The position numbers were made by a program, and so were the translations under genes. A stretch of DNA of 64,000 nucleotides, from assembly GCF_008727925.1 (NCBI RefSeq), contig NZ_VTWT01000004.1, forward strand, positions 310,001 to 374,000, written 5' to 3'. This DNA comes from Adhaeribacter soli. GTDB taxonomy: Bacteria; Bacteroidota; Bacteroidia; Cytophagales; Hymenobacteraceae. A model generated the notes under the pieces. It worked only from the letters and a program-made list of their open reading frames with translations. It was not told the DNA's origin and made no database searches. Position 1 is the first letter of the stretch. Each line of letters begins with the position of its first letter. This document shows positions 1 through 64,000 of the stretch, piece by piece.

Positions 1-743
1 AGGGTGTTCCCGCCATCGATACTGCTGGCTAACAGATTGGTATCGTCGCGGCCCATTACAATATGGGTGGTGCTTAAAGCAGCGATGGAGGTATACTGGT
101 ACGTAGTGGCAGGACCCACCGGAGCCCAGTTAAGGCCGCCGTTGGTGGTTTTCAGCAGCAAACCATTGGTGCCAACAATATAACCGATCCGGGAAGAAGG
201 GAAAACCACTTCCTGTAAAAACGCCGTACTGCTTACCCCGCTACTTACACTTGCCCAGCTTGCGCCGCCGTTGGTTGTCCGGAAAATGGTACCGTTCGTG
301 CCGACCACCACGCCGGTATCCGGATGGGTAAATCTAACCGAGCGTAGGAAATTGGAAGTAAAAGCGGGAAGCTTGATCCAGTTTAAACCTCCATCCACGG
401 TTTTTACCACCGTGCCATTACCTCCAACCGCGTAAGCCAGCTGGCCGGAAAGCATATGCAGGTCGTACAAAGCTTCCCGGGTTCCGCTGTTCCGATTGGT
501 CCAGTTCGTTCCGCCGTCGGTAGTGGTCATGATCACACCAGCGGATCCTACGGTTATTCCGGTGTTCGGATCCGTAAAATCCACGGAATATAAATACTCG
601 CTGGCCTTTTGTCCGTTCACCGCCACCACTCGGTCGCATTGCTGCGCTGCAACTTTTCCGGGATTAAACAATAATAAAATACCTGCGCCCAGTAAACCGA
701 CCGTCCTGGAAACAAGGTTAAGGTTGGGTAAATAGTTTTTCAT
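1..743 (-). CDS. BNR/Ycf48-like beta-propeller repeat protein, C-terminus beyond window
   Basis: The reading frame opens at an ATG complementary to 741-743 and stays open to the left edge, so about 247 residues are visible and the C-terminus is missing. It starts MKNYLPNLNL, then a hydrophobic stretch ending in KVAAQQC, which looks like a signal peptide. The rest consists of repeats of about 45 residues, each with an Asp-box-like motif such as TTTDGGTNW, KTVDGGLNW, RTTNGGASW and KTTNGGLNW, as in the YCF48/Hcf136 and BNR propeller families. Function is unknown. In this phylum such proteins are usually exported, and a T9SS sorting domain may lie in the missing part. The protein at 61034-63172 has a similar architecture. 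Confidence 0.8.
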   Translation of the reverse strand, partial: MKNYLPNLNLVSRTVGLLGAGILLLFNPGKVAAQQCDRVVAVNGQKASEYLYSVDFTDPNTGITVGSAGVIMTTTDGGTNWTNRNSGTREALYDLHMLSGQLAYAVGGNGTVVKTVDGGLNWIKLPAFTSNFLRSVRFTHPDTGVVVGTNGTIFRTTNGGASWASVSSGVSSTAFLQEVVFPSSRIGYIVGTNGLLLKTTNGGLNWAPVGPATTYQYTSIAALSTTHIVMGRDDTNLLASSIDGGNT

Positions 744-1157
744 ATGCTTAGTTTAAACATTATATAAATGAGTGGCTAAGGTAATGTTAAATAATTAATT
801 AACAAAGGGGGTAGATTGAAATGGTGATTACCAGATTTAAAATGGAGCTACCAGCCTTAAAACCCGGAAAAGCAAAGTAGGTTAGTACAATGCCCGGATG
901 CTGAACGACCCCAATAAAGTAACTGTAGACCCCCTGAATGTAAATTATGGCAAGCGGAAAGAAGAAAGTAGAACGCCTCATTTCCGACCACCACAACCAT
1001 TCTTTCGGCAGCCTTATTGCCCTGCAAAAGTTCCGCGCCGTAGCCAAAAATGCAGGACTTAATCCAGCGCCGGCAGCAATCGGGTTTAACGGAAGAAGCG
1101 GAAGTTTTTTACGGGATCCCGGATTAACGCCAGACAGATAAACAGGTAGCTAAGGCT
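744..1157. other. Intergenic stretch without recognisable gene
   Basis: About 410 bases separate the left-edge BNR gene from the WG-repeat gene. Short open frames on both strands lack family resemblance, signal sequence or good context. The promoter of the BNR gene should lie here, but I see no convincing TAnnTTTG-type element. Confidence 0.5.
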
Positions 1158-2450
1158 TTATTTTACTAAATATTCCTTGCCATTTTTATCGATATAGAAG
1201 GTGTAATCTCCTTTGGAAACTAGGCAGAGGCCCTGCCGGAATCTGGGGCGGTCGCTGTAACTTTCCATATCATCAGAATCATACTGGCATTTGATCACTT
1301 CTTTACCGGTGGTATCAATAAAGCCGATTTTATCGTTTTGATCCTTTACCATAGCTAAACCTTCATAGAACATATCTACCATATTGAAATTCTCTCCGGT
1401 AATTTTTACTCCTTTTAGATTCATCAGGTAGTGAAATATGGTGATTGTGGAAGGATCTGAACTGCTACTTTTAAATTCGGAAGCAAGACAAAAACCATCT
1501 TTACATTTCTGCGGTACTCCTGAAAATTTACGGGTAGGAAGTATTGTTTCATCCTTCATATTTATAAAATGGGCATATAATTCCATTGGAAGTGCTTTCG
1601 AAACAGAGTCAACCACCATGGCTAAGCCATCGCCTAATAAAAGGAGCCGTTCGTATTTTAAGGGAATAATAAATTTCCCGGTACTATCTATTACACCAGC
1701 TTTATTGTTTAACGAAACTACCAGATAGCCATCCTGAATGCTTTTTAAGTCATACTTAACCGGTAAAATTTCTCTGCCTGTAGAATCTGCAAACCCTGAT
1801 TTTTGACTAATGACATGGATCAAATTGGAATTAAGGATTTGCACCTGAAAAAATTTCGGAGGAATAATTTCCCGGCCATACCGGTTTAGAAGACCTTGGC
1901 CACCAATTGGAAAGTTAGGGGAAGGGGCTTGAAAAACATGTAAACCATAATTGAAATCTGAGCCCCTCCAAAAAGGCCTGGGTTTATTTAACCTCTTTCC
2001 TGCTTTATCTATGATCACCCAGTTTTTACCTTCATCGATCAGAACTGCAGCTGCGCCATTACTGAAGTGAAAGCCCCGGTGGAACTGGGGTTTGATCTGC
2101 CATTGGCCTTTTTTATCCATATAACCAGTTAAACCGGACTTTGGATCTTTGGCCGGAATGAAACCTTCTAAGAAGGGCATTTCATCCACCAATTCATGAT
2201 CCGGACTGATGATGTAATTCCCTTTCTTATCGATGGTGCCGCGTTTTTTGTTGAGCCGGATAAAAGCATAATCGCCGGTAAAAAGTTCTGCCTGCTGGAA
2301 TTTCGGTTGAATGATGACCCTGCGGTTTTTATCCATATAACCCCACTTGCCATCCTTTTTAAAGGGTATGAGGTCTGGTAAACGCTGGGGAAAAGCGTTC
2401 GAAGCTACCAGCAGGAAGATGGTGAAGCAGGAAAGTAATTTATTTACCAT
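1158..2450 (-). CDS. WG-repeat protein, exported
   Basis: This 430-residue protein begins with a signal peptide (MVNKLLSCFTIFLLVASNAF, cleavage near FPQ). The remainder is built from degenerate WG (KWG) repeats, for example KWGYMDKNRRVIIQPKFQ, GTIDKKGNYIISP, KIGFIDTTGKEVIKCQYD and FYIDKNGKEY. WG repeats are common in Bacteroidota envelope proteins, and their molecular role is not established. It is a paralogue of the protein at 3464-5128 and is separated from it by a TonB-C protein in the same orientation, so the three may be co-transcribed. The predicted location is periplasmic or surface. The family assignment is secure; the function is unknown. Confidence 0.85.
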   Translation of the reverse strand: MVNKLLSCFTIFLLVASNAFPQRLPDLIPFKKDGKWGYMDKNRRVIIQPKFQQAELFTGDYAFIRLNKKRGTIDKKGNYIISPDHELVDEMPFLEGFIPAKDPKSGLTGYMDKKGQWQIKPQFHRGFHFSNGAAAVLIDEGKNWVIIDKAGKRLNKPRPFWRGSDFNYGLHVFQAPSPNFPIGGQGLLNRYGREIIPPKFFQVQILNSNLIHVISQKSGFADSTGREILPVKYDLKSIQDGYLVVSLNNKAGVIDSTGKFIIPLKYERLLLLGDGLAMVVDSVSKALPMELYAHFINMKDETILPTRKFSGVPQKCKDGFCLASEFKSSSSDPSTITIFHYLMNLKGVKITGENFNMVDMFYEGLAMVKDQNDKIGFIDTTGKEVIKCQYDSDDMESYSDRPRFRQGLCLVSKGDYTFYIDKNGKEYLVK

Positions 2451-2568
2451 TTCGCAGTTTCTCGGCTGGTTGGTTTAAAGTAAAAAGATTGCGTTTAGGA
2501 AGCACGATGGGCTATTTGCAATAAGTTTAATGGGAGAAAATCCGGTTAATTTTCCGCGAAAAACTGAC

Positions 2569-3402
2569 CTATTTCTTTTCGGCATTATCTAATCTGAACA
2601 TGATGGGCATGGTGTACCGCACGTGTACAGCTCGTCCGTTTTGCTTTCCAGGCGTCCAGACCGGCATGCTTTTTACCAACCGCATGGCTTCTTCATCGAT
2701 TTCTTTTCCCAGGCTTTTCAGGATGGAAACGTCTCTGATTTTACCGGTTTTGGTTACTACAAACTGCACGATGCTTCTGCCTTCTATTCCCTTCTCCTGG
2801 GCCGCGGCCGGGTATTGCAGGTTTTTGACCATGAATTCATACATGCGGGAGGTGCCCCCCGGAAATTCAGGGCTTTGCTCTACAAAAGAATAGATCTCCG
2901 TTAGTTCGCCTTCTTCTTCCGCTATTTCACCTGAGCCCTGGGCGGTAACCGTTACCGGCAGGTTTAAGCGCACGTTTACCGCCTGGCCGCCTTTTTTACC
3001 TGGACTCCATTGGGGCATTTTCCGGGCCGTTTCCAGCACTTTGGCATCAATTTCCGGGCTCAGGCCGGTAACGATACGCAGGTCCTTCGGCTGACCGTTT
3101 TTATCGATTATCAGGTTTAAGGTAACGGTGCCGGCAGAGGGGAAATTCTGCGTAATAAGCGCCTTCTTAAAGTATTCCTTCAGAGCCGTTTCACCACCCG
3201 GAAAGGCGGGCATCTGATCGGCAACCACATAAACTTTATCTTGGCCCTGGGCTTTCATAGCCGGGCTGCTTTGGGGTTTGGCCTGGGTTTTTGTTTTAGA
3301 ATGAGTTTGAGACTGCATTTTGGTTTTAGTTTGCTGGGCCCAGCCTGGTTGGCAAATGCTGCCACAGATAAAAAGTGATATACAAATAAGTTTTCTGGTC
3401 AT
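2569..3402 (-). CDS. Exported protein with two TonB C-terminal domains
   Basis: I place the start at the ATG complementary to 3400-3402, because it begins a signal peptide (MTRKLICISLFICGSICQ, then PGWAQ). The longer frame from 3459 would bury that signal. After a Lys/Gln/Thr-rich linker come two copies of a TonB-C domain. The first is marked by MPAFPGGETAL and MPQWSPGKKGG, the second by SPEFPGGTSRM and MPVWTPGKQNGRAV. Each carries the FPGG and W(S/T)PG motifs usual for Bacteroidota TonB-C domains. There is no N-terminal membrane anchor like that of classical TonB, so energy transduction is unlikely. A binding or scaffold role in the periplasm is more plausible. It lies between two WG-repeat genes with gaps of 61 and 118 bases. 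Confidence 0.8.
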   Translation of the reverse strand: MTRKLICISLFICGSICQPGWAQQTKTKMQSQTHSKTKTQAKPQSSPAMKAQGQDKVYVVADQMPAFPGGETALKEYFKKALITQNFPSAGTVTLNLIIDKNGQPKDLRIVTGLSPEIDAKVLETARKMPQWSPGKKGGQAVNVRLNLPVTVTAQGSGEIAEEEGELTEIYSFVEQSPEFPGGTSRMYEFMVKNLQYPAAAQEKGIEGRSIVQFVVTKTGKIRDVSILKSLGKEIDEEAMRLVKSMPVWTPGKQNGRAVHVRYTMPIMFRLDNAEKK

Positions 3403-3463
3403 TTTTAATATTGGTTTATTGGAAAGGTTTTCTGAGAATCGGTTCGATAGTTGAAGCACTTTT

Positions 3464-5128
3464 TCAGTCTTTGAAATACTGTTTTCCGTACCGGTCTATG
3501 TAGCCACTTTGAGATTTCCGGTAGTTGCATACCTTCATGAGGCCGTTTTTCCAGCCCTGGCAAGCGAAGTACTCTTTCGGGATCTGCGCCATTGGAATTA
3601 CTTCCTGGCCTTTGGTATTTATAATAGCCGTGTTGTTTTGTTTTCCGGCAACTGCAAGGCCATTCGTAAACGGACCAATGTGGGTGTAAACGATCGGGGT
3701 AATTTCTTCGCCGCTCTTATTTATTAAGCCATAAACCATAGGTCCGGTACGACCGGGTAATTGACCTACTTTAATAAGATCCGGCGCCAGGATTTCGATC
3801 CGTTCAAACATAAAGGGGATAATGGTTTTTCCTTTGGTATCGATCACACCCCACAGATTATCCTGCCGGACGGCGGCCATGCCGAAATGGAAATACGTGG
3901 CATCGAAATAATCCAGGGGTATCATGATCTTTCCTTCTTCGTTCACATAGCCCTTTTTATAGATCCTGTGAAACTCATCTACAGGTTTTACCGCAAGCCT
4001 TAAGCCGTCTTTCAGGGTATTGCTCATGTAAAACCCTTTGGTGGGGTTCACCTTGCCGGTTGCCGGGTTATAAAAGGCCTGGAATTTTTCATTTTCAAGG
4101 TACAGGATATAGCAATCTTCAACCGTGCTGTAAGAGATCTCCCGGTAAATAAAATCGGTAACTACCTTGCCTGTTCTGTCGATAATGCCCCAAAGGCTTT
4201 CCTTCTTTACAATTGCCAGCCCTTTCTGAAAAGGCGTTACGCCTTCGAAAGTCGCCGGGATTTCCAGCTTGTTTGCTTTATTGATGTATCCCCATTTCTG
4301 GTCCAGATACACGCCTGCCAAGCCCTCGGAAAAGTCCTGTCCGCTTTCATAGACCATGGGTATTACCACTTTGCCGGTTCGGTCGATAAAGCCCAGTTTG
4401 CGTTGGTGCACCAGCATTATAGGTTCTTTAGGCGCCCGAGGATCATGAAAAGCACTTGGTACATGGTGTTTTAAGGAGGGTATTTCGGTGCCATCTATTT
4501 TAAAAACGCTGGCATCGGCACCCTGGAAAACGCTGAAAAGGCCGCCCCCTAAATACACGATCTCATCATAGATCACTGGTAAAATAGGTTTGCCTTCGCG
4601 GCTGAAAAGCCCGGTTTTAGTATTCGTTCTCTTTATCCGGTTTTTTTGTTCTTCCCAGGTCAGGTCTTTGGGTTGGGTGGCTTTAATTACCGGAACATGC
4701 AGGTCTTTCAGCATTTCTACCGTTACCTTCTGGTACACGGCCGGAACAATTTCCTGCCCTTTCTGATCGATGATGCCGGAATTATAGTTGAAGGTAGAAA
4801 CCAGCGCCAACCCGTTTTCAAATTCATTGATGGTTTTGTAGCGGGGTTTTATAATTTCTTTTCCTTTTTCATCTATCAATCCCCAGGAAAGTGAGTCGGC
4901 GATCCGGGCTACGCTGCCTTCGAAGGGTTCTGCCTGCTTGTATTTGGGTTTTATTTTTATAGCCCCGGTACTGTCGGCATAGCCCCATAAAGTTCCTGCG
5001 CGAAAAGGGATGTGGGAGGGAAGCTTTAAGGAGGTGGCCTGGTTAAAGGCCTGGGGATTGGCTCTTGCTTCCAGTCCCGAACAAAACAGGGGTAAGAAAA
5101 GCAGGAAGCAGCTGGCCAAGGTTTTCAC
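3464..5128 (-). CDS. WG-repeat protein, exported
   Basis: This 554-residue protein has a signal peptide (MKTLASCFLLFLPLFCSGLE, then ARA) followed by roughly eleven WG repeats covering the whole chain. Typical units are LWGYADSTGAIKIKPKY, SWGLIDEKGKEIIKP, KLGFIDRTGKVVIPMVY and LWGVIDTKGKTIIPFMF. It is the first gene of a probable three-gene minus-strand group with the TonB-C protein and the second WG-repeat protein. The molecular role is unknown. An envelope location is inferred from the signal peptide. A MITE-like palindromic element lies just upstream. Confidence 0.85.
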   Translation of the reverse strand: MKTLASCFLLFLPLFCSGLEARANPQAFNQATSLKLPSHIPFRAGTLWGYADSTGAIKIKPKYKQAEPFEGSVARIADSLSWGLIDEKGKEIIKPRYKTINEFENGLALVSTFNYNSGIIDQKGQEIVPAVYQKVTVEMLKDLHVPVIKATQPKDLTWEEQKNRIKRTNTKTGLFSREGKPILPVIYDEIVYLGGGLFSVFQGADASVFKIDGTEIPSLKHHVPSAFHDPRAPKEPIMLVHQRKLGFIDRTGKVVIPMVYESGQDFSEGLAGVYLDQKWGYINKANKLEIPATFEGVTPFQKGLAIVKKESLWGIIDRTGKVVTDFIYREISYSTVEDCYILYLENEKFQAFYNPATGKVNPTKGFYMSNTLKDGLRLAVKPVDEFHRIYKKGYVNEEGKIMIPLDYFDATYFHFGMAAVRQDNLWGVIDTKGKTIIPFMFERIEILAPDLIKVGQLPGRTGPMVYGLINKSGEEITPIVYTHIGPFTNGLAVAGKQNNTAIINTKGQEVIPMAQIPKEYFACQGWKNGLMKVCNYRKSQSGYIDRYGKQYFKD

Positions 5129-5237
5129 TTCAAACGGATCGCTAGATTTCAGGCAAGATAATTAAAAATAACACCTGGTGGAAATGTTATTTTGCAGGCA
5201 TCCGTTCTTAGCAGAAAAATTGAGGGAATAGCGCGGC

Positions 5238-5367
5238 ATTTTGGCAGATTATAGCGCAAGCGTCCGCTTGTGCTTGCTTAATTATTATGGTCTACTATAA
5301 TTAGAAAGCACAAGTAGGGAGCACAAGCGGACGCTTGCGCTATTTCAAATAATGGAAGTTGCTAAAT
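5238..5367. repeat. MITE-like element family 1, copy A
   Basis: This intergenic element has a perfect 24-base inverted repeat at 5251-5274 and 5320-5343, with core gcaagcgtccgcttg. The reverse complement of the whole block, including the flank reading atttagcaacttccattatt, is found again at 30657-30783 with only scattered differences. No coding capacity. It fills most of the 5129-5440 gap upstream of the WG-repeat gene. Confidence 0.85.
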
Positions 5368-5440
5368 ATGATCTGGTATGAAAAGCCCGGAAAATCGGGA
5401 TATCCGTTTTGAATTTAAAGGGTGTATTTTAGGAATCCGG

Positions 5441-6196
5441 TCACTTAATTTCTCCAACCTTCGGAATGATCTGAATTAGAAAACGCTGATTTAGTTTTTC
5501 GGTGGCATTCGATACCGATAGGTTGCGTTTATTTGGGTTGTAGCGCCCAACGCCGCCGTAGCCGGTACCGGCAATTACCAGCTCGATGGTTTCATGATAT
5601 TTCCGGCTATCGAAATCTACAATGCGGTTCGTTTTCCAGTAGTCGTAAAGCGATAAGGCGCGCTGGTAGCTTAGAATGTAGCCCCAGGTTTCGTAGTCGG
5701 TGTAGCAATAGTTGTCGTAGCCGCCCTGCAGACGGGCATCCCTTAAGTCTGAGGCGCTTCCGGTAATTACGAGCACGTACGACACGTTTTTCAGCACCGG
5801 GTCATTCTGGCGGCGGAGCATCAGGGAATCGACGATGGTTTTGAGTTTGCGGCCGGTATTGTTGATGTAGCGGAGCGATTGCTGCACGTTGCCTTCCAGG
5901 CTTTCCTGCGGCCGCGACAGATCCCATTTATTGCCTTTGAATTTTACGTCCTGGGCCAGGGTGTAGCGTTTAAATTGCGGGTCGTAGCGGAAGAGCGTTT
6001 TGTCGTTCATCATGGTGCTTACCGCCGACTGCAGTTCTTCGATCTTTTCCTTTTCCCGGATGGTAGCGATCAGTTTTTCTTCGTTGTTTTTGAAGCGGAT
6101 GTAACTGAGCACGAACATGACCAGCATCACCACGAAAAGCACGGTCATGAGGTCCACGTAGCTGGGCCAGAAAAAATCTCTATTTGATTTTTCCAT
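5441..6196 (-). CDS. MotB-like protein with divergent OmpA-type C-terminus
   Basis: This 251-residue protein has a short cytoplasmic N-terminus, then one membrane helix at about residues 17-34. The sequence SYVDLMTVLFVVMLVMF matches the MotB plug/TM signature, with the proton-binding Asp at residue 15. A helical linker follows, then a divergent OmpA-like domain retaining LSYQRAL (about two-thirds along) and a terminal NQRFLIQI, equivalent to the usual LSxxRA and NRRV positions. The expected partner is the MotA/TolQ-like protein just upstream, whose end overlaps this gene's start by 17 bases. By family analogy (MotAB, ExbBD, ZorAB) the pair forms an inner-membrane ion channel whose periplasmic domain may bind peptidoglycan. 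The peptidoglycan-binding residues are poorly conserved, so that binding is uncertain. Confidence 0.75.
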   Translation of the reverse strand: MEKSNRDFFWPSYVDLMTVLFVVMLVMFVLSYIRFKNNEEKLIATIREKEKIEELQSAVSTMMNDKTLFRYDPQFKRYTLAQDVKFKGNKWDLSRPQESLEGNVQQSLRYINNTGRKLKTIVDSLMLRRQNDPVLKNVSYVLVITGSASDLRDARLQGGYDNYCYTDYETWGYILSYQRALSLYDYWKTNRIVDFDSRKYHETIELVIAGTGYGGVGRYNPNKRNLSVSNATEKLNQRFLIQIIPKVGEIK

Positions 6197-7976
6197 GTTT
6201 GTTCTGTTCCAGTCCGAAAACTTTGTCCATGATAGCCTGCATGCGGTTGCGCTTGGTGGCTTCTTCCAGGATGCGGTTGGTTATCTGCAATTGCTCAGTT
6301 AAAGTGCGTTGTAATTGGGCATCCTGGTCGAGCTTCTGCAGCAGTTTTTCGTTCGTGATTTCTACTGTTTTAGCCAAGGCATTGTGCTGTTCGTTCAGTT
6401 GTTTTTGCTGCTCGTTCAGTTTGCCGAAAGGCTGCATGTAATCCAGGATTTTCTGGTAGATATTGTCCTGGTTCAGCTGATTGAAATGTTCCTGCCAGCG
6501 TTCGTAAGCGTTCTGCGCGTCGCGTTCCAACTGGTTCATCCGGATGTCCATGAACTGCTTCAGGCGGCTGGCATCTTCGTCGAAATTCTGTTCTACGCGG
6601 TTACCAATTTTGTCGAGTTCCTGTTTGTGGCGATCGAAGAATTGTACCTGCCGCATGATGGCTTCGTCGTGCTTGGCCAGGTAGCCGGGTACCATGTTGA
6701 AAGCTTCTTCCAGTTTGGTCATGCGCTGAAGCACTTCCTTTACTTTTCCGGCCATTTCGGTACCGTTTTGCAGCGTGTTGTTCAGCGCCTGCTGATAACC
6801 TAAAAAGCGGTTGAACATTTCTTCGCTTTCCTTTACCTTTTCGAAAACCGTGATGCTGGCAATGGCCATTTTGGTAAAACTTATTTCATCGAGGCGGTGA
6901 ATAAAATCTTTCTGTATGGAAATATTATCGGTAAGGCTGGCAATAATGGGGCGGAAGTTCGCTACCTTTTCCAAGAAATCGTGGTTGAAGGAATCGAGCA
7001 CCGATTTCAGGTTGCCGAGACTGGCGGCCATATCGGAATTAAGTTTCGGCAGCAGGCGTTTTTGCAGGAAGGTATAATAGCTGTTCTTCAGTTTGTCGCG
7101 ACGGCTGCGGGCATCTTTCAGCAACGCATTTCCGCGAAGCGTGAGCAGCAATCCGCAAAAGCTTCCCACCATGGCAATCACTACCCCGGTAAGAAAATTG
7201 CGGATGCCTTCGTCGGTAATGAACGAACTGGTTCCGGTGTCTGGAGTATCCGGTGCATCATGAAGCAAAAGGCTGAACAACCCAATGCTGACACCGAAAA
7301 ATGTACCGAGCAGACCGATGTACAAAGGCGTGGCAATGCCGGCCTGCACTTCGTTGTCAAGCGTTTCGGAATAGCGTTCGGAAATGTCTTTGAGGATGTT
7401 GAAATCTGCAGCGGCGCCTTTGTTATTCTCCAAATATTCGTTCGTATCGCTTACGATTTCGCCAAACTCCGGAGATGCGTTTCTGGCTTCTACCAAATCC
7501 ACTACCACCGCATTGATTTGGTTTATGGTGTGCTGAAAATGCTGTTCTTCGGTATTGAAAACCAGTTCGTTTACCAGCTTTACTTCGCCGGCATCAAGTT
7601 TCTTTTGCAGGTTTTGGGCGGAAACATGATACTCCTTTTTCGGCTTTTCCGGGTCGGTTTCCCTTACTTCCACTAGCAGGTAACTGCCATTATCTTCCAC
7701 TACCTTATGCGTGGTACCGGGCATTGCCGAATTGGTGAAAACTTCCCCGGCGACCATGGCATCGTAGGCATTTCGGTAAGAGCTTACCAAATGTTTTTTT
7801 TCGGGTTCTACCTGGCCGCGCTTATTTACGTCTACCTGCACGATGCTGAGGTTTTCCGGACTCGGAAAAAGCCCCGCAAGGCGGCTGATCCGGGTGCGGC
7901 TTTTTCCGAACACCACAAACTGCAGCGCGACAATACCGGCAATAATGAGAAGCTCGATGATGGAAATAATACCCAT
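6180..7976 (-). CDS. MotA/TolQ/ExbB-like channel protein with long coiled-coil tail
   Basis: This 598-residue protein has a membrane helix at residues 2-22 (IISIIELLIIAGIVALQFV) and a cytoplasmic region of about 190 residues. Two further helices follow at about 214-238 (ATPLYIGLLGTFFGVSIG) and 262-281 (LTGVVIAMVGSFCGLLLTL). The G-x-L-G-T-F-F-G segment and the second Gly/Ala-rich helix are the MotA/TolQ/ExbB channel signature. The remaining 300 residues or so are strongly helical, Gln/Glu/Lys-rich and coiled-coil-like, recalling the long intracellular tail of Zorya ZorA. It starts one base after the stop of the coiled-coil membrane protein and overlaps the MotB-like gene, so the three should be translated together. 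Predicted role: ion-driven stator subunit. What it drives is unknown. Confidence 0.75.
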   Translation of the reverse strand: MGIISIIELLIIAGIVALQFVVFGKSRTRISRLAGLFPSPENLSIVQVDVNKRGQVEPEKKHLVSSYRNAYDAMVAGEVFTNSAMPGTTHKVVEDNGSYLLVEVRETDPEKPKKEYHVSAQNLQKKLDAGEVKLVNELVFNTEEQHFQHTINQINAVVVDLVEARNASPEFGEIVSDTNEYLENNKGAAADFNILKDISERYSETLDNEVQAGIATPLYIGLLGTFFGVSIGLFSLLLHDAPDTPDTGTSSFITDEGIRNFLTGVVIAMVGSFCGLLLTLRGNALLKDARSRRDKLKNSYYTFLQKRLLPKLNSDMAASLGNLKSVLDSFNHDFLEKVANFRPIIASLTDNISIQKDFIHRLDEISFTKMAIASITVFEKVKESEEMFNRFLGYQQALNNTLQNGTEMAGKVKEVLQRMTKLEEAFNMVPGYLAKHDEAIMRQVQFFDRHKQELDKIGNRVEQNFDEDASRLKQFMDIRMNQLERDAQNAYERWQEHFNQLNQDNIYQKILDYMQPFGKLNEQQKQLNEQHNALAKTVEITNEKLLQKLDQDAQLQRTLTEQLQITNRILEEATKRNRMQAIMDKVFGLEQNKHGKIK

Positions 7977-7977
7977 G

Positions 7978-9297
7978 TTAGGCTAAGTGTATTTTGGCGC
8001 GTTTGGTAATTTGCCAGCCCTGCGCCGTTTTGGTTAATTCGCCGTCGGCCACGTTTACGAGTTGGGTGGCTTTGTTAGCCGAACGGGCAAATTCAAAGGC
8101 GTTTTCGAGCCGGTCTAAACTATTGTTGATGGCCAGCGCGTGGTTTACGTGCGGATTGATGCGGAACCTGGCCGTATTGCTGCCATTTTCCGGCAAGGTA
8201 ACTTCAATAAACGACCAGGTATCGCGGTTGTCGTAGTGCAGGTCGCGTTCTTTTAACTGGCCGTCTTCCGGCACGCGGGTATATTTCACTTGGTTCTGGA
8301 CCGGTGTTTCTTCGGCAAATAAATGATCGGTTTCCAAGGTGAAATTTTCCTGCGATGCATTGTTTTCGGCCGGATATTCCGGTTGGGCTGCAGCTTGGTT
8401 TTGCGGAGCAGGACTATTTGAAGCAAGGTCGTATCTTTCTGCTACTTGTGGAGCCGCATAAGCCTTTTTTTTCAGATCCTGGATAGCGTTATGCATTTCC
8501 GCGCGCCAGTTTTCGTTTTCCCTTTTCAGGTTGTTGTAGGCTTTTTTCAGGCTTTCAATTTCCTTTTTCAGAGCATTTACGTGCTGGTTCCCCGTGTTAC
8601 TCTGCACCGGTTTTCCAACTGCATTGGCATAGCCTTCGGAAGTTCTGGCCGGAGGCATCGCACGGCTGCTTTTACGGGAGGAACGATAGAAGGCTAAAGT
8701 TGCTAACAGCAAGGCGGCAATACTGATCACATTAAAAAGCATATTCGGTTCTTCTTTAACGGTTTTTACTTCGCTGGCTGGCGCGGAAGGCACCGGTACA
8801 TTTTCGGGTTCCTGCGTGGCCGCATTCGCTGCTGTTGTCAGGTTTTCTTCCGGGTTTTCAGGCTGATCATCTGGCGGTACTGTTGCTAAGTTTTTCGAGG
8901 CAGCTTTTTCTAATTCCAGTCTTAAGTTCTCCACTTTTCGATCCGGTTTTTTGGCAGCTTCCGCCATGATAGCTTCGATCAGCATTTCATCGGAAACCGG
9001 TTGGTTTTTTCTGAGTTTCTCCTGAACCGGCTGGTACATGCGTGTGTAGAAATTATATTCGTCCTGTCTGGCTTTGGAAGCTGCGGCCAAATTCTTTTCA
9101 AACTGTTCTACACTTTCTTGGCTGACTTTGGGTACCGGTTTTTGGTTGTCTTTCGGTAGCGTTTTGTTGTTGTCTTCGTAGATCCATTGCAGGGCCTGGT
9201 ACCAAATTTTTACCTGGTTTGCAGAGGTGTTCTGCTGGGCTGTGGCTGTAGCAGAACTGAAGCAAAAAATGTAAAGGAGTATTGAAAAGTATCGCAT
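7978..9297 (-). CDS. Single-span membrane protein with periplasmic and coiled-coil domains
   Basis: This 439-residue protein of unknown family has a signal peptide (MRYFSILLYIFCFSSATATA, then QQ) and a mostly helical exported segment to about residue 185. Its Pro/Glu-rich stretch ends just before a membrane helix at about 186-205 (LFNVISIAALLLATLAFY), which is followed by positive charges (RSSRKSSR). The cytoplasmic part has a coiled coil at about 243-275 (LKKEIESLKKAYNNLKREN), a Gln/Ala/Asn-rich linker and a compact C-terminal domain with a WSFIEVTLPENG motif. It appears to be a bridge between periplasm and cytoplasm. It is followed after one base by the MotA-like gene and belongs to the same block. 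A palindromic element lies three bases before its start codon. Confidence 0.6.
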   Translation of the reverse strand: MRYFSILLYIFCFSSATATAQQNTSANQVKIWYQALQWIYEDNNKTLPKDNQKPVPKVSQESVEQFEKNLAAASKARQDEYNFYTRMYQPVQEKLRKNQPVSDEMLIEAIMAEAAKKPDRKVENLRLELEKAASKNLATVPPDDQPENPEENLTTAANAATQEPENVPVPSAPASEVKTVKEEPNMLFNVISIAALLLATLAFYRSSRKSSRAMPPARTSEGYANAVGKPVQSNTGNQHVNALKKEIESLKKAYNNLKRENENWRAEMHNAIQDLKKKAYAAPQVAERYDLASNSPAPQNQAAAQPEYPAENNASQENFTLETDHLFAEETPVQNQVKYTRVPEDGQLKERDLHYDNRDTWSFIEVTLPENGSNTARFRINPHVNHALAINNSLDRLENAFEFARSANKATQLVNVADGELTKTAQGWQITKRAKIHLA

Positions 9298-9298
9298 A

Positions 9299-9345
9299 TT
9301 GACCCCACCTAAATCCTCCCCTAAAAACAGGGGAGGACTTTTTTT
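9299..9345. repeat. Palindromic CCTCCCCT repeat in the 5' leader
   Basis: Stem 9314-9322 pairs with 9329-9337 around a six-base loop. On the minus strand the hairpin is followed by ATTTAGGTGGGGTCA and then the ATG of the coiled-coil gene. The same unit occurs before the actin-like gene (13219-13260), and a relative lies at its stop codon (9713-9754). Confidence 0.75.
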
Positions 9346-9712
9346 GTGGTTATTTATGGTGAAAACTGTAGCGTTGTTTGTTGCCTTTCCGAGTTTTTAG
9401 GCTGAAAAGGATCCGTTTTTTACTAGTTCAAGTGTTCAGCGTTAGTGTTACTTGGCCCTTTTACATTCGGAAATCTGGAGACTTCCGTGAGCCTAATTAA
9501 AGAAAATCAGCTTTTCCGGTTACGCAAATCTGGAGACTTGCTTTTGTTCTTAAGTCCCAAGTGACGCTTTCGCTTAACACTTGCGCCAGATAGCTTCTTC
9601 CAGATAGCGACTTTTTCAGCTTGAATTCCTACCATTGCTTTTTTTTACTGCTGTTCGCCGACGAGGTCCTTCGCTCGCGCTCAGGATGACAGCTTGTGAA
9701 CAGCACTGCAGT
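9346..9712. other. Repeat-rich gap between operon blocks
   Basis: No gene is seen. Two short palindromes share the core AAATCTGGAGACTT (9468-9487 and 9524-9541). The stretch cccaagtgacgctttcgctt with its partner aacacttgcgccag follows near 9557. At 9662-9691 there is a copy of the ccttcgctcgcgctcaggat element that is also represented near 13419-13548. These look like dispersed intergenic repeats, not gene remnants. Confidence 0.6.
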
Positions 9713-9744
9713 AAAAAACCCTCCCCTGTTTTTAGGGGAGGGTT
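9713..9744 (-). terminator. Rho-independent terminator of the actin-like gene
   Basis: On the minus strand an 11-base-pair GC-rich stem (9717-9727 with 9734-9744, six-base loop) is followed directly by six T residues. It lies nine bases after the TGA at 9753-9755. It belongs to the same CCTCCCCT repeat family as the two leader hairpins. Confidence 0.75.
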
Positions 9745-9752
9745 GGGTGGGG

Positions 9753-12700
9753 TCAAGCCGTTTCCCTTATTGCTTTGCGGCTATAGAGCTCTTTGGAGAG
9801 GGCGTACAGCGCCTGCTTGAACGGCAGGAAGAACAGCGTTTCGTGCAGCATTTCCTGATCCGGCAATTGCTTGTCCAAATGGTTGAGGCCAATGGATAAG
9901 CTGTCGGCCATTTGCTCCCGCAGGAACGGGATTACCATTTCGGCGTCGAACTCGATGCCGAGGTCTTTCATCATTGGAGCAATGTCGTCGTCAAGCAGCA
10001 GCAGTTCGATGCAGGCTTTCACGTTTTCCAGCACATGGTTCTTGATTTCTGAGGTTAGCGTGCCTTTTTTGATGCCCTTCAGGTTGGCGCTGTCATCTGT
10101 TGTGCCAAGCGGGGTGATGATCGGAATGTCCGGTTGGTTAGCGGAGCTTTCGTCGTTTACGGAAAGCACACCGCCGTTAGCCGTAGTTTGCTTCGGATGA
10201 TCTACCAGCACAATTTTGAAATTGCCCGGCGCTTCCTGTCCGGTAACTTTCTGCAGAATTGCTTTGGTCAGTTTTTCGATGCCGGAAAGGTTTGCGCCGG
10301 CAGCCAGGATCTTGATGTACAAGCTTCCGCGGCCGGAGAAACAAATGTAGCGCGGCACGTTCAGGCCGGATGCTTTTATGGTTTGCGCCAGCTGGTAAAT
10401 GATGGCGCCGTAGTGTAAATAGAACATTAAGCGCATCGGGCGGGCCTGCTGCAGCATTTTGCTGTAGCTGAACACGTCGTCGTAATTGAACATCAAACTT
10501 ACCACATCCGAAGAGCCGAAACTGTTGTTGTTCAGGGCGCTTTGCAGGTATTTCATAAACTCGTACTGGTTACCGGAAAGCGGCATGTTCATGATCTGGT
10601 CGCGGCCGTATTGCATCAGGCCGTTGTCTTTGCCGCCGCGCACCATCGCAAAACCGTCGCCCCAGAGGTCGTCGCCGGCAAAGCGGTACGAGAAGCTGTA
10701 GGCCGGCCGCTGGTTGGCATACAGCAGCACGTCGGTGGTACCACCGCCTATGTCGATGTTCACCAGGCCTTCTTCGCGGCTTGGCACCACGGTTCCTTTC
10801 TGCATGAGGTAGTAATACGGCGCCACCGATTCGGTAATGCAAATGGTACCCCGGTTGGTTTTGAAAACTTTCTGATACGCTTCGTCCCATTCGTTCTGGA
10901 ACAGGTTGCGGGAGAAGGAATTAAAACTCAGCGGCGCAAACCAAACTACTTTCGTGTTCTCAATAACTCCGCCGTTCAGTGCCGCCTTGTTTTTCAAAAG
11001 CAACATCAACTCGCGGAAGTATGCGTGAATTCTTCTTTGACCGGCAGCGTGCAAGGTTTCCGACCACTTCAGATCGGTGTGGTAATGTTCGTAGGCATCG
11101 GCATCGGTGTTCATGGTGAAGCCGATGTTGATGTTGCCGAAAATGGACGTCGGCTGGTTCACGAATCCCGGCGATTCGCAGGTGGCGGTGCGGGTCGGGA
11201 ATTGGTAAGGCGAGCCGCCGTCGTTCATAATGGCCGGCAGGAATTCGCGTTTGGTCAGGGTTTCGGCGGACGTTAATTTGCCGAAACCTTTTTGTACGTA
11301 ACGCTGGTAATCGGTCAGGCCCGGTTCGGAACTTGGCTTGTTCAGCATTACGAGTTGCAGGTCTTTGGCCGAAATCGAGAACGGTTTCGGTTCCTGGTTC
11401 GGAGAATCGGTGTAGGCAATGTAGGTGTTGGTGGTACCAAAATCGACGGCAAACGTGAAACTTTTCGTGCCACGGTGAATTTCCTGGTAGCGGGGTACAA
11501 ACAAACCTTTGCCGTTGAATTTGCCCGGGCAGGTAACTTCCGCGAAATCGAAATGCGTACCTTCCACTTCGTAATATTTGCTACCTACACTTTGCTCGCT
11601 TTTCACGGAACGCTCGGTTACGGTAGCGCGCATGCTGCCGCCTTCCGCCGTTAACGCCTGGTTATCTACAAAGAATTTCAGGTGATATTGCTTCGTGAGC
11701 ATACCCGGCTGCAGCTCTTCGTCGATCAGCATTACTTTGTAGAAATCGTTGTATTGCGGCTGGTCGGTGAGCTTGTAGAACGGGAAAATACCGATGCCGA
11801 TCTCCGCTTTTTCGATCTTGCCTTTTTCCGGAATTTCTTTCCCGTTGGCATCTTTCGGGTTCTGCGGTGAAGTGTAATATTTCCGTTCGAACTCGATAAG
11901 CGTGCCGTTGGAAACCGGAATTTTCAGACTCACTTTTACGTGGTTGATGTCGATGAAAAACGTCAGTTGGTCAGCCAGATCTTTTTCGGTGAAATACTGG
12001 AAATAGGTGCTGGTAACCGGCAGTAGATACGAGAAGTTTTTCTCCGCGCCGGGCTGGTAGGTTACGTTGCCGCAAAAGAATCGTTCCTGGTTAACTTCGT
12101 AGGGCAGTTCAATAAGCGTTTCTTCCAGAAAATCGTTGATGGTAAGGTATGGGTAACGGACGCTTTTTCCGGGCAGGGTTCTTTCGTCTAACACCCGCGC
12201 ATCGGCATACGGCACTTCGTCGCCGGTTTTGTCTTCCCACAGGAATTTGTTCAGGTATTTGGTTTGGCCAACCAGCTTCAGTTTCGGTTTGAGCACAATT
12301 GGCAAACGCTCGGAGATCTGGCGGCTCGGACGAATGAACAGGTCGCTGTCGATGGTGTCGGAAGTTTGTTTTCCCTGGATCAGGAAAGGGAAATGTCCGG
12401 CGCTAACCGGGTTTCCTTCCTGGTCGCGCAGGCTGCCGTATTTGTTCAGCACGGCTTCTCGGGTGCTGCCGCCGTTCATCGCAATCATGTTCAGGCGGCT
12501 TTGCTCCAGCACGTGGTAAACGGCCGGGTAACGCACCGGGAAATCGGAAAACGCGGTGAATAATTCGTACACAAAATCGCGGAAAGCGGTGTCACGTTCT
12601 TCCAGCGGCACGAACTGATTATCGAAATATTTGCCTTTGCTTTGCAGCCTTTCAATGTTCAGCGCCCGTACGTTTGGCGACACAAAAAGCAGGGTAAACG

Positions 12701-13205
12701 GTGAAGTTCCGCCTAAGAGCTGCTGCTGTTTTTCGCCCTGCGCGTTGGTGTTTTCGAGGTAGAAAAAGTACAGGTCGGAGAAGTCGCGGAAACGGTTATC
12801 GGAAGCGGCAAAAAGTTGCAGCGTATCGCCGAGAAGTTTGCTTCCCTGGTTCGCCTGCATCTGCGCAATTTCCTTTTCCTTGTTCCAGCGGCGCACCAGA
12901 ATGCGCTGGTCGGCCTGCATGTACAAGTCGTGGTTGAAAAGCAATTCCCACAGATCCCAGAACTGCGATACCATTTTATGGTACACGGTATTGGGCTGCA
13001 AACCTTTTTCGCGCGCTACAAAATCGAAAGCGGTTTCGAAAAGGTGCATGCGCGCAAACGGCGTGGGAATGGAGGTGCTGAGCTTGGTCGCTTTGGCGCC
13101 GGCGCCGTCCGGAATATCTTTAATTTCGGTGCTGGTAAGCTGGTTGGTTTGCTGCCAGCCTTCCACGTTTAACCCTAACTGATGAAGACGAAGTACTTTT
13201 GGCAT
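9753..13205 (-). CDS. Large actin/Hsp70-fold (ASKHA) ATPase, SrfB-like
   Basis: This 1150-residue protein carries a complete set of actin/Hsp70 nucleotide-binding motifs in its second half. Phosphate-1 is FAVDFGTTNTYIA with Asp588, phosphate-2 is NIDIGGGTTDVLL with the key Asp at 818, and the adenosine motif is ICFSGRGSLY from 956. The first 580 residues or so are unlike any family I recognise. No signal peptide or membrane helix is present, so it should be cytoplasmic. Its size and layout recall proteins annotated as virulence factor SrfB, but that link is from memory and needs a profile search. It lies between the tubulin-like gene and the membrane block, all on the same strand. A filament-forming or conformational ATPase role is inferred. 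Confidence 0.7.
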   Translation of the reverse strand: MPKVLRLHQLGLNVEGWQQTNQLTSTEIKDIPDGAGAKATKLSTSIPTPFARMHLFETAFDFVAREKGLQPNTVYHKMVSQFWDLWELLFNHDLYMQADQRILVRRWNKEKEIAQMQANQGSKLLGDTLQLFAASDNRFRDFSDLYFFYLENTNAQGEKQQQLLGGTSPFTLLFVSPNVRALNIERLQSKGKYFDNQFVPLEERDTAFRDFVYELFTAFSDFPVRYPAVYHVLEQSRLNMIAMNGGSTREAVLNKYGSLRDQEGNPVSAGHFPFLIQGKQTSDTIDSDLFIRPSRQISERLPIVLKPKLKLVGQTKYLNKFLWEDKTGDEVPYADARVLDERTLPGKSVRYPYLTINDFLEETLIELPYEVNQERFFCGNVTYQPGAEKNFSYLLPVTSTYFQYFTEKDLADQLTFFIDINHVKVSLKIPVSNGTLIEFERKYYTSPQNPKDANGKEIPEKGKIEKAEIGIGIFPFYKLTDQPQYNDFYKVMLIDEELQPGMLTKQYHLKFFVDNQALTAEGGSMRATVTERSVKSEQSVGSKYYEVEGTHFDFAEVTCPGKFNGKGLFVPRYQEIHRGTKSFTFAVDFGTTNTYIAYTDSPNQEPKPFSISAKDLQLVMLNKPSSEPGLTDYQRYVQKGFGKLTSAETLTKREFLPAIMNDGGSPYQFPTRTATCESPGFVNQPTSIFGNINIGFTMNTDADAYEHYHTDLKWSETLHAAGQRRIHAYFRELMLLLKNKAALNGGVIENTKVVWFAPLSFNSFSRNLFQNEWDEAYQKVFKTNRGTICITESVAPYYYLMQKGTVVPSREEGLVNIDIGGGTTDVLLYANQRPAYSFSYRFAGDDLWGDGFAMVRGGKDNGLMQYGRDQIMNMPLSGNQYEFMKYLQSALNNNSFGSSDVVSLMFNYDDVFSYSKMLQQARPMRLMFYLHYGAIIYQLAQTIKASGLNVPRYICFSGRGSLYIKILAAGANLSGIEKLTKAILQKVTGQEAPGNFKIVLVDHPKQTTANGGVLSVNDESSANQPDIPIITPLGTTDDSANLKGIKKGTLTSEIKNHVLENVKACIELLLLDDDIAPMMKDLGIEFDAEMVIPFLREQMADSLSIGLNHLDKQLPDQEMLHETLFFLPFKQALYALSKELYSRKAIRETA

Positions 13206-13218
13206 AACGTTGTTTTTT

Positions 13219-13260
13219 TACCCCACCTAAATCCTCCCCTAATTCAGGGGAGGACTTGAG
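13219..13260. repeat. Palindromic CCTCCCCT repeat in the 5' leader
   Basis: Stem 13232-13240 pairs with 13246-13254. On the minus strand it is followed by ATTTAGGTGGGGTA, ending about 14 bases before the ATG of the actin-like gene. It is nearly identical to 9299-9345. Confidence 0.75.
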
Positions 13261-13418
13261 TTACTTGTGGGTGGTTTTTAGTTTTTTGTATTAAAAGCAT
13301 ACCGTTTTTTAGGGCTGCTTTCTGTTTATTGGTTTTTCAGACTTTTTCGGCTGAGAATGGTAGCATTTTTTGTTCTTTCTGGATTTTGAAATCCTCTGAA
13401 GCAAAAGTCAATTTATTG

Positions 13419-13548
13419 CGTCATCCCGAACGAAGTTGAGGGAACTTATGAAGCCAGAAATTTAAAATTAAACAGTTAGACAAATCTTGCTACGCTTACT
13501 TGTCATAGAAGTATGTATAAGTTTCCTCGGCTTCGCTCGGAATGACCG
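13419..13548. repeat. Imperfect long inverted repeat
   Basis: The left arm begins gtcatcccgaacgaagttga (13419 on) and the right arm is its imperfect reverse complement, ending ggaatgacc near 13548. A half-copy occurs at 9662-9691. It fills the gap 13206-13611, in which I see no gene. Confidence 0.65.
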
Positions 13549-13573
13549 GCTTTTTTGTTCCATAGTTCTTGCC

Positions 13574-13597
13574 GTTGTTGGTGTTTTCACCAACAAC
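13574..13597 (-). terminator. Perfect hairpin after the tubulin-like gene
   Basis: A 10-base-pair perfect stem (13574-13583 with 13588-13597) and a four-base loop lie 15 bases beyond the stop of the tubulin-like gene on the minus strand. There is no immediate T-run, so it may be a weak terminator or an mRNA-stabilising hairpin. Confidence 0.45.
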
Positions 13598-13611
13598 TCA
13601 TCTACAAACCG

Positions 13612-15072
13612 TTACTGGTATTTGAGCTTTTCCTCTACCATATTTTTGGTGGCACCTTCGAAGATCTTAATGACCCGCTTGAAAGTGTCAGGTTCTGTTT
13701 CCTTGATGTTCAGGTTGCCGATTTCTTTTAAAATGGTTTTCGGTTTCAGGCCACTATCGAAGAAGCTGCTTTCGATGGTTTTGTCGGCTACCATGCGGTT
13801 GAAATCTTTTTCTTCGGGGTTGATGGCTTCGAAGGTGCGTTTGTTCTGGCGCAGCTCTTTGAGCCAGGCGTGGAAACCGTATTGCGGCGAGCGTAAAAAC
13901 TGCTGCAGTTCTTTGAAAACCGCTTCGTTGCGCATGGCGCTGCCCAGGTTTGTGGCTTTGAAATAAGGCGCATCAGTATCCTGCGGCGCGTGCTCGGTGA
14001 AGTACTGGTCGAAGTAGTTGAAACGGATCAGGTCTCTGGCAATCTTGTCTTTGCTTTCAGTTCCTAAATGGCTGAAGTGGATGTTTTTGGCATCTTCTTT
14101 CAGGCCGTATTCATGGAAGTGCATTTCGCCCTGCAGCTGGTCCGGGGAGTAATCCATGAAATCGACAATGGCCAGGGCGCTGAGCAGTTCGATTAAATGT
14201 GCTTCGTTTTGCTGCGCGGCCCGGCCGGGATGGTTTTCCAGCGGCTTTTCCGGGGTATCGCCAATATAATAGAGCGCATTCAGCGACTGTAAATTATTCT
14301 GGTAGTACGAAAGCGCGGCTTTAGTTTTGGTAATGAAGGTGTTGGAATCGATGAAATCCTGCGCTTCCGGGTTGCCGTCGGTGGCGGGTTGTTCCAGGGA
14401 AAAATACGGCAGTACCGTGATGGCGCCCATTAAGGCGTGGTTCAGGTAACCGGAATTTGGCAGACCGGAATTCGGGTCGCGGAAGTTTTTAAGCAGCAGC
14501 GGGAAGCCGGCAGCGCCGGTGCCGCCGAAAATTGAACTGATGAAAAATACGCGGTCGCCTTGCTGGAAATTGGTGGCAAAGTAGCGGATAAGGTCCGAGT
14601 TCATGATGTCGTTCAGCACTACGCTACCAACGTTCGGGCTGCCGCGGAAACCCACGTCGAGACTGTTGCTCAGGTTTTCATCGGTGAACAAAAGATCTAC
14701 CAACGCTTTGCTGTCAACAGACAGTTGGGTGTAGTTGATGAACTCGCGGAAGCTTTTGTTTTTGCCGCTGAAGTTGTACACGAAACTATCCGGAATGTTG
14801 CCGTCTGTTCTTCCGGCTACACTCGCTAACGTAGAAATATCCTGGTGGAAAAAACCTTCCGGACGAGAGCCCAAATGGTTGTGAATGCGCTTGTAGGTTT
14901 TGAGCAATTCCACGGTTCGGTTCATGTCGCCGTTCTGTGAATCCGGGTCGATGATGATGGGAACGATCTTGTCGCAATTCTGAATTTTTACGCCCGCGGC
15001 CATGAGCATGGTAAAGGCGCGAATTACGCGGGAGCCGGTGCCCCCGATTCCAAATATAAACAGCTTTGCCAT
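13612..15072 (-). CDS. Tubulin/FtsZ-superfamily-like GTPase
   Basis: This 486-residue protein opens MAKLFIFGIGGTGSRVIRAF, a Rossmann-type glycine loop as at the start of FtsZ and tubulin. It carries a second glycine-rich signature, FFISSIFGGTGAAGFPLL, with GGTGA at residues 183-187, corresponding to the tubulin T4 loop (GGGTG[ST]G). An acidic IIIDPDS segment sits between them, as expected for the T3 region. No membrane segment or signal peptide is present. It matches what I know as the Pfam Tubulin_2 (tubulin-like) type. GTP binding is predicted and polymerisation is possible. It follows the 3-TM gene by four bases. The C-terminal 200 residues are unassigned. Confidence 0.72.
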   Translation of the reverse strand: MAKLFIFGIGGTGSRVIRAFTMLMAAGVKIQNCDKIVPIIIDPDSQNGDMNRTVELLKTYKRIHNHLGSRPEGFFHQDISTLASVAGRTDGNIPDSFVYNFSGKNKSFREFINYTQLSVDSKALVDLLFTDENLSNSLDVGFRGSPNVGSVVLNDIMNSDLIRYFATNFQQGDRVFFISSIFGGTGAAGFPLLLKNFRDPNSGLPNSGYLNHALMGAITVLPYFSLEQPATDGNPEAQDFIDSNTFITKTKAALSYYQNNLQSLNALYYIGDTPEKPLENHPGRAAQQNEAHLIELLSALAIVDFMDYSPDQLQGEMHFHEYGLKEDAKNIHFSHLGTESKDKIARDLIRFNYFDQYFTEHAPQDTDAPYFKATNLGSAMRNEAVFKELQQFLRSPQYGFHAWLKELRQNKRTFEAINPEEKDFNRMVADKTIESSFFDSGLKPKTILKEIGNLNIKETEPDTFKRVIKIFEGATKNMVEEKLKYQ

Positions 15073-15076
15073 AAGG

Positions 15077-15484
15077 TTATTTGTTAGGCCATTTTACCGG
15101 CGTAGTATAAGCGAATGTTGATTTGCCTTTCAGCAGTAAAGAGAAAATGAGGTAAGCCAGTACGCTGTAAAACGCATTCAGCATGGCCAGCCAGGAAATG
15201 TAAGAGTGCGCTTCCACGCCTTCGCGGTTGGCGTAAAAGGCGGTCATTAAACCAACTACTACGGCATTTAAAACCAGCACGATTACCCAGTGGGAAGTGC
15301 GGTAGAAGCCGGTATTCAGCGCGCGGTTCAGTACGTAGTAGTAAACCACCACCATGATCAGGGAACAAAGCAGCATGAAAATGCCGGCGTTCGGGAAAAT
15401 AACGTCGCGGTACACCAGCGTTTCCTGCGGGGGCTGCGGACTGCCGAGCAATCCTTCGTAGAGGCCGGAAAAGAACTTAATCAT
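15077..15484 (-). CDS. Small three-helix membrane protein
   Basis: This 135-residue protein has a cytoplasmic-looking N-terminus (MIKFFSGLYEGLLGSPQPP). Three predicted membrane helices follow at about residues 33-54 (AGIFMLLCSLIMVVVYYYV), 66-85 (WVIVLVLNAVVVGLMTAFY) and 98-118 (WLAMLNAFYSVLAYLIFSLL). No family is recognised. Its start overlaps the end of the lipoprotein gene by eight bases, and the tubulin-like gene follows four bases after its stop, which strongly suggests translational coupling. A plausible role is to anchor the tubulin-like protein at the inner membrane, but that is inference only. Confidence 0.7.
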   Translation of the reverse strand: MIKFFSGLYEGLLGSPQPPQETLVYRDVIFPNAGIFMLLCSLIMVVVYYYVLNRALNTGFYRTSHWVIVLVLNAVVVGLMTAFYANREGVEAHSYISWLAMLNAFYSVLAYLIFSLLLKGKSTFAYTTPVKWPNK

Positions 15485-16820
15485 TTGCGTTTTTTATGAA
15501 GTTGAGAGAGAAAGAGAATACGTTGCGTTGCTCCGAATAAAGGCTTTGCACACCGGCCAGCACCTCATTCAGCCTGAACGTTTTTCCCGGCTGGGCAGCA
15601 GGGTTATTGTCGTTCTGCGTGGTCCATTGGTTAACCCAGTCGGCGGGCTTTTCCGGGAGCGTGAAAGTGAGCTGTCCGGATTTGGCCGTAACCTGGGTGA
15701 TGCGGACGCGGATCAGGTGCGAATATTTTTCCTGGGCCGGGTCTTTTGCATCTGCTTTCTTTACCGAAATAATTGTGCCAGAAAATCCTTTACCATTTAG
15801 TTCCAAATTCTTTTTCAAAAATTCAGCATTTTGTATGGGCTCGGGAAATGCGTTCAGATTTACGCCGACTTCAAATTCAACGGGCGTATCTTTCTGAGGA
15901 CCAATGGTTACCGATTTGCAGCCTTCGGTTGGTTTTCGTTCGGAGCAATACACGTTTCCGGAAGGCTTCAATTTGGTTAAGGCTACATAAGCAGGTTCAG
16001 AATAATTGAAACCGAAGTGCGCCTGCTGCTGCGGGTGGTTTTTAAATACTTTCTGGTTGAATAGAATCACTTCTTCCTGCGGGCCGATCACCCACACGTA
16101 GTATGGCATTTTTACGTTGGTCAGCTGGCGTTTGGCAACCGGTTGCTTTACGGCCGGGTGAAAAGAACCGGTGAAATTGGATTGATCACCGAATACGGAA
16201 ACTACCAGGTTTTTATCCTGCGCTTCGTTTAAAGCGCCACGAATTAATTGCGGAATAATGTTGAATTTGCTTTTGTCGGCGGGGCCGTAAACGAAGTCGG
16301 AAATGATCACGGAAACGGCTTTGCTTTTACCGGATTCTTTCAGGATCTGCTCCAGCATTTCCGGTAGTTCGGTGCCCAAAGCCGGGTTTTGGATGCCGGC
16401 GCTTACCGTTTTCAGTACTTCGGGATAAGTGCTTTTCTGCAGCTGGGAGGTACCGTTTTTTTCTCTTATGAAATAGAAATCTTTGCTTTGGATCGCTTTG
16501 GAATAATTCACTTCCGTGAGCAGGCCCGCTACTTTTTTCTGAAAATTCGTAGCATCGGAACCCGCCCCGCCTTTCGGCATAAAACCGACCATGCCGCCCG
16601 AAACTTCCAGGAATAGGTTCACTTTCGGGATGCTGGTGATTTGCTTTTCGGTTGGTTGCGCGGGTTTAGCAGCTGGTCCTTTTTCGGTGCCGGAAAATAC
16701 CGTTTGGGTTGGTTCAGTTGCATCAGTTTCGGCCTGGCGGTCTTTGCGGGAAAAGCAGGAAACCTGCAGCATCAGAAAAACGAGGAGGAGCGGGAAAAAC
16801 AATCGGGAAGTTCTTCGCAT
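15477..16820 (-). CDS. Lipoprotein with von Willebrand A-like domain
   Basis: This 447-residue protein begins with a lipoprotein signal (FFPLLLVFLMLQVSC, lipidated Cys in VSCFS). After a Thr/Glu/Pro-rich linker comes NLFLEVSGGMVGFM, which aligns with the first vWA strand and its DxSxSM metal site. Here the acidic first residue is Glu and the serines are mostly replaced by Gly. Later VSVIISDFVYGP resembles the vWA segment leading to the third metal-site Asp. The metal-binding site therefore looks partly degraded. The C-terminal 200 residues are likely beta-rich and unassigned. It is the first gene of the block with the 3-TM and tubulin-like genes. Orientation at the outer or inner membrane cannot be decided. 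Confidence 0.65.
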   Translation of the reverse strand: MRRTSRLFFPLLLVFLMLQVSCFSRKDRQAETDATEPTQTVFSGTEKGPAAKPAQPTEKQITSIPKVNLFLEVSGGMVGFMPKGGAGSDATNFQKKVAGLLTEVNYSKAIQSKDFYFIREKNGTSQLQKSTYPEVLKTVSAGIQNPALGTELPEMLEQILKESGKSKAVSVIISDFVYGPADKSKFNIIPQLIRGALNEAQDKNLVVSVFGDQSNFTGSFHPAVKQPVAKRQLTNVKMPYYVWVIGPQEEVILFNQKVFKNHPQQQAHFGFNYSEPAYVALTKLKPSGNVYCSERKPTEGCKSVTIGPQKDTPVEFEVGVNLNAFPEPIQNAEFLKKNLELNGKGFSGTIISVKKADAKDPAQEKYSHLIRVRITQVTAKSGQLTFTLPEKPADWVNQWTTQNDNNPAAQPGKTFRLNEVLAGVQSLYSEQRNVFSFSLNFIKNAND

Positions 16821-17311
16821 GTATGTTCGGAGAGTGATAAGGTAATTGGCTTCCTACTTAATAATGAGGTTAAGAGTTACATTAAAATGTAAGGTTCTGA
16901 AACGCTGTAAGTAGTAAACGAAGGAATCCGATGATTTAAGATATTTCGGATCAAATTTGATTTTCTTTTTCTGGTTTAAAAGCAAGGATAAACCTTTAAC
17001 CGGCCTTTAACCGGAAAGTCCGGCAACTTATTGCTCAGGCTTAAGCAGCAGAACGTGCTGCGACGTTTAAAGACCCAATTATGAAGTACCATTGCTGTAG
17101 CATTTAACACTTCCCTTCCGGTTATTTCACGGATTGGAAAAAGAAAAGCTGAGCCCCCAAGCGCCTCACTAAATTAAAATTCCTTTAAGTGCCTTCTGCA
17201 ATTGTAATTACTGTATTGCCAACTAATTGCAGGCAAACCGGTAAGATAACCTTTCAGGATGATTGCAGTAAAATCTTAAATATATACAATTGTTTATTTG
17301 GCTCTTTCACC
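16821..17311. promoter_or_regulatory. Divergent intergenic region with a tandem 11-base repeat
   Basis: This region separates the divergent lipoprotein operon and RND efflux operon, so both promoters should lie here. It contains two adjacent identical copies of cctttaaccgg (16993-17003 and 17004-17014) and an inverted repeat gcagca/tgctgc at 17045-17061. Either could be an operator. No regulator gene is adjacent. I see no gene in this stretch. Confidence 0.4.
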
Positions 17312-18478
17312 ATGCGCACGGTATTTCAGGATTTTTCGGCTTTTTTACTGGTAGGGCTGCTTTTACTGGTGTCTTGTAAGGGAGACAAAAAAAAGGATGC
17401 CCCGTCTGCCGACGCGGTAAAAGCTTACCTGGTACTCACCCTTTCACCGCGTACGGTTACCTTAAACAGCGATTTTCCGGCCACCATAGAAGGGCAACAG
17501 GACATCGAGATCAGGCCCATGATTGATGGGTATCTGGGCGGTATACTCGTAGATGAAGGCGCTTCCGTAAAAAAGGGGCAGTTGCTTTTTAAAATAAATG
17601 CTCCCCAATACGAGCAGGAAGTCCGGACCGCGGAAGCAAATATCAAAATTGCCAAAGCCGAAGTGAACGCCGCCCGGATGGAAGTTAATAAAGTGCAGCC
17701 TCTGGTAGAAAAGAACATCATCAGCAAATACGAGTTAGAGGCCGCAGAATTTACCCTGCAATCTAAACAGGCGGCCCTGGCCCAGGCCAACGCTACCTTA
17801 GCCAACGCCCGCACCAACCTGAGCTATACTTCGGTTACCAGCCCGGTAAACGGTATTGTGGGCAGCATTCCTTATAAGATCGGAAGTCTGGTAGGCCGTA
17901 ATACCACAAAGCCATTAACCACGGTGTCTAATATCGGTAATATTTTCGCTTACTTTTCGGTAAATGAAAAACAGGCCCTGGCTTTTTCCAAGAACACCAG
18001 GGGCGCCACCACCCAGGAAAGGCTGGCAACTTTGCCCCCCGTTTCTTTAATTCTGGCCAATGGCGTTGTTTACCCCGAAAAAGGAAAGATAGAAACAACC
18101 AGCGGCTCCATTAATTCCGAAACCGGCTCGTTAAGGGTGAGGGCTATTTTTTCTAATCCTGGCAACCTGATCCGTAGCGGCGGAAGCGGTGTGGTGCGGA
18201 TTCCTACTACCGTAGATTCGGCCATCGTAATCCCGCAAAAATCAACCTACGAAATTCAGGGTAAGAAATTTGTTTACCTGCTGGAAGATAATGCTACCGT
18301 AAATAGCAGGGAAGTAACCGTGGTGGAAAATGACGAAGGGCATTTTTTTGTGGTGGAAAAAGGGCTGGCGCCAGGCGACCGGGTTGTGCTGGAAGGGGTG
18401 GCAAGCCTACGCGAAGGCGCAGCTATTAAGCCCAAAGCAGCAAATGCCGACAGCGTTTTTCGCGAACTTCTGAAGTGA
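17312..18478 (+). CDS. RND efflux periplasmic adaptor (membrane fusion lipoprotein)
   Basis: I choose the ATG at 17312 because it opens a lipoprotein signal (FSAFLLVGLLLLVSC with Cys in VSCKG). The upstream in-frame extension to 17189 has no signal. The 388-residue protein shows the HlyD/AcrA layout: a lipoyl half-domain (IEIRPMIDGYLGGILVDEGA), an alpha-helical hairpin (ANIKIAKAEVNAARMEVNKV), the second lipoyl half (NLSYTSVTSPVNGIVG), then beta-barrel and membrane-proximal domains. It would link the RND permease to the outer-membrane channel. It is the first gene of a three-gene efflux operon, and the permease that follows carries two nonsense codons. Confidence 0.92.
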   Translation: MRTVFQDFSAFLLVGLLLLVSCKGDKKKDAPSADAVKAYLVLTLSPRTVTLNSDFPATIEGQQDIEIRPMIDGYLGGILVDEGASVKKGQLLFKINAPQYEQEVRTAEANIKIAKAEVNAARMEVNKVQPLVEKNIISKYELEAAEFTLQSKQAALAQANATLANARTNLSYTSVTSPVNGIVGSIPYKIGSLVGRNTTKPLTTVSNIGNIFAYFSVNEKQALAFSKNTRGATTQERLATLPPVSLILANGVVYPEKGKIETTSGSINSETGSLRVRAIFSNPGNLIRSGGSGVVRIPTTVDSAIVIPQKSTYEIQGKKFVYLLEDNATVNSREVTVVENDEGHFFVVEKGLAPGDRVVLEGVASLREGAAIKPKAANADSVFRELLK

Positions 18479-18547
18479 TTTCAGAACCGGTAGCCTGAGA
18501 ATAAGTTGTTAGTACAGTTGTATAGTACTTTCTTTTAACTGGGAATT

Positions 18548-21500
18548 ATGTTCAACCGCTTTATAGATCAACCGGTACTATCTACGGTCATCTCTGTTTT
18601 GATCGTTATCCTGGGCGTGCTGGGGTTGCTGGCATTGCCCATTTCCCAATATCCTGAAATTGCCCCGCCAACCGTGGTTGTAACGGCTTCTTATCAGGGG
18701 GCTAATGCCGATGTAGTGCTCAACAGCGTGGTAGTGCCGCTGGAAGAACAGATAAACGGGGTGGAAGGCATGACATACATGACCTCTTCAGCTCGCAACG
18801 ACGGAACTGCCCGTATTGTAATTAATTTTGCGTTAGGCATTAACCCGGATCTGGCTTCGGTAAACGTTCAGAACCGGGTAGCCCGGGCAACTGCCTTGCT
18901 ACCCCTGGAAGTAATCCGTTCGGGCGTAACCACGGCCAAAAGCCAAAGCAGTAATCTCATCATTTTCTCTCTTTACAGCGATAACCCGGCCTTCGACCAG
19001 ACCTTCCTGCAGAATTATGCCGAAATAAACCTGGTGCCATAAATTAAGAGGGTTACCGGGGTTGGCGAGGCCACCGCCTTCGGCCGGATGGATTATTCGA
19101 TGCGGATCTGGCTGCGCCCCGACGTAATGGCCACCTATGGGCTGGTTCCCTCAGATATCAGTGCCGCCCTGGCCGAACAGAATATCGAAGCCGCCCCGGG
19201 GCAATTCGGGGAACAGGGCGGGCAATCGTTCCAGTACGTAATAAAATATACCGGCCGCCTGAAAGATGCCAGCGAATTTGAAGACGTAGTGATAAAGGCT
19301 ACGCCGGAAGGCCAGGTGTTGCGGCTGAAAGATATTGCCCGTATTGAGCTCGGCGCCATGAGTTATGCCAGCACGTCTACTACCAATGGGCACCCTTCGG
19401 TGGGCGTGGCCATCAGCCAAACAGCCGGCTCGAACGCCAAAGAAGTAATAGAAGGCAGTTTGCAGGTGCTGAATGAAGCCGCCAGATCGTTTCCGAAGGG
19501 CATAAAATACGTTACGCTGGTAAATGCCAACGATTTTCTGGATGCCTCTATCAGCAAGGTGATCAATACGCTGATCGAAGCTTTTTTACTTGTGTTCCTG
19601 GTCGTTTTTATTTTTCTGCAGGATTTCCGTTCTACGCTCATCCCGGCCATTGCTGTTCCGGTAGCAATTGTAGGTACCTTTTTCTTTCTCCTGTTATTCG
19701 GCTTTACCATTAACCTGCTTACCTTGTTTGCCCTGGTACTGGCCATTGGCATTGTAGTAGACGATGCCATTGTGGTGGTAGAAGCCGTGCATGCCAAGCT
19801 CGACCAGGGCTATACTTCCGCTTTAAAGGCCACCAAAGATGCTATGGGCGAAATTACCGGCGCCATTATTTCCATTACCCTGGTAATGGCGGCGGTATTT
19901 GTACCGGTAAGTTTTATTCAGGGATCAGCGGGCGTTTTTTACAAGCAATTTGGCTTAACGCTGGCTATTGCCATTATCCTTTCGGCCGTAAATGCCTTAA
20001 CGCTGAGCCCGGCCTTGTGTGCTTTATTTCTGAAAACTCACACAGCTGAACCTAAAAAGAGGAACCTGTTGCAGCGCTTTTACGGCTGGTTCAACCGGAA
20101 CTTCAGCAAGGCTACCCGTAAATACACGGATGCGGTTGCTTTTCTGATCGGGCGGAGATGGATCGCCTGGCTTATATTGGCGCTATTCTCCGGCATATTC
20201 TTTTTACTGTTGCGAACTACTCCTTCGGCTTTTGTGCCCAGCGAGGATATGGGAGCAATAATGGCCGACATTGCCTTGCCGCCGGCCGCTTCTGCCGAAC
20301 GCACCCAGAAAATTGCCGCCCAGGTAGAAGCTATTGCCCGTACCATACCCGAAATAGAGAATATTCTGAAAGTTACCGGTCAGGGCATGATCAGCGGCAA
20401 TGGCAGTAATTACGGCATGGTGATTATGCGGCTGAAGCCTTGGGATCAGCGGACCGGGAAAGGGCAGGACGTAGAATCGCTGATCGGGAAGTTATTTGCC
20501 AGGACCTCCGGTATCCGCGATGCCAGGATTATCTTTTTTGCCCCGCCCACTATTTCCGGGTTTGGTACTTCCGGCGGCTTTTCGTTTGAATTGCAGGATA
20601 AAAGCGGCCGCGATATTGCTATCTTTTCCAAAGTAGGCAACGACTTTCTGGCTGCTTTAAATCAACGCCCCGAAATCCAGTTTGCTTCCACGCCCTTTAA
20701 CGTAAATTTCCCGCAATACCAGGTTGAAGTAAATGTGGCTAAGGCCAAAGTAGCGGGTTTGTCGGTGAACGATATTCTGAGCACGCTGCAGGGCTATTAC
20801 GGCGGAGTATATGCTTCTAACTTCAACCAGTTCGGCAAATAGTACCGGGTAATGTACCAAGCAGAACCCGCCTTCCGGGCCAATCCCGAAGGGTTGAATA
20901 ATATTTTTGTAAGAAATGCTAATGGCGCTATGGCGCCAATCAACGAATTTATTATGCTAACCAGGGTCTACGGGCCGCAATCCATTTCCCGGTTCAATCT
21001 ATTTACCTCCATAGGCGTTACCGGGTCGCCAAATGCGGGTTACAGCTCCGGCGATGCCATAGCCGCCATAGAAGCCGTGGCAGCAGAGGCTCTACCGGTG
21101 GGGTATGGTTACGAATTTTCGGGCATGACGCGGGAAGAGATCGCTGCCGGTGCGCAAACGTTATTTATTTTCGTGCTGGTAATTGTATTTGTTTACCTGC
21201 TGCTGAGTGCGCAGTACGAAAGTTACCTGTTGCCCTTCGCCGTATTGTTTTCTCTGCCAATCGGTTTGGCGGGGGCCTTCATCTTTGCCAGCCTCTTCGG
21301 GGTTACCAATAATATTTATTTACAGATCACCCTCATCATGCTTATCGGGTTGCTGGCCAAGAACGCCATTCTGATCGTGGAGTTTGCCGTGGAGCGAAGG
21401 CGGAACGGCATGGCCCTGGTACAGGCAGCCATTGAAGGTTCCGAAGCCCGCCTGCGGCCAATTTTAATGACCTCCTTCGCCTTTATTCTGGGTTTAGTGC

Positions 21501-21721
21501 CCCTCATGCTCTCTACTGGGGCAGGCGCCACCGGAAACCGCTCCATTGGTACAGGGGCCGTAGGGGGCATGCTCATCGGTACCTTGATCGGGGTGTTTGT
21601 AATACCTGTTTTGTATGTGATTTTTCAGGCCCTGCAGGAACGCATAAGTGGTAAGCCGGAACAGCCCCTGACTGAGAACTTAAACCCGGACAATGGCCCA
21701 GCTCCTGAAAAGCCTGCCTGA
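18548..21721 (+). pseudogene. RND (HAE1) multidrug efflux permease interrupted by two in-frame stops
   Basis: All three open segments (18548-19042, 19088-20842, 20852-21721) are in one frame and together make a full-length RND permease of 1057 codons. TAA at 19040 sits in INLVP-stop-IKRVTGVGEA, and TAG at 20840 sits in FGK-stop-YRVMYQAEP. In homologues I know, Gln is expected at both places, so CAA became TAA and CAG became TAG. Otherwise the protein looks intact: MFNRFIDQPVLS start, proton-relay AIGIVVDDAIVVVEA, and LIGLLAKNAILIVEFA with the conserved Lys. There is no frameshift or deletion. The options are a recently inactivated gene, suppressed stops or sequence error. The adaptor before it and the channel after it are intact. 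Confidence 0.9.
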
Positions 21722-21763
21722 TTACGAATGGTTGCGCCGCTTACACGTTTTTATCGAGAGCAT

Positions 21764-23152
21764 ATGAACAGAAAAATAATACAGTTCCTGCTTTTTGTTT
21801 TCCTTGCCGGAATGGCCGCTGCCTGTAAAATAGCCAAACCCTATAAAAGCCCCGGTCTGGCTGCCGCTAACCTATACCGCGATGTAATTACCACTGATAC
21901 CACCACGCTGGCCAGCTTGCCGTGGCGAGAACTGTTTACCGATCCGGTTTTACAAAGCCTGATTGAAGAAGGAATAAGCAGGAACCTGGACCTGCAGGTA
22001 GCATATACCCGGATCCAGCAAGCCGAGGCTTCTTACCGGCAAAGCCGGGCAGCGTTCTTGCCTACCTTAAATGCAAATACCAGCCTTACAAGGTCCCGAC
22101 CATCCCAGGCACTGGATTTTGGTCAACGCGGGAATATCACCCAGTATCAAATAGGTTTGGCCTCCGCTTGGGAACTAGATGTATGGGGGCGTTTGCGCAG
22201 CAACCGGAGAGCAAACCTGGCCAATTTATTACAAACAGAAGCCGGTGCACGAGCTGTTCAAACCGGTTTAGTGGCCAATATTGCCAATTATTACTACTTG
22301 CTTACGGCCCTCGATCAGCAGTTAATTATAACCGAACTAACGGTAGTAAACTGGGATACCACCGTGCAAACCATGCGTGCTTTGAAAGAAGCTGCCCGGG
22401 TAACCGAAGCTGCCGTGGTGCAGAGTGAAGCCCAGCGCTATGCGGCCGAAGTAACGATTCCGGATCTGAAACAAAGGATCCGGGAAACAGAAAATGCGCT
22501 GAGTATTCTGCTGGCGCGGTCCCCGGGACCAATTGTTCGCCGAAGTTTAGAGGAGCAACAAATAGTTGAGCTTTTACAAACGGGAATTCCGGCGCAGTTT
22601 CTGGCCAACCGGCCCGATGTGCAACAGGCAGAACTGAATTACCGCTATTTATTTGAACTGACCAACGTTGCGCGTGCCAGCTTTTATCCAGCCCTTACCA
22701 TTACCGGTTCGGCAGGGTGGAGCACCTTGGCATTTGGCGAATTGTTTAACCCGGGTTTTATTGCGGCCAGTATCGGGGCAGGGCTAACCCAGCCAATTTT
22801 TAACCAGCGCCTGAACCGGACCCGTTTGGAAGTAGCGCGGGCGCAGCAGCAGGAAGCTCTTCTGAACTTCCGGAATGCGTTGCTTATTGCAGGAAGGGAA
22901 GTATCGGATGCTTTGTCTTTACACCAAGCGGCGCTCGATAAAATACAGGTACGCACCTTTCAAATGGATGCCTTGCAAAAATCGGTGGCATATACCCAGG
23001 AACTTCTGCAATATGGCTTTGCGAACTATAATGAATTAATTACCGCCCGCCAAAGCCTGCTTCAGGCTGAATTGCAGGGAGTAAACGATCGGTTACAGCG
23101 TTTGCAGTCAGTTGTGGAGTTATATCGTTCCTTAGGTGGCGGTTGGAAATAA
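21764..23152 (+). CDS. TolC/OprM-type outer-membrane efflux lipoprotein
   Basis: The ATG at 21764 opens a lipoprotein signal (IIQFLLFVFLAGMAAAC, lipidated Cys in AAACKIA). The longer frame from 21728 lacks one. The 462-residue protein has the two-repeat outer-membrane efflux protein (NodT/OprM) architecture: WRELFTDPVLQSLIEEG near the start, long helical hairpins, FLANRPDVQQAELNYRY before the second repeat, and a terminal LYRSLGGGW motif typical of OprM-like proteins. It follows the RND permease by about 40 bases and would form the outer-membrane duct of the pump. Confidence 0.92.
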   Translation: MNRKIIQFLLFVFLAGMAAACKIAKPYKSPGLAAANLYRDVITTDTTTLASLPWRELFTDPVLQSLIEEGISRNLDLQVAYTRIQQAEASYRQSRAAFLPTLNANTSLTRSRPSQALDFGQRGNITQYQIGLASAWELDVWGRLRSNRRANLANLLQTEAGARAVQTGLVANIANYYYLLTALDQQLIITELTVVNWDTTVQTMRALKEAARVTEAAVVQSEAQRYAAEVTIPDLKQRIRETENALSILLARSPGPIVRRSLEEQQIVELLQTGIPAQFLANRPDVQQAELNYRYLFELTNVARASFYPALTITGSAGWSTLAFGELFNPGFIAASIGAGLTQPIFNQRLNRTRLEVARAQQQEALLNFRNALLIAGREVSDALSLHQAALDKIQVRTFQMDALQKSVAYTQELLQYGFANYNELITARQSLLQAELQGVNDRLQRLQSVVELYRSLGGGWK

Positions 23153-23438
23153 GTTTGTTAACCCTTAGTTAACTGGGAAGGACTGTAGCTTCGATAAAAT
23201 AAATAAGTGGACAAATTTAGTTTAAAGTAAATTTTCTCACTTACCTATAACGCAATTGCTTAATTCAGGCAATTCAAGACCGGGCTTTTAAGCGCGTGGG
23301 CCTTAGGTCCAGTTAAACCGATCTTCTCATGTAAATTTAATGCTCCGGCATTCTTCAGTCCAGGAGTTTTTACCTGGGCCCTTTTCTGGGAAAAAATTAA
23401 AAGCTCCTGAAACCAAGAATACCCGGCGTTTTCCTGAG

Positions 23439-24041
23439 TCAGGCGTTATCGGTTAATTGGCGGAGCATGAATTCAGCTACATCGGCCCGGGTTACTTTCC
23501 CGAAGGGGAAAGTGGCAGACAACTTCAAACCGACTTCATATTTACCCGTCTGCGGACCGTCCACCAGACGGGCGGGCCTTACAATTACCCAGTCGAGGTT
23601 ACTCGAGCGGATGGTTTTTTCGTTGGCCGCATGGTCGGAATAGTCGCGGGCTAATAATACGGGCAAAATAAAATACCGGAAAACCAGGTTCTGATCTGCT
23701 TCGCTATCACCCACGCCCAGGGCTGATTCATAAACCAGGCGGCGTACTCCCGTGCTTTCCATAGCGCTTACAATGTTTTTAATTCCGCTTACCAGGGCAG
23801 GAATGCGCGTCTTCAACGTGCGGGGGCCTAAGGCAGATAGCACCGCATCGTGGCCGGCTATAGCATTTTCAACTTCCTGATAAGCCGTAATATCTCCCTG
23901 TACCACGTTTAATCGCTCGTGCTTCAAATTAAAAGAACCCGTATTCCGGACAAAGGCCGTTACGGTATGCTGCCCGGCAAGCGCCTGTTGCACAATTTCC
24001 TGCCCGGTTCGCCCCGACGCCCCAAATACAATTAACTTCAT
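23439..24041 (-). CDS. NAD(P)-binding NmrA/SDR-like protein
   Basis: This 200-residue protein starts MKLIVFGASGRTGQEIVQQA, with the GxxGxxG dinucleotide-binding loop of atypical short-chain dehydrogenases (NAD(P)H-binding family, similar to human BLVRB-like and YwnB-type proteins). Later motifs are VVQGDITAYQEVENAI and DAVLSALGPRT, followed by WVIVRPARLVDGP near the C-terminus. The length is normal for the family. Reaction and substrate cannot be predicted from sequence. It is convergent with the efflux operon and not obviously linked to any neighbour. Confidence 0.85.
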   Translation of the reverse strand: MKLIVFGASGRTGQEIVQQALAGQHTVTAFVRNTGSFNLKHERLNVVQGDITAYQEVENAIAGHDAVLSALGPRTLKTRIPALVSGIKNIVSAMESTGVRRLVYESALGVGDSEADQNLVFRYFILPVLLARDYSDHAANEKTIRSSNLDWVIVRPARLVDGPQTGKYEVGLKLSATFPFGKVTRADVAEFMLRQLTDNA

Positions 24042-24333
24042 GATACACGGATCTAAACCTGTAAGTAAGCTGGCTTCAATTTTATACGGCGAAGCGGCAA
24101 AATAGCCCTAAAATGCTAAATAATTTTCAGAGGGTTGGCTTAAACCCCTCAATTGCCGGATGGGCAGGCGATTTTATATTTTTCCTTTGGAAGAGGGCCT
24201 CGTGAAATGGGATGATGGTTGGCAGTTTTATTCTGAAATTTACAGGGAATTGGCGGAGAATTGAATGGTTTAGAGCAGCCTTATTAGGCTTGTTGCTTTC
24301 TATTTATTTGTTAATTAGTTAGTTGTAGGTCTG

Positions 24334-24350
24334 TTAACATTAACTTAACA
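24334..24350 (+). promoter_or_regulatory. Candidate Pho box upstream of the phosphate operon
   Basis: Two TTAACA hexamers at 24334-24339 and 24345-24350 lie 11 bases apart (one helical turn). This spacing and sequence match the direct-repeat logic of PhoB/PhoP sites. They lie about 200 bases upstream of the OprP-like porin gene in the 24042-24548 intergenic region, which otherwise holds no recognisable gene. Confidence 0.4.
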
Positions 24351-24548
24351 ATAAGATAATTTACCGGTAATCGCCCTCTCTCTTTTTAGCCCGTACTTTG
24401 TGTATAGAAATTAGGTTAGAAATAAAACCAGGATTATATATAACCTAATTAAGAGAATTCTTCCTTTCTGCTTTTGGCCTGACTAACCGAAAGCAGTTTA
24501 ACTGAAAACAAAGCAATAAAGAAACCGCATGTTTCACCCGCATGTACT

Positions 24549-25817
24549 ATGGAAAAGACTGCCTTATTAACCACTTTGCGAACTGCCGTGCTCAGCGCCG
24601 GTTTACTTATTTCCGGAACAGCCCTGGCGCAGATAAGCCCGGCGGCAAAAGATTCGCTGCAGGCAATACCGAGCGCCGATAATGCCAAACCGGTTCCGGA
24701 AACAAAATCGCACTGGTACGACAAGATCTCGCTCAGAGGCTACACCCAGGTTAGATACAACCGCTTACTCGAAACCAATTCCAGCCTGAAAACCGATAAC
24801 GATAAATCGATCGGCGATAACGGCGGTTTTATTATCCGTCGGGCAAGGCTGGTTTTCAGCGGACAGGTCCACGAACGGGTGTATATGTATATTCAGCCGG
24901 ATCTGGCTTCTACCCCGGCCGGTAGTTCTACCATTAATTTCGCCCAGCTTCGCGATGCGTACTTCGATCTTTCCCTGGATGAGCAGAAGGAATTCCGTTT
25001 CCGGATTGGCCAGAGCAAAATACCTTTCGGCTTCGAATCATTGCAGTCGAGCCAGAACCGCCTGACCTTGGATCGCAACGAGGCCCTGAACAGCGGTGTA
25101 CCGAACGAGCGTGACCTGGGCGTTCTGTTTTACTGGGCGCCGGAAAAGATCCGCAAACGCTTTAGTGAACTAGCGAACCGGACGCTTAAGGGCAGCGGCG
25201 ATTATGGCGTTTTCGGTTTGGGAATTTACAACGGGCAGACCACGAATAAAAACGAAGCCAACGATAATTTACATACCGTAGCCCGCCTTTCTTACCCCAT
25301 CGCTTTTCCGAACGGCCAGATAATAGAGCCCGGCATTCAGGGGTATACCGGCCTTTACACCGTTACTTCCGACCAGTTAAGCAGCACCGCCATTAAAGGA
25401 GGCAACTTCGAAGACCGTAGGGCAGCCGCCAGCTTTATTTTATATCCGCAACCATTTGGCTTTCAGGCCGAATACAACGTGGGCAAAGGCCCGCAGTTCG
25501 ATCCGGAAAGTAAAACCATTGAAATGCATTCGCTGAAAGGCGGTTATGCCATGGCCATGTACAACCTGAGCTTTAAAAAACAGTTGCTTATTCCGTTTGT
25601 TAAGGTGCAGTATTACGAAGGCGGCAAAAAAGCCGAACTCGACGCCCGGGCCAGCAAGGTGCGGGAAGCCGAATTCGGGGTGGAATGGCAGCCGATCCCT
25701 GCCTTCGAGCTTACTACGCAGTATACCATTTCCGACCGCACCAACCGCGACGGCCGGAACCTGAATAACCACCAGGAAGGAAATTTCCTCCGGATCCAGG
25801 CCCAGTTCAATTACTAA
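24549..25817 (+). CDS. Phosphate-selective porin (OprO/OprP family)
   Basis: This 422-residue outer-membrane protein has a signal peptide ending GLLISGTALAQ. The mature part begins with the family hallmark ISLRGYTQVRYNRLLET, followed by GGFIIRRARLVFSGQV and FRFRIGQSKIPFGFESLQS. Alternating beta-strand patterns continue to a terminal FLRIQAQFNY, with an aromatic last residue as in outer-membrane barrels. In this family the porin forms an anion/phosphate channel. It is the first gene of a same-strand group with pstS, pstC, pstA, pstB and phoU, and a candidate Pho box lies upstream, so induction by phosphate starvation is expected. Confidence 0.9.
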   Translation: MEKTALLTTLRTAVLSAGLLISGTALAQISPAAKDSLQAIPSADNAKPVPETKSHWYDKISLRGYTQVRYNRLLETNSSLKTDNDKSIGDNGGFIIRRARLVFSGQVHERVYMYIQPDLASTPAGSSTINFAQLRDAYFDLSLDEQKEFRFRIGQSKIPFGFESLQSSQNRLTLDRNEALNSGVPNERDLGVLFYWAPEKIRKRFSELANRTLKGSGDYGVFGLGIYNGQTTNKNEANDNLHTVARLSYPIAFPNGQIIEPGIQGYTGLYTVTSDQLSSTAIKGGNFEDRRAAASFILYPQPFGFQAEYNVGKGPQFDPESKTIEMHSLKGGYAMAMYNLSFKKQLLIPFVKVQYYEGGKKAELDARASKVREAEFGVEWQPIPAFELTTQYTISDRTNRDGRNLNNHQEGNFLRIQAQFNY

Positions 25818-25877
25818 AAACGAATACAAAAATCTAAAACTGAATATAAAACAGTATCCAAAACTGAATAAAACGAT

Positions 25878-26765
25878 ATGAAAAATCTGAAAAAAGTACA
25901 GGTAGTTGGTTTGTTTCTGGCAACTGTCCTTCTGGGCGCTTGCGGCGGCAACGAGGGTAAGAAAGAAAATACCGAAGCCGGTGGCACCACTTCCGAAGCT
26001 TCCGTAACCCTTACCGCCAAAGGCAGCGACACGGTTTTACCGCTGGCCCAGCAGGAAGCCGAAAAATACATGCAGAAGCATAAGGATGCCGCCATTACCA
26101 TTGTAGGTGGCGGCACCGGGGTTGGCCTTTCCGCCCTGGAAGAAGGAACTACCGATCTGGCCATGGCTTCCCGTACCCTGAAAACCGAAGAGAAACTGAA
26201 ATTCCAGGCAGCTAAAAAAGACATTAAAGAAGCCCTGATCGCTTACGATGCGCTTTCCGTGATCGTAAACCCGAACAACAAAGTAAGCCAGCTTACCCGC
26301 GAGCAACTGGAAGGTATCTTCACCGGCAAGATCACGAACTGGAAAGATGTGGGCGGCGACAATGAGAAGATCGTGCCTTATTCCCGCGAAACCAGCTCCG
26401 GAACGTATGAGTTCTTCAAAGAGCACGTGCTTAACAAGAAAAACTATGCCGGTAATATCCTGATGATGCCAGCCACCGGATCTATCGTGCAATCGGTAGG
26501 GCAAACCAAAGGTGCTATCGGCTACGTAGGTTTGGCTTACGATACCCCGGAAGTAAAACCTTTGAAAGTGTCTTATGACCAGGGAAAGACGTATGTAGCG
26601 CCAAGCGTAGAGGCTGCCAAAGACAAATCGTATCCAATTTCCCGGCCTTTATTTTTCTTTTACGATGCTACTTCCGAAAGCAAAGTGAAGCCTTTCATTG
26701 ACTATATTATGTCGGAAGAAGGCCAGAAAATTGTACAGGAAACCGGTTACGTTCCCGTAAAATAA
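25878..26765 (+). CDS. pstS: Phosphate ABC transporter substrate-binding lipoprotein
   Basis: This 295-residue protein has a lipoprotein signal (VVGLFLATVLLGAC, lipidated Cys22). Ligand-binding motifs of the PstS type are visible: KGSDTVLPLAQ at about 48-58, GGGTGVGLSAL at about 77-87, MASRTL, and YSRETSSGTYEFF at about 168-180. The hinge segment VNPNNKVSQLTREQLEGIFT and then KITNWKDVGG is typical. It delivers phosphate to PstCA. Start spacing is 60 bases after the porin stop, across an A-rich leader with repeated aaaactgaata. It is one of six genes of the phosphate operon. Confidence 0.95.
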   Translation: MKNLKKVQVVGLFLATVLLGACGGNEGKKENTEAGGTTSEASVTLTAKGSDTVLPLAQQEAEKYMQKHKDAAITIVGGGTGVGLSALEEGTTDLAMASRTLKTEEKLKFQAAKKDIKEALIAYDALSVIVNPNNKVSQLTREQLEGIFTGKITNWKDVGGDNEKIVPYSRETSSGTYEFFKEHVLNKKNYAGNILMMPATGSIVQSVGQTKGAIGYVGLAYDTPEVKPLKVSYDQGKTYVAPSVEAAKDKSYPISRPLFFFYDATSESKVKPFIDYIMSEEGQKIVQETGYVPVK

Positions 26766-26789
26766 CTTTCAAACTTTTTACCTACCGTT

Positions 26790-27995
26790 TTGAAACGCTA
26801 CTTCCATAATTTCGGTGAACGCCTGATAGAAGGTATCCTGGCCCTGAGCGGCGCAGTTACCAGCCTTACGGTGTTGCTTATTGTCGTGTTCCTGTTCAAG
26901 GAAGGTCTGGGACTTTTCTCCCAGCATCCGGTAAGCGAGGGCGGCGTGATCGTGGTGAATAACCAGAATCCGGTAAAGGAGCTTTCTGCCAAGCAAATAA
27001 AAGAGATCTACGACCAGAATATTACAAACTGGAAAGAAGTAGGCGGCAAGAACCAACCGATCAAAATTTTCCGCCTGGAAGACATTACCGATTATTATCC
27101 GGAAGAACAACTAGGCGCTAATTTTGAGTATTTACCTCAGCGCTTAAGCGAACTGGTAAGCAAACAACCGGAGATCATCGCTTACTTTCCGGAACAGTAT
27201 CTGAGCAAGAATTTCCAAGGCCACCCAATTGAACTGGAGAATATTACGCTGGGTAGTTTCCTGGGCGGGAAAGAATGGTACCCAACCATTCAGCCGGCGG
27301 TGCAAATGGGCGTGCTGCCCCTGATCCTGGGAACCCTGTGGGTAAGCTTCGGGGCCATTTTAATTGCTTTGCCTTTGGGCCTTGCCGCTGCTATTTACAC
27401 CGCCGAAATTGCCGACAATAAAGTGCGCAATACCCTGAAGCCGGTAATTGAGTTGCTGGCCGGTATTCCTTCGGTGGTTTATGGTTTCTTTGGCCTGGTA
27501 GTACTGGTACCGCTTATTCAGAAAGTTTTTGGTTTGCCGGTGGGCGAAACGGCTTTGGCCGGAAGTATTATCCTGGGAATTATGGCCCTGCCAACCATTA
27601 TTTCGGTTACCGACGATGCCATGCGCACCACGCCGCGCGCCATGAAAGAAGCCAGCCTGGCTTTAGGAGCTACCAAGTGGCAAACCATTTACAAAGTGGT
27701 TATTCCGTATTCCATTTCGGGTATTTCTACGGCAGCGATTCTGGGTATTGGCCGGGCTATTGGCGAAACCATGGCGGTGCTGATGGTTACGGGTAATGCT
27801 TCGGTTATTCCGCACACGTTCCTGGAACCGGTGCGTACCATTCCGGCTACCATTGCGGCCGAACTAGGGGAAGCGCCCCAGGGCGGTATCCATTTTCAGG
27901 CGCTTTTTGCCCTGGGCTGCATCCTGTTCCTAATGACTTTGATCATCAACGTTTCGGTAGATATGGTGTCTGCCAAAAAGAAAGCAAACCGTTAA
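26790..27995 (+). CDS. pstC: Phosphate ABC transporter permease with PstS-like insert
   Basis: This 401-residue protein starts at a TTG 24 bases after pstS. It has one helix at about residues 15-40 (LSGAVTSLTVLLIVVFLF), a periplasmic insert at about 51-165, and the usual five-helix permease domain from 170 on (LGTLWVSFGAILIALPLG). The coupling-helix region is EASLALGATKWQTIYKVVIP. The insert contains VVNNQNPVKELSAKQIKEIY and NITNWKEVGGKN (78-88). These mirror VNPNNKVSQLTREQLEGIF and KITNWKDVGGDN of the neighbouring PstS, so part of a PstS-like lobe appears to be built into the permease. Inner membrane; partner of PstA. Confidence 0.93.
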   Translation: MKRYFHNFGERLIEGILALSGAVTSLTVLLIVVFLFKEGLGLFSQHPVSEGGVIVVNNQNPVKELSAKQIKEIYDQNITNWKEVGGKNQPIKIFRLEDITDYYPEEQLGANFEYLPQRLSELVSKQPEIIAYFPEQYLSKNFQGHPIELENITLGSFLGGKEWYPTIQPAVQMGVLPLILGTLWVSFGAILIALPLGLAAAIYTAEIADNKVRNTLKPVIELLAGIPSVVYGFFGLVVLVPLIQKVFGLPVGETALAGSIILGIMALPTIISVTDDAMRTTPRAMKEASLALGATKWQTIYKVVIPYSISGISTAAILGIGRAIGETMAVLMVTGNASVIPHTFLEPVRTIPATIAAELGEAPQGGIHFQALFALGCILFLMTLIINVSVDMVSAKKKANR

Positions 27996-27998
27996 GTT

Positions 27999-28883
27999 AT
28001 GAGTTTTACCAGCAATCCGAATTTAAATAAATCCAAACGGTTCTGGCAGGCCTTCGCCTTTAATAGTTTCCGGTTGCTCAGCTTTCTGGTGGTTGCCATT
28101 CTGGTCGTGATCCTGGGCTTTATCATCATCAACGGCATCTCGGTTATCAGCTGGGAATTCCTGACGGAAATGCCGCGTGAAGGCATGACCAAAGGCGGCA
28201 TCTTTCCGGCCATTGTGGGTACGCTCTGGCTGGTGGTGGGAAGCTTGCTTTTTGCCTGCCCGATCGGAATTCTTTCCGGAATTTACATTAACGAATATGC
28301 CAAAGACGGCTGGCTGAAACGCTTTATTAAACTAATGACCAACAACCTGGCGGGCGTGCCTTCCATCGTGTTCGGTTTGTTCGGGATGGCCCTGTTCGTA
28401 AATAAATTCGGCTTCGGAGATTCCATTCTGGCGGGTTCCTTAACGCTGGGTTTACTGGCCTTGCCGGTAGTGATCCGTACCACCGAAGAAGCCCTGAAAG
28501 CAATTGATGACAGTTTCCGGATCGGGAGCCTGGCCCTGGGCGCTTCCAAGTGGCAAACCATCTGGAAAGTAATTTTGCCCATTGCCCTGCCCAACATTAT
28601 TACCGGAATTATTCTTTCCGTAGGCCGCGTTTCCGGCGAAACCGCGCCGATCCTGTTTACCGTAGCTGCCTATTTTCTGCCGAAACTGCCGACCAGTATT
28701 TTCGACCAGGTAATGGCTCTGCCGTACCACCTTTACGTAATTTCCACCAGCGGTACCAACATCGAAGCATCGCGCGCCATGGCCTACGGCACGGCGTTTA
28801 TCCTGATCCTGATCGTGCTGCTGGTGAACTTACTGGCCAACTGGCTACGCCGCTATTTCGGCCGGAAAGTAAAAATGAATTAA
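27999..28883 (+). CDS. pstA: Phosphate ABC transporter permease PstA
   Basis: This 294-residue protein has six predicted membrane helices. The family landmarks are GIFPAIVGTLWLVVGSLLF, NEYAKDGWLKRFIKLMTNNL, AGVPSIVFGLFGMALFV and the ABC-coupling EEAL...LGASKWQTIWKVILP. It starts three bases after the pstC stop, so the two permeases are translationally coupled. It forms the inner-membrane phosphate channel with PstC and is powered by PstB. Confidence 0.95.
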   Translation: MSFTSNPNLNKSKRFWQAFAFNSFRLLSFLVVAILVVILGFIIINGISVISWEFLTEMPREGMTKGGIFPAIVGTLWLVVGSLLFACPIGILSGIYINEYAKDGWLKRFIKLMTNNLAGVPSIVFGLFGMALFVNKFGFGDSILAGSLTLGLLALPVVIRTTEEALKAIDDSFRIGSLALGASKWQTIWKVILPIALPNIITGIILSVGRVSGETAPILFTVAAYFLPKLPTSIFDQVMALPYHLYVISTSGTNIEASRAMAYGTAFILILIVLLVNLLANWLRRYFGRKVKMN

Positions 28884-28913
28884 TGCCCTTATTATTAGAA
28901 CTGAGCGTTCAGT

Positions 28914-29666
28914 ATGTATAGTTTAGAATCGAAAGACCTGCATTTATATTACGGCGATTTTCATGCGCTGAAAGGTATTACCATGGGCATGAAGAAAAAC
29001 GAAGTAACCGCTTTTATCGGCCCATCCGGTTGCGGAAAATCCACGTATCTCCGCTGCTTCAACCGCATGAACGACCTGATCGACAACGTGCGCATAGATG
29101 GCGAGGTGCTGGTAGACGGCGTGGATATTTACCAGAAAAGCATTCTGGTAGACGACCTTCGCACGCACGTGGGGATGGTTTTTCAGAAGCCGAATCCGTT
29201 CCCGAAATCTATTTTTGAAAACGTAGCCTACGGCTTGCGCGTGAACGGCACCAAAGACAAGAACCTGATCGCCGAACGGGTGGAAACCTCGCTGAAGCAG
29301 GCTGCCTTGTGGGATGAAGTAAAAGACAAACTGAAGAAATCGGCGTTTGAACTTTCCGGCGGACAACAACAGCGCCTTTGCATTGCCCGCGCCTTGGCCA
29401 TAGAACCTTCCGTGTTGCTCATGGACGAACCCGCTTCCGCACTCGACCCGATCTCAACGGCCAAGATCGAAGAACTGATCTACCAGCTGAAAGAAAATTA
29501 CACCATCATTATTGTAACGCACAACATGCAGCAGGCCGGCCGCGTGAGCGACAATACGGCTTTCTTTTACATGGGCGAACTGGTGGAGTACGGCAAAACT
29601 AAAAATATCTTTACGAGCCCGAAAGATACCCGCACCCAGAACTACGTAACGGGCCGTTTCGGGTAA
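28914..29666 (+). CDS. pstB: Phosphate ABC transporter ATP-binding protein PstB
   Basis: This 250-residue protein has a Walker A motif GPSGCGKS (residues 36-43), the PstB-typical [10 protein letters not shown] after it, the Q-loop in [19 protein letters not shown], the signature LSGGQQQR (about 147) and Walker [13 protein letters not shown]. It ends NYVTGRFG, the usual PstB C-terminus. It energises phosphate uptake at the inner membrane. It starts 30 bases after pstA. Confidence 0.97.
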
Positions 29667-29861
29667 GCACTTTTTCAGGTTAAAACCGTACCGCTTCGTA
29701 ATGTAAATAGGTCTGAAGGAAGGCACGATGGCAGGGTTTCTGACAAGCCGATCTTTTTGCCGGCCTCCTTCAACTTGCTTTCATCCGAAAAAAAAGGTAG
29801 GTTTTAGTAGTGAAAAAGTAAGCTGAAAATAGGAACAGATAATTGCAAAAGCATTGAAAAG

Positions 29862-30581
29862 ATGAATCATTTAGATAACGAGATAGCCCGGATCAAATCC
29901 AGAGTTGCCGAAATGTGGGAACTGGTGGAATACCAGGTACGGTGCGGCCGGGAGGCTTTGATAAACGGCGATAAAGGTCTGGCCGAAACGGTAATTAAAC
30001 GCGGCAAAAAAGTAAATAAGTACGATTTGAAAATTGACCAGATGTGCGAAAACATGCTGGCTTTATTCAACCCGCTGGCCGTAGATCTACGCCTGATCCT
30101 GGCAATTCTGAAGATCAACGCTAACCTTGAACGCATCGGCGATACAGCCGAAGGCATCTCGAGCCTGATCATTGAATCGGACATGCCATTCGAGGAAAAC
30201 CTGATGGATATGAGCCGGGTACTGGAAATGTACGATGGCGCTTTACTGATGCTTGCGGACGTGAAAAAAGCGTTCCTCACGGAAGATACCCAGCTGGCCA
30301 AAATGGTAATGCGGCACGACAAAGCCCTGAACAAAATTCACCGCAACACCGATAAAATTATCATTTCCTACATTCAAAGCCACGGCGACAATATTGACCA
30401 GAGCTTAAAGGTAGCCGGCATTATCCGGAAGCTGGAACGCATCGGGGACCACGTTACTAATATTGCGGAAGAAATTGTTTTCTATATAGATGCCAAAGTG
30501 CTGAAACATAAATCCAAACCCTGGAAGGTCAAGCGTAGTAAGTCGAATCTGCAGGGGGATGAGCCGGAAGCTGGCAGTTAA
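29862..30581 (+). CDS. phoU: Phosphate signalling protein PhoU
   Basis: This 239-residue all-helical protein has the two PhoU repeats, each with its metal-binding-type motif: LRLILAILKINANLERIGDTAEGIS at about 77-101 and KVAGIIRKLERIGDHVTNIAEEIVF at about 183-207. PhoU links the Pst transporter to the PhoR-type sensor kinase and restrains phosphate uptake. No phoR/phoB pair lies in this window. A C-terminal basic tail (KPWKVKRSKSN) is a small lineage extension. It is 195 bases after pstB and may also have its own promoter. Confidence 0.95.
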   Translation: MNHLDNEIARIKSRVAEMWELVEYQVRCGREALINGDKGLAETVIKRGKKVNKYDLKIDQMCENMLALFNPLAVDLRLILAILKINANLERIGDTAEGISSLIIESDMPFEENLMDMSRVLEMYDGALLMLADVKKAFLTEDTQLAKMVMRHDKALNKIHRNTDKIIISYIQSHGDNIDQSLKVAGIIRKLERIGDHVTNIAEEIVFYIDAKVLKHKSKPWKVKRSKSNLQGDEPEAGS

Positions 30582-30613
30582 TTGAGATCATAAGCCCGCT
30601 TAAAACCGAAAAT

Positions 30614-30633
30614 CCGTTGACAGAAGTCAACGG
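30614..30633. repeat. CCGTTGAC palindrome, copy 1
   Basis: A 20-base palindrome with arms ccgttgac and gtcaacgg. A second copy at 30922-30941 differs only in the four central bases. The pair brackets the MITE-like copy B in the phoU/rlmH gap. Confidence 0.7.
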
Positions 30634-30656
30634 CAATAGAGAAAATACAAGATTCT

Positions 30657-30783
30657 ATTTAGCAACTTCCATTATTTGTAATAGCGCAAGCGTCCGCTTG
30701 TGCTCTCTACTTGTGCTTTAATTATAGCAGACCAGGTAATTAAGCAAGCACAAGCGGACGTTTGCGCTATAATCCGCCAAAAT
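30657..30783. repeat. MITE-like element family 1, copy B
   Basis: Inverted copy of 5238-5367. Its 24-base terminal arms at 30681-30704 and 30747-30770 differ by one base. It occupies the gap 30582-30950 between phoU and rlmH, in which no gene is seen. Confidence 0.85.
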
Positions 30784-30921
30784 TTTTATCTAATGGAATC
30801 CGGTACGCACGAATTGGTATAAGATAATCAGGAAGCAGGCTTCGTGTTTGGGAACAACTTGGAAATGATAAGATGTCGTGGTAATACGTCAAGGTTACCT
30901 GTCAATTCAGCTTATCCATTG

Positions 30922-30941
30922 CCGTTGACTTCAGTCAACGG
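30922..30941. repeat. CCGTTGAC palindrome, copy 2
   Basis: Partner of 30614-30633, ending ten bases before the stop codon of rlmH. Small dispersed palindromes of this kind are frequent between Bacteroidota genes. Confidence 0.65.
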
Positions 30942-30950
30942 AAGTTCGGC

Positions 30951-31424
30951 TTAATCGTGGTGGTATTTTTCACCGCGGAGAATGGTAAAGCCCCGGTATA
31001 ACTGTTCGGTGAAAAAGAGCCGTACCATCTGGTGCGAGAACGTAAGGCGGGAAAGGGAAATCTGCTCGTTGGCACGCTGATAAACCGCCGGCGAAAAACC
31101 GAAAGGCCCACCGATTACGAAGATCAGGTTACTGTTTACGGTGTTCAGTTTCTTCTGCAAAAAAACGGCAAATTCCTGAGAAGAAAAGTTCTTTCCTTTT
31201 TCGTCGAGCAGCACCAGTTGGTCGCCTTCCTGCACTTTCTGCAGAATAAGTTTGCCTTCCTCTTCCTTTAGTTTTTCAGGCGTAAATTTCCCGCCCTGCT
31301 TTATATCCGGAATTACGATCAGCTCGAAAGGAGTGTAATGCTTCAGCCGTTTCAGGTATTTTTCAATGCCTTCATCCAGGTACTTTTCATCGGTCTTGCC
31401 AATTGCAATCAGTTTTATTTTCAT
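30951..31424 (-). CDS. rlmH: 23S rRNA pseudouridine-1915 N3-methyltransferase RlmH
   Basis: I take the ATG complementary to 31422-31424 (MKIKLIAIGKTDEKYLDEGI), which gives 157 residues, close to the 155 of E. coli RlmH. The longer frame adds only five residues. SPOUT-family motifs are clear: VLLDEKGKNFSSQEFA, FVIGGPFGFSP, LSLSRLTFSHQMVRLFFTEQ as the AdoMet-binding knot, and a terminal KYHHD. It methylates pseudouridine 1915 in helix 69 of 23S rRNA on assembled ribosomes. It is convergent with phoU. Confidence 0.97.
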   Translation of the reverse strand: MKIKLIAIGKTDEKYLDEGIEKYLKRLKHYTPFELIVIPDIKQGGKFTPEKLKEEEGKLILQKVQEGDQLVLLDEKGKNFSSQEFAVFLQKKLNTVNSNLIFVIGGPFGFSPAVYQRANEQISLSRLTFSHQMVRLFFTEQLYRGFTILRGEKYHHD

Positions 31425-31518
31425 TAGGGTTGGGTACACTACGCAAATTCAGGGGCAAAAATAAGCAAAATCAATTAGCCTGTCAGAATGCTCTATTCAA
31501 GTTTGCTATTCAACAAAA

Positions 31519-31545
31519 AAGCCCCGCATTCACGGGGCTCTTTTG
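31519..31545 (-). terminator. Rho-independent terminator after the M3 peptidase
   Basis: The stem agccccg/cggggct (31520-31539) has A/T-runs on both sides, so it may act in both directions. On the minus strand it follows the M3 peptidase stop by about 55 bases. Confidence 0.8.
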
Positions 31546-31594
31546 TTTTAAATTGAATTCAGAAGAAACCTTAAAGGTACTCCGTCTTTAGTTC

Positions 31595-33823
31595 TTACTT
31601 CTTTTTCGCCGGGGCTTTAGTCTTCGGTTTAGCAGCATTTCCGGCAAAGCCACGCTTCTGCATCAGGGCTTCCACTTTCGGGTCGCGGCCACGGAAAGCG
31701 CGGTAACCTTCGGCCGGATCTACGGTATTTCCTACCGAGAAAATGTGGCGGTTCAGGTTAGCAGCTACGGTTTTGTCGTATGGTCCTGTACCCTCAGTAA
31801 AGGCACCGAAAGCATCGGCAGTCAGCACATCGGACCACAGGTAACTGTAATAGCCGGCTGAGTAGCCGTCGCCGGAAAACACGTGAGCGAATTGCGGGGT
31901 GCGGTGACGCATCACGATCTCTTTCGGCATGCCCAAGGCGGCCAGGGTTTCGCGCTCGAATTTATCCGGATCGATTTTCTGATCGCCGGCCAGGTGCAGT
32001 TTCATATCGATCAGAGCGCTGGCCAGATATTCGGTCGTTTCAAAGCCTTCGTTAAAGATGCTCGCCTTTTCAATACGATCTACCAGCGTTTTCGGAATTG
32101 GCTGACCAGTCTGGTAATGCAGCGCGAAGCGGTTCAGGACTTCAGGCGTGGAAAGCCAGTGTTCCAGCAGTTGCGAAGGAAACTCTACGTAATCACGCAC
32201 TACTGACGTTCCGGCCAGCGACGGATAGGTTACGTTGGAAGCAAGCCCGTGTAGCGCGTGCCCGAATTCGTGAAAAAGGGTAGAGGCATCGTCCCAGGAA
32301 ATGAGTACCGGCTCGCCGGGGTTACCCTTCACGAAGTTAGAGTTGTTCGATACGATGGTGGTGATCTCGCCGTTCATGCGCTGCTGGTCGCGGTAAGCGT
32401 TCATCCAGGCACCGGAACGTTTGCCTTCGCGGGCATAGGCATCGAAGTACCACAGGCCAATGTGTTTGCCGTTGGTTTTATCTTTCACTTCCCACACCTG
32501 CACATCCGGGTGGAATACCGGCACGTTGTTGATCGGGGTAAAGTTGAAGTTGAACAATTCGCCGGCTACCCAGAACATGCCTTCACGGAGCTTATCGAGC
32601 TGGAGATATTGCTTTACTTCGTTCTGATCGAGGTCGTATTTAGCCTTGCGCACTTTCTCGGCATAATACCGGTAATCCCAAGGCTCGATGGTAATTTTCT
32701 GACCTTCTTTTCTGGCCAGGGCCTGCATATCGGCTACTTCTTCTTTTACGCGGGCCGTAGCTGGTTTCCAAACCGCTTCCATCAGTTCCACGGCGCGTTG
32801 CGGAGTTTTGGCCATGGTATTTTCCAAGCGCCAATGGGCGTGGGTTTCGTAGCCTAAAAGTTTGGCGCGTTCCGCCCGAAGCTGCAGAATTTCCGTGATA
32901 AGGGCATTGTTGTCGTGCTCGCCGCCGTTGTCGCCGCGGTTCACGAACATGCGCCAGGCTTTCTCGCGGAGGGCGCGGTTATCGGAATAAGTCAGGAACG
33001 GATCTACCGAAGAACGCGTGTTGGTAATCACCCATTTGCCGGGCATCTTCTTTGCCGCTGCCGCGTTGGCAGCAGCATCCTTCAGGGACTGCGGCAAGCC
33101 GGTCAGTTCGCTTTCTTTTTCCAGCACAAGAATTTCGTTCATCTCATCGGCCAGCAGGTTCTGTCCAAAATTGGTATAAAGGCCTGCCAGTTGCTGGTTA
33201 ATAGCCGAAAGCCGGTTTTTTGCGGTAGCGTCCAGTTTCGCGCCGGAGCGTACGAAACCGGTATATTGTTTCCAGGTCAGACGTTGCTGTTCCGGGGTAA
33301 GCTTGCCTTTTTCCGGCGAATTATATACCGTTTCAATGCGCTTGAAAAGTTTCTCGTTCTGGTTTATCTGATCGGAAAAGGCAGCCAGTTTCGGGGCCAT
33401 TTCACGTTCCACCGCCTGGAATTCAAGATTGTTCATGTTCGAGCTCCAGATGCCGTAAATGGTAAGCACCCGTTCCAGCGCCTGACCGGTACGCTCTAAA
33501 GCAGCAATGGTATTCTCAAAATCCGGAGCAGCCGGATTAGCGGTAATTTTATCTATTTCAGCCAGGTTATCGGCCATGGCCGCATCAATGGCCGGTTTAA
33601 AATCAGCGATTTTTATTTTGTCGAAAGGCGGTACTCCACCGTAAGGGCCGGTCCAGGAAACGAGCAAAGGGTTAAGAGCAACCGCCGGCTGACTGGTATT
33701 TGCTGGCTGAGAAGTAGCAGAAGAGGTGGTGGTTTTGGTGGTATTTACGCAGTTGGTAAACGTTAAGAGGGTAAACGCAGTAGCTGCAGGCAGCACGCCA
33801 AAATAAGAAAACGGTTTTCGCAT
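31595..33823 (-). CDS. M3-family metallopeptidase (Dcp/oligopeptidase-like lipoprotein)
   Basis: This 742-residue protein has a lipoprotein-like signal (TAFTLLTFTNC, Cys in FTNCVN), a Thr/Ser linker, then the M3 thimet-oligopeptidase fold. The zinc motif is TLFHEFGHALHG with HEFGH at residues 518-522. Downstream YVEFPSQLLEHW provides the third zinc-ligand Glu. SWDDASTLFHEFG is characteristic of dipeptidyl carboxypeptidases. Length fits secreted Bacteroidota Dcp-like enzymes. It would degrade short peptides in the periplasm. The C-terminus is a Lys/Ala/Pro-rich tail (KTKAPAKKK), unusual for the enzyme core and probably disordered. Confidence 0.93.
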   Translation of the reverse strand: MRKPFSYFGVLPAATAFTLLTFTNCVNTTKTTTSSATSQPANTSQPAVALNPLLVSWTGPYGGVPPFDKIKIADFKPAIDAAMADNLAEIDKITANPAAPDFENTIAALERTGQALERVLTIYGIWSSNMNNLEFQAVEREMAPKLAAFSDQINQNEKLFKRIETVYNSPEKGKLTPEQQRLTWKQYTGFVRSGAKLDATAKNRLSAINQQLAGLYTNFGQNLLADEMNEILVLEKESELTGLPQSLKDAAANAAAAKKMPGKWVITNTRSSVDPFLTYSDNRALREKAWRMFVNRGDNGGEHDNNALITEILQLRAERAKLLGYETHAHWRLENTMAKTPQRAVELMEAVWKPATARVKEEVADMQALARKEGQKITIEPWDYRYYAEKVRKAKYDLDQNEVKQYLQLDKLREGMFWVAGELFNFNFTPINNVPVFHPDVQVWEVKDKTNGKHIGLWYFDAYAREGKRSGAWMNAYRDQQRMNGEITTIVSNNSNFVKGNPGEPVLISWDDASTLFHEFGHALHGLASNVTYPSLAGTSVVRDYVEFPSQLLEHWLSTPEVLNRFALHYQTGQPIPKTLVDRIEKASIFNEGFETTEYLASALIDMKLHLAGDQKIDPDKFERETLAALGMPKEIVMRHRTPQFAHVFSGDGYSAGYYSYLWSDVLTADAFGAFTEGTGPYDKTVAANLNRHIFSVGNTVDPAEGYRAFRGRDPKVEALMQKRGFAGNAAKPKTKAPAKKK

Positions 33824-34717
33824 AGTTTGTTTCTTCGGACTGTTTGTTATGAAAGTTTAGGTTTTTGTCCGCCTAAGTTAACGCTTAAATCGGGGAATTC
33901 TTGCAAAGTGTGGTTTTTAAAGCCGCTGAATAATGGTATAAGAAATGTTAAATGCTTTGTTGGAAGTTTAAGGGTAGGAGCTATTCCAAGTGAATTCCTG
34001 CTGAAATTATTCTTCCGAAAACTTTATGTTAATGCCGGGACTCACGGGAGTTAGTAACTGCCGTTAAGCAAGGCGGATTGTCTGAACTATGATTTATAAG
34101 ATTTGTGTGATTTTTATGATGGGCAAGGTGTTTTGCTAAAGGTCTAATTGCGGTGCTACTGTGGAATGTGAGAAAGGAATTTAGAAGTGCAACCATAGTT
34201 GCTGCCATAAGTGAAGGTTAGGTTTTGAAAACTTTCAAAAGGCTGCAATCGCAATCTTTTTCTTATTTGAATACGGTTCGCTCCATTCCCTAATTCGAAG
34301 TAATCCTTTTCGGAAATAAAAATCCTGTCTATCCATTCAATTCCTAAAATTATGTTCAAACAAATTTACGCTTCAGAGCATGAATCGGTCCGGGTTCGAA
34401 AATCTGAACTAGTGCATGACCTATTTACTTTTTAGAAAGTGGGATTACAAATCCCACGGCTCGGTTAAGACGGGATTACAAATCCCGTCAAGCAAATTCC
34501 CCGTCAAGCAAATTCTAATAATTAATTTGGTCGAGTACTAGCAATAATGAAAAAGCGGGCAGTTTAAAGAATGGTCTTCTTCTCAAAGGAAGCATCCGTC
34601 AGAAAAAAACAAACCGGCCTTACGTTTGCATCGCAGCTTCCAAGCGCTCTATTCAAATCTTTTTGTTATATTCCAACTTTATTCCTTCGCCTAAATTTTA
34701 CCCACAAATCCGTTTAA
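33824..34717. other. Long intergenic region with small palindromes, no gene seen
   Basis: Nearly 900 bases lie between the divergent M3 peptidase and DUF2339 genes. Short frames here have no family resemblance. Two palindromes share the core gggattacaaatccc (34439-34457 and 34469-34489). A tandem cgtcaagcaaattc repeat follows at 34486-34515. No tRNA-like fold was recognised. Confidence 0.55.
34439..34515. repeat. GGGATTACAAATCCC palindrome pair plus short direct repeat
   Basis: Palindromes at 34439-34457 and 34469-34489 share a 15-base core. The following cgtcaagcaaattc occurs twice, 16 bases apart. It resembles dispersed Bacteroidota intergenic repeats. Confidence 0.65.
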
Positions 34718-37288
34718 ATGGCGTTTCTATTTATTATAGCAATTGTGGTTGCGGCGTACATGATCGTAAATGCACTTTCGGGGAAGATCCAGGAAATCCA
34801 TTTTCGTTTCGATGCGCAAAACCGGGAACTGCAGCGCATCCGGGAGGAACTGGAAAAGGTTTCTGAAAATCTGAAAACCAGACCCCAGGCTCCGCCACCT
34901 GTTGCTCCGGAAGTCCGGCCGGCAGCTGCTCCAAAAGACCAGACTGCCCCAATTCCGCCGGCGCCGGTTCGGCCTGAAAGTCCGTTGGAAGAAGCGCGCC
35001 GGATAGCAGCCTTTAAAGCCCCGGAACCTGAAAAAACGGTACCTCTAGCGCCGGAAAAACCAATGGTGGAAGAACGAGTGCCTGCTGCCCCGGCAATGGC
35101 GTTTTCGCCGCCGGCCGGTGCCGGAAGTTTTGGGCCGCCTGCTGAGCCCGTTACACCGGAGGAGCCGGAACTTACCATTATGGAACGCTTCCGGCAGAAC
35201 AATCCCGACCTGGAGAAATTCATTGGCGAGAACCTGATCAATAAAATCGGGATTGCCATTCTGGTACTGGGCATCGGGTACTTCGTGAAATTTGCCATCG
35301 ATAAAGACTGGATCAACGAGATCGGGCGGGTTTGCATCGGAATTTTAGCGGGCGGTTTGCTCATTGGGGTTGCCCATTACCTGCGGAAGACTTTTACGGC
35401 CTTCAGTTCGGTGCTGGTAGGCGGCGGCCTTGCGGTGCTGTATTTTACCATTGCCATTGCTTTCCACGAATACCACTTACTGAGCCAGACGGCTGCCTTT
35501 CTGGTGATGGTGGTGATTACCGGGTTTTCGGTGCTGCTTTCTGTTTCCTATAACCGGATAGAACTGGCGGTGCTGGCTTTGCTGGGCGGCTTTGTAACGC
35601 CGTTTATGGTAAGTACCGGCGAAGGAAATTACCAGGTGCTCTTTACCTATATCCTGGTGCTGAATGTGGGCATGCTGGCGCTGGCGTACCTGAAAGGCTG
35701 GAAACTGCTGAACTGGATTTCCTATGCTTTTACCGTACTGTTGTTTGGCGGCTGGCTTTCTACGAAGGTTTTCAATGCAACCCATGCGCCTTATCTGGGA
35801 GCCCTGCTTTTTGCCTCGCTTTTCTACCTGGTCTTTTTCCTGATGAATATCATTTATAACCTGAAGGAACGTACCCGTTTTGCCCCGGTAGATTTCAGCA
35901 TTCTGCTCAGCAATACCTTTTTCTATTACGCCGCCGGCATGGGCCTGCTGGCCAACGTGCAGCAGGGGCTTTACCAGGGAATTTTTACCGTGGCAATCGG
36001 GCTCTTTAATTTTGGATTTGCCTTTTACTTTTTCCGCCGCGGCCACACCGACCGCAACCTGATCTACCTGCTCATCGGGCTGGTAATTACGTTCATAAGC
36101 CTGGCGGTGCCGGTGCAGCTCGAAGGAAATTACATTACCATGTTCTGGGCGCTGGAGGCGGTGTTGTTGCTGTGGCTGGCGCAGCGTTCCGGCCTGAAAA
36201 TAATTTATACCGGCTCGTTTGTGGTAACCGGCCTCATGCTCATCAGCCTGCTGATGGACTGGAATAATGTTTACATGGCTTATGCGCCGGGCACATCGCT
36301 CCGGATCTTGCTGAACAAAGGTTTTATTACCAGCCTGCTTGCCGGCATCAGCCTCTGGGTCACTTCCCGCTTGCTCCGGCACGAGACCTCTCCGTTAGTG
36401 CTGGGCCGTTACGAATTTAATTTAACGTATTACCAGCGTTTTCTTTTCATTTCCCTGGCCCTGGTAACCTATATTTCTTTGTTGCTGGAGTTGCAGTATC
36501 AACTCAAAGTTTTTGTGAGTTCTGGCTTTAGCCGGAGCCTGATTCTGGGTACGTACAACCTGGCCTTCATGCTGGGGCTGTTGGTGTATGCCGAATGGAA
36601 GAATGCTCTTAAGCTCACTTCCTGGGCGCTGGCCTTCGGGGCGTTGGGAATAATCCTGTACGTTTCGGTTTACAATACCTATGTTTACCAGTTGCTCCGG
36701 GCGCGGTTGCTGTACCAGGAGCCGGGTTTTGCCGGTTTCCCTTTCCATTATCTGAACCTGTTGCTCACCATTGGTATCATGATTTTGGGTTACCGCCAGA
36801 AGCCGCTGCTGGAAACGGTCTGGCCGAGTTCGGCGAAATTCCTGGCCTGGAGTTTTAGCGTACTGGTGGTTTTTATGGCCAGTTCCGAATTGCTTTTTCA
36901 CGTGCTGTGGCTGAAGATGCCGGAGGCCGGAGTAGGGCAGATAAACCTTCCAACTGTAGCAAACGAGCTGGCAGAAAGATGGCATTCCCTGGTCCGGCAA
37001 ACAAGCAAAGTAGGGTTTCCGATCTTATGGGGGATCTGTGCGTTCGTATTTATGTTCATCGGCCTGGCCCGGAAAAACCAGCAGCTGCGCATTTTCTCGC
37101 TTTCGCTGTTTGCCTTTACGTTGGCAAAGTTGTTTCTGTACGATATCCGGGGGATTTCCGAAGGCGGTAAAATTGCGGCCTTTATTTTCCTGGGCGTGGT
37201 GCTGCTGGTGGTTTCCTTTATGTACCAGAAGATAAAAACCCTGATCCTGAAAGACGATAAAACCGGGGAAACGGAGGGGGCTGCATGA
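34718..37288 (+). CDS. DUF2339 polytopic membrane protein
   Basis: This 856-residue protein has an N-terminal hydrophobic segment (AFLFIIAIVVAAYMIVNAL), a short coiled coil, and a Pro/Ala/Glu-rich linker at about residues 55-150. The DUF2339 hallmark ENLINKIGIAILVLGIGYF then KFAIDKDWI is at about 168-196, followed by around 20 membrane helices to the end. The function of this family is unknown. Its last four bases (ATGA) overlap the start of the DUF3999 gene, and that pairing recurs in many bacteria, which supports a joint envelope role. Confidence 0.9.
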   Translation: MAFLFIIAIVVAAYMIVNALSGKIQEIHFRFDAQNRELQRIREELEKVSENLKTRPQAPPPVAPEVRPAAAPKDQTAPIPPAPVRPESPLEEARRIAAFKAPEPEKTVPLAPEKPMVEERVPAAPAMAFSPPAGAGSFGPPAEPVTPEEPELTIMERFRQNNPDLEKFIGENLINKIGIAILVLGIGYFVKFAIDKDWINEIGRVCIGILAGGLLIGVAHYLRKTFTAFSSVLVGGGLAVLYFTIAIAFHEYHLLSQTAAFLVMVVITGFSVLLSVSYNRIELAVLALLGGFVTPFMVSTGEGNYQVLFTYILVLNVGMLALAYLKGWKLLNWISYAFTVLLFGGWLSTKVFNATHAPYLGALLFASLFYLVFFLMNIIYNLKERTRFAPVDFSILLSNTFFYYAAGMGLLANVQQGLYQGIFTVAIGLFNFGFAFYFFRRGHTDRNLIYLLIGLVITFISLAVPVQLEGNYITMFWALEAVLLLWLAQRSGLKIIYTGSFVVTGLMLISLLMDWNNVYMAYAPGTSLRILLNKGFITSLLAGISLWVTSRLLRHETSPLVLGRYEFNLTYYQRFLFISLALVTYISLLLELQYQLKVFVSSGFSRSLILGTYNLAFMLGLLVYAEWKNALKLTSWALAFGALGIILYVSVYNTYVYQLLRARLLYQEPGFAGFPFHYLNLLLTIGIMILGYRQKPLLETVWPSSAKFLAWSFSVLVVFMASSELLFHVLWLKMPEAGVGQINLPTVANELAERWHSLVRQTSKVGFPILWGICAFVFMFIGLARKNQQLRIFSLSLFAFTLAKLFLYDIRGISEGGKIAAFIFLGVVLLVVSFMYQKIKTLILKDDKTGETEGAA

Positions 37289-38526
37289 AGCGAATTTCAG
37301 GCGTAGTTTTTTTGCTGTTTTCCCTACGGTTTGCTCTTGCGCAGGGAACCGATTTTAAAGCCAAACTGGAACCGGCGCCGGCAACCGGGTTTTACCGGGT
37401 GCAGCTTTCTGCGGAGGTATTAGCCGGCATGAATGGCAACCTGCAGGCCATAAGGATTTACGATTGGAAAAACCGGGAAGTGCCTTATCTGCTGGAGCGC
37501 GAAGAACCGGTACAGACCCGCCGCTATTTTCGCGAATATCCGGTGGTTGAGAAATCGTTTGCCGGGAAGAAAACTACGCTGGTTTTGCGCAACCCCGACC
37601 AGAATGCCATCAGCAACATCAGCCTGGTTATAAAGAACACCAACGTGGTGAAACAAGCCGACCTGAGCGGCAGCAACGATGGAAAAACCTGGTATGCGCT
37701 GGAAGATAATTTTGTTTTACAATCGGTAGGCGGTACGGAGCAAACGTCGGAGGTAAAATCGCTGGAATTTCCGCTGAGCGATTACGGATTTTACCGCCTT
37801 CAGATAAACGATTCTTTAAGCGCGCCGCTGAATATTCTGGCAGCCGGTTACTACGATTTCGAATCGGCGGAAGGCAATTACACTGAACTGGAAAACCTGA
37901 AAATTACGATCCGCGACAGCAGCGAAGTGAAACGCACTTACATCCGGATCTCAGCTGCAAACCAAATCCTGCTGAACCGGCTGGCTTTTACCATCGATTC
38001 CCCGGCTTTTTTCTTCCGGAATGCTACTGTTTTTGAAAAGCAAAATTCGGTTGATCGCCGGGGCCGGAGACAGGAGCAACTGGTTCCGATCAAAACGTTT
38101 CAGCTGCGCTCCGATAGTAAAAACGTGCTCGATTGGCCGGATCTGCATGCCGGAGATCTGTTCCTGAAAATTGAAAATGCCGATAATCCGCCCCTGAAGA
38201 TCAGGGAAGTGAAAGCCTTTGTCCGGAATGTTTACCTGGTAGCCGAACTGAAAGAAAAGCGGGCCTATGAGCTGCGTTTTGGCAGTTCCTATCAAGCGGC
38301 GCCTTCCTACGACCTGCAATATTTCCGGTCTGGTATTCCTGAAAATCTAACGCTTGTGCAGGTACGAAAACCGGAATTCTTTTCCGGGGCTGCCGCAGCA
38401 GAAGCGGAAACAGAAAGCCCTGCTTTTTTCAGAGATAAGCGATTGATCTGGGTAGCATTGATTCTGGTGATCGGTTTTTTAGGATACATGACTTTCCGGA
38501 TGTTGCAGGAAGTTAAGGAGAAGTGA
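37285..38526 (+). CDS. DUF3999 exported protein with C-terminal membrane anchor
   Basis: This 413-residue protein has a signal peptide (ISGVVFLLFSLRFALAQ), a large beta-rich periplasmic region with IRIYDWKNREVPYLLE near the start, as in DUF3999, and a discoidin-like segment. A C-terminal membrane helix at about residues 388-406 (LIWVALILVIGFLGYMTF) precedes a short charged tail. It is translationally coupled to the DUF2339 protein by an ATGA overlap. It probably forms a complex with that membrane protein. The biochemical role is unknown. Confidence 0.85.
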   Translation: MKRISGVVFLLFSLRFALAQGTDFKAKLEPAPATGFYRVQLSAEVLAGMNGNLQAIRIYDWKNREVPYLLEREEPVQTRRYFREYPVVEKSFAGKKTTLVLRNPDQNAISNISLVIKNTNVVKQADLSGSNDGKTWYALEDNFVLQSVGGTEQTSEVKSLEFPLSDYGFYRLQINDSLSAPLNILAAGYYDFESAEGNYTELENLKITIRDSSEVKRTYIRISAANQILLNRLAFTIDSPAFFFRNATVFEKQNSVDRRGRRQEQLVPIKTFQLRSDSKNVLDWPDLHAGDLFLKIENADNPPLKIREVKAFVRNVYLVAELKEKRAYELRFGSSYQAAPSYDLQYFRSGIPENLTLVQVRKPEFFSGAAAAEAETESPAFFRDKRLIWVALILVIGFLGYMTFRMLQEVKEK

Positions 38527-38898
38527 AAACCGCCGGATTAATACTAAGCTTATAGGTGACATCTTTTCAGAAATTCAATTATGAATCGGGTATTAATCGG
38601 GAGTCTTCATTTAAAATAAGCCGAAAAGTAATTTCAATTTTTATTTAAGTAAGTTAAGTGGACAAATTTAGGTTACCCTATTATTTCCATTTCTTTTCTG
38701 TCATTCTGGAAGAATCTTGTGGATTCTAAACTTCGAACGCATGATTCCTTACAAAATGACAATCGTAGTAGTTTAAATGAATTCAGTCACGGTACTTATT
38801 AATTTTTATACAGACTTTCCTTGTGTGGATTTATAATTTAACCGCAGTTTGGAGTAATAATATTGCTAAATACGCCTGCCTTAAAACGAAAATAAACC
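38527..38898. other. Intergenic region with repeat fragments
   Basis: No gene is seen. It contains aagtggacaaatttag (38656-38671), also present near 23205-23220 downstream of the efflux operon. It also holds a gtcattctggaagaatcttg-type fragment (38700-38719) of the kind scattered through Bacteroidota genomes. The promoter for the sulfotransferase-like gene should be at its right end. Confidence 0.5.
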
Positions 38899-39885
38899 AT
38901 GACTGACCAGTCAACTTTTTTAACCAAATGGATACCCTATAAACTCAAATTTCAGGAGCAGGAAGTTCTGGTAAACTGGCTTTACGTAGGGGATAAACGG
39001 TTTTCCGAACCTTTCTTCGACGAAACCATCAGCAAATGCCTGAGCCTGGAATATAATTCCAAAGGGTTTACAATGCAGACCTCGCTGGAATTTATGATCG
39101 AAGCGGCAGAAACGATAAACGCGGTAGAGCCATCTGCCTTCATTTTTCACGTGTCACGGTGCGGCTCAACCTTGCTGGCGCAAATGCTGGACCAGGAACC
39201 TTCGCACATAGTGCTGGCCGAAGTGCCTTTTTTCGACGATCTGCTACGTTTGCCTTATAAAACGAAAATAGCCCCGGCACTGCTTTCGGAAGCGTTTCAG
39301 GCAGCCATCCGGCTGATGGGGCAGCGCCGGACCGGTACCGAACATAAGCTTTTTATCAAGCTCGATAGCTGGCACCTGTTTTTCTACGATCTCATTCAGC
39401 AGCTTTATCCGGAAGTGCCGAAAGTTTTTCTTTACCGCCGGCCGCTGGAAGTTTTGCGCTCGCACCGGAAACATCGGGGCATGCAGGCTGCACCGGGCGT
39501 GATCGAGCCGCAGCTTTTTGGCTTTCCGGAAAATGAAGTATTTACCGATCTGGATGTTTACACGGGGCGGGTGCTGGAGCGTTATTTCGAAGTGCTGAAC
39601 CAGTTAGCGGAAGCGGGGCAAAGCGGGCTTTTCCTGGATTATGCAAGCGGTGCTTCCGCCATGTTCCATGAGTTAAGCAATTATCTGAACTTGGAGCTTT
39701 CCCCGGAAATACGGGAGCAAGCCATTGCCCGGAGCACGTTTCATTCTAAATTTCCCGATAAACCTTTTGGGGAAGTTCAACCGGAGGAAAACCTTCCGCC
39801 ATATTTACTTCAAGCCAATCTGCTTTACGAATCGCTGTCTGATAGAACGGCCTTGGTCCGGAAAGAGCATGTGCCGAATCTTTAA
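38899..39885 (+). CDS. Sulfotransferase-like P-loop protein
   Basis: This 328-residue cytoplasmic protein has FIFHVSRCGSTLLAQML, the 5'-phosphosulfate-binding P-loop of the sulfotransferase family (SRCGST at residues 86-91). The 3'-phosphate-type region is VFLYRRPLEVLRSHRKHRG near the middle. A typical C-terminal substrate-proximal segment is RSTFHSKFPDKPFG. Donor would be PAPS; the acceptor is unknown. The neighbouring hydroxylase-like gene is convergent, and two tail-collar genes follow. Similar sulfotransferase/hydroxylase pairs occur with Mdp-type genes, suggesting a modification role for this cluster. Confidence 0.75.
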   Translation: MTDQSTFLTKWIPYKLKFQEQEVLVNWLYVGDKRFSEPFFDETISKCLSLEYNSKGFTMQTSLEFMIEAAETINAVEPSAFIFHVSRCGSTLLAQMLDQEPSHIVLAEVPFFDDLLRLPYKTKIAPALLSEAFQAAIRLMGQRRTGTEHKLFIKLDSWHLFFYDLIQQLYPEVPKVFLYRRPLEVLRSHRKHRGMQAAPGVIEPQLFGFPENEVFTDLDVYTGRVLERYFEVLNQLAEAGQSGLFLDYASGASAMFHELSNYLNLELSPEIREQAIARSTFHSKFPDKPFGEVQPEENLPPYLLQANLLYESLSDRTALVRKEHVPNL

Positions 39886-39937
39886 GTTTCAAGGACTTTT
39901 TACCCCTGAATCATATCGTTTTCCGGTAACGAAGAGC

Positions 39938-40669
39938 TTATGCCAAAGGATCTGAAAATGCCAGTTCTTTTTCCCGGAATTCCTGTTCCAGAGTAGCTGC
40001 CAGGGTAAGAGTAGCTTCAGTATTTTGCAGGCGGAGGTTCTGGATCGTTTGCCGTTTCAGTTCTTTTTCCCGATCCCAAAGTTCTTTTTCCGAAACCATG
40101 TTTGCCGCGCTTTCTGAATGCTGAAAAACAGACCGGAGCCAGTCGTTTACTTCGCAATCTATTACCAGGTGAATCCGGTCTGTCTGGCCTTTATTGCTTA
40201 GCCGGTGGGGGAGGTTGGCATTTATGTACCAGCATTCGCCTTCCTGCATTTTCAGCAAATGGTTGTCGAGGTAAAACGCTACCTTCGGGTTGGTAAAAAC
40301 CGGAATGTGCAACCGCGCTTCCCCATTCTCGAAAGCCAGTTCCAGGTCGCGATGTTCTTTTATAACCGCCCCACTTTTCAGATTCAGCAACCGGACCGAT
40401 CTTTTTTCGCAAGCCAGGGAGTTCAGGAATCGTTCTATCTCCGGGCACTGGGCCAGTATTTCCGTATTGGCAAAATCCCCATGTTGTACCTGGTCGGCAA
40501 AGGCTTGCTGGCTGTTTCCGTTCAGCCCCCGGAGCACTAATACGTCCCAGCTGCCTTCGTAATCGTGGCGGTTGTAATGCGGTAGCCACTGGTTGTTTAA
40601 AAGCAAATTCACTTCTTTTTGTATCTCCCGGATATTGGCAGTTAGGGGCAGTCGGGCAAAACGGATCAT
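39938..40669 (-). CDS. Aspartyl/asparaginyl beta-hydroxylase-like Fe(II)/2OG dioxygenase
   Basis: This 243-residue protein has the cupin-type metal site expected for the family: GAVIKEHRDLEL gives His106 and Asp108, and INANLPHRLSNKG gives His155 and Arg157. RIHLVIDCEVNDWL provides the later strand. ARLHIPVFTN is the family's H-I-P strand. It should hydroxylate a protein or peptide side chain with 2-oxoglutarate and O2. It is convergent with the sulfotransferase-like gene, 52 bases apart. Targets are unknown, and neighbouring collar proteins are one possibility. Confidence 0.82.
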   Translation of the reverse strand: MIRFARLPLTANIREIQKEVNLLLNNQWLPHYNRHDYEGSWDVLVLRGLNGNSQQAFADQVQHGDFANTEILAQCPEIERFLNSLACEKRSVRLLNLKSGAVIKEHRDLELAFENGEARLHIPVFTNPKVAFYLDNHLLKMQEGECWYINANLPHRLSNKGQTDRIHLVIDCEVNDWLRSVFQHSESAANMVSEKELWDREKELKRQTIQNLRLQNTEATLTLAATLEQEFREKELAFSDPLA

Positions 40670-41389
40670 AAGGGTGCTGTTTAAGATTTACTTTCAGAAT
40701 AAATTTCAGGTAAAATATTAGGCTTTCAGGCGATAAAAGTCCGGGCATTCTGGGAGCAAGTTTAAAATTCATCCTTTGCGCTGCAAATTTCCATTACCGG
40801 AACCTGCGTTCGTCTTTTTGGAGCACCATAGCCCTGCTATGCTGCTCCAAAAAGCCTTCTTCAGAACCCGGTACTGAAAATTTTCGCTTGCAAAAATGAA
40901 ATTTAAACATGCTCTGAATTAAAAATAAACCGGATTCTTTCCGCTCCGCTTAATTGGCAAAACTGGCTTGTTGCGGAATCAATAATAAGAATTACAGCGC
41001 AATGGATTACGAAAATATTCAAAGAACTGGAATAAAAAATTAGAAACGACTTCTGCTGCAACCAGGGAAGGTTTCTGGTTAGGTACGTGGTAATTTTATT
41101 ATAAAACTTAGAAAATTATTTGTTTTCTATATAAATGCATTACTATATTGCTTGCAAATAACACATTCGTATGAAAATGCGTCCTGTATGCTGAGGGTTT
41201 ATCGCTTTAAATATAAGCGTATTATAGGTTTTTGAAGGGTTAGGTACGTTGTGCGTGTTATTCCGGGATTAAATTTCAGGAGTTGGGATAACAATTTAGA
41301 ATATTCCGGCTCTGAATTAAGCCTTCTGTTCGGAGTCACCTTTTATAACTTAAATAACCGTTTTAAACCCTTTAAAAAATCAAAAAACG
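40670..41389. other. Intergenic region holding a MITE-like copy
   Basis: About 720 bases lie between the divergent hydroxylase-like and collar genes. The first third holds repeat family 2 (40760-40916). The AT-rich rest, up to 41389, shows no open frame with family resemblance. The collar promoter probably lies in the last 150 bases. Confidence 0.55.
40760..40916. repeat. MITE-like element family 2, copy A
   Basis: About 157 bases, present in reverse orientation at 52594-52750 with high identity. The imperfect terminal inverted repeats contain gtttaaa and ttcat near both ends. A central palindrome is ctttttggagca...tgctccaaaaag (about 40814-40855). No coding capacity. Confidence 0.85.
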
Positions 41390-41935
41390 ATGGATGAGTA
41401 CTTAGCCATGATCAAAATTTTTGCCGGCAATTTTGCCCCGCGCGGGTATATGTTATGCCAGGGGCAGCTTTTAAACATTTCCTCCAATTCTGCCTTGTAT
41501 TCTTTACTGGGCACTGTCTACGGCGGCAACGGCACCACCACCTTCGGTTTACCCGATCTCCGCGGCCGCATACCCGTAGGCACCGGACAGGGAGCCGGAA
41601 TTCACAACGTTATCCTGGGCGAGGTGAATGGCGCCGAATACGTAACCATTACCCAGGCCCAGATGCCGGCTCATAACCACCCGGCCCAGGTATCGGTAGC
41701 GCCACCGGTAAATGCCGACAGCGCCAACACCGAAACCCCGGAAGGCACTTACATGGCCATCTCCAATTCGCAGATCTACACCGATACTCCTGGTCAGGGA
41801 CAAGTAGGAGGCTCATTTCCGGCACAGGCTACCATCGGAATAGCGGGGGGAAGCCAACCTTTGCCGATCCGCAACCCTTACCTGGGTATGAACTACATTA
41901 TCTGCACCATGGGGCTTTATCCTTCCCGCAATTAA
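41390..41935 (+). CDS. Phage tail collar-domain protein (Mdp type), copy 1
   Basis: This 181-residue protein starts MDEYLAMIKIFAGNFAPRGY, then MLCQGQLLNISSNSALYSLLG and TVYGGNGTTTFGLPDLRGRI, which is the collar domain found in phage tail fibres and microcystin-dependent proteins. MPAHNHPAQ and the terminal NPYLGMNYIICTMGLYPSRN are the other hallmarks. No signal peptide. A tandem paralogue follows 32 bases later. No capsid, tail sheath or terminase gene is nearby, so this is not prophage structure. Similar stand-alone genes are widespread in bacteria with unclear role. Confidence 0.9.
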   Translation: MDEYLAMIKIFAGNFAPRGYMLCQGQLLNISSNSALYSLLGTVYGGNGTTTFGLPDLRGRIPVGTGQGAGIHNVILGEVNGAEYVTITQAQMPAHNHPAQVSVAPPVNADSANTETPEGTYMAISNSQIYTDTPGQGQVGGSFPAQATIGIAGGSQPLPIRNPYLGMNYIICTMGLYPSRN

Positions 41936-41967
41936 TACTTCCCGGAATTAAATAAGATAAGAATACC

Positions 41968-42513
41968 ATGGATGAATATTTAGCAATAATTAAAATGTTT
42001 GCCGGGAATTTCGCACCCCGGGGATTTGCCTTTTGCCAGGGACAAATCATTAGTATAAACAGCAACATGGCGCTGTTTTCTTTGCTGGGTACTGTATACG
42101 GCGGAGATGGGGTAAATACGTTTGGTTTGCCTGACCTTCGGGGACGCATTCCGGTGGGCACCGGGCAGGGGCCGGGCATGCATTTAATTCAACTTGGCGA
42201 GATGGCTGGTACCGAATACGTAACCATTCTGCCTTCTCAGATGCCAATGCATACCCACCCGGCTCAGGTTTCGGTTCAGCCGCCGGTAAATGCCGATAGC
42301 GCCAACACCGAAACCCCGGAAGGCACCTTCATGGCTATCTCCAATTCCCAGATCTATACCGATACGCCCGGCTCCGGTCAGGTCGGCGGCGCTTTTCCGG
42401 CGAAGGTTACTATTGGCGTGGCCGGGGGAAGCCAACCTTTGCCGATCCGAAACCCATACTTGGGAATGAACTATGTAATTTGTACGGAGGGCGTATATCC
42501 TTCCCGGAATTAA
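41968..42513 (+). CDS. Phage tail collar-domain protein (Mdp type), copy 2
   Basis: This 181-residue paralogue of the preceding gene starts MDEYLAIIKMFAGNFAPRG, with FCQGQIISINSNMALFSLLG and NTFGLPDLRGRIPVGTG. The NADSANTETPEGT segment and the GGSQPLPIRNPYLGMN segment are nearly identical to copy 1 even at the DNA level, while the middle differs, which suggests recent duplication with local gene conversion. A strong hairpin/T-run follows it. Confidence 0.9.
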   Translation: MDEYLAIIKMFAGNFAPRGFAFCQGQIISINSNMALFSLLGTVYGGDGVNTFGLPDLRGRIPVGTGQGPGMHLIQLGEMAGTEYVTILPSQMPMHTHPAQVSVQPPVNADSANTETPEGTFMAISNSQIYTDTPGSGQVGGAFPAKVTIGVAGGSQPLPIRNPYLGMNYVICTEGVYPSRN

Positions 42514-42530
42514 TTTTTTTTACAAGTGTA

Positions 42531-42566
42531 CAGGCTTACTTTTTAAAGTAAGCCTGTTTTGTTTTT
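42531..42566 (+). terminator. Terminator-like hairpin just before the PBP-like gene
   Basis: A perfect 12-base-pair stem (42531-42542 with 42545-42556) is followed by TTTTGTTTTT. The T-run ends six bases before the ATG at 42573. It may separate the collar genes from the PBP-like gene or attenuate read-through. Confidence 0.75.
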
Positions 42567-42572
42567 ACAGCT

Positions 42573-43733
42573 ATGCATGAAATAAAAATAGGCGTATTGC
42601 TTTGCCGGTCAACCCTTTACCCCACCATTTCTGCCGATATTTTTACCGGAATAAAAGCGGGGCTTAAACAGTTCGGTTTGGGCAATGCAAAAGTGATAAT
42701 GGAAAATGTAGGTTTTGGCGGGGTCGAAGATGAAGTGTATGCCAAAGCCGAAAAACTGGTGCTGCAGGAAGAAGTACAACTGCTGATCGCATTTCTCGAC
42801 CATTTTGCCGCCGTTAAGCTCGATTCGCTGGTCAATAATTCAGGTTGCCTGCTGCTCGTACTGGACCCCGGTGGCAACGTTCCGGTAGAGAGCCAGGCTG
42901 CTGCCAATCGTTTTACGCTTTCCCTGCAGGCAGCGCTCGGCAGCCGCATCAGCGGAAAAATGGCAGCCGGCAATAATAACCCGAAAAGTATTTTTGCCAC
43001 TTCCTTTTATGAAGGCGGTTACCTGGGCTGCTACGCCTTTGTCCGGGGGCTGGAAAAAAGTGGCGGGTCGGTTTGCTACAACGACGTTATTCCTTTCCGG
43101 TTCGAAAACTATAATCCCCAACTAATCAGGCAGGCTATTGAGCAGCAGCAACCTTTTTCCGTTCTGGCTCAGTTTAGCGCCGAGGCCGGCGGTATTTTCC
43201 TGAAGGAATTTGCCGCCCTGGAAGCCCATCAGAAAACCAGATTATTCGTTTCGCCCTTTTTACTCGAAGAAAGCTGGCTGGCTACCCAACCGTTTTTGTT
43301 CGAAAATATAGAAGGCTGCACGGTTTGGTCAGAAGAACTCGACCTGCCCGAAAACAAGCTGTTTCTGGAAACCATGCAGCAGGCCGGCAAGAAAGGCAAT
43401 ATCTTTTCCCTGTTGGGTTGGGAAGCCGGCCAGTTCTGTTCGCGTGTGACAGAAATTAACGGCGATGCCGGCAACTGGCAGCCGGAAGCTTTAGAAAAAT
43501 TAAGCCGGTTAACCTTTAACTCGCCCCGTGGCCCCCTAACTCCGCATCCGGAATCGCATTATTTTATCAGCCCTATGTACCGGGCAAAGGTGGTTGCAGC
43601 CAGCCAAACCAATACCTGTAAGCTGGAGGTGCTGGGCGAAGTGGAAAATATAGGGCAGGAATGGCAAGAATTTCTGGCAGACCTGCCGGAGTCTACCTTC
43701 TCCCGCTGGACCAATACTTATTTATGTTTGTAA
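42573..43733 (+). CDS. Type-I periplasmic-binding-protein fold, no signal peptide
   Basis: This 386-residue protein starts MHEIKIGVLLCRSTLYPTIS and continues as a Leu/Ile/Val-binding-type (type I PBP) fold: DIFTGIKAGLKQFG, VQLLIAFLDHFAAVK, SIFATSFYEGGYLGCYAFVRG and VLAQFSAEAGGIF. The C-terminus has HYFISPMYRAKVV. Normally such proteins are exported, but here no signal peptide or lipobox is present, and the ATG is preceded within seven bases by a terminator hairpin. So it is probably cytoplasmic, or exported by another route. No ABC permease genes are nearby. It sits between the collar genes and the giant adhesin; the role is unknown. Confidence 0.7.
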   Translation: MHEIKIGVLLCRSTLYPTISADIFTGIKAGLKQFGLGNAKVIMENVGFGGVEDEVYAKAEKLVLQEEVQLLIAFLDHFAAVKLDSLVNNSGCLLLVLDPGGNVPVESQAAANRFTLSLQAALGSRISGKMAAGNNNPKSIFATSFYEGGYLGCYAFVRGLEKSGGSVCYNDVIPFRFENYNPQLIRQAIEQQQPFSVLAQFSAEAGGIFLKEFAALEAHQKTRLFVSPFLLEESWLATQPFLFENIEGCTVWSEELDLPENKLFLETMQQAGKKGNIFSLLGWEAGQFCSRVTEINGDAGNWQPEALEKLSRLTFNSPRGPLTPHPESHYFISPMYRAKVVAASQTNTCKLEVLGEVENIGQEWQEFLADLPESTFSRWTNTYLCL

Positions 43734-43992
43734 CTTGTGATGTTGTAACATCAATTTATTAATTTAGCGCTTGCTTCTTCGGACTCTTTGGTTTTCTCAT
43801 TCCGGATTTAGCAGGGCAGTTCATATTTAAATCACCTTTGCCAAAAGTACGCCTATAACGGTGCGGGAAGAACCTGAAAACCAAGAAAGTACCTGGTAGC
43901 TTGTTTTGTTTTAATTAATTGAATAAGGTTCAGGCTTTCTCCAAACTAAAGATTTAAAATAAATTCATTTATCCTTTAAACCCAAAAAATAT

Positions 43993-46900
43993 ATGATGAA
44001 ACTCTACTCACCCAAATTATCAGAAAGGAGTTGGAGGCGCTTGCTTGTAGTGGCAATGCTTTGGCTGCTCGGTTTCGGTTACCAGGTAAAGGCACAGACT
44101 ACCCTGGCAACCGGCGATATTTCCATTGTCGGCTGGAACTCCAACACCACCGATCAGATCGCCTTTGTTCCCTGGGTATCGCTGGCTCCCAATACCGTTA
44201 TCCGTTTCACCGATAATGGCTGGAATTCCGGAGCATCTGCTACCCAGGCAGGTAATAGCCGGAATTTAGAGCAGGTTGCCATGTGGGTAAATACCTCGGG
44301 CAGCACCATTGCTGCCGGCACAGTTATCATTATTGAACCGGTTTACCTGAACGGCGGCTATTATGCGAGCATGGGTACTGTTTCGGTATTCAATAACGGG
44401 GGAGGCACAACCTCTTCTATGGCACTTACCAATATCGGAGACCAGCTTACTGCTTATCAAACCGCTAATCCTGCCGATCAAACCTTAAGCTCCACGGGCT
44501 TTTCCCCAACTAACACAAGTCCGGCTACTTTTAGCGGAACGGTACTATATGCCCTTTCCTGGCCAAACGGCTGGCTTACTTCCGGATCTTCCGGTTCCCA
44601 GACTTCTTACCTGCCATCTGATTTAACTAGCTATAATATTGCATTTACCGGCGGGTCTGCCGCGGTTCAGGGGGGGAGATATTCCGGGTCAACTTCCGGG
44701 CTTTCCATTTCCCAATACAAAGCAGCGGTAAATAATCCAGCCAACTGGACGGTGAGTAACACTTCCGTAGCTCTTAATAGCTCTTCCGTTCCTGATTTTC
44801 AGACTGCCCCACCTGCACCGGCCATTACGGGACATCCTGGCAACAGAACTCGGTGCGCGGGCGGGAATGCTACCTTTTCGGTAACGGCCACCAATGCCAC
44901 TTCTTATCAATGGCAGGTAAATACCGGCTCAGGCTTTACAAACGTAGCAAATGCTGGCGTTTACAGCGGTGCTACCTCTTCAACCCTTACTATTACTGCT
45001 GTAACCGGCGCTATGAACGGATACCAGTACCGGGTGGTAGTTTCCGGTGCCACCGCACCTGCAGCCACTTCGAATACGGCTACGTTAACGGTTTCTAATA
45101 TTGTTGTGTCTTCAGCCTACGTAAATGTGAGTTGTAATGGGGGAAGTAATGGCGCTGCCGCCGTTTCGGTTTCCGGAGGTATAACGCCCTATACGTATTC
45201 CTGGTCGCCAAGGGGAGGAACAAGCTCAACTGCAACTGGTTTATCGGCCGGAACCTATACCGTTACCATAACCGATGATATTGGCTGTACTGCTACCCGC
45301 ACTTTCAATATCACCCAACCTGCTGCTCCCGTTTCCGGAACAACCGTAGTTACTAATGTTTCCTGCAATGGCGGAAACACCGGCGCTATAAACTTAACGC
45401 CAACCGGTGGCACATCACCGTACACTTATAACTGGGGTGGTGGCATTACTACGGAAGACCGCTCCAACTTAACTGCCGGCACTTATACCGTAACCATTAC
45501 AGATGCGAATAGCTGTACTGGTACGATTACTGCTACGGTCAACCAACCAGCCTCTCCGGTGTCTGGTGTAGGAGTTGTAACCAATGTGTCGTGTAATGGC
45601 GGATCTAACGGTACTATAGATCTTACACCAAGTGGCGGCACTGCTCCCTATACTTATTACTGGGCGGGCGGAATAACCACCCAGGATAGAACAGGCTTAA
45701 CTGCCGGAAATTATTCAGTTGTAATTACCGATGTTAACGGTTGTACATCCACCCAAAGTTACTTCGTAAATCAGCCTAGTGGGATAACTGCCACTACCAC
45801 GGCTACGGATGCAACCTGCAGCAGCGCTGCCAATGGTTCGGCTACCGTAACGGCATCCGGGGGTACAAGCCCTTACACCTATAGCTGGGCGCCTTCAGGA
45901 GGCACCGGGGCAACGGCCAGCAATTTAGCTCCCGGTACCTATACCGTTACAGTAATCGATGCGAATAACTGTACAAAACAAGCTACGGCAACGGTAACTG
46001 CACCTGCTGCTCCCGGTAATCCTGCTGTATTTGGAAACGGAACCTGGAATGTGTACGCCTGGAATGCCGGGGGGGGGGCCAATACCGGTGCTTCATGGTC
46101 TCAGAATTACGCTGGTTTCTATACCGATACTACCCTGAACATGAATACCGTGCCAATTTGGAATACTCTTACTTCCCCTTCCGATGCGCCCGGATACCAG
46201 GGCTGTGTCGTAGCGGCAGATAATCATTCCTGGAGCGCGAAGCGTACCGGTTTTACCTGTGGCTATTATATCATCAGTATTCCGGCCCACGACGACCATG
46301 CTGAATTGTTAATTAACGGTAGTATGGTTTGGCAACATATTGGCTGCTGCGATTCGCACACCAACGTTTGGCAGGGTTACTTGTCGCCTACGAGCCAGGT
46401 TGAATTCAGGGTTACCGAAGGCGGCGGCAATTCTTACGGAGAGATTACTTTTGCCCGGGTAAAACCTACCATTTCTGGCCTTACCACTATTTGCGGAGGA
46501 AGCCCGGTAAACCTTGCGGCCACGCCGGCCACCGGAAGTACTTATTTGTGGTCTACCGGTGCAACCACACAAAGTATTAACGTTACAACCCCCGGAACTT
46601 ATTCGGTTACCATTAGCGGTGCAGGCTGTTCTTCTACCGTTAGTACTACGGTAACAGAAGTAGTTGCTACTGCCGCCGGCGCAACCATTTGTGCCGGAGA
46701 TACCGCAACACTTACAGCCAGCGGGGCAGATGTCTATAACTGGTATAATGCGGCTTCAGGCGGCACTTTATTGAAAACCGGCGCTTCTTTTACTACGCCG
46801 GTTTTAACGAACACCACCACTTATTATTTACAGGGAGTAAAAACACAAACGAAATCGCTGAGTACCATTAATACCGGTGGTAATAATCAGAATGGGGTAA

Positions 46901-49900
46901 TGTTTCAGGTAGCTGCCCACAAGAGCCTGACTATTAATGGCTTTACCATTACCCCGACAAGTGTGGGCAGTACCATTCCTTTAAGATTCTATTATAAAAC
47001 AGGCACTTACAGTGGATTTCAGAATAATGCCTCCGCCTGGACCCTGCATGCAACTACCAGTGTAGTGAACGCCGGATCACAAATTTTTGTGCCGGTTCCC
47101 GAACTGGCCTTACAACAAGGTCAGCAATACGCTTTTTACATAACTACTACAGACGGAACCAATATAAGCTATACCAATGGGGATAATACCTTTACCGATG
47201 GTAACCTGACCATCACTACCGGTACCGGAAATATGTATCCTTTCAGTACCGTATATTCTCCGCGTACCTGGAATGGTTCTCTCTCTTATATGTTGCCAAC
47301 TTGCGAAGGCCCGCGTAAACCGGTAACCGTTACGGTTAACCCGGCAGCAACCCTTACCATTAATGCTGCAAATGTAACCTGCCATGGTGCTGCCAATGGT
47401 ACGGCAACTGTTTCTGCTTCCGGCGGCACTGCCCCGTATACTTATTTGTGGAGCAATGGTGCTACCACCGCTACGATCTCCAATCTGGCTCCCGGAACGT
47501 ATACGGTAACCTCAACCGATGCGAAAGGATGCCGTTCCACGAATACGGTTACCATTACGGAGCCTGCCTCTGTTTTGGCCGCAAATGTTACCGGTACAAA
47601 TGCTACCTGCAACGGCAGTGCGACCGGTACGGCTTCCGTATCTGCAAACGGCGGTACGGCACCCTATAGTTATTCCTGGTCTCCTGCAGGAGGGACGGCA
47701 GCAACTGCTTCCGGACTGACGGCTGGTACCTATACGGTAACCATTACGGATGCCAGGGGCTGCACTATAACCAGGAGTTTAACGATCGGTCAGCCTGCTG
47801 CAATTGCCGGCTCCACAGTTGTTACCAATGTTTCCTGCTTTGGAGGTTCCAATGGTTCCATAAATCTAACGCCTTCTGGCGGTTCAGGGCCTTACACCTT
47901 TAATTGGGGCGGAGGCGTTACTACCGAAGATCGCACAGGCCTTTTGGCTGGTAATTATTCCGTAACCATTACAGATGCGAATGGATGTACCGGCACGGTA
48001 ACGGCTACAGTCGGACAACCAGCATCCCCGGTATCCGGAACCACGGTTATAACCAATGTAGCGTGTAACGGCGGTAATACCGGTGCCATCAATCTTACTC
48101 CAACCGGTGGTACTGGTTCATATACATTTTTATGGAACGATGGAAGAACTACTGAAGACCGCACTGGATTAGTTGCCGGTACTTATTCGGTAACTATTAC
48201 GGATGCCAATAGTTGCACCAGTACCGTAACGACTACGGTTGGCCAGCCAGCTTCGCCGGTTTCCGGTACTACGGTTGTAACCAACGTGGCGTGTAACGGC
48301 GGAACTAATGGCGCGATTAATTTAACCCCTAACGGCGGCACGGCTCCATATACATTTAACTGGGGTAATGGCATTACCACCGAAGACAGAACCGGTCTAG
48401 CCGCTGGTACTTATACGGTTGTAATTACTGATCTTAACGGTTGCACCGCTAGTATTTCTGCTGCTGTTGGCCAACCAGCCACGGCAATAGGCGGAAGTAC
48501 AGTAGTATCGCATGTAAGCTGCTTTGGTGGCTCCAATGGAACCATTGATCTAACGCCATCAGGCGGTACGGCGCCATATACTTACAACTGGAGCGGCGGT
48601 ATTACAACGCAGGACAGAACGGGTTTATCAGCCGGAACTTATACCGTTGTAATTACCGATGCGAATGGTTGTACCGGTACTGTAACGGCTTCGGTTAACC
48701 AGCCGAGTGCACCTGTTTCCGGAACTACGGTAGTTACGAACGTAAGCAGCTTCGGCGGCAGCAACGGAGCTATTAATTTAACGCCTTCCGGCGGTACTGC
48801 ACCTTACACCTATAACTGGGGTGGCGGTATTACAACGCAGGACAGAACAGGATTAATTGCGGGAACATATACTGTAACTATTACCGACGATAATGGCTGT
48901 ACCGGAACGGTAATGGCTACTGTCACGCAGCCTGCACCTTCTTCCAACGCAAATCTGGCCAACCTGACGCTGAGTTCAGGAACCCTGAATCCGGTTTTTG
49001 CAGCAAATACGACTTCTTATACCGCTTCGGTTAACAGTTCCACTACCTCCGTTGTACTCACTGCAACTATTGCTGACCCTGCTGCGACGCTTAAAATAAA
49101 TAATACCGCAGCAACCAGCGGAAGCGGACGGAGCATAACTTTAGCATCAGGCAGTAATTTAATTACCGTGGAAGTGACTGCTCAGAACGGAAGTATCAAA
49201 ACCTACACGGTAAATGTTACCCAAATGACACCTACCGGCCCGATTTCCTGGACAGGTACTACTTCCACCGATTGGAACACGGCTTCTAACTGGAGCAGCA
49301 ACAGCGTTCCTGCTTCAACGAGCGATGTGGTAATTCCATCCGGAGTTTCCCGCTACCCGGTTATCTCTTCCGGCACTTCTCTGGCCAAAGACCTGACAAT
49401 TGCTTCGGGAGCAAGCTTAACGGTTAACGGCGGCACGCTTGAGGTAAAAGAAGACTTCACGAACAACGGCAGCTTCACTGCTACGGGCGGCTCCGCTATT
49501 TTCTCCGGTTCAGTCGTGCAGGTGATTGGAGGAGCGAACCCTTCTGCTTTCCATGACCTTACCATCAGTGCTGCCGGTGCCAGTTTAGCCGGTCCTGTTT
49601 CTGTTCAGCGGGTGCTTACGCTGAATGGTAACCTGAACACGAATGGCAATACTTTCACTTTGCTTTCAAATGCTTCAGGTACAGCCATGGTAGTAAATGC
49701 TGGCGGCGTAGTAAACGGCACCGCTAAAGTGCAGCGTTACATCAACCCTGCCCTGAATGCAGCAGCAGGTTACCGCCACTTTGCTTCTCCGGTGACTGCT
49801 ACTACGGTAAGTGACTTTGCTACTGCAGGCTTTACACCGGTAGTGAACCCGGCCTATAATACAGCTGCTAAACCAGGAACGGTTCGTCCTTTCCCAACCG

Positions 49901-51072
49901 TGTTCCAGTATAACCAGAGCCGCTTAACCAACGACAGCGCTGCTACCATGGACTTCGGCTTCGGCTGGGAATCTCCGGCCGCTTTGTCTTCAGCTTTAAC
50001 GCCAGGCAAAGGCTACTCAGTAAACATTCCTGCTTCCCAGACAGTAGACTTTACCGGTACGCTCAGCAACGGCACGGTAACGGTTACAGGTCTGGGCAGA
50101 GGAGCAACAACAGAATCAGGGTGGCATTTACTGGGTAATCCTTATCCTGCTCCAATCGACTGGGACAACATTACTATTCCTTCAGGCATGATGGATGCCG
50201 TATATGCCTTCCGTTCCTCTTCGGCTTACAACGGCTCTTATGCTGCATACGTGAACGGAGTAGGATCACTGACCGGAGGAGTAATTCCGGCCATGCAGGC
50301 CTTTTTTGTACGAACTACTGCAGCTGTTTCTTCTTTCAGCTTCAGCAATGCTGCCCGCTTAACTACGTACCAGAACCCTTCTTTCTACAGAAGTACTGAA
50401 ACCCGTCCTTTGCTGCAACTTTCAGCCAGCAAAGGCCAGCAGCAGGATGAAGCATATTTGTACTTAGAGCAGGGGGCAACTACCGGTATGGACAATAGCT
50501 TTGATGCTTATTCTTTGCCGATGGGAGCGGTACGGGTGTATACCTTAGCCGGTGCTTCCCAGCTTTCTATCAATGGTTTGGGTTATTCAGCAGCTCCGCA
50601 ACAGATTCCATTAGTTGTAGAAGGAGCAGCCGGAACGTACCAGCTCAAAGTAGAACAGCTGTTGAACCAGTTCCAGGTACAATTAGAAGACAAGCAGCTT
50701 AATACCATGCAGACACTTACCCCAACTTCAGTTGTTTCTTTCTCGCATGCGGGCGGAAGCACCGCTACCAGGTTTGTACTGCATGTAGGTGCAAGAGTAA
50801 GCGGAGTTGCCGATGCAACAAAAGGTATGGAAGTGAAACTCTATCCAAACCCGAGCCAAGGCAAGTTCCAGCTGCAGCTCTCCGGCCTGAAAGCTTCTTC
50901 CGCTGAAATGACCATTACTGATATTGCAGGTAAGGTGGTAATGCAGAAACAGGTGAAAGCCAGCAATGGTACTATCTCAGAAGCAGTAGAACTGAAAGCC
51001 GCTAAAGGAATTTATCTGCTTCAGATCAAAGCCGATCAGCAGGTGATTACCCGGAAAGTGGTAGTAGAATAA
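43993..51072 (+). CDS. Giant T9SS-secreted adhesin with 11 SprB repeats
   Basis: This 2359-residue protein has a signal peptide ending LLGFGYQVKAQ. An N-terminal beta domain follows (36-270, GDISIVGWNSNTTDQIAFV), then an Ig-like domain (274-368). SprB repeats 1-4 are at about 371-674 and a GLEYA/PA14-like carbohydrate-binding-type domain is at 675-830. Ig/PKD-like segments reach 1117 and SprB repeats 5-11 run 1118-1649. A cadherin-like domain is at 1650-1745, then a beta-rich region, and a T9SS type A sorting domain from about 2280 (VKLYPNPSQGKFQLQLSG). Each SprB unit is about 75 residues with GGTAPYTYNW and AGTYTVTITDANGCT. Predicted to be a cell-surface adhesin, possibly gliding-related. 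A G10 tract lies in codon 693-696. Confidence 0.93.
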   Translation: MMKLYSPKLSERSWRRLLVVAMLWLLGFGYQVKAQTTLATGDISIVGWNSNTTDQIAFVPWVSLAPNTVIRFTDNGWNSGASATQAGNSRNLEQVAMWVNTSGSTIAAGTVIIIEPVYLNGGYYASMGTVSVFNNGGGTTSSMALTNIGDQLTAYQTANPADQTLSSTGFSPTNTSPATFSGTVLYALSWPNGWLTSGSSGSQTSYLPSDLTSYNIAFTGGSAAVQGGRYSGSTSGLSISQYKAAVNNPANWTVSNTSVALNSSSVPDFQTAPPAPAITGHPGNRTRCAGGNATFSVTATNATSYQWQVNTGSGFTNVANAGVYSGATSSTLTITAVTGAMNGYQYRVVVSGATAPAATSNTATLTVSNIVVSSAYVNVSCNGGSNGAAAVSVSGGITPYTYSWSPRGGTSSTATGLSAGTYTVTITDDIGCTATRTFNITQPAAPVSGTTVVTNVSCNGGNTGAINLTPTGGTSPYTYNWGGGITTEDRSNLTAGTYTVTITDANSCTGTITATVNQPASPVSGVGVVTNVSCNGGSNGTIDLTPSGGTAPYTYYWAGGITTQDRTGLTAGNYSVVITDVNGCTSTQSYFVNQPSGITATTTATDATCSSAANGSATVTASGGTSPYTYSWAPSGGTGATASNLAPGTYTVTVIDANNCTKQATATVTAPAAPGNPAVFGNGTWNVYAWNAGGGANTGASWSQNYAGFYTDTTLNMNTVPIWNTLTSPSDAPGYQGCVVAADNHSWSAKRTGFTCGYYIISIPAHDDHAELLINGSMVWQHIGCCDSHTNVWQGYLSPTSQVEFRVTEGGGNSYGEITFARVKPTISGLTTICGGSPVNLAATPATGSTYLWSTGATTQSINVTTPGTYSVTISGAGCSSTVSTTVTEVVATAAGATICAGDTATLTASGADVYNWYNAASGGTLLKTGASFTTPVLTNTTTYYLQGVKTQTKSLSTINTGGNNQNGVMFQVAAHKSLTINGFTITPTSVGSTIPLRFYYKTGTYSGFQNNASAWTLHATTSVVNAGSQIFVPVPELALQQGQQYAFYITTTDGTNISYTNGDNTFTDGNLTITTGTGNMYPFSTVYSPRTWNGSLSYMLPTCEGPRKPVTVTVNPAATLTINAANVTCHGAANGTATVSASGGTAPYTYLWSNGATTATISNLAPGTYTVTSTDAKGCRSTNTVTITEPASVLAANVTGTNATCNGSATGTASVSANGGTAPYSYSWSPAGGTAATASGLTAGTYTVTITDARGCTITRSLTIGQPAAIAGSTVVTNVSCFGGSNGSINLTPSGGSGPYTFNWGGGVTTEDRTGLLAGNYSVTITDANGCTGTVTATVGQPASPVSGTTVITNVACNGGNTGAINLTPTGGTGSYTFLWNDGRTTEDRTGLVAGTYSVTITDANSCTSTVTTTVGQPASPVSGTTVVTNVACNGGTNGAINLTPNGGTAPYTFNWGNGITTEDRTGLAAGTYTVVITDLNGCTASISAAVGQPATAIGGSTVVSHVSCFGGSNGTIDLTPSGGTAPYTYNWSGGITTQDRTGLSAGTYTVVITDANGCTGTVTASVNQPSAPVSGTTVVTNVSSFGGSNGAINLTPSGGTAPYTYNWGGGITTQDRTGLIAGTYTVTITDDNGCTGTVMATVTQPAPSSNANLANLTLSSGTLNPVFAANTTSYTASVNSSTTSVVLTATIADPAATLKINNTAATSGSGRSITLASGSNLITVEVTAQNGSIKTYTVNVTQMTPTGPISWTGTTSTDWNTASNWSSNSVPASTSDVVIPSGVSRYPVISSGTSLAKDLTIASGASLTVNGGTLEVKEDFTNNGSFTATGGSAIFSGSVVQVIGGANPSAFHDLTISAAGASLAGPVSVQRVLTLNGNLNTNGNTFTLLSNASGTAMVVNAGGVVNGTAKVQRYINPALNAAAGYRHFASPVTATTVSDFATAGFTPVVNPAYNTAAKPGTVRPFPTVFQYNQSRLTNDSAATMDFGFGWESPAALSSALTPGKGYSVNIPASQTVDFTGTLSNGTVTVTGLGRGATTESGWHLLGNPYPAPIDWDNITIPSGMMDAVYAFRSSSAYNGSYAAYVNGVGSLTGGVIPAMQAFFVRTTAAVSSFSFSNAARLTTYQNPSFYRSTETRPLLQLSASKGQQQDEAYLYLEQGATTGMDNSFDAYSLPMGAVRVYTLAGASQLSINGLGYSAAPQQIPLVVEGAAGTYQLKVEQLLNQFQVQLEDKQLNTMQTLTPTSVVSFSHAGGSTATRFVLHVGARVSGVADATKGMEVKLYPNPSQGKFQLQLSGLKASSAEMTITDIAGKVVMQKQVKASNGTISEAVELKAAKGIYLLQIKADQQVITRKVVVE
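45100..48942 (+). repeat. Coding SprB repeat arrays (about 225 bp units)
   Basis: Four units at 45100-46015 and seven at 47345-48942 inside the adhesin gene, separated by a unique 1.3 kb segment. Units 7-11 are the most alike, suggesting recent unequal exchange. Confidence 0.85.
46069..46078 (+). repeat. G10 homopolymer inside the adhesin gene
   Basis: Ten consecutive G within codons for AGGGA near residue 693. A shorter G7 run lies at 44670-44676 in the same gene. A tract of this length is a known type of slipped-strand mutation site in other bacteria. Confidence 0.9.
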
Positions 51073-51476
51073 AACGTTATCGTTTAAGCGTAAAAAAGCC
51101 GCCCCGGATAAATGGGGCGGCTTTTTTTATGAAGAAAGGATGTGCTGATCAGACCAGGGAACCAGGTGAAAGAATTAAGATTCTGAGGCAGGTTTCAATC
51201 AGGTTCGTTGCCCGATAAAAAGCTTCGGATAACCTCAAAAATATACTGGCCGCCTTGTAAATAGTATATCAATTGTGGTAAGGTAAAATGCTTTAGAAAA
51301 ATCTGAACCTATCGGATGAAGGCTTGTCGCTTAAAACTTAGGCAAAGCCAGGAAAATGCTATAGTTTGGCACCTGAAAAGTAAGAATGGTTATAGTCAGG
51401 GATTTGATTCCGGAAATTTTAATTTTAAACCCTTCAACACAAAATCCCTCAACCAATTTTAAGAAATAAAAAAAAT
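51073..51476. other. Intergenic region after the adhesin
   Basis: Apart from the terminator at 51093-51128, I see no gene here. The stretch before 51477 is A-rich, as expected for a Bacteroidota leader. Confidence 0.5.
51093..51128 (+). terminator. Rho-independent terminator of the adhesin
   Basis: Stem gccgcccc (51098-51105) pairs with ggggcggc (51114-51121), followed by seven T. It lies 20 bases after the stop. Confidence 0.9.
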
Positions 51477-52505
51477 ATGCTGCAACGCCAGATGTACCGG
51501 ATGCCCAAAGCCGGTTCCATCCGAAATTTGGAATTGGTAACGGAAATGCTGATCCAGCCCCAGGCAAATGAGGTATGTGTGAAAGTAAAAGCAGTAGGTC
51601 TCAACTTTGCTGATATTTTTGCCATGCAGGGCCTTTACAGCGCTACTCCCAAAGGATCATTTATTCCGGGGCTGGAATTTTCCGGTGAAATTATAGCAGT
51701 AGGGGAGAACGTGCATACCTGGAAAACCGGAGACAAAGTGATGGGAGTAACCCGATTTGGCGGCTATGTTTCTCACCTCAATATAAACGAACGTTACGTA
51801 GTGCCGCTGCCGGAAAACTGGAGCTTTGAAGAAGGTGCTGGTTTTCTGGTGCAGGGCCTTACGGCTTACTATGCCCTGAAAGAGCTGGGAAATCTGCACA
51901 AAGACATGACCGTCCTTATTCACAGCGCGGCTGGTGGGGTGGGTATTCTGGCTAACCGGATCTGTAAGAAATTCGGGGCATACACCATTGGTACGGTCGG
52001 CAGGGAAGATAAAGTGAAATTTCTGCAGGAGGAAGAAGCCTACGATAAGGTGATCGTACGGGACAAAGACTTTCCGGAAAAACTAAAAACCGCGCTGGGG
52101 AACCGGCCCTTGCAGCTGATCCTGGAATGCATAGGCGGCAAAGTTTTAGCAGAAGGTTGGAAATTACTGGCGCCTACCGGCCGGATGGTGGTGTACGGCA
52201 ATGCCAGTTTTACGAGTCATGGTTCCCGGCCCAATTACTTTAAGCTGATCTGGAAGTACCTGAACCGTCCAAAGATTGATCCCTTGCGGTTACCAACCGA
52301 GAATAAGTCGCTTCTGGGATTTAACCTGATCTACCTCTACGAAGAAACCGATAGGATGCTCCGTTTTCTGCTTGAGTTGCAGGCCCTTGCGTTAAAGTCC
52401 CCGCACATTGGGCACGTATTCCCCTTTGAAGAAATGCAACCGGCTATTCGTTTGTTTCAGCAGGGTAAAACAGTAGGCAAAGTGGTGGTAAAACTAAGTG
52501 AATAG
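51477..52505 (+). CDS. Zinc-independent MDR oxidoreductase (quinone reductase-like)
   Basis: This 342-residue protein has GLNFADIFAMQGLY near residue 40, typical of the VAT-1/quinone oxidoreductase branch of the MDR superfamily. The NADPH-binding loop is LIHSAAGGVGILANRI at about 140-155. The zinc-binding Cys and His of true alcohol dehydrogenases are absent. The C-terminal PFEEMQPAIRLFQQGKTVGK then VVV is usual for the family. Expected reaction: NADPH-dependent reduction of a quinone or enone. The specific substrate is unknown and no neighbour helps. An alternative ATG 15 bases downstream (MYRMPKAG) is possible. Confidence 0.87.
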   Translation: MLQRQMYRMPKAGSIRNLELVTEMLIQPQANEVCVKVKAVGLNFADIFAMQGLYSATPKGSFIPGLEFSGEIIAVGENVHTWKTGDKVMGVTRFGGYVSHLNINERYVVPLPENWSFEEGAGFLVQGLTAYYALKELGNLHKDMTVLIHSAAGGVGILANRICKKFGAYTIGTVGREDKVKFLQEEEAYDKVIVRDKDFPEKLKTALGNRPLQLILECIGGKVLAEGWKLLAPTGRMVVYGNASFTSHGSRPNYFKLIWKYLNRPKIDPLRLPTENKSLLGFNLIYLYEETDRMLRFLLELQALALKSPHIGHVFPFEEMQPAIRLFQQGKTVGKVVVKLSE

Positions 52506-53388
52506 GAATTTTAAGGTCTTCTTCCTTTACTTATTGTTTCCTGAACTTGTATAAAATAATTTACTAATCTGGGTAACCATTACTCCCGGACTTAGAGCAT
52601 GTTTAAATTTTATTTTTGCAAGCGGAAGTTTTCAGTACCGGGTTCTGAGGAAGGCTTTTTGGAGCAGCATAGCAGCGCTACGGTGCGAGAAAAAGACGAA
52701 CTCAGGTTCCGGTAATGGAAATTTGCAGCGCAAAAGATGAATTTTAAACACGCGCTTACCATAAACCCCAGGTACGCTCCTAAAATGGCCTGGATTACTG
52801 TCCCGGAGCAGCCGCCTTTCGGATAGTAAGTTGATTTCATTCTTTTTGGGCTGAAAATTCTGCCTGGCACTTTATTTTGTAATTCACAGTTCAGGCAATT
52901 CTGCTTGCGAACTGCAGTTTAAAAGCCTGTCTTTTTTCTGATAATCAGCTGGTTGTGTTTTGCCTCATTGTTCTTTAATTATGATTGCCGGCTTCAGGAA
53001 GAGCCGTGGTCCGGCAGTTCCTTTCCTGTACGTAAGTACCTGTTTCATACCCATCATATTCTTCTATTAAGGGCGGAGCTATCCTTATAGTTTATAATCT
53101 TTTGTCATTTAAATTATCTAATTAACCAAAAAAATACAACTACTAAAAATTTGTCGGGTTAAATAGATTAATTGAATAAAACAAAGAATTTTCCAGATGA
53201 AATGAACAGGCGCTTTAGAAGGAGGAATACCTGTAATTAGGATTTATCGCTTGGTTGCTTGCTTTTTAAAGTCATTTGTGTGCTTCTGATTGGATTTAAA
53301 TTGCAGGCAGGCTGATTGTTTTGCCGGGTTATTTCAGGGAAGCAGGTTCTGTGTTTTAATTTTTTTAAGAATTAAACCTGGCTGCATT
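52506..53388. other. Long intergenic region holding a MITE-like copy
   Basis: Nearly 900 bases. The first part holds repeat family 2 copy B (52594-52750); the rest is AT-rich with no convincing open frame. The protease promoter is likely in the last 150 bases. Confidence 0.55.
52594..52750. repeat. MITE-like element family 2, copy B
   Basis: Inverted relative of 40760-40916. Matches run from agagcatgtttaaatttt to gatgaattttaaac. The right arm of the central hairpin has drifted (gctacggtgcgag), so this copy may be the older or decayed one. Confidence 0.85.
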
Positions 53389-56300
53389 ATGAAGTTAGTT
53401 TACAGATTTTTACTTGCATTTATTCCCTTTTTAAGTTTTCCATGGCTGGTTCAGGCGCAGCATTCCACGTTTGTAGGCAGCGCTGCTGAAGTAGCCGCTA
53501 CTTTCCGGGAGAAAATGCTGGACAAGGAGATGAATTCCCGGGTAGCCGATCTCCAGATCCGCCATCAGGTTAACGGCCGGAAACCCCTGATCCTGAACCT
53601 GACTTCAGGAAAAACAGAAGCCGGCCGGGAAAAATACTTTGGAAAAGTTGAGGGCGAGCCAAACAGTGGTTTTTACCTGGAAATTGCCGGCAATGAGGTA
53701 TCAGGATCCATTATTCTCCGCAATTCCCGGAAATACTACGCTTATTCTTCCATCAATGGCCTGGTTTACCTGGCAGAAGAAAACATCGATAAGAAATTGT
53801 GCGTGAATTTCCAGGAAGCGGCTCAAAAGAGCACATCAGCCTCTAAATTAGGTACCAAACCTGTTGCGTCTGTTCCGATGCTGGAAAGTTTACCGGGAGC
53901 CGGTGCAGTAGTACTCCTCGATTTCGACGGCCAGACCGTTTCCGGCACCCTTTGGAACGATCATTTCAATAGTGGAAATCCCATTGTAGCTGCGCCGGCC
54001 AACCTGTCGAATACCGAGATCCAGGAAGTCTGGAAGATGATCAGCGAAGACTTCCGGCCTTTTAACCTGAACGTTACCACGAGCGAAGCGGTTTTCAACA
54101 ACGCCCCGGCTAACCGACGGGTAAGGGCCATTTTTTCGCCTACCAATTACTTTTTCCCGAATGCCGGAGGGGTAGCCTACGTAGGATCTTTTATCTGGGG
54201 CAACACTTCTTCCGGCGAAACGCCCTGCTGGATATTCAATACCACCTCTAAATTTGCCGGCGAGGCCGGAACTCACGAAATTGGCCATACCATGCATCTA
54301 CTGCACGACGGTACCACCACCCCGGCTGAAGAATACTATTACGGCCACCCGGACTGGGCACCCATTATGGGGGTAGGTTATTACCGCTCATTGGTTCAAT
54401 GGAGCAAAGGCGAATACCTGAATGCCAACCGGACCGAAGACGATCTCAACCTGCTTACCACCATGAACGGGTTCAGTTACCGGCCCGACGATCATGGCGA
54501 TGCCGCCGGTACGGCCACTCCCTTAATTTTGGGAAGTAGTGGTACGATCAGCGCCACCGCCAATAAAGGCATTATCGCTACTCAAACCGACGTAGATGTT
54601 TTTTCTTTTAATTTAACCGGCGCCCCCATCTCTGTTACTGTAAATCCGGACCCGCTATATCCCAACCTGGACGTGGCGCTCACTTTAAGAAATGCAGCCA
54701 ACGCAGTTGTTGCTTCCGCTGATCCCTCTACCATGGAAGCTACGCTAAGCGGTACTTTTCCTGCCGGTACTTATTACCTTTACATCGATGGAGCGCTGGG
54801 AGCCATGGGAGCAAATTCCGATTACGGGTCCTTAGGCGCTTATTTCATTTCCGGTTCCTTGTCTAACCAGGCGCCGGTTGTAAGTCTTACTTCACCGGTT
54901 TCTTCTGCCACTTTTATAGCGCCCGCAACCATTACTCTGGAAGCCGCCGCTTCCGACCCGGACGGTACCATAAGTAAAGTGGAATTCTACAACGGAGCAA
55001 CCAAACTGGGTGAAGACCTGTCGGCACCTTATACTTTTGCCTGGTCCGGAGTTGCCAGCGGCACCTATAACCTTACAGCCAAAGCGATCGATAACCTGAA
55101 TGCGGTATCGACTTCCGCTATGGTAACGGTTTTAGTGGCCCCTAATGCTACCCAGTATAATTTGAATATTACGGTTGTAGGAAATGGTTCGGTAACCCGT
55201 TCGCCCAGCCAGGTAAGTTACTTGAACGGTACGAATGTTACTTTAACTGCTACTGGTGCAACTGGCTACCGCTTCAGCGGCTGGAGCGGCGATGCTTCAG
55301 GCTCGACAAACCCCTTAACCCTGGTAATGAACAGCAACAAGAACATAACGGCTACCTTTACCCCAATTCCTACGGTTACTAAATTTAATTTAATAGACGC
55401 TACCACCGAAAAAGTGATCCGGCAAATAACCTCCGGGGAAACGTTGAACCTGGCCACTTTGCCCAGCCGGAAACTGAACATCCAGGTGGAAACCAGTCCG
55501 ACTACGGTGGGTAGCGTGAAGATGGTTTTAAGCGGCGCCCAAACCAAAACCAGCACCGATTCCTACAAACCTTATTCGGTATTCGGCGATGATAAACGCG
55601 GAAATTATTATTCCTGGACGCCAACGCTCGGGAATTACACCTTAACCGCCACGCCTTATTCCGGCAGTAATGCCGGCGGCCAGGCAGGTACAGCTCAAAC
55701 CATTACATTTAAAGTGGTAGACGATCCGAAGCTGGTTTCTTACGATCTTTTCATTACTGTAGTCGGAAGCGGTTCGGTAATAAAAAGCCCAAGCCAGAAC
55801 ACGTATACAGGTGGAACGGTGGTTTCGTTAACGGCTACCCCGGTTAATGGGTATAAATTCAGCGGCTGGAGTGGTTCAGTCACCAGTACCTCCAATCCCT
55901 TGTCCCTTACCATGACCAGCAGCAAAAGCATAACCGCAACGTTTACTCCGGTACTGGCCGTAACTGGTTTTAACCTCATAAATGCTTCTACCGAACAGGT
56001 AATTCAGCCCTTAAGCGCCGGGGCCGTGCTGAACCTGGCGAAATTGCCTACCCGTAAACTGAATATTCAGGCAGTAACGGTACCGGCTACAACGGGCAGT
56101 GTGGTAATGGTGTTAAGCGGTACCCAGACCAAAAACTTCACCGATTCCTATGCACCCTATGCCGTATTCGGCGACGACCGGAACGGGAATTACTATGCCT
56201 GGACGCCTTCTATGGGAAACTATTCCTTAACCGCAACCCCTTATTCGGCTGGGAATGGAACCGGAAATATAGGCGCTCCCTTAACCATTAACTTTTCGGT

Positions 56301-56619
56301 GATCGACCAGGCAATTATATCTTCGGCGGAAGAGGGAAAAACGTTGCCGGAACAGGCGTCGGTCGAACCCTTGGTTGCCGCTTATCCCAACCCGTTCCGC
56401 AATGAACTGAAGGTGAAAATAAACAGTAAAATTTCTGAGCCCGCTGTTTTAACCATGCTGGACATTGCCGGAAAAGTGCTGTATCAGCGCCGGCTGGAAC
56501 CTGCAGTTGATAACTATATCCTGCCGGCTGAAATAATCAATTACCTTGCCTCCGGAGTGTATTTGTTGCGCTTGCAACAGGGAAGCCAGCAGCAAGTAGT
56601 CAGGGTAACGCGGGAATAA
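53389..56619 (+). CDS. T9SS-secreted metzincin-like metalloprotease
   Basis: I use the ATG at 53389, which opens a signal peptide (VYRFLLAFIPFLSFPWLVQAQ); the frame from 53290 is upstream of it. The 1076-residue protein has a zinc motif THEIGHTMHLLHDG with His296, Glu297, His300 and His306, the metzincin spacing. A pre-peptidase C-terminal-type domain is at about 368-494 and a bacterial Ig domain at 496-584. Two copies of a pair follow: an InlB-like repeat (SGWSG core, 588-660 and 784-856) plus an unassigned beta domain (663-782, 858-974). A T9SS type A domain closes the chain (994-1076, AAYPNPFRNELKVKI). Extracellular protein or adhesin degradation is likely. Confidence 0.85.
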   Translation: MKLVYRFLLAFIPFLSFPWLVQAQHSTFVGSAAEVAATFREKMLDKEMNSRVADLQIRHQVNGRKPLILNLTSGKTEAGREKYFGKVEGEPNSGFYLEIAGNEVSGSIILRNSRKYYAYSSINGLVYLAEENIDKKLCVNFQEAAQKSTSASKLGTKPVASVPMLESLPGAGAVVLLDFDGQTVSGTLWNDHFNSGNPIVAAPANLSNTEIQEVWKMISEDFRPFNLNVTTSEAVFNNAPANRRVRAIFSPTNYFFPNAGGVAYVGSFIWGNTSSGETPCWIFNTTSKFAGEAGTHEIGHTMHLLHDGTTTPAEEYYYGHPDWAPIMGVGYYRSLVQWSKGEYLNANRTEDDLNLLTTMNGFSYRPDDHGDAAGTATPLILGSSGTISATANKGIIATQTDVDVFSFNLTGAPISVTVNPDPLYPNLDVALTLRNAANAVVASADPSTMEATLSGTFPAGTYYLYIDGALGAMGANSDYGSLGAYFISGSLSNQAPVVSLTSPVSSATFIAPATITLEAAASDPDGTISKVEFYNGATKLGEDLSAPYTFAWSGVASGTYNLTAKAIDNLNAVSTSAMVTVLVAPNATQYNLNITVVGNGSVTRSPSQVSYLNGTNVTLTATGATGYRFSGWSGDASGSTNPLTLVMNSNKNITATFTPIPTVTKFNLIDATTEKVIRQITSGETLNLATLPSRKLNIQVETSPTTVGSVKMVLSGAQTKTSTDSYKPYSVFGDDKRGNYYSWTPTLGNYTLTATPYSGSNAGGQAGTAQTITFKVVDDPKLVSYDLFITVVGSGSVIKSPSQNTYTGGTVVSLTATPVNGYKFSGWSGSVTSTSNPLSLTMTSSKSITATFTPVLAVTGFNLINASTEQVIQPLSAGAVLNLAKLPTRKLNIQAVTVPATTGSVVMVLSGTQTKNFTDSYAPYAVFGDDRNGNYYAWTPSMGNYSLTATPYSAGNGTGNIGAPLTINFSVIDQAIISSAEEGKTLPEQASVEPLVAAYPNPFRNELKVKINSKISEPAVLTMLDIAGKVLYQRRLEPAVDNYILPAEIINYLASGVYLLRLQQGSQQQVVRVTRE

Positions 56620-56684
56620 AGCCGCACCGTTCACTTTAAAAAAAAATATCAAAAAGAAATTGGTTTGTTGTGGTTGTTTGCTGA

Positions 56685-56719
56685 AAGAACCGGGGTTGAG
56701 TTTCTCGATCCCGGTTCTT
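56685..56719. terminator. Hairpin between convergent genes
   Basis: Perfect 10-base stem aagaaccggg with cccggttctt (56685-56694 and 56710-56719). A/T-rich flanks lie between the protease gene and the convergent LOG-family gene, so it is a likely bidirectional terminator. Confidence 0.55.
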
Positions 56720-56771
56720 GCTTTAAAAACTTTTATCCGGCGCCTACTGCAGGAAACTTTATGCCGAAGCT

Positions 56772-57356
56772 TCAGATCCTTTCCAGGTCCACTTCGGAAT
56801 TGGCGCTGAAATCGGGCCGGCTCAGAATCCTATTCAGCATTATTTCCGGTTCAGATTCCACGATCAGGTTATTTCTGTGATCTTTGCTAATGAACCCTTC
56901 GCTAACGCAATGGTCGATCATTTCCATGAACTTGTCGTAATAGCCGTTCACATTCAGAAAGGCCACCGGCTTGCGGATAATTGCCAGCTGGTTCCAGGTA
57001 ATAATCTCACAGATTTCATCGAACGTTCCAAAGCCTCCGGGCATGGCCACGAAGGCATCGGAGCGGGTCGCCATCAATGCTTTGCGCTCGTGCATGGTTT
57101 GTACGATGTGCAGTTCCGTTAAGCCCGAATGCCCCACTTCGAGGTCTAAGAGGCTTTGCGGAATTACGCCAACCGCCGTACCGTTGCCGGCTAAAACGGC
57201 GTCAGCTATTACCCCCATCAAGCCCACATTTCCACCACCATAAACCAAACCAATTCCCTGTCGGGCCATCAGGCTTCCTAAACTGGTGGCGGCCTGGGTG
57301 TAAACCGGATCCAGACCGGTTCTGGCCCCGCAAAAAACGCCGATATTCCTGCTCAT
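56772..57356 (-). CDS. LOG-family nucleoside-5'-monophosphate phosphoribohydrolase
   Basis: This 194-residue protein begins IGVFCGARTGLDP and has the GLVYGGGNVGLMGVIADAVL Rossmann loop, the catalytic R91/K92 in HERKALM, and the signature PGGFGTFDE (106-114). These identify the Lonely-Guy family (TIGR00730), which cleaves N6-modified or ordinary nucleotide monophosphates to base and ribose 5-phosphate. In bacteria without cytokinin signalling it is often a purine nucleotide hydrolase. It is a single gene divergent from the sugar phosphorylase genes. Confidence 0.93.
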   Translation of the reverse strand: MSRNIGVFCGARTGLDPVYTQAATSLGSLMARQGIGLVYGGGNVGLMGVIADAVLAGNGTAVGVIPQSLLDLEVGHSGLTELHIVQTMHERKALMATRSDAFVAMPGGFGTFDEICEIITWNQLAIIRKPVAFLNVNGYYDKFMEMIDHCVSEGFISKDHRNNLIVESEPEIMLNRILSRPDFSANSEVDLERI

Positions 57357-57537
57357 ATTTTTTATTGAATTTACTATCGTTTTTAAATGCTCCAGCCTTG
57401 CTTTGAAGCCTTATTTGTAAGGTTCAAACCTAAAAACATTTAACCGGAATTCTTACCGTAATTAACAATTTTTAAGAAGTTTTGATAAACCGGAAAGCTA
57501 TATAAAAGTAAAAGAAAGAAACCTTCTGTAAACCAAT

Positions 57538-58302
57538 ATGTTCCGGAAAATCCTGGATGCTGCCGATTCGCTTGATTCCCTCCTAAAGGAAAAGAAGATC
57601 CGGGCCTTGATCTTCGATATGGATGGTGTGGTCACGCAAACGGCTACCCTGCACGCCCAAGCATGGAAAAAACTCTTCGACGATTTTCTGCAAAACCGTA
57701 GGGAAAAGACCGGAAAAAGTACAGCGCCCTTCCGGATAGAAACCGATTACCCGCAATACATCGACGGCATTCCGCGCCTCGACGGCATTCGTAATTTCCT
57801 GAAAACGCGGGGTATTTCGTTACCGGAAGGAAGCCCCGAAGACAGCCCGGAAACCGAAACAGTATGGGGCTTGGGCAACCGGAAAAACCAGTATTTCCAG
57901 GAGTTGATAAAACAGAAAGTAGAAGTGTTTTCCGATACCCTCACCTGGATAAAGCAAAAGCGGGCAGCAGGTTACCAGATAGCCATTATTTCGGCCAGTA
58001 AAAATTGCCAGACAATATTGCAGGCAGCCGGAATCGAAGATCTGTTCCGGGTGCGGGTAGACGGGATAGTTGCTGAAGAACTGCACCTGCCAGGCAAACC
58101 CGCGCCCGACGTATTTCTGGAAGCAGCCCGGCAATTAGGGGTAATGCCCGAAGAAACAGCTGTTTTCGAAGATGCCCGCTTAGGGGTGAAAGCCGCCCGG
58201 GCCGGCGGTTTTGGTTTAGTGGTGGGTGTTAACCGGAAACAGGAAGCAGAAACCGAAGCTTTACTCCGGAATGGAGCAGATCTAGTACTAACGGGTTTCT
58301 GA
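57538..58302 (+). CDS. pgmB: Beta-phosphoglucomutase-like HAD protein
   Basis: This 254-residue protein is a HAD-superfamily member: IFDMDGVVTQTATLHAQAWK holds the nucleophile Asp27 and Asp29, IAIISASKNC is motif II, and VFEDARLGVKAARAGGFG is the motif III/IV region. A helical cap with DGIPRLDGIRNFLKTRGI is typical of beta-phosphoglucomutases. It would convert beta-glucose 1-phosphate to glucose 6-phosphate. It is followed 46 bases later by a GH65 phosphorylase that generates beta-glucose 1-phosphate, so the pair forms a disaccharide-degradation operon. Confidence 0.9.
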   Translation: MFRKILDAADSLDSLLKEKKIRALIFDMDGVVTQTATLHAQAWKKLFDDFLQNRREKTGKSTAPFRIETDYPQYIDGIPRLDGIRNFLKTRGISLPEGSPEDSPETETVWGLGNRKNQYFQELIKQKVEVFSDTLTWIKQKRAAGYQIAIISASKNCQTILQAAGIEDLFRVRVDGIVAEELHLPGKPAPDVFLEAARQLGVMPEETAVFEDARLGVKAARAGGFGLVVGVNRKQEAETEALLRNGADLVLTGF

Positions 58303-58348
58303 TAATATTTAAAGTTAAACAATCGGTTTTTAAGCAGGTTTTCAGCAA

Positions 58349-60757
58349 ATGGAAGATTGGAAGTTCAGTTATGAAAATTGGGTGCCGGAAGAACAGGCCC
58401 TCCGGGAAACGCTCTGCACGCTGGGAAATGGTTACTTTGCTACGCGCGGAGCCGCCGAAGAAAGTTCTGCCGATGGCATAAACTACCCGGGCACGTATTT
58501 GGCTGGCGGCTACAACCGTCTGAAATCGGATATTGCCGGCCGCACCATCGAAAACGAAGACCTGGTAAACTGGCCCAACTGGCTTCCCCTTACGTTCCGG
58601 CATCCGAAGGAAAAATGGTTCGGCCTCTCGGAAGTAACCGTGGTGTATTTTAAACAGGAAGTAGATTTGAAAACCGGCGTACTCACCCGCCAGCTCCGGT
58701 TCCGCGATAAAAGCAACCGGGAAACCTCCTTAACCAGCCGCCGCTTCGTTAGCATGGACCAGCCTCACCTGGCTGCCATGCTTTGGGAACTCACCCCCGA
58801 AAACTGGTCCGGCCCCATCGAGATCCGTTCTGCGCTGGATGGCAATATCTGCAACCTGGGGGTGGCAAGGTACCGGCAGTTAAGTAATTGTCATTTAAAT
58901 ATTACCGAAACCGGCGAGGCCGAAAACCATAATTTTATTTACCTGGTGGCGGAAACAAACCAGTCGCGGGTGCGCATGGCCATGGCTGCCCGCACCCGGA
59001 TCTCAGGTTCCTTACCTACCGATTGTTCGGAATATGTCTATAAGAAACGAAAAGGCTTTATTGCCCAGCATGCCATTGTAAATTGCGAAAAGCAACAATC
59101 GATCCGGGTAGAGAAAGTGGTGGCGGTTTACACCTCCCGCGATTTGGCTATTTCGGAACCCGCGCTGGAAGCAAAAAACAGCGTGGAACGGGCAGCCGGT
59201 TTTTCGGAGCTGCTGGAAGAACACAGCCGGGTATGGGGCCTGCTATGGAAGCGGTGCGATGTAATTGTTTCGAGCACTGAACGCACCCAGCAGGTTTTGC
59301 GGCTGCATATTTTTCACCTGCTGCAAACGGTTTCCGTGCATTCAGCGGGGATGGATGTGGGTTTGCCGGCGCGAGGCTGGCACGGGGAAGCGTACCGGGG
59401 CCACATTTTCTGGGACGAACTTTTCATCTTTTCCTTTCTGAACTTTCGGATCCCGGAATTAACCCGCGACCTGCTCATGTACCGCTACCGCCGTTTGCCT
59501 GAAGCCCGGCTGGCAGCCCGGGAAGCCGGCTACCGGGGAGCCATGTTCCCGTGGCAAAGCGGCAGCAACGGCCGGGAAGAAAGCCAGATCATTCACATGA
59601 ACCCAAAATCAGGCCGGTGGATCCCGGATAATACGTTCCGGCAAAGACATATAAATGCGGCAGTTGCTTATAACGTATGGCAATATTACCAAACCACCAA
59701 CAACGTAACTTTTCTGAGCTGGTACGGGGCTGAAATTGTCTTTGAAATTGCCCTTTTCTGGTCGAGCCTTACCACCTGGAGCGAAGAAAAACAGCGTTTC
59801 GAAATAAAAGGCGTAGTCGGCCCCGACGAATATCATACCCAATACCCCGGCACAGATTCCACCGGGCTGAACAATAACGCCTATACCAACCTGATGGCCG
59901 TTTGGGTGTTGCAATTTGCCCTGAAGTTGCCCGACCTGATCCACTACGAGCGCATAGAGGAATTGTACGCCAAGCTGCATATTTCCGAACCCGAAGTACA
60001 GCGCTGGCGGGATATCTGCAAGTTGATGTTTATTCCGTTCCTGGATCCCGTTGGACCCGTAATCAGCCAGTTCGAAGGCTACGAAAAACTGCAGGAGCTG
60101 GACTGGAATAAATACCGGAAAACGGAAGACGACATGTTGCGCCTGGACCGGATCCTGGAAAGCGAAGGCGACGATGTGAACCGGTACAAGGCCAGCAAGC
60201 AAGCCGATGTGCTTATGCTGTTCTACCTTTTCTCCACCGAAAAACTGATCGAATTATTCAGCATGCTGGGCTACCGGTTCACGCCGGAATGCATTGCCGA
60301 GAACATTGCCTATTACGAACCCCGCACGAGTCATGGTTCAACCCTGAGTACTATTGTACATGCCTGGGTACTGGCCCGTTCGGACCGGAAAAGAAGTTGG
60401 GGCGATTTCCAGACCGCGCTTTTAAGCGATGTAGAGGATATTCAGGGGGGCACCACGCCGGAAGGAATTCACCTGGGTGCCATGGCGGGTTCGGTAGATC
60501 TGGTACAGCGCTGTTTTACCGGCCTGGTAATTTATAACGATGAACTGCTGCTGAACCCGGTACTTCCCGATAAGATCTATTACATGGAGCTCCGGCTCAA
60601 ATACCGGGAACACTGGTTTTCGCTCCGCATTACCCAGGAAAAGCTGGTGCTTGCCGCCGACAAGGAATGGACCGATGAAATTGCGATCAATATCCGGGGA
60701 ACCGTAACCCGCTTCAAAGCCGGCGAGGTGCATGAGTTTCCTTTGAAGCAAAGCTGA
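58349..60757 (+). CDS. GH65-family disaccharide phosphorylase
   Basis: This 802-residue protein starts WKFSYENWVPEEQALRETLC, has the family's ETLCTLGNGYFATRGAAEE region, and contains the phosphorylase segment GVVGPDEYHTQ with the catalytic acid Glu494, corresponding to the active-site Glu of maltose phosphorylase. NNNAYTNLMA follows, and the phosphate-binding segment near 660-680 is ARTSHGSTLS-like (PRTSHGSTLS). GH65 phosphorylases use inorganic phosphate to split maltose, trehalose or kojibiose, releasing beta-glucose 1-phosphate. The coupled beta-phosphoglucomutase supports this activity. The exact disaccharide cannot be decided. Confidence 0.92.
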   Translation: MEDWKFSYENWVPEEQALRETLCTLGNGYFATRGAAEESSADGINYPGTYLAGGYNRLKSDIAGRTIENEDLVNWPNWLPLTFRHPKEKWFGLSEVTVVYFKQEVDLKTGVLTRQLRFRDKSNRETSLTSRRFVSMDQPHLAAMLWELTPENWSGPIEIRSALDGNICNLGVARYRQLSNCHLNITETGEAENHNFIYLVAETNQSRVRMAMAARTRISGSLPTDCSEYVYKKRKGFIAQHAIVNCEKQQSIRVEKVVAVYTSRDLAISEPALEAKNSVERAAGFSELLEEHSRVWGLLWKRCDVIVSSTERTQQVLRLHIFHLLQTVSVHSAGMDVGLPARGWHGEAYRGHIFWDELFIFSFLNFRIPELTRDLLMYRYRRLPEARLAAREAGYRGAMFPWQSGSNGREESQIIHMNPKSGRWIPDNTFRQRHINAAVAYNVWQYYQTTNNVTFLSWYGAEIVFEIALFWSSLTTWSEEKQRFEIKGVVGPDEYHTQYPGTDSTGLNNNAYTNLMAVWVLQFALKLPDLIHYERIEELYAKLHISEPEVQRWRDICKLMFIPFLDPVGPVISQFEGYEKLQELDWNKYRKTEDDMLRLDRILESEGDDVNRYKASKQADVLMLFYLFSTEKLIELFSMLGYRFTPECIAENIAYYEPRTSHGSTLSTIVHAWVLARSDRKRSWGDFQTALLSDVEDIQGGTTPEGIHLGAMAGSVDLVQRCFTGLVIYNDELLLNPVLPDKIYYMELRLKYREHWFSLRITQEKLVLAADKEWTDEIAINIRGTVTRFKAGEVHEFPLKQS

Positions 60758-60950
60758 ATTGTAGAGAATAGGGTAGGTGCCTGATGAGGAAAGGGCCGTT
60801 ACCATGGTGCAGGGAAATGAAATTTGGGGTAATGCTGCGTGTAGAAGGAAAACGCCAGGGATTCAAATGAAAAAGGGAGACCTATTACTTTTTTCGCACT
60901 GCCCTGGAACTTTACTGCTGTTGCATAACTTCACTACGGTTACATAAAAA

Positions 60951-60992
60951 AGAGGAGCCTGCCAGTTAATAGCAGGTTCCTCTTTTTTTTAA
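60951..60992. terminator. Rho-independent terminator, bidirectional
   Basis: A 12-base stem (60951-60962 with 60972-60983, one G-U pair) has an A-run before and a T-run after. It serves the phosphorylase operon and possibly the convergent BNR gene. Confidence 0.8.
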
Positions 60993-61033
60993 GACGTTCA
61001 ATAGCTATCATTAAACATCCTGATTCTCAAAAA

Positions 61034-63172
61034 CTACTGGATCAGTAACTTTTGCTTTTGTATGCCGCCCTTAGAATGGATAATCACAAAGTATAAGCCG
61101 GACTTAAGATGTGGGAGGTCTATCCGGGTTTCTGTTCCGCCGGAAATTTCACGGGTCTGGTAAACAGTTTTGCCTTGAACATCTGTAACGGAAATGCTGC
61201 TACCGGTCTTCAGGTTTTTTATCCGGAAATTGCCATGGTTAGGGTTCGGATAAATGGAAGCGGTTTCCTGCTGAAGAACCTCATTCAGGCCCGTAATATT
61301 GCTGTTCAGAGCCCGGTACCATACTGAGCGGCCGTCGTTGTTGTAAAGGCTGCCGGTTCCGGCAAAAAGGTGGTTGTTGCGTACCAGTAAGCTGCGCAAA
61401 CCAATATTAGTTGGCAGGCCCTGGTTGAACTGGTTCCAGGTTGCGCCGCTATCGGTGCTTAAGTAAATGGTGGCCTGGTAGCTGGAAGAGGAATAATCGG
61501 TGGAGGCAAACAGGCTGTCGCCATAACCGGTGATGCTGGTGATCCAGGTGGGTTGCGGAATGCCGTTGTTGATTGCGGTCCAGGAGGTGGCAGTTTTTAA
61601 CCGCCGGTACATACCGTTGTTCCGGGTGCCTAAGTACACATAATTGCCTAAGGTGTAGAAACTTGTGCCATGGGTGCTGGCGGAAATGCTGCCGGTGCTG
61701 CTCCAGGTGTTGCCCTGATCGCTGCTCTGGTAAGTATAGGTGCCGGCTGCTGCATAAATATTGTTCCCATCCGAATAAATGGCGCGCCCCAAAGGATTTA
61801 CCGATGAGCCAGAGGCCTGTACCCAGGTTTGGCCCAGGTCGCTGCTTTTAAAGATCGCATTGTTTTCGCTGATCAGGAACAAATTATTGCCGATCTGGGT
61901 AAAAGCTGCCGCATCAGAATTTATGGAATTGGTAAGGCTTACGTTGGCCCAGCTTTGGCCGTTGTTGGTGCTGCGGTACAGGGTGCGGTTATTGCCACCT
62001 ACCAGTACTAACTGGTCGGTAGCCAGTATGGCTTTTACCTGTATAGTTGCCACGCCGTTGTTAATGGCTTCCCAGGTTTGGCCGTTATCCGGGCTGCGGT
62101 ACAGGTTTTGCGTGCCGCCGGTGCCCCGGTCTGCCAGGCCGGCAAAAATAAAGGCGCTGTTGGCTACCAGGGCGTCTACAAAACCATTGGTTATGCCTTG
62201 GTTTTGTAAGTTCCAGGTAGCGCCGCTGTCCGTACTTTTATAAAGCCCGCGGGCCGTAGAGGCATACAGGTCCGTGCCATCGGAATAAAATTTCCTTACG
62301 CCGTCGCCGTGCCGCATGCCGGTGCTGGAAACCGCCCACGACTGGCCGCCATTGGTACTTACATAAACCGGTTGGGAGTGGCCCATAAGCCCGGCCAGTA
62401 ATACCTGACCGTGCTGGATCACGTGCTCTACCGAGAACAGGCCCGGAGCAGGCAGGCCGGAATTAGCAGCCACAAAGGAACTACCATTATTGTTGCTTAC
62501 AAATAGCCCCTGGTTGTTCATGCCGGCAAATAACTGGTTGCCTACCGAGCTTAAGGAATTCACGTTCGATTGATTCGGCAGGCCAAGGCTGGTGAGCAGG
62601 TGCGCGGTCCAGGTTTGCCCATTGTCGGCGGATCGGAGCAGGGTATTGTTGCCATCGGCAAAAACATAACTTCCGTGGGTAGCAATAGTGGTGATCAGGT
62701 TGCCGACCACTCCATGGCCTACCCGGGTCCAGGTGGCGCCCTGGTCATTGCTCAGCTTTATGCCATCCATATCGGTTGCGGCAAAAAGCGTAGTGCTGTT
62801 CTGGGTAAGCTCATTTATGGTAGACATGCCGGTAATGGGCTGTACCCAGGTCTGGCCGCCATCTGTGCTCCGGAAAATACCGTTGTACGACCCGCTTACC
62901 AGGGCTTGAGAGGTAGAAAGGAGCGAGTAAAGGCCCCGGTGCGGAATTCCCTGACTGGCGAACTCCCAGACAGCACCCTGGTTGTTGCTTTTGTAAATGC
63001 CGCCCTGGGTGCCCAGAAATAAAGCGTTCCGGTGCGGTACCAAATCGGCCACCATGTTGGCGCCGGGGCCGGAAGTTTTCTGCCACTGGGCTTTCGCGGC
63101 TCCGGGAAAGAAGGTTGCTGCAAGCATGGTGGCTGCCGCCATTGCTTTAACAGCGAAATAGTTTTTTCTCAT
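61034..63172 (-). CDS. BNR-repeat surface protein with T9SS sorting domain
   Basis: This 712-residue protein has a signal peptide ending ATFFPGAAKAQ. About a dozen Asp-box-containing units follow, for example GIYKSNNQGAVW, GIFRSTDGGQTW, LLRSADNGQTW, VYVSTNGGQSW, LYKSTDSGATW and TLYRSTNNGQSW. The C-terminus from about residue 637 is ASIYPNPNHGNFRIKNL, ending KQKLLIQ, a T9SS type A sorting domain. Predicted to be a secreted or surface beta-propeller; no catalytic residues are identifiable. Similar in plan to the left-edge gene. Confidence 0.9.
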   Translation of the reverse strand: MRKNYFAVKAMAAATMLAATFFPGAAKAQWQKTSGPGANMVADLVPHRNALFLGTQGGIYKSNNQGAVWEFASQGIPHRGLYSLLSTSQALVSGSYNGIFRSTDGGQTWVQPITGMSTINELTQNSTTLFAATDMDGIKLSNDQGATWTRVGHGVVGNLITTIATHGSYVFADGNNTLLRSADNGQTWTAHLLTSLGLPNQSNVNSLSSVGNQLFAGMNNQGLFVSNNNGSSFVAANSGLPAPGLFSVEHVIQHGQVLLAGLMGHSQPVYVSTNGGQSWAVSSTGMRHGDGVRKFYSDGTDLYASTARGLYKSTDSGATWNLQNQGITNGFVDALVANSAFIFAGLADRGTGGTQNLYRSPDNGQTWEAINNGVATIQVKAILATDQLVLVGGNNRTLYRSTNNGQSWANVSLTNSINSDAAAFTQIGNNLFLISENNAIFKSSDLGQTWVQASGSSVNPLGRAIYSDGNNIYAAAGTYTYQSSDQGNTWSSTGSISASTHGTSFYTLGNYVYLGTRNNGMYRRLKTATSWTAINNGIPQPTWITSITGYGDSLFASTDYSSSSYQATIYLSTDSGATWNQFNQGLPTNIGLRSLLVRNNHLFAGTGSLYNNDGRSVWYRALNSNITGLNEVLQQETASIYPNPNHGNFRIKNLKTGSSISVTDVQGKTVYQTREISGGTETRIDLPHLKSGLYFVIIHSKGGIQKQKLLIQ

Positions 63173-63335
63173 AGGTTTGGGTTTTGTTGTAATAAGTTCA
63201 AATTCGAACGAAAGCTACCAGACTGCGGTCGGGTAAAAAAGTAGAATGTTACCGGGCTGGAAAACTTGCTGCTGAAGCGGAAATTTCAGACCCTGAACCG
63301 GAAAGCAGGTTAAACCCAAAACGGTAGGACGGGCA

Positions 63336-63370
63336 CAAAAAAAAGGTAAACCGTTGCGGGCTTACCTTTT
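63336..63370 (-). terminator. Rho-independent terminator of the small ORF
   Basis: On the minus strand a ggtaa/ttacc stem extended by A/T pairs ends in nine T residues. It lies 20 bases after the stop at 63390. Confidence 0.65.
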
Positions 63371-63389
63371 CATATTGGTATTCTGAATG

Positions 63390-63608
63390 CTAGGCTTCTG
63401 CACATGTGGGTTCACTAAGTTTGGGTTGCATGGTAAACTGGCGCAGGCTTTCCTTTTCCGAATTATAGAAGGCCTGGTATTCTGCTTCGCTTAATTCTTC
63501 CTGCAAAGCGAGGTAAAACCCGGTCAGCTTCGGAAAGAGGTGACTTCGCTCCAGCCGCTCCTCCACGCTGTTCAGGTTAAAATCATAAAAACTTTTTTGT
63601 GTTTTCAT
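63390..63608 (-). CDS. Small hypothetical protein, 72 residues
   Basis: The frame encodes MKTQKSFYDFNLNSVEERLE, continuing as a helical, charged protein with FYLALQEELSEAEYQAFYNS. No signal peptide, no membrane helix, no family recognised. It is supported as a gene by an AT-rich leader before its ATG and a terminator after its stop, and by a plausible amphipathic composition. Function unknown. Confidence 0.5.
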   Translation of the reverse strand: MKTQKSFYDFNLNSVEERLERSHLFPKLTGFYLALQEELSEAEYQAFYNSEKESLRQFTMQPKLSEPTCAEA

Positions 63609-64000
63609 TCGGTTTCCTGTTTTTAAGTTAATATTATGCCGAATGGTAAGATACTATAAATTAGCAAATTAGGTTGTTCGAATAGGCGTGAATTTAATTT
63701 TTTTAACTCTGAATTTTCTTTCTCTTACTCAAAATCCATGTTCTGATGCAGGCAACTCCCGGGAGATAAAATTTAAAAGAATGCCCGCCTGAATCCCGGT
63801 AGGGCGCTTTTCGACAGAAACCAAAGGCTTTTTACGAAACTGGAATTGGAAGCATACCCAATAAACATAAATCAGAATATAGCGTATTACGCATTTATTC
63901 GGACAGAATTTATTTTTTATGTCTGAGTCTGAATAGTTTAAGTTTTTAAATCGAACCGAGGCTTGCCTCTTAAAAAAAAGAACTGAATCATGAAACATGC
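63609..64000. other. Right-edge intergenic DNA, possible gene start at 63990
   Basis: AT-rich DNA with no supported gene. An ATG at 63990 on the plus strand (ATGAAACATGC) could open a gene beyond the window. The minus-strand frame 63729-63998 has no family resemblance. Confidence 0.3.

Follow-up and report, generated by a model that had tools for sequence, protein, structure and literature searches.

What does a stator pair resembling ZorAB of the Zorya anti-phage systems do at the end of an operon of cytoskeletal-fold genes? The pair lies at positions 5441-7976 of a 64,000-nucleotide stretch of the Adhaeribacter soli genome (contig NZ_VTWT01000004.1; hereafter the window). Here the genes for motor A and then motor B close a seven-gene operon on the minus strand, which encodes in order a vWA-like lipoprotein, a small membrane protein, a tubulin/FtsZ-fold protein, an actin/Hsp70-fold protein, a membrane coiled-coil protein and the two motor subunits. 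Those neighbouring genes that were looked at encode WG-repeat and TonB-C proteins according to Pfam and, by reading, efflux and phosphate-uptake proteins. No RNA elements reached the gathering threshold within positions 1-24500.

The window pair is a MotA/MotB-superfamily motor. The gene for motor B (251 aa; 5441..6196, minus strand), assigned from profiles and PADLOC, overlaps that for motor A by 17 bases in the ORF list. Its membrane helix carries the sequence SYVDLMTVLF, and alignment with E. coli MotB confirmed that Asp15 within it occupies the place of MotB Asp32, as the sequence-only reading had stated. This residue is invariant in 16/16 family members and in all 73 aligned B subunits, which include L057 and two DarT-linked proteins discussed below. 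Profile comparisons support a position of motor B nearest to Zorya ZorB and away from both TolR/ExbD and flagellar MotB. The three top solved structures are Zorya ZorB chains (8vvn, E 1.6e-9 over positions 5-211; 8qyd, E 6e-5), and the PADLOC ZorB1 model matches with an E value of 2.1e-9. HHalign of the motor B family gave 97% for Zorya I (E 1e-10), 93% for Zorya III, 1.3% for MotB and 0.4% for TolR/ExbD, the last a comparison with two sequences only; with reversed profiles as controls, the values did not exceed 26% for A or 6% for B. PF13677 (MotB_plug) scores 13.7 bits, below its 24-bit cut-off, and Pfam gave no ExbD/TolR match for motor B at E values up to 1.

Zorya ZorB has an OmpA-like peptidoglycan-binding domain. 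In motor B the OmpA-like fold is there, at about residues 135-246, but the binding is questionable. We compared with ZorB the pocket positions corresponding to the His and Asp of GHTD, the Leu and Arg of LSxxRA and the Arg of NRR. The latter three (L175, R179 and R238) are kept in 73/73 B subunits, whereas the His and the Asp are found in none of the 73, both being replaced throughout, and for this reason classic peptidoglycan binding by the motor B domain appears doubtful. The pocket varies in Zorya itself, reading GFTD in two loci (L206 and L207) and GHTD in a third (L208), and type II ZorB has Ser143 at the place of the Asp (PMC11890865); none of the compared Zorya ZorB proteins, however, is without both residues.

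Motor A (598 aa; 6180..7976, minus strand) was assigned from profiles and from the fold matches of an AlphaFold2 model. Its helices span about residues 3-22, 217-239 and 262-282, the last stopping near residue 282, and are followed by a tail of 314 residues (285-598). The model is helical over most of residues 255-587, with pLDDT values of 37-77 past residue 330, and the heptad power of the tail at a period of 3.5 is 90.0, whereas the 99.9th percentile for shuffled tails (1000 shuffles, each taken at the highest of three periods) is 85.5. The claim of a coiled-coil tail of about 300 residues was therefore right. Along the presumed ion path, T225 is found in 79 of 80 sequences (once Ser) and S272 in all 80.

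The affiliation of this subunit is less distinct. TolQ, ExbB and ZorA chains account for the whole of the top 24 among the 50 fold matches listed (Z 8.8-11.4), and six of these 24 are ZorA (Z 8.8-11.1); the next matches have Z scores of 8.1 and below, and PomA and MotA chains lie lower, at 7.3-7.7, a range common for helical models. By the tool's own note even a Z of 11 is reachable by chance for helical models, and Foldseek gave a best E value of 5e-4 with low TM-scores. The modelled fold of motor A by itself is thus a tie between TolQ/ExbB and ZorA. HHalign of the A family gave 80% for Zorya I, 54% for TolQ/ExbB, 19% for Zorya III and 12% for MotA. The PADLOC matches to ZorA are weak, Pfam gave no PF01618 (MotA_ExbB) match, and the profile found no motor among PDB sequences (best E 0.21).

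An alternative is a Tol/Ton-like force transducer, in which the motor would pull a periplasmic partner and act on the outer membrane while the cytoplasmic proteins merely regulate it. The fold and three-helix layout of motor A fit TolQ/ExbB as well as ZorA, the likeness in A-subunit fold reaching a Z of about 11. The operon offers two candidates for the pulled partner, the lipoprotein and the coiled-coil protein with its periplasmic part, and a TonB-C gene lies downstream at 2569-3459 (Pfam). Against this, motor B is unlike TolR/ExbD and has an OmpA-like domain, the long tail of motor A is on the cytoplasmic side, and the gene context differs. The downstream WG-repeat and TonB-C genes, moreover, were ruled out as operon members, being present in 0/20 other loci, one of which (L028) stops directly after motor B. 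We regard this explanation as improbable. Assignment as the cell's Ton/Tol motor was rejected, since the B subunit is mismatched and two MotA_ExbB-family proteins are encoded elsewhere in the genome. A flagellar stator was likewise rejected on the failure of PF01618 and PF13677 and the low HHalign values against two MotAB pairs, and a gliding motor because motor A has no TIGR03513 (GldL) match at E values up to 1 and a separate GldL, exceeding the TIGR03513 cut-off, is located elsewhere in the genome.

The phylogeny that had been proposed as a check agrees in part. In the trees the pair stands separate from MotA and from TolQ/ExbB, and the window family groups with the DarT-linked motors with a support of 94/98; the deep branches are long, and the tree gives this group no firm position relative to Zorya. 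In the B tree TolR and ExbD were left out, and the truncated B subunit of L209 (191 aa) forms a long branch.

The cytoskeletal-fold neighbours of the motor are real. The largest protein (1150 aa; 9753..13205, minus strand) has an N-terminal region of about 570 aa that is rich in beta structure, and an actin/Hsp70-fold ATPase; its AlphaFold2 model (pLDDT 73.9) matched an integrative DnaK model (E 5.7e-9) and an MreB crystal structure (E 1.1e-8) in a Foldseek search of the PDB, and the cores of its DFGTTN and DIGGGTTD motifs are invariant in 9/9 members. The 486-aa protein (13612..15072, minus strand) is classed as a tubulin/FtsZ-fold protein resembling FtsZl1/Tubulin_2. It falls below the Pfam cut-offs (PF00091, E 3e-4; PF13809, E 0.0045), yet the GGTG of its IFGGTGAAG loop is invariant in 16/16 members, and its family profile reaches a Gloeothece gene annotated as tubulin-like (E 7.9e-48) which itself exceeds the PF13809 cut-off (40.7 vs 27 bits). 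Family models recognised no other GTPase in the operon.

The remaining three genes specify a lipoprotein and two membrane proteins. The first (447 aa; 15477..16820, minus strand) has the lipobox LQVSC and a degenerate vWA-like domain, a label taken from motifs because Pfam gave no match, vWA included. It reads ExSxG where vWA has DxSxS and retains Thr91 and Asp175; among ten aligned members E72, S74, T91, S174 and D175 are conserved, the MIDAS-like motif being only partial. The second (135 aa; 15077..15484, minus strand) has about three predicted membrane helices in an alignment of family members and was found at the same place in 17/20 loci. The fifth (439 aa; 7978..9297, minus strand) appears by reading to have a signal peptide, a periplasmic part, one membrane helix and a coiled coil, and in the alignment its C-terminal ~100 aa are conserved. 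It shares 66% identity with its nearest relative, where the tubulin-fold and actin-fold genes share 96% and 95%, respectively.

Is this arrangement stable? Motor A is found in 171/200 Hymenobacteraceae genomes, and in 20/20 regions from this family it follows the lipoprotein, tubulin-fold, actin-fold and coil genes. The tubulin gene was detected in none of 20 tested genomes, one of them 78% complete, from the 29 that are motor-less; the same profile did detect the gene in four Hymenobacteraceae genomes. All seven genes match at E 1e-10 in 55 of 80 named loci, motor A in 76 and motor B in 69. Within Hymenobacter, one upstream gene cluster recurs within the nearest three ORFs in 24/49 loci and one downstream cluster in 21/41. 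We take the operon to be vertically inherited in Hymenobacteraceae, at a partly fixed chromosomal place. Profiles detected no motor in eight examined tubulin-fold operons, which indicates that the NTPase pair does not need the motor. On a tree of the tubulin gene (L058 being represented by its larger open piece only, and L187, at a contig end, unscored for the motor) the presence of the motor changes four times, at least three of these changes being forced.

Zorya types I-III share with the window motor the channel Asp, the polar residues, the long cytoplasmic A tail and the OmpA-like B domain. They differ from it in their partners, which are ZorCD, ZorE or ZorFG in place of tubulin- and actin-fold proteins, and the window family differs further in the loss of both pocket residues and in its near-core distribution in one family. 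That no ZorC or ZorD accompanies the pair held up: PADLOC and Pfam found no ZorC-G on the operon and its neighbours. At E values up to 1, PADLOC matched the seven operon proteins only to ZorA, ZorB and one CARF model (0.06), and it gave nothing at 0.001 for five neighbour proteins; in a control locus (L206) it detected both ZorC and ZorD. Among ten proteins searched with Pfam there was no DUF3348, DUF2894 or HNH match.

Among the motors found outside such operons, the nearest follow a DarT ADP-ribosyltransferase. One such pair is on a mobile island of Parabacteroides distasonis (L194) and another on a viral contig (L201), and both align with the window family at 100% in HHalign (E 6e-48 for A, 2e-46 for B). 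Their partners are DarT and DUF6939 in place of the cytoskeletal-fold genes. One DarT-linked pair sits on a plasmid record with an integrase nearby, and the viral-contig pair adjoins a methylase, a ResIII/TnsA-like protein and a UvrD/PDDEXK protein; the B subunit of L194 had no match in the phage collection. Zorya and DarTG are named as separate systems (PMC12255303, PMC9519451, PMC11811056, PMC10286901). The occurrence of related pairs beside DarT suggests that the motor is a module which can be joined to different partners, and exchange of this kind would bear on the origin of Zorya.

It is conceivable that the whole operon is an anti-phage variant of Zorya, with the motor as a sensor of damage to the envelope and the two cytoskeletal-fold proteins as effector or relay. 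The Zorya-like motor B, the DarT and DUF6939 genes beside the nearest motors on mobile or viral DNA, and a TerD protein in a related operon (L189) are in keeping with this, and a conflict role has been predicted for tubulin/HSP70/vWA operons (PMC7159879). A distribution across most genomes of one family, at a partly fixed place, is however unlike that of a patchy defence system, ZorC-G were not found, and the window neighbours looked at are those named at the outset. We therefore consider a defence role possible but unlikely.

We favour a different reading, namely that a Zorya-type ion-driven motor has probably been built into a vertically inherited envelope machine of the FtsZl1 type. The sequence-only reading had raised the idea that the same motor is put to a distinct use here, and the Zorya-like motor B, the separate trees, the missing ZorC-G and the fixed operon together make this the best reading; the part that does not stand firm is motor A, which is unplaced with respect to Zorya. 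Since the motor is fixed with tubulin- and actin-like genes in a seven-gene unit, our analysis suggests a putative second job for it at the cell envelope. Points against this reading are the modest fold match of motor A and its missing PF01618 match, the tubulin-fold operons that have no motor by our profiles, and the changes in motor presence on the tubulin-gene tree.

Such a machine might work as follows. The A subunits would surround a dimer of B, presumably as a 5:2 assembly, and ion flow past Asp15 would turn the A ring, while motor B may anchor the axle in the periplasm via its altered OmpA-like domain. The turning ring would move the long cytoplasmic tail, which could drive, recruit or release the two NTPases of tubulin and actin fold beneath the membrane through a putative contact. 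The lipoprotein and the coiled-coil membrane protein may serve to sense or hold some periplasmic target. The machine as a whole would have a role at the envelope. The most specific version, a rotary ion-driven motor acting directly on a tubulin/actin-fold assembly via its tail, is a long shot; if true, it would be a case of the proton or sodium motive force powering a cytoskeletal machine. Another scheme, a gated ion channel which collapses the membrane potential with neither rotation nor a link to the NTPases, follows an early proposal for ZorAB (PMC8565338) and fits the conserved channel residues. It leaves the conserved tail and the fixed operon unexplained, and we think it very unlikely.

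A stable operon containing such a motor with tubulin-fold and actin-fold proteins would, as far as we know, be the first candidate case in bacteria of coupling between an ion-driven motor and proteins of the cytoskeletal type. Motors of this type otherwise serve flagella, type 9 secretion, gliding, Ton uptake and Zorya defence (PMC11890865). The FtsZl1 multi-component system described by Makarova and Koonin in 2010, and proposed for membrane remodelling, likewise combines an FtsZ/tubulin-fold protein with vWA-type and membrane proteins, and with OmpA-family proteins in several genomes (PMC2875224). The window operon differs from it in having a complete A/B motor pair and the 1150-aa actin-fold partner; the words "MotB", "proton" and "HSP70" have no match in the main text of that paper. 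GTPase-centric conflict systems also join tubulin-, HSP70- and vWA-type proteins in operons (PMC7159879), and "MotA" has no match in the main text of that source. Among the matches listed from the open-licence literature, no title or abstract joins ZorAB with FtsZl1.

Of the 98 genomes searched in the order that includes G366, a broad A profile matched one (G586), and the B profile matched three of 16 chosen genomes, the match in G506 differing from the operon's own B gene, to which a local search gave E 7.5e-6. The G506 motor is not a close match to that of the window by HHalign (A 0.2%, B 57%). One scan of the phylum matched 248/395 genomes, of which at least eight have long matches, besides G289 with a match cut by its contig end and G506 with a weak one; the other matches listed are short and lie at the FtsA/MreB motif. 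Absences in the phylum scans are no proof because few candidates were scored per genome. Complete operons are also found in Cesiribacter, which belongs to a second family, and in one more distant genome.

Seven consecutive genes occupy the minus strand from 16820 down to 5441, and encode, in order, a lipoprotein (447 aa), a membrane protein (135 aa), a tubulin-like protein (486 aa), an actin-like protein (1150 aa), a membrane coiled-coil protein (439 aa), and the MotA-like (A; 598 aa; 6180-7976) and MotB-like (B; 251 aa; 5441-6196) subunits of a motor. The A and B genes overlap by 17 bases, and one base separates the coiled-coil gene from A. The actin-like gene is flanked by gaps of 406 and 455 bases, in which an Rfam search found no match. 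Our best reading of this operon is a Zorya-type motor inside an envelope machine of the FtsZl1 type.

The N-terminus of B reads DFFWPSYVDLMTVLF, and its Asp15 pairs with MotB Asp32 in the alignment. This residue is invariant in 16/16 family members, and in all 73 B subunits of a set including that of genome G556 and two linked to DarT. In the structure model, A starts with a single N-terminal helix, continues through a cytoplasmic part into two further helices, and ends in a helical tail of 314 residues (pLDDT 37-77 beyond residue 330). The motifs GLLGTFFG and AMVGSFCG sit in the two later helices. T225 is kept in 79 of 80 sequences (Ser once) and S272 in all 80; they correspond to the polar residues that should surround the Asp of B, and the available text on Zorya describes a Ser/Thr ring at the corresponding place (PMC11890865). 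An additional beta-rich cytoplasmic part of A (approximately residues 43-155; 7510-7850, minus strand) is mostly absent from several Hymenobacter-group members.

By fold, ZorA is level with TolQ/ExbB. TolQ, ExbB and ZorA make up the top 24 matches to A (Z 8.8-11.4; the next at most 8.1), but helical models can attain such Z values by chance, and the concordance of the rows outweighs the value itself. Foldseek E-values for A are modest (best 5e-4), the Pfam MotA_ExbB model did not match A, and a search of PDB sequences with the A profile found no motor. PADLOC matches subunit B to ZorB1 (E 2.1e-9, residues 9-111), while A gives weak ZorA matches, the best (E 2e-4) located in the tail. Among solved structures, the B profile ranks ZorB chains on top (8vvn, almost full length, E 1.6e-9; 8qyd, E 6e-5; 8vvi, E 0.0019), with a MotB after them (E 0.17).

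Profiles were also compared between small groups: 11 cassette (that is, seven-gene operon), two DarT-linked, three Zorya I, one Zorya III, one G506 and two MotAB pairs, and four (A) or two (B) TolQR/ExbBD-type sequences. For B this gave Zorya I 97%, Zorya III 93%, G506 57%, MotB 1.3% and TolR/ExbD 0.4%, reversed-profile controls peaking at 6%; for A, Zorya I 80%, TolQ/ExbB 54%, Zorya III 19%, MotA 12% and G506 0.2%, controls peaking at 26%. The A tree unites the cassette and DarT-linked pairs (support 94/98) and puts MotA with TolQ/ExbB in a second group (97/92, starred), while Zorya is not placed with support; the B tree, whose branches are long, again groups cassette and DarT-linked pairs (94/86). 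These groupings and comparisons give the pair no firm place in TolQR/ExbBD or MotAB, the outcome that would have counted against the sequence-only reading, and no firm place within Zorya either. The available text of a MotAB survey reports ZorAB as excluded from its tree (PMC12505986).

The peptidoglycan pocket sets B apart. According to the available text of PMC11890865, mutation of His186, Leu199, Arg203, Arg254 or Arg259 in ZorB I, or of His141, Ser143, Arg215 or Arg230 in ZorB II, ends peptidoglycan binding, and type II has Ser at the place of the pocket Asp. In the cassette/DarT clade, R, M, S, Y, Q or N replaces the pocket His and A or S the pocket Asp (both 73/73), while L175, R179 and R238 are retained in 73/73. 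Zorya proteins vary here (GFTD in Zorya loci L206 and L207, GHTD in L208, as in G506), yet none of those compared lacks both residues, and thus their joint loss marks the clade. We infer that the domain either binds peptidoglycan another way or binds something else, such as the operon lipoprotein.

Outside tubulin/actin operons, the closest A/B pairs found come from a Parabacteroides distasonis plasmid record (L194, 10523-14645) and a viral contig (L201, 7762-11946). The gene order is the same in both: immediately ahead of the ZorA-like and ZorB-like genes lie DarT (PF14487; E 4.5e-30 and 1e-26, respectively) and a DUF6939 protein that resembles, below threshold, a DarT-associated NADAR antitoxin. 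An integrase lies upstream in L194; L201 also encodes a methylase, a ResIII/TnsA-like protein and a UvrD/PDDEXK protein. Though only two in number, these loci look like a defence unit, possibly an undescribed one, that joins this type of motor to a different partner. That the operon itself serves defence is a serious rival reading, favoured by the related motor in these units and by the kinship with Zorya; its near-core distribution in the Hymenobacteraceae speaks against it.

Subunit A is present in 171 of 200 Hymenobacteraceae genomes, with all six genera represented; the tubulin-like gene was found in none of 20 tested among the 29 lacking A. The best 80 named loci carry NCBI labels of Hymenobacteraceae (77) and Cesiribacteraceae (two), Solirubrum being unlabelled. 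At E 1e-10, 55 of these have all seven genes, 76 have A and 69 have B, several contigs stopping early. Cesiribacter sp. SM1 has 7/7 genes and the other Cesiribacteraceae locus six. In twenty 16-20 kb regions of other Hymenobacteraceae genomes, the lipoprotein, tubulin, actin, coiled-coil and A genes always follow in identical order; gene calling picked up the small membrane gene in 17 of them and B in 19, and the missing calls are probably casualties of overlapping ORFs. Flanking genes vary among these regions. Recurring clusters in Hymenobacter, identified by reading, namely a sugar-nucleotide synthase-like one within three upstream ORFs (24/49 loci) and a prolyl oligopeptidase-like one within three downstream ORFs (21/41), point to descent at one chromosomal place in about half of the loci. 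Because of the near-core distribution, we favour an envelope role over phage defence. A double TonB-C protein and two WG-repeat proteins adjoin the operon (1158-5128, minus strand); these genes were found in none of the 20 regions.

The tubulin-like protein scores under Pfam cut-offs, with its GGTG loop kept in 16/16. A search with its profile recovers a Gloeothece gene, annotated as tubulin-like, at E 7.9e-48; that gene clears PF13809 at 40.7 bits, which ties the protein to the FtsZl1 family. The predicted structure of the actin-like protein is similar to a DnaK model (E 5.7e-9) and to MreB structures (E 1.1e-8), and its nucleotide motifs are invariant (9/9). Makarova and Koonin (PMC2875224) describe, in the text available, FtsZl1 operons with vWA and OmpA-family proteins, and propose membrane remodelling; the main text makes no mention of MotB, proton or HSP70. 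The OmpA genes of those operons could include motor B subunits. Tubulin/HSP70/vWA operons have elsewhere been described as conflict systems, in the available text of Kaur et al. (PMC7159879). In the envelope reading, periplasmic parts of the operon would act as sensors or anchors, and the cytoplasmic tail of A would link to the tubulin- and actin-like NTPases; we infer rotation, 5:2 assembly and tail-NTPase contact.

Across 395 genomes of the phylum, the A profile matched six: four Hymenobacteraceae, G556 and G586. G556 has the complete seven-gene set (A identity 25%). In G586, a MAG with 13% contamination (L058, 8750-11567), a stop interrupts the tubulin gene, A and B are partial and the actin-like gene is lacking, reflecting either decay or assembly error. 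The tubulin-like profile matched 13/395 genomes; long actin-like matches occur in eight genomes and one cut short by the contig end in G289, and all nine also carry the tubulin gene. Motor profiles found none in tubulin-like operons L184, L185, L186, L188 and L189, Prevotella locus L195, or cyanobacterial plasmids L196 and L197. In place of a motor, L188 has an OmpA protein (7016-7825; Pfam, E 6e-17) and L189 TerD proteins (987-4063; one by Pfam, E 4e-51). L189 also has, by reading, an OmpA protein. The tubulin/actin-fold operon of G506 (L190, 6829-18198) has a different motor pair, one gene at each end: the B subunit, with GHTD, is Zorya III-like (PADLOC ZorB3, E 1.8e-27), and the A-like protein gives weak ZorA matches (best 1.2e-8). 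The pairing may thus have more than one origin. Mapped on the tubulin tree, presence of the motor takes four changes, at least three of them forced by well-supported branches; the motor is therefore a module gained by, or lost from, a lipoprotein-tubulin-actin core.

Elsewhere in the window, an apparent RND efflux permease, identified by reading (18548-21721, plus strand), lies in three open pieces of one frame with two in-frame stops; both genes flanking it appear intact.
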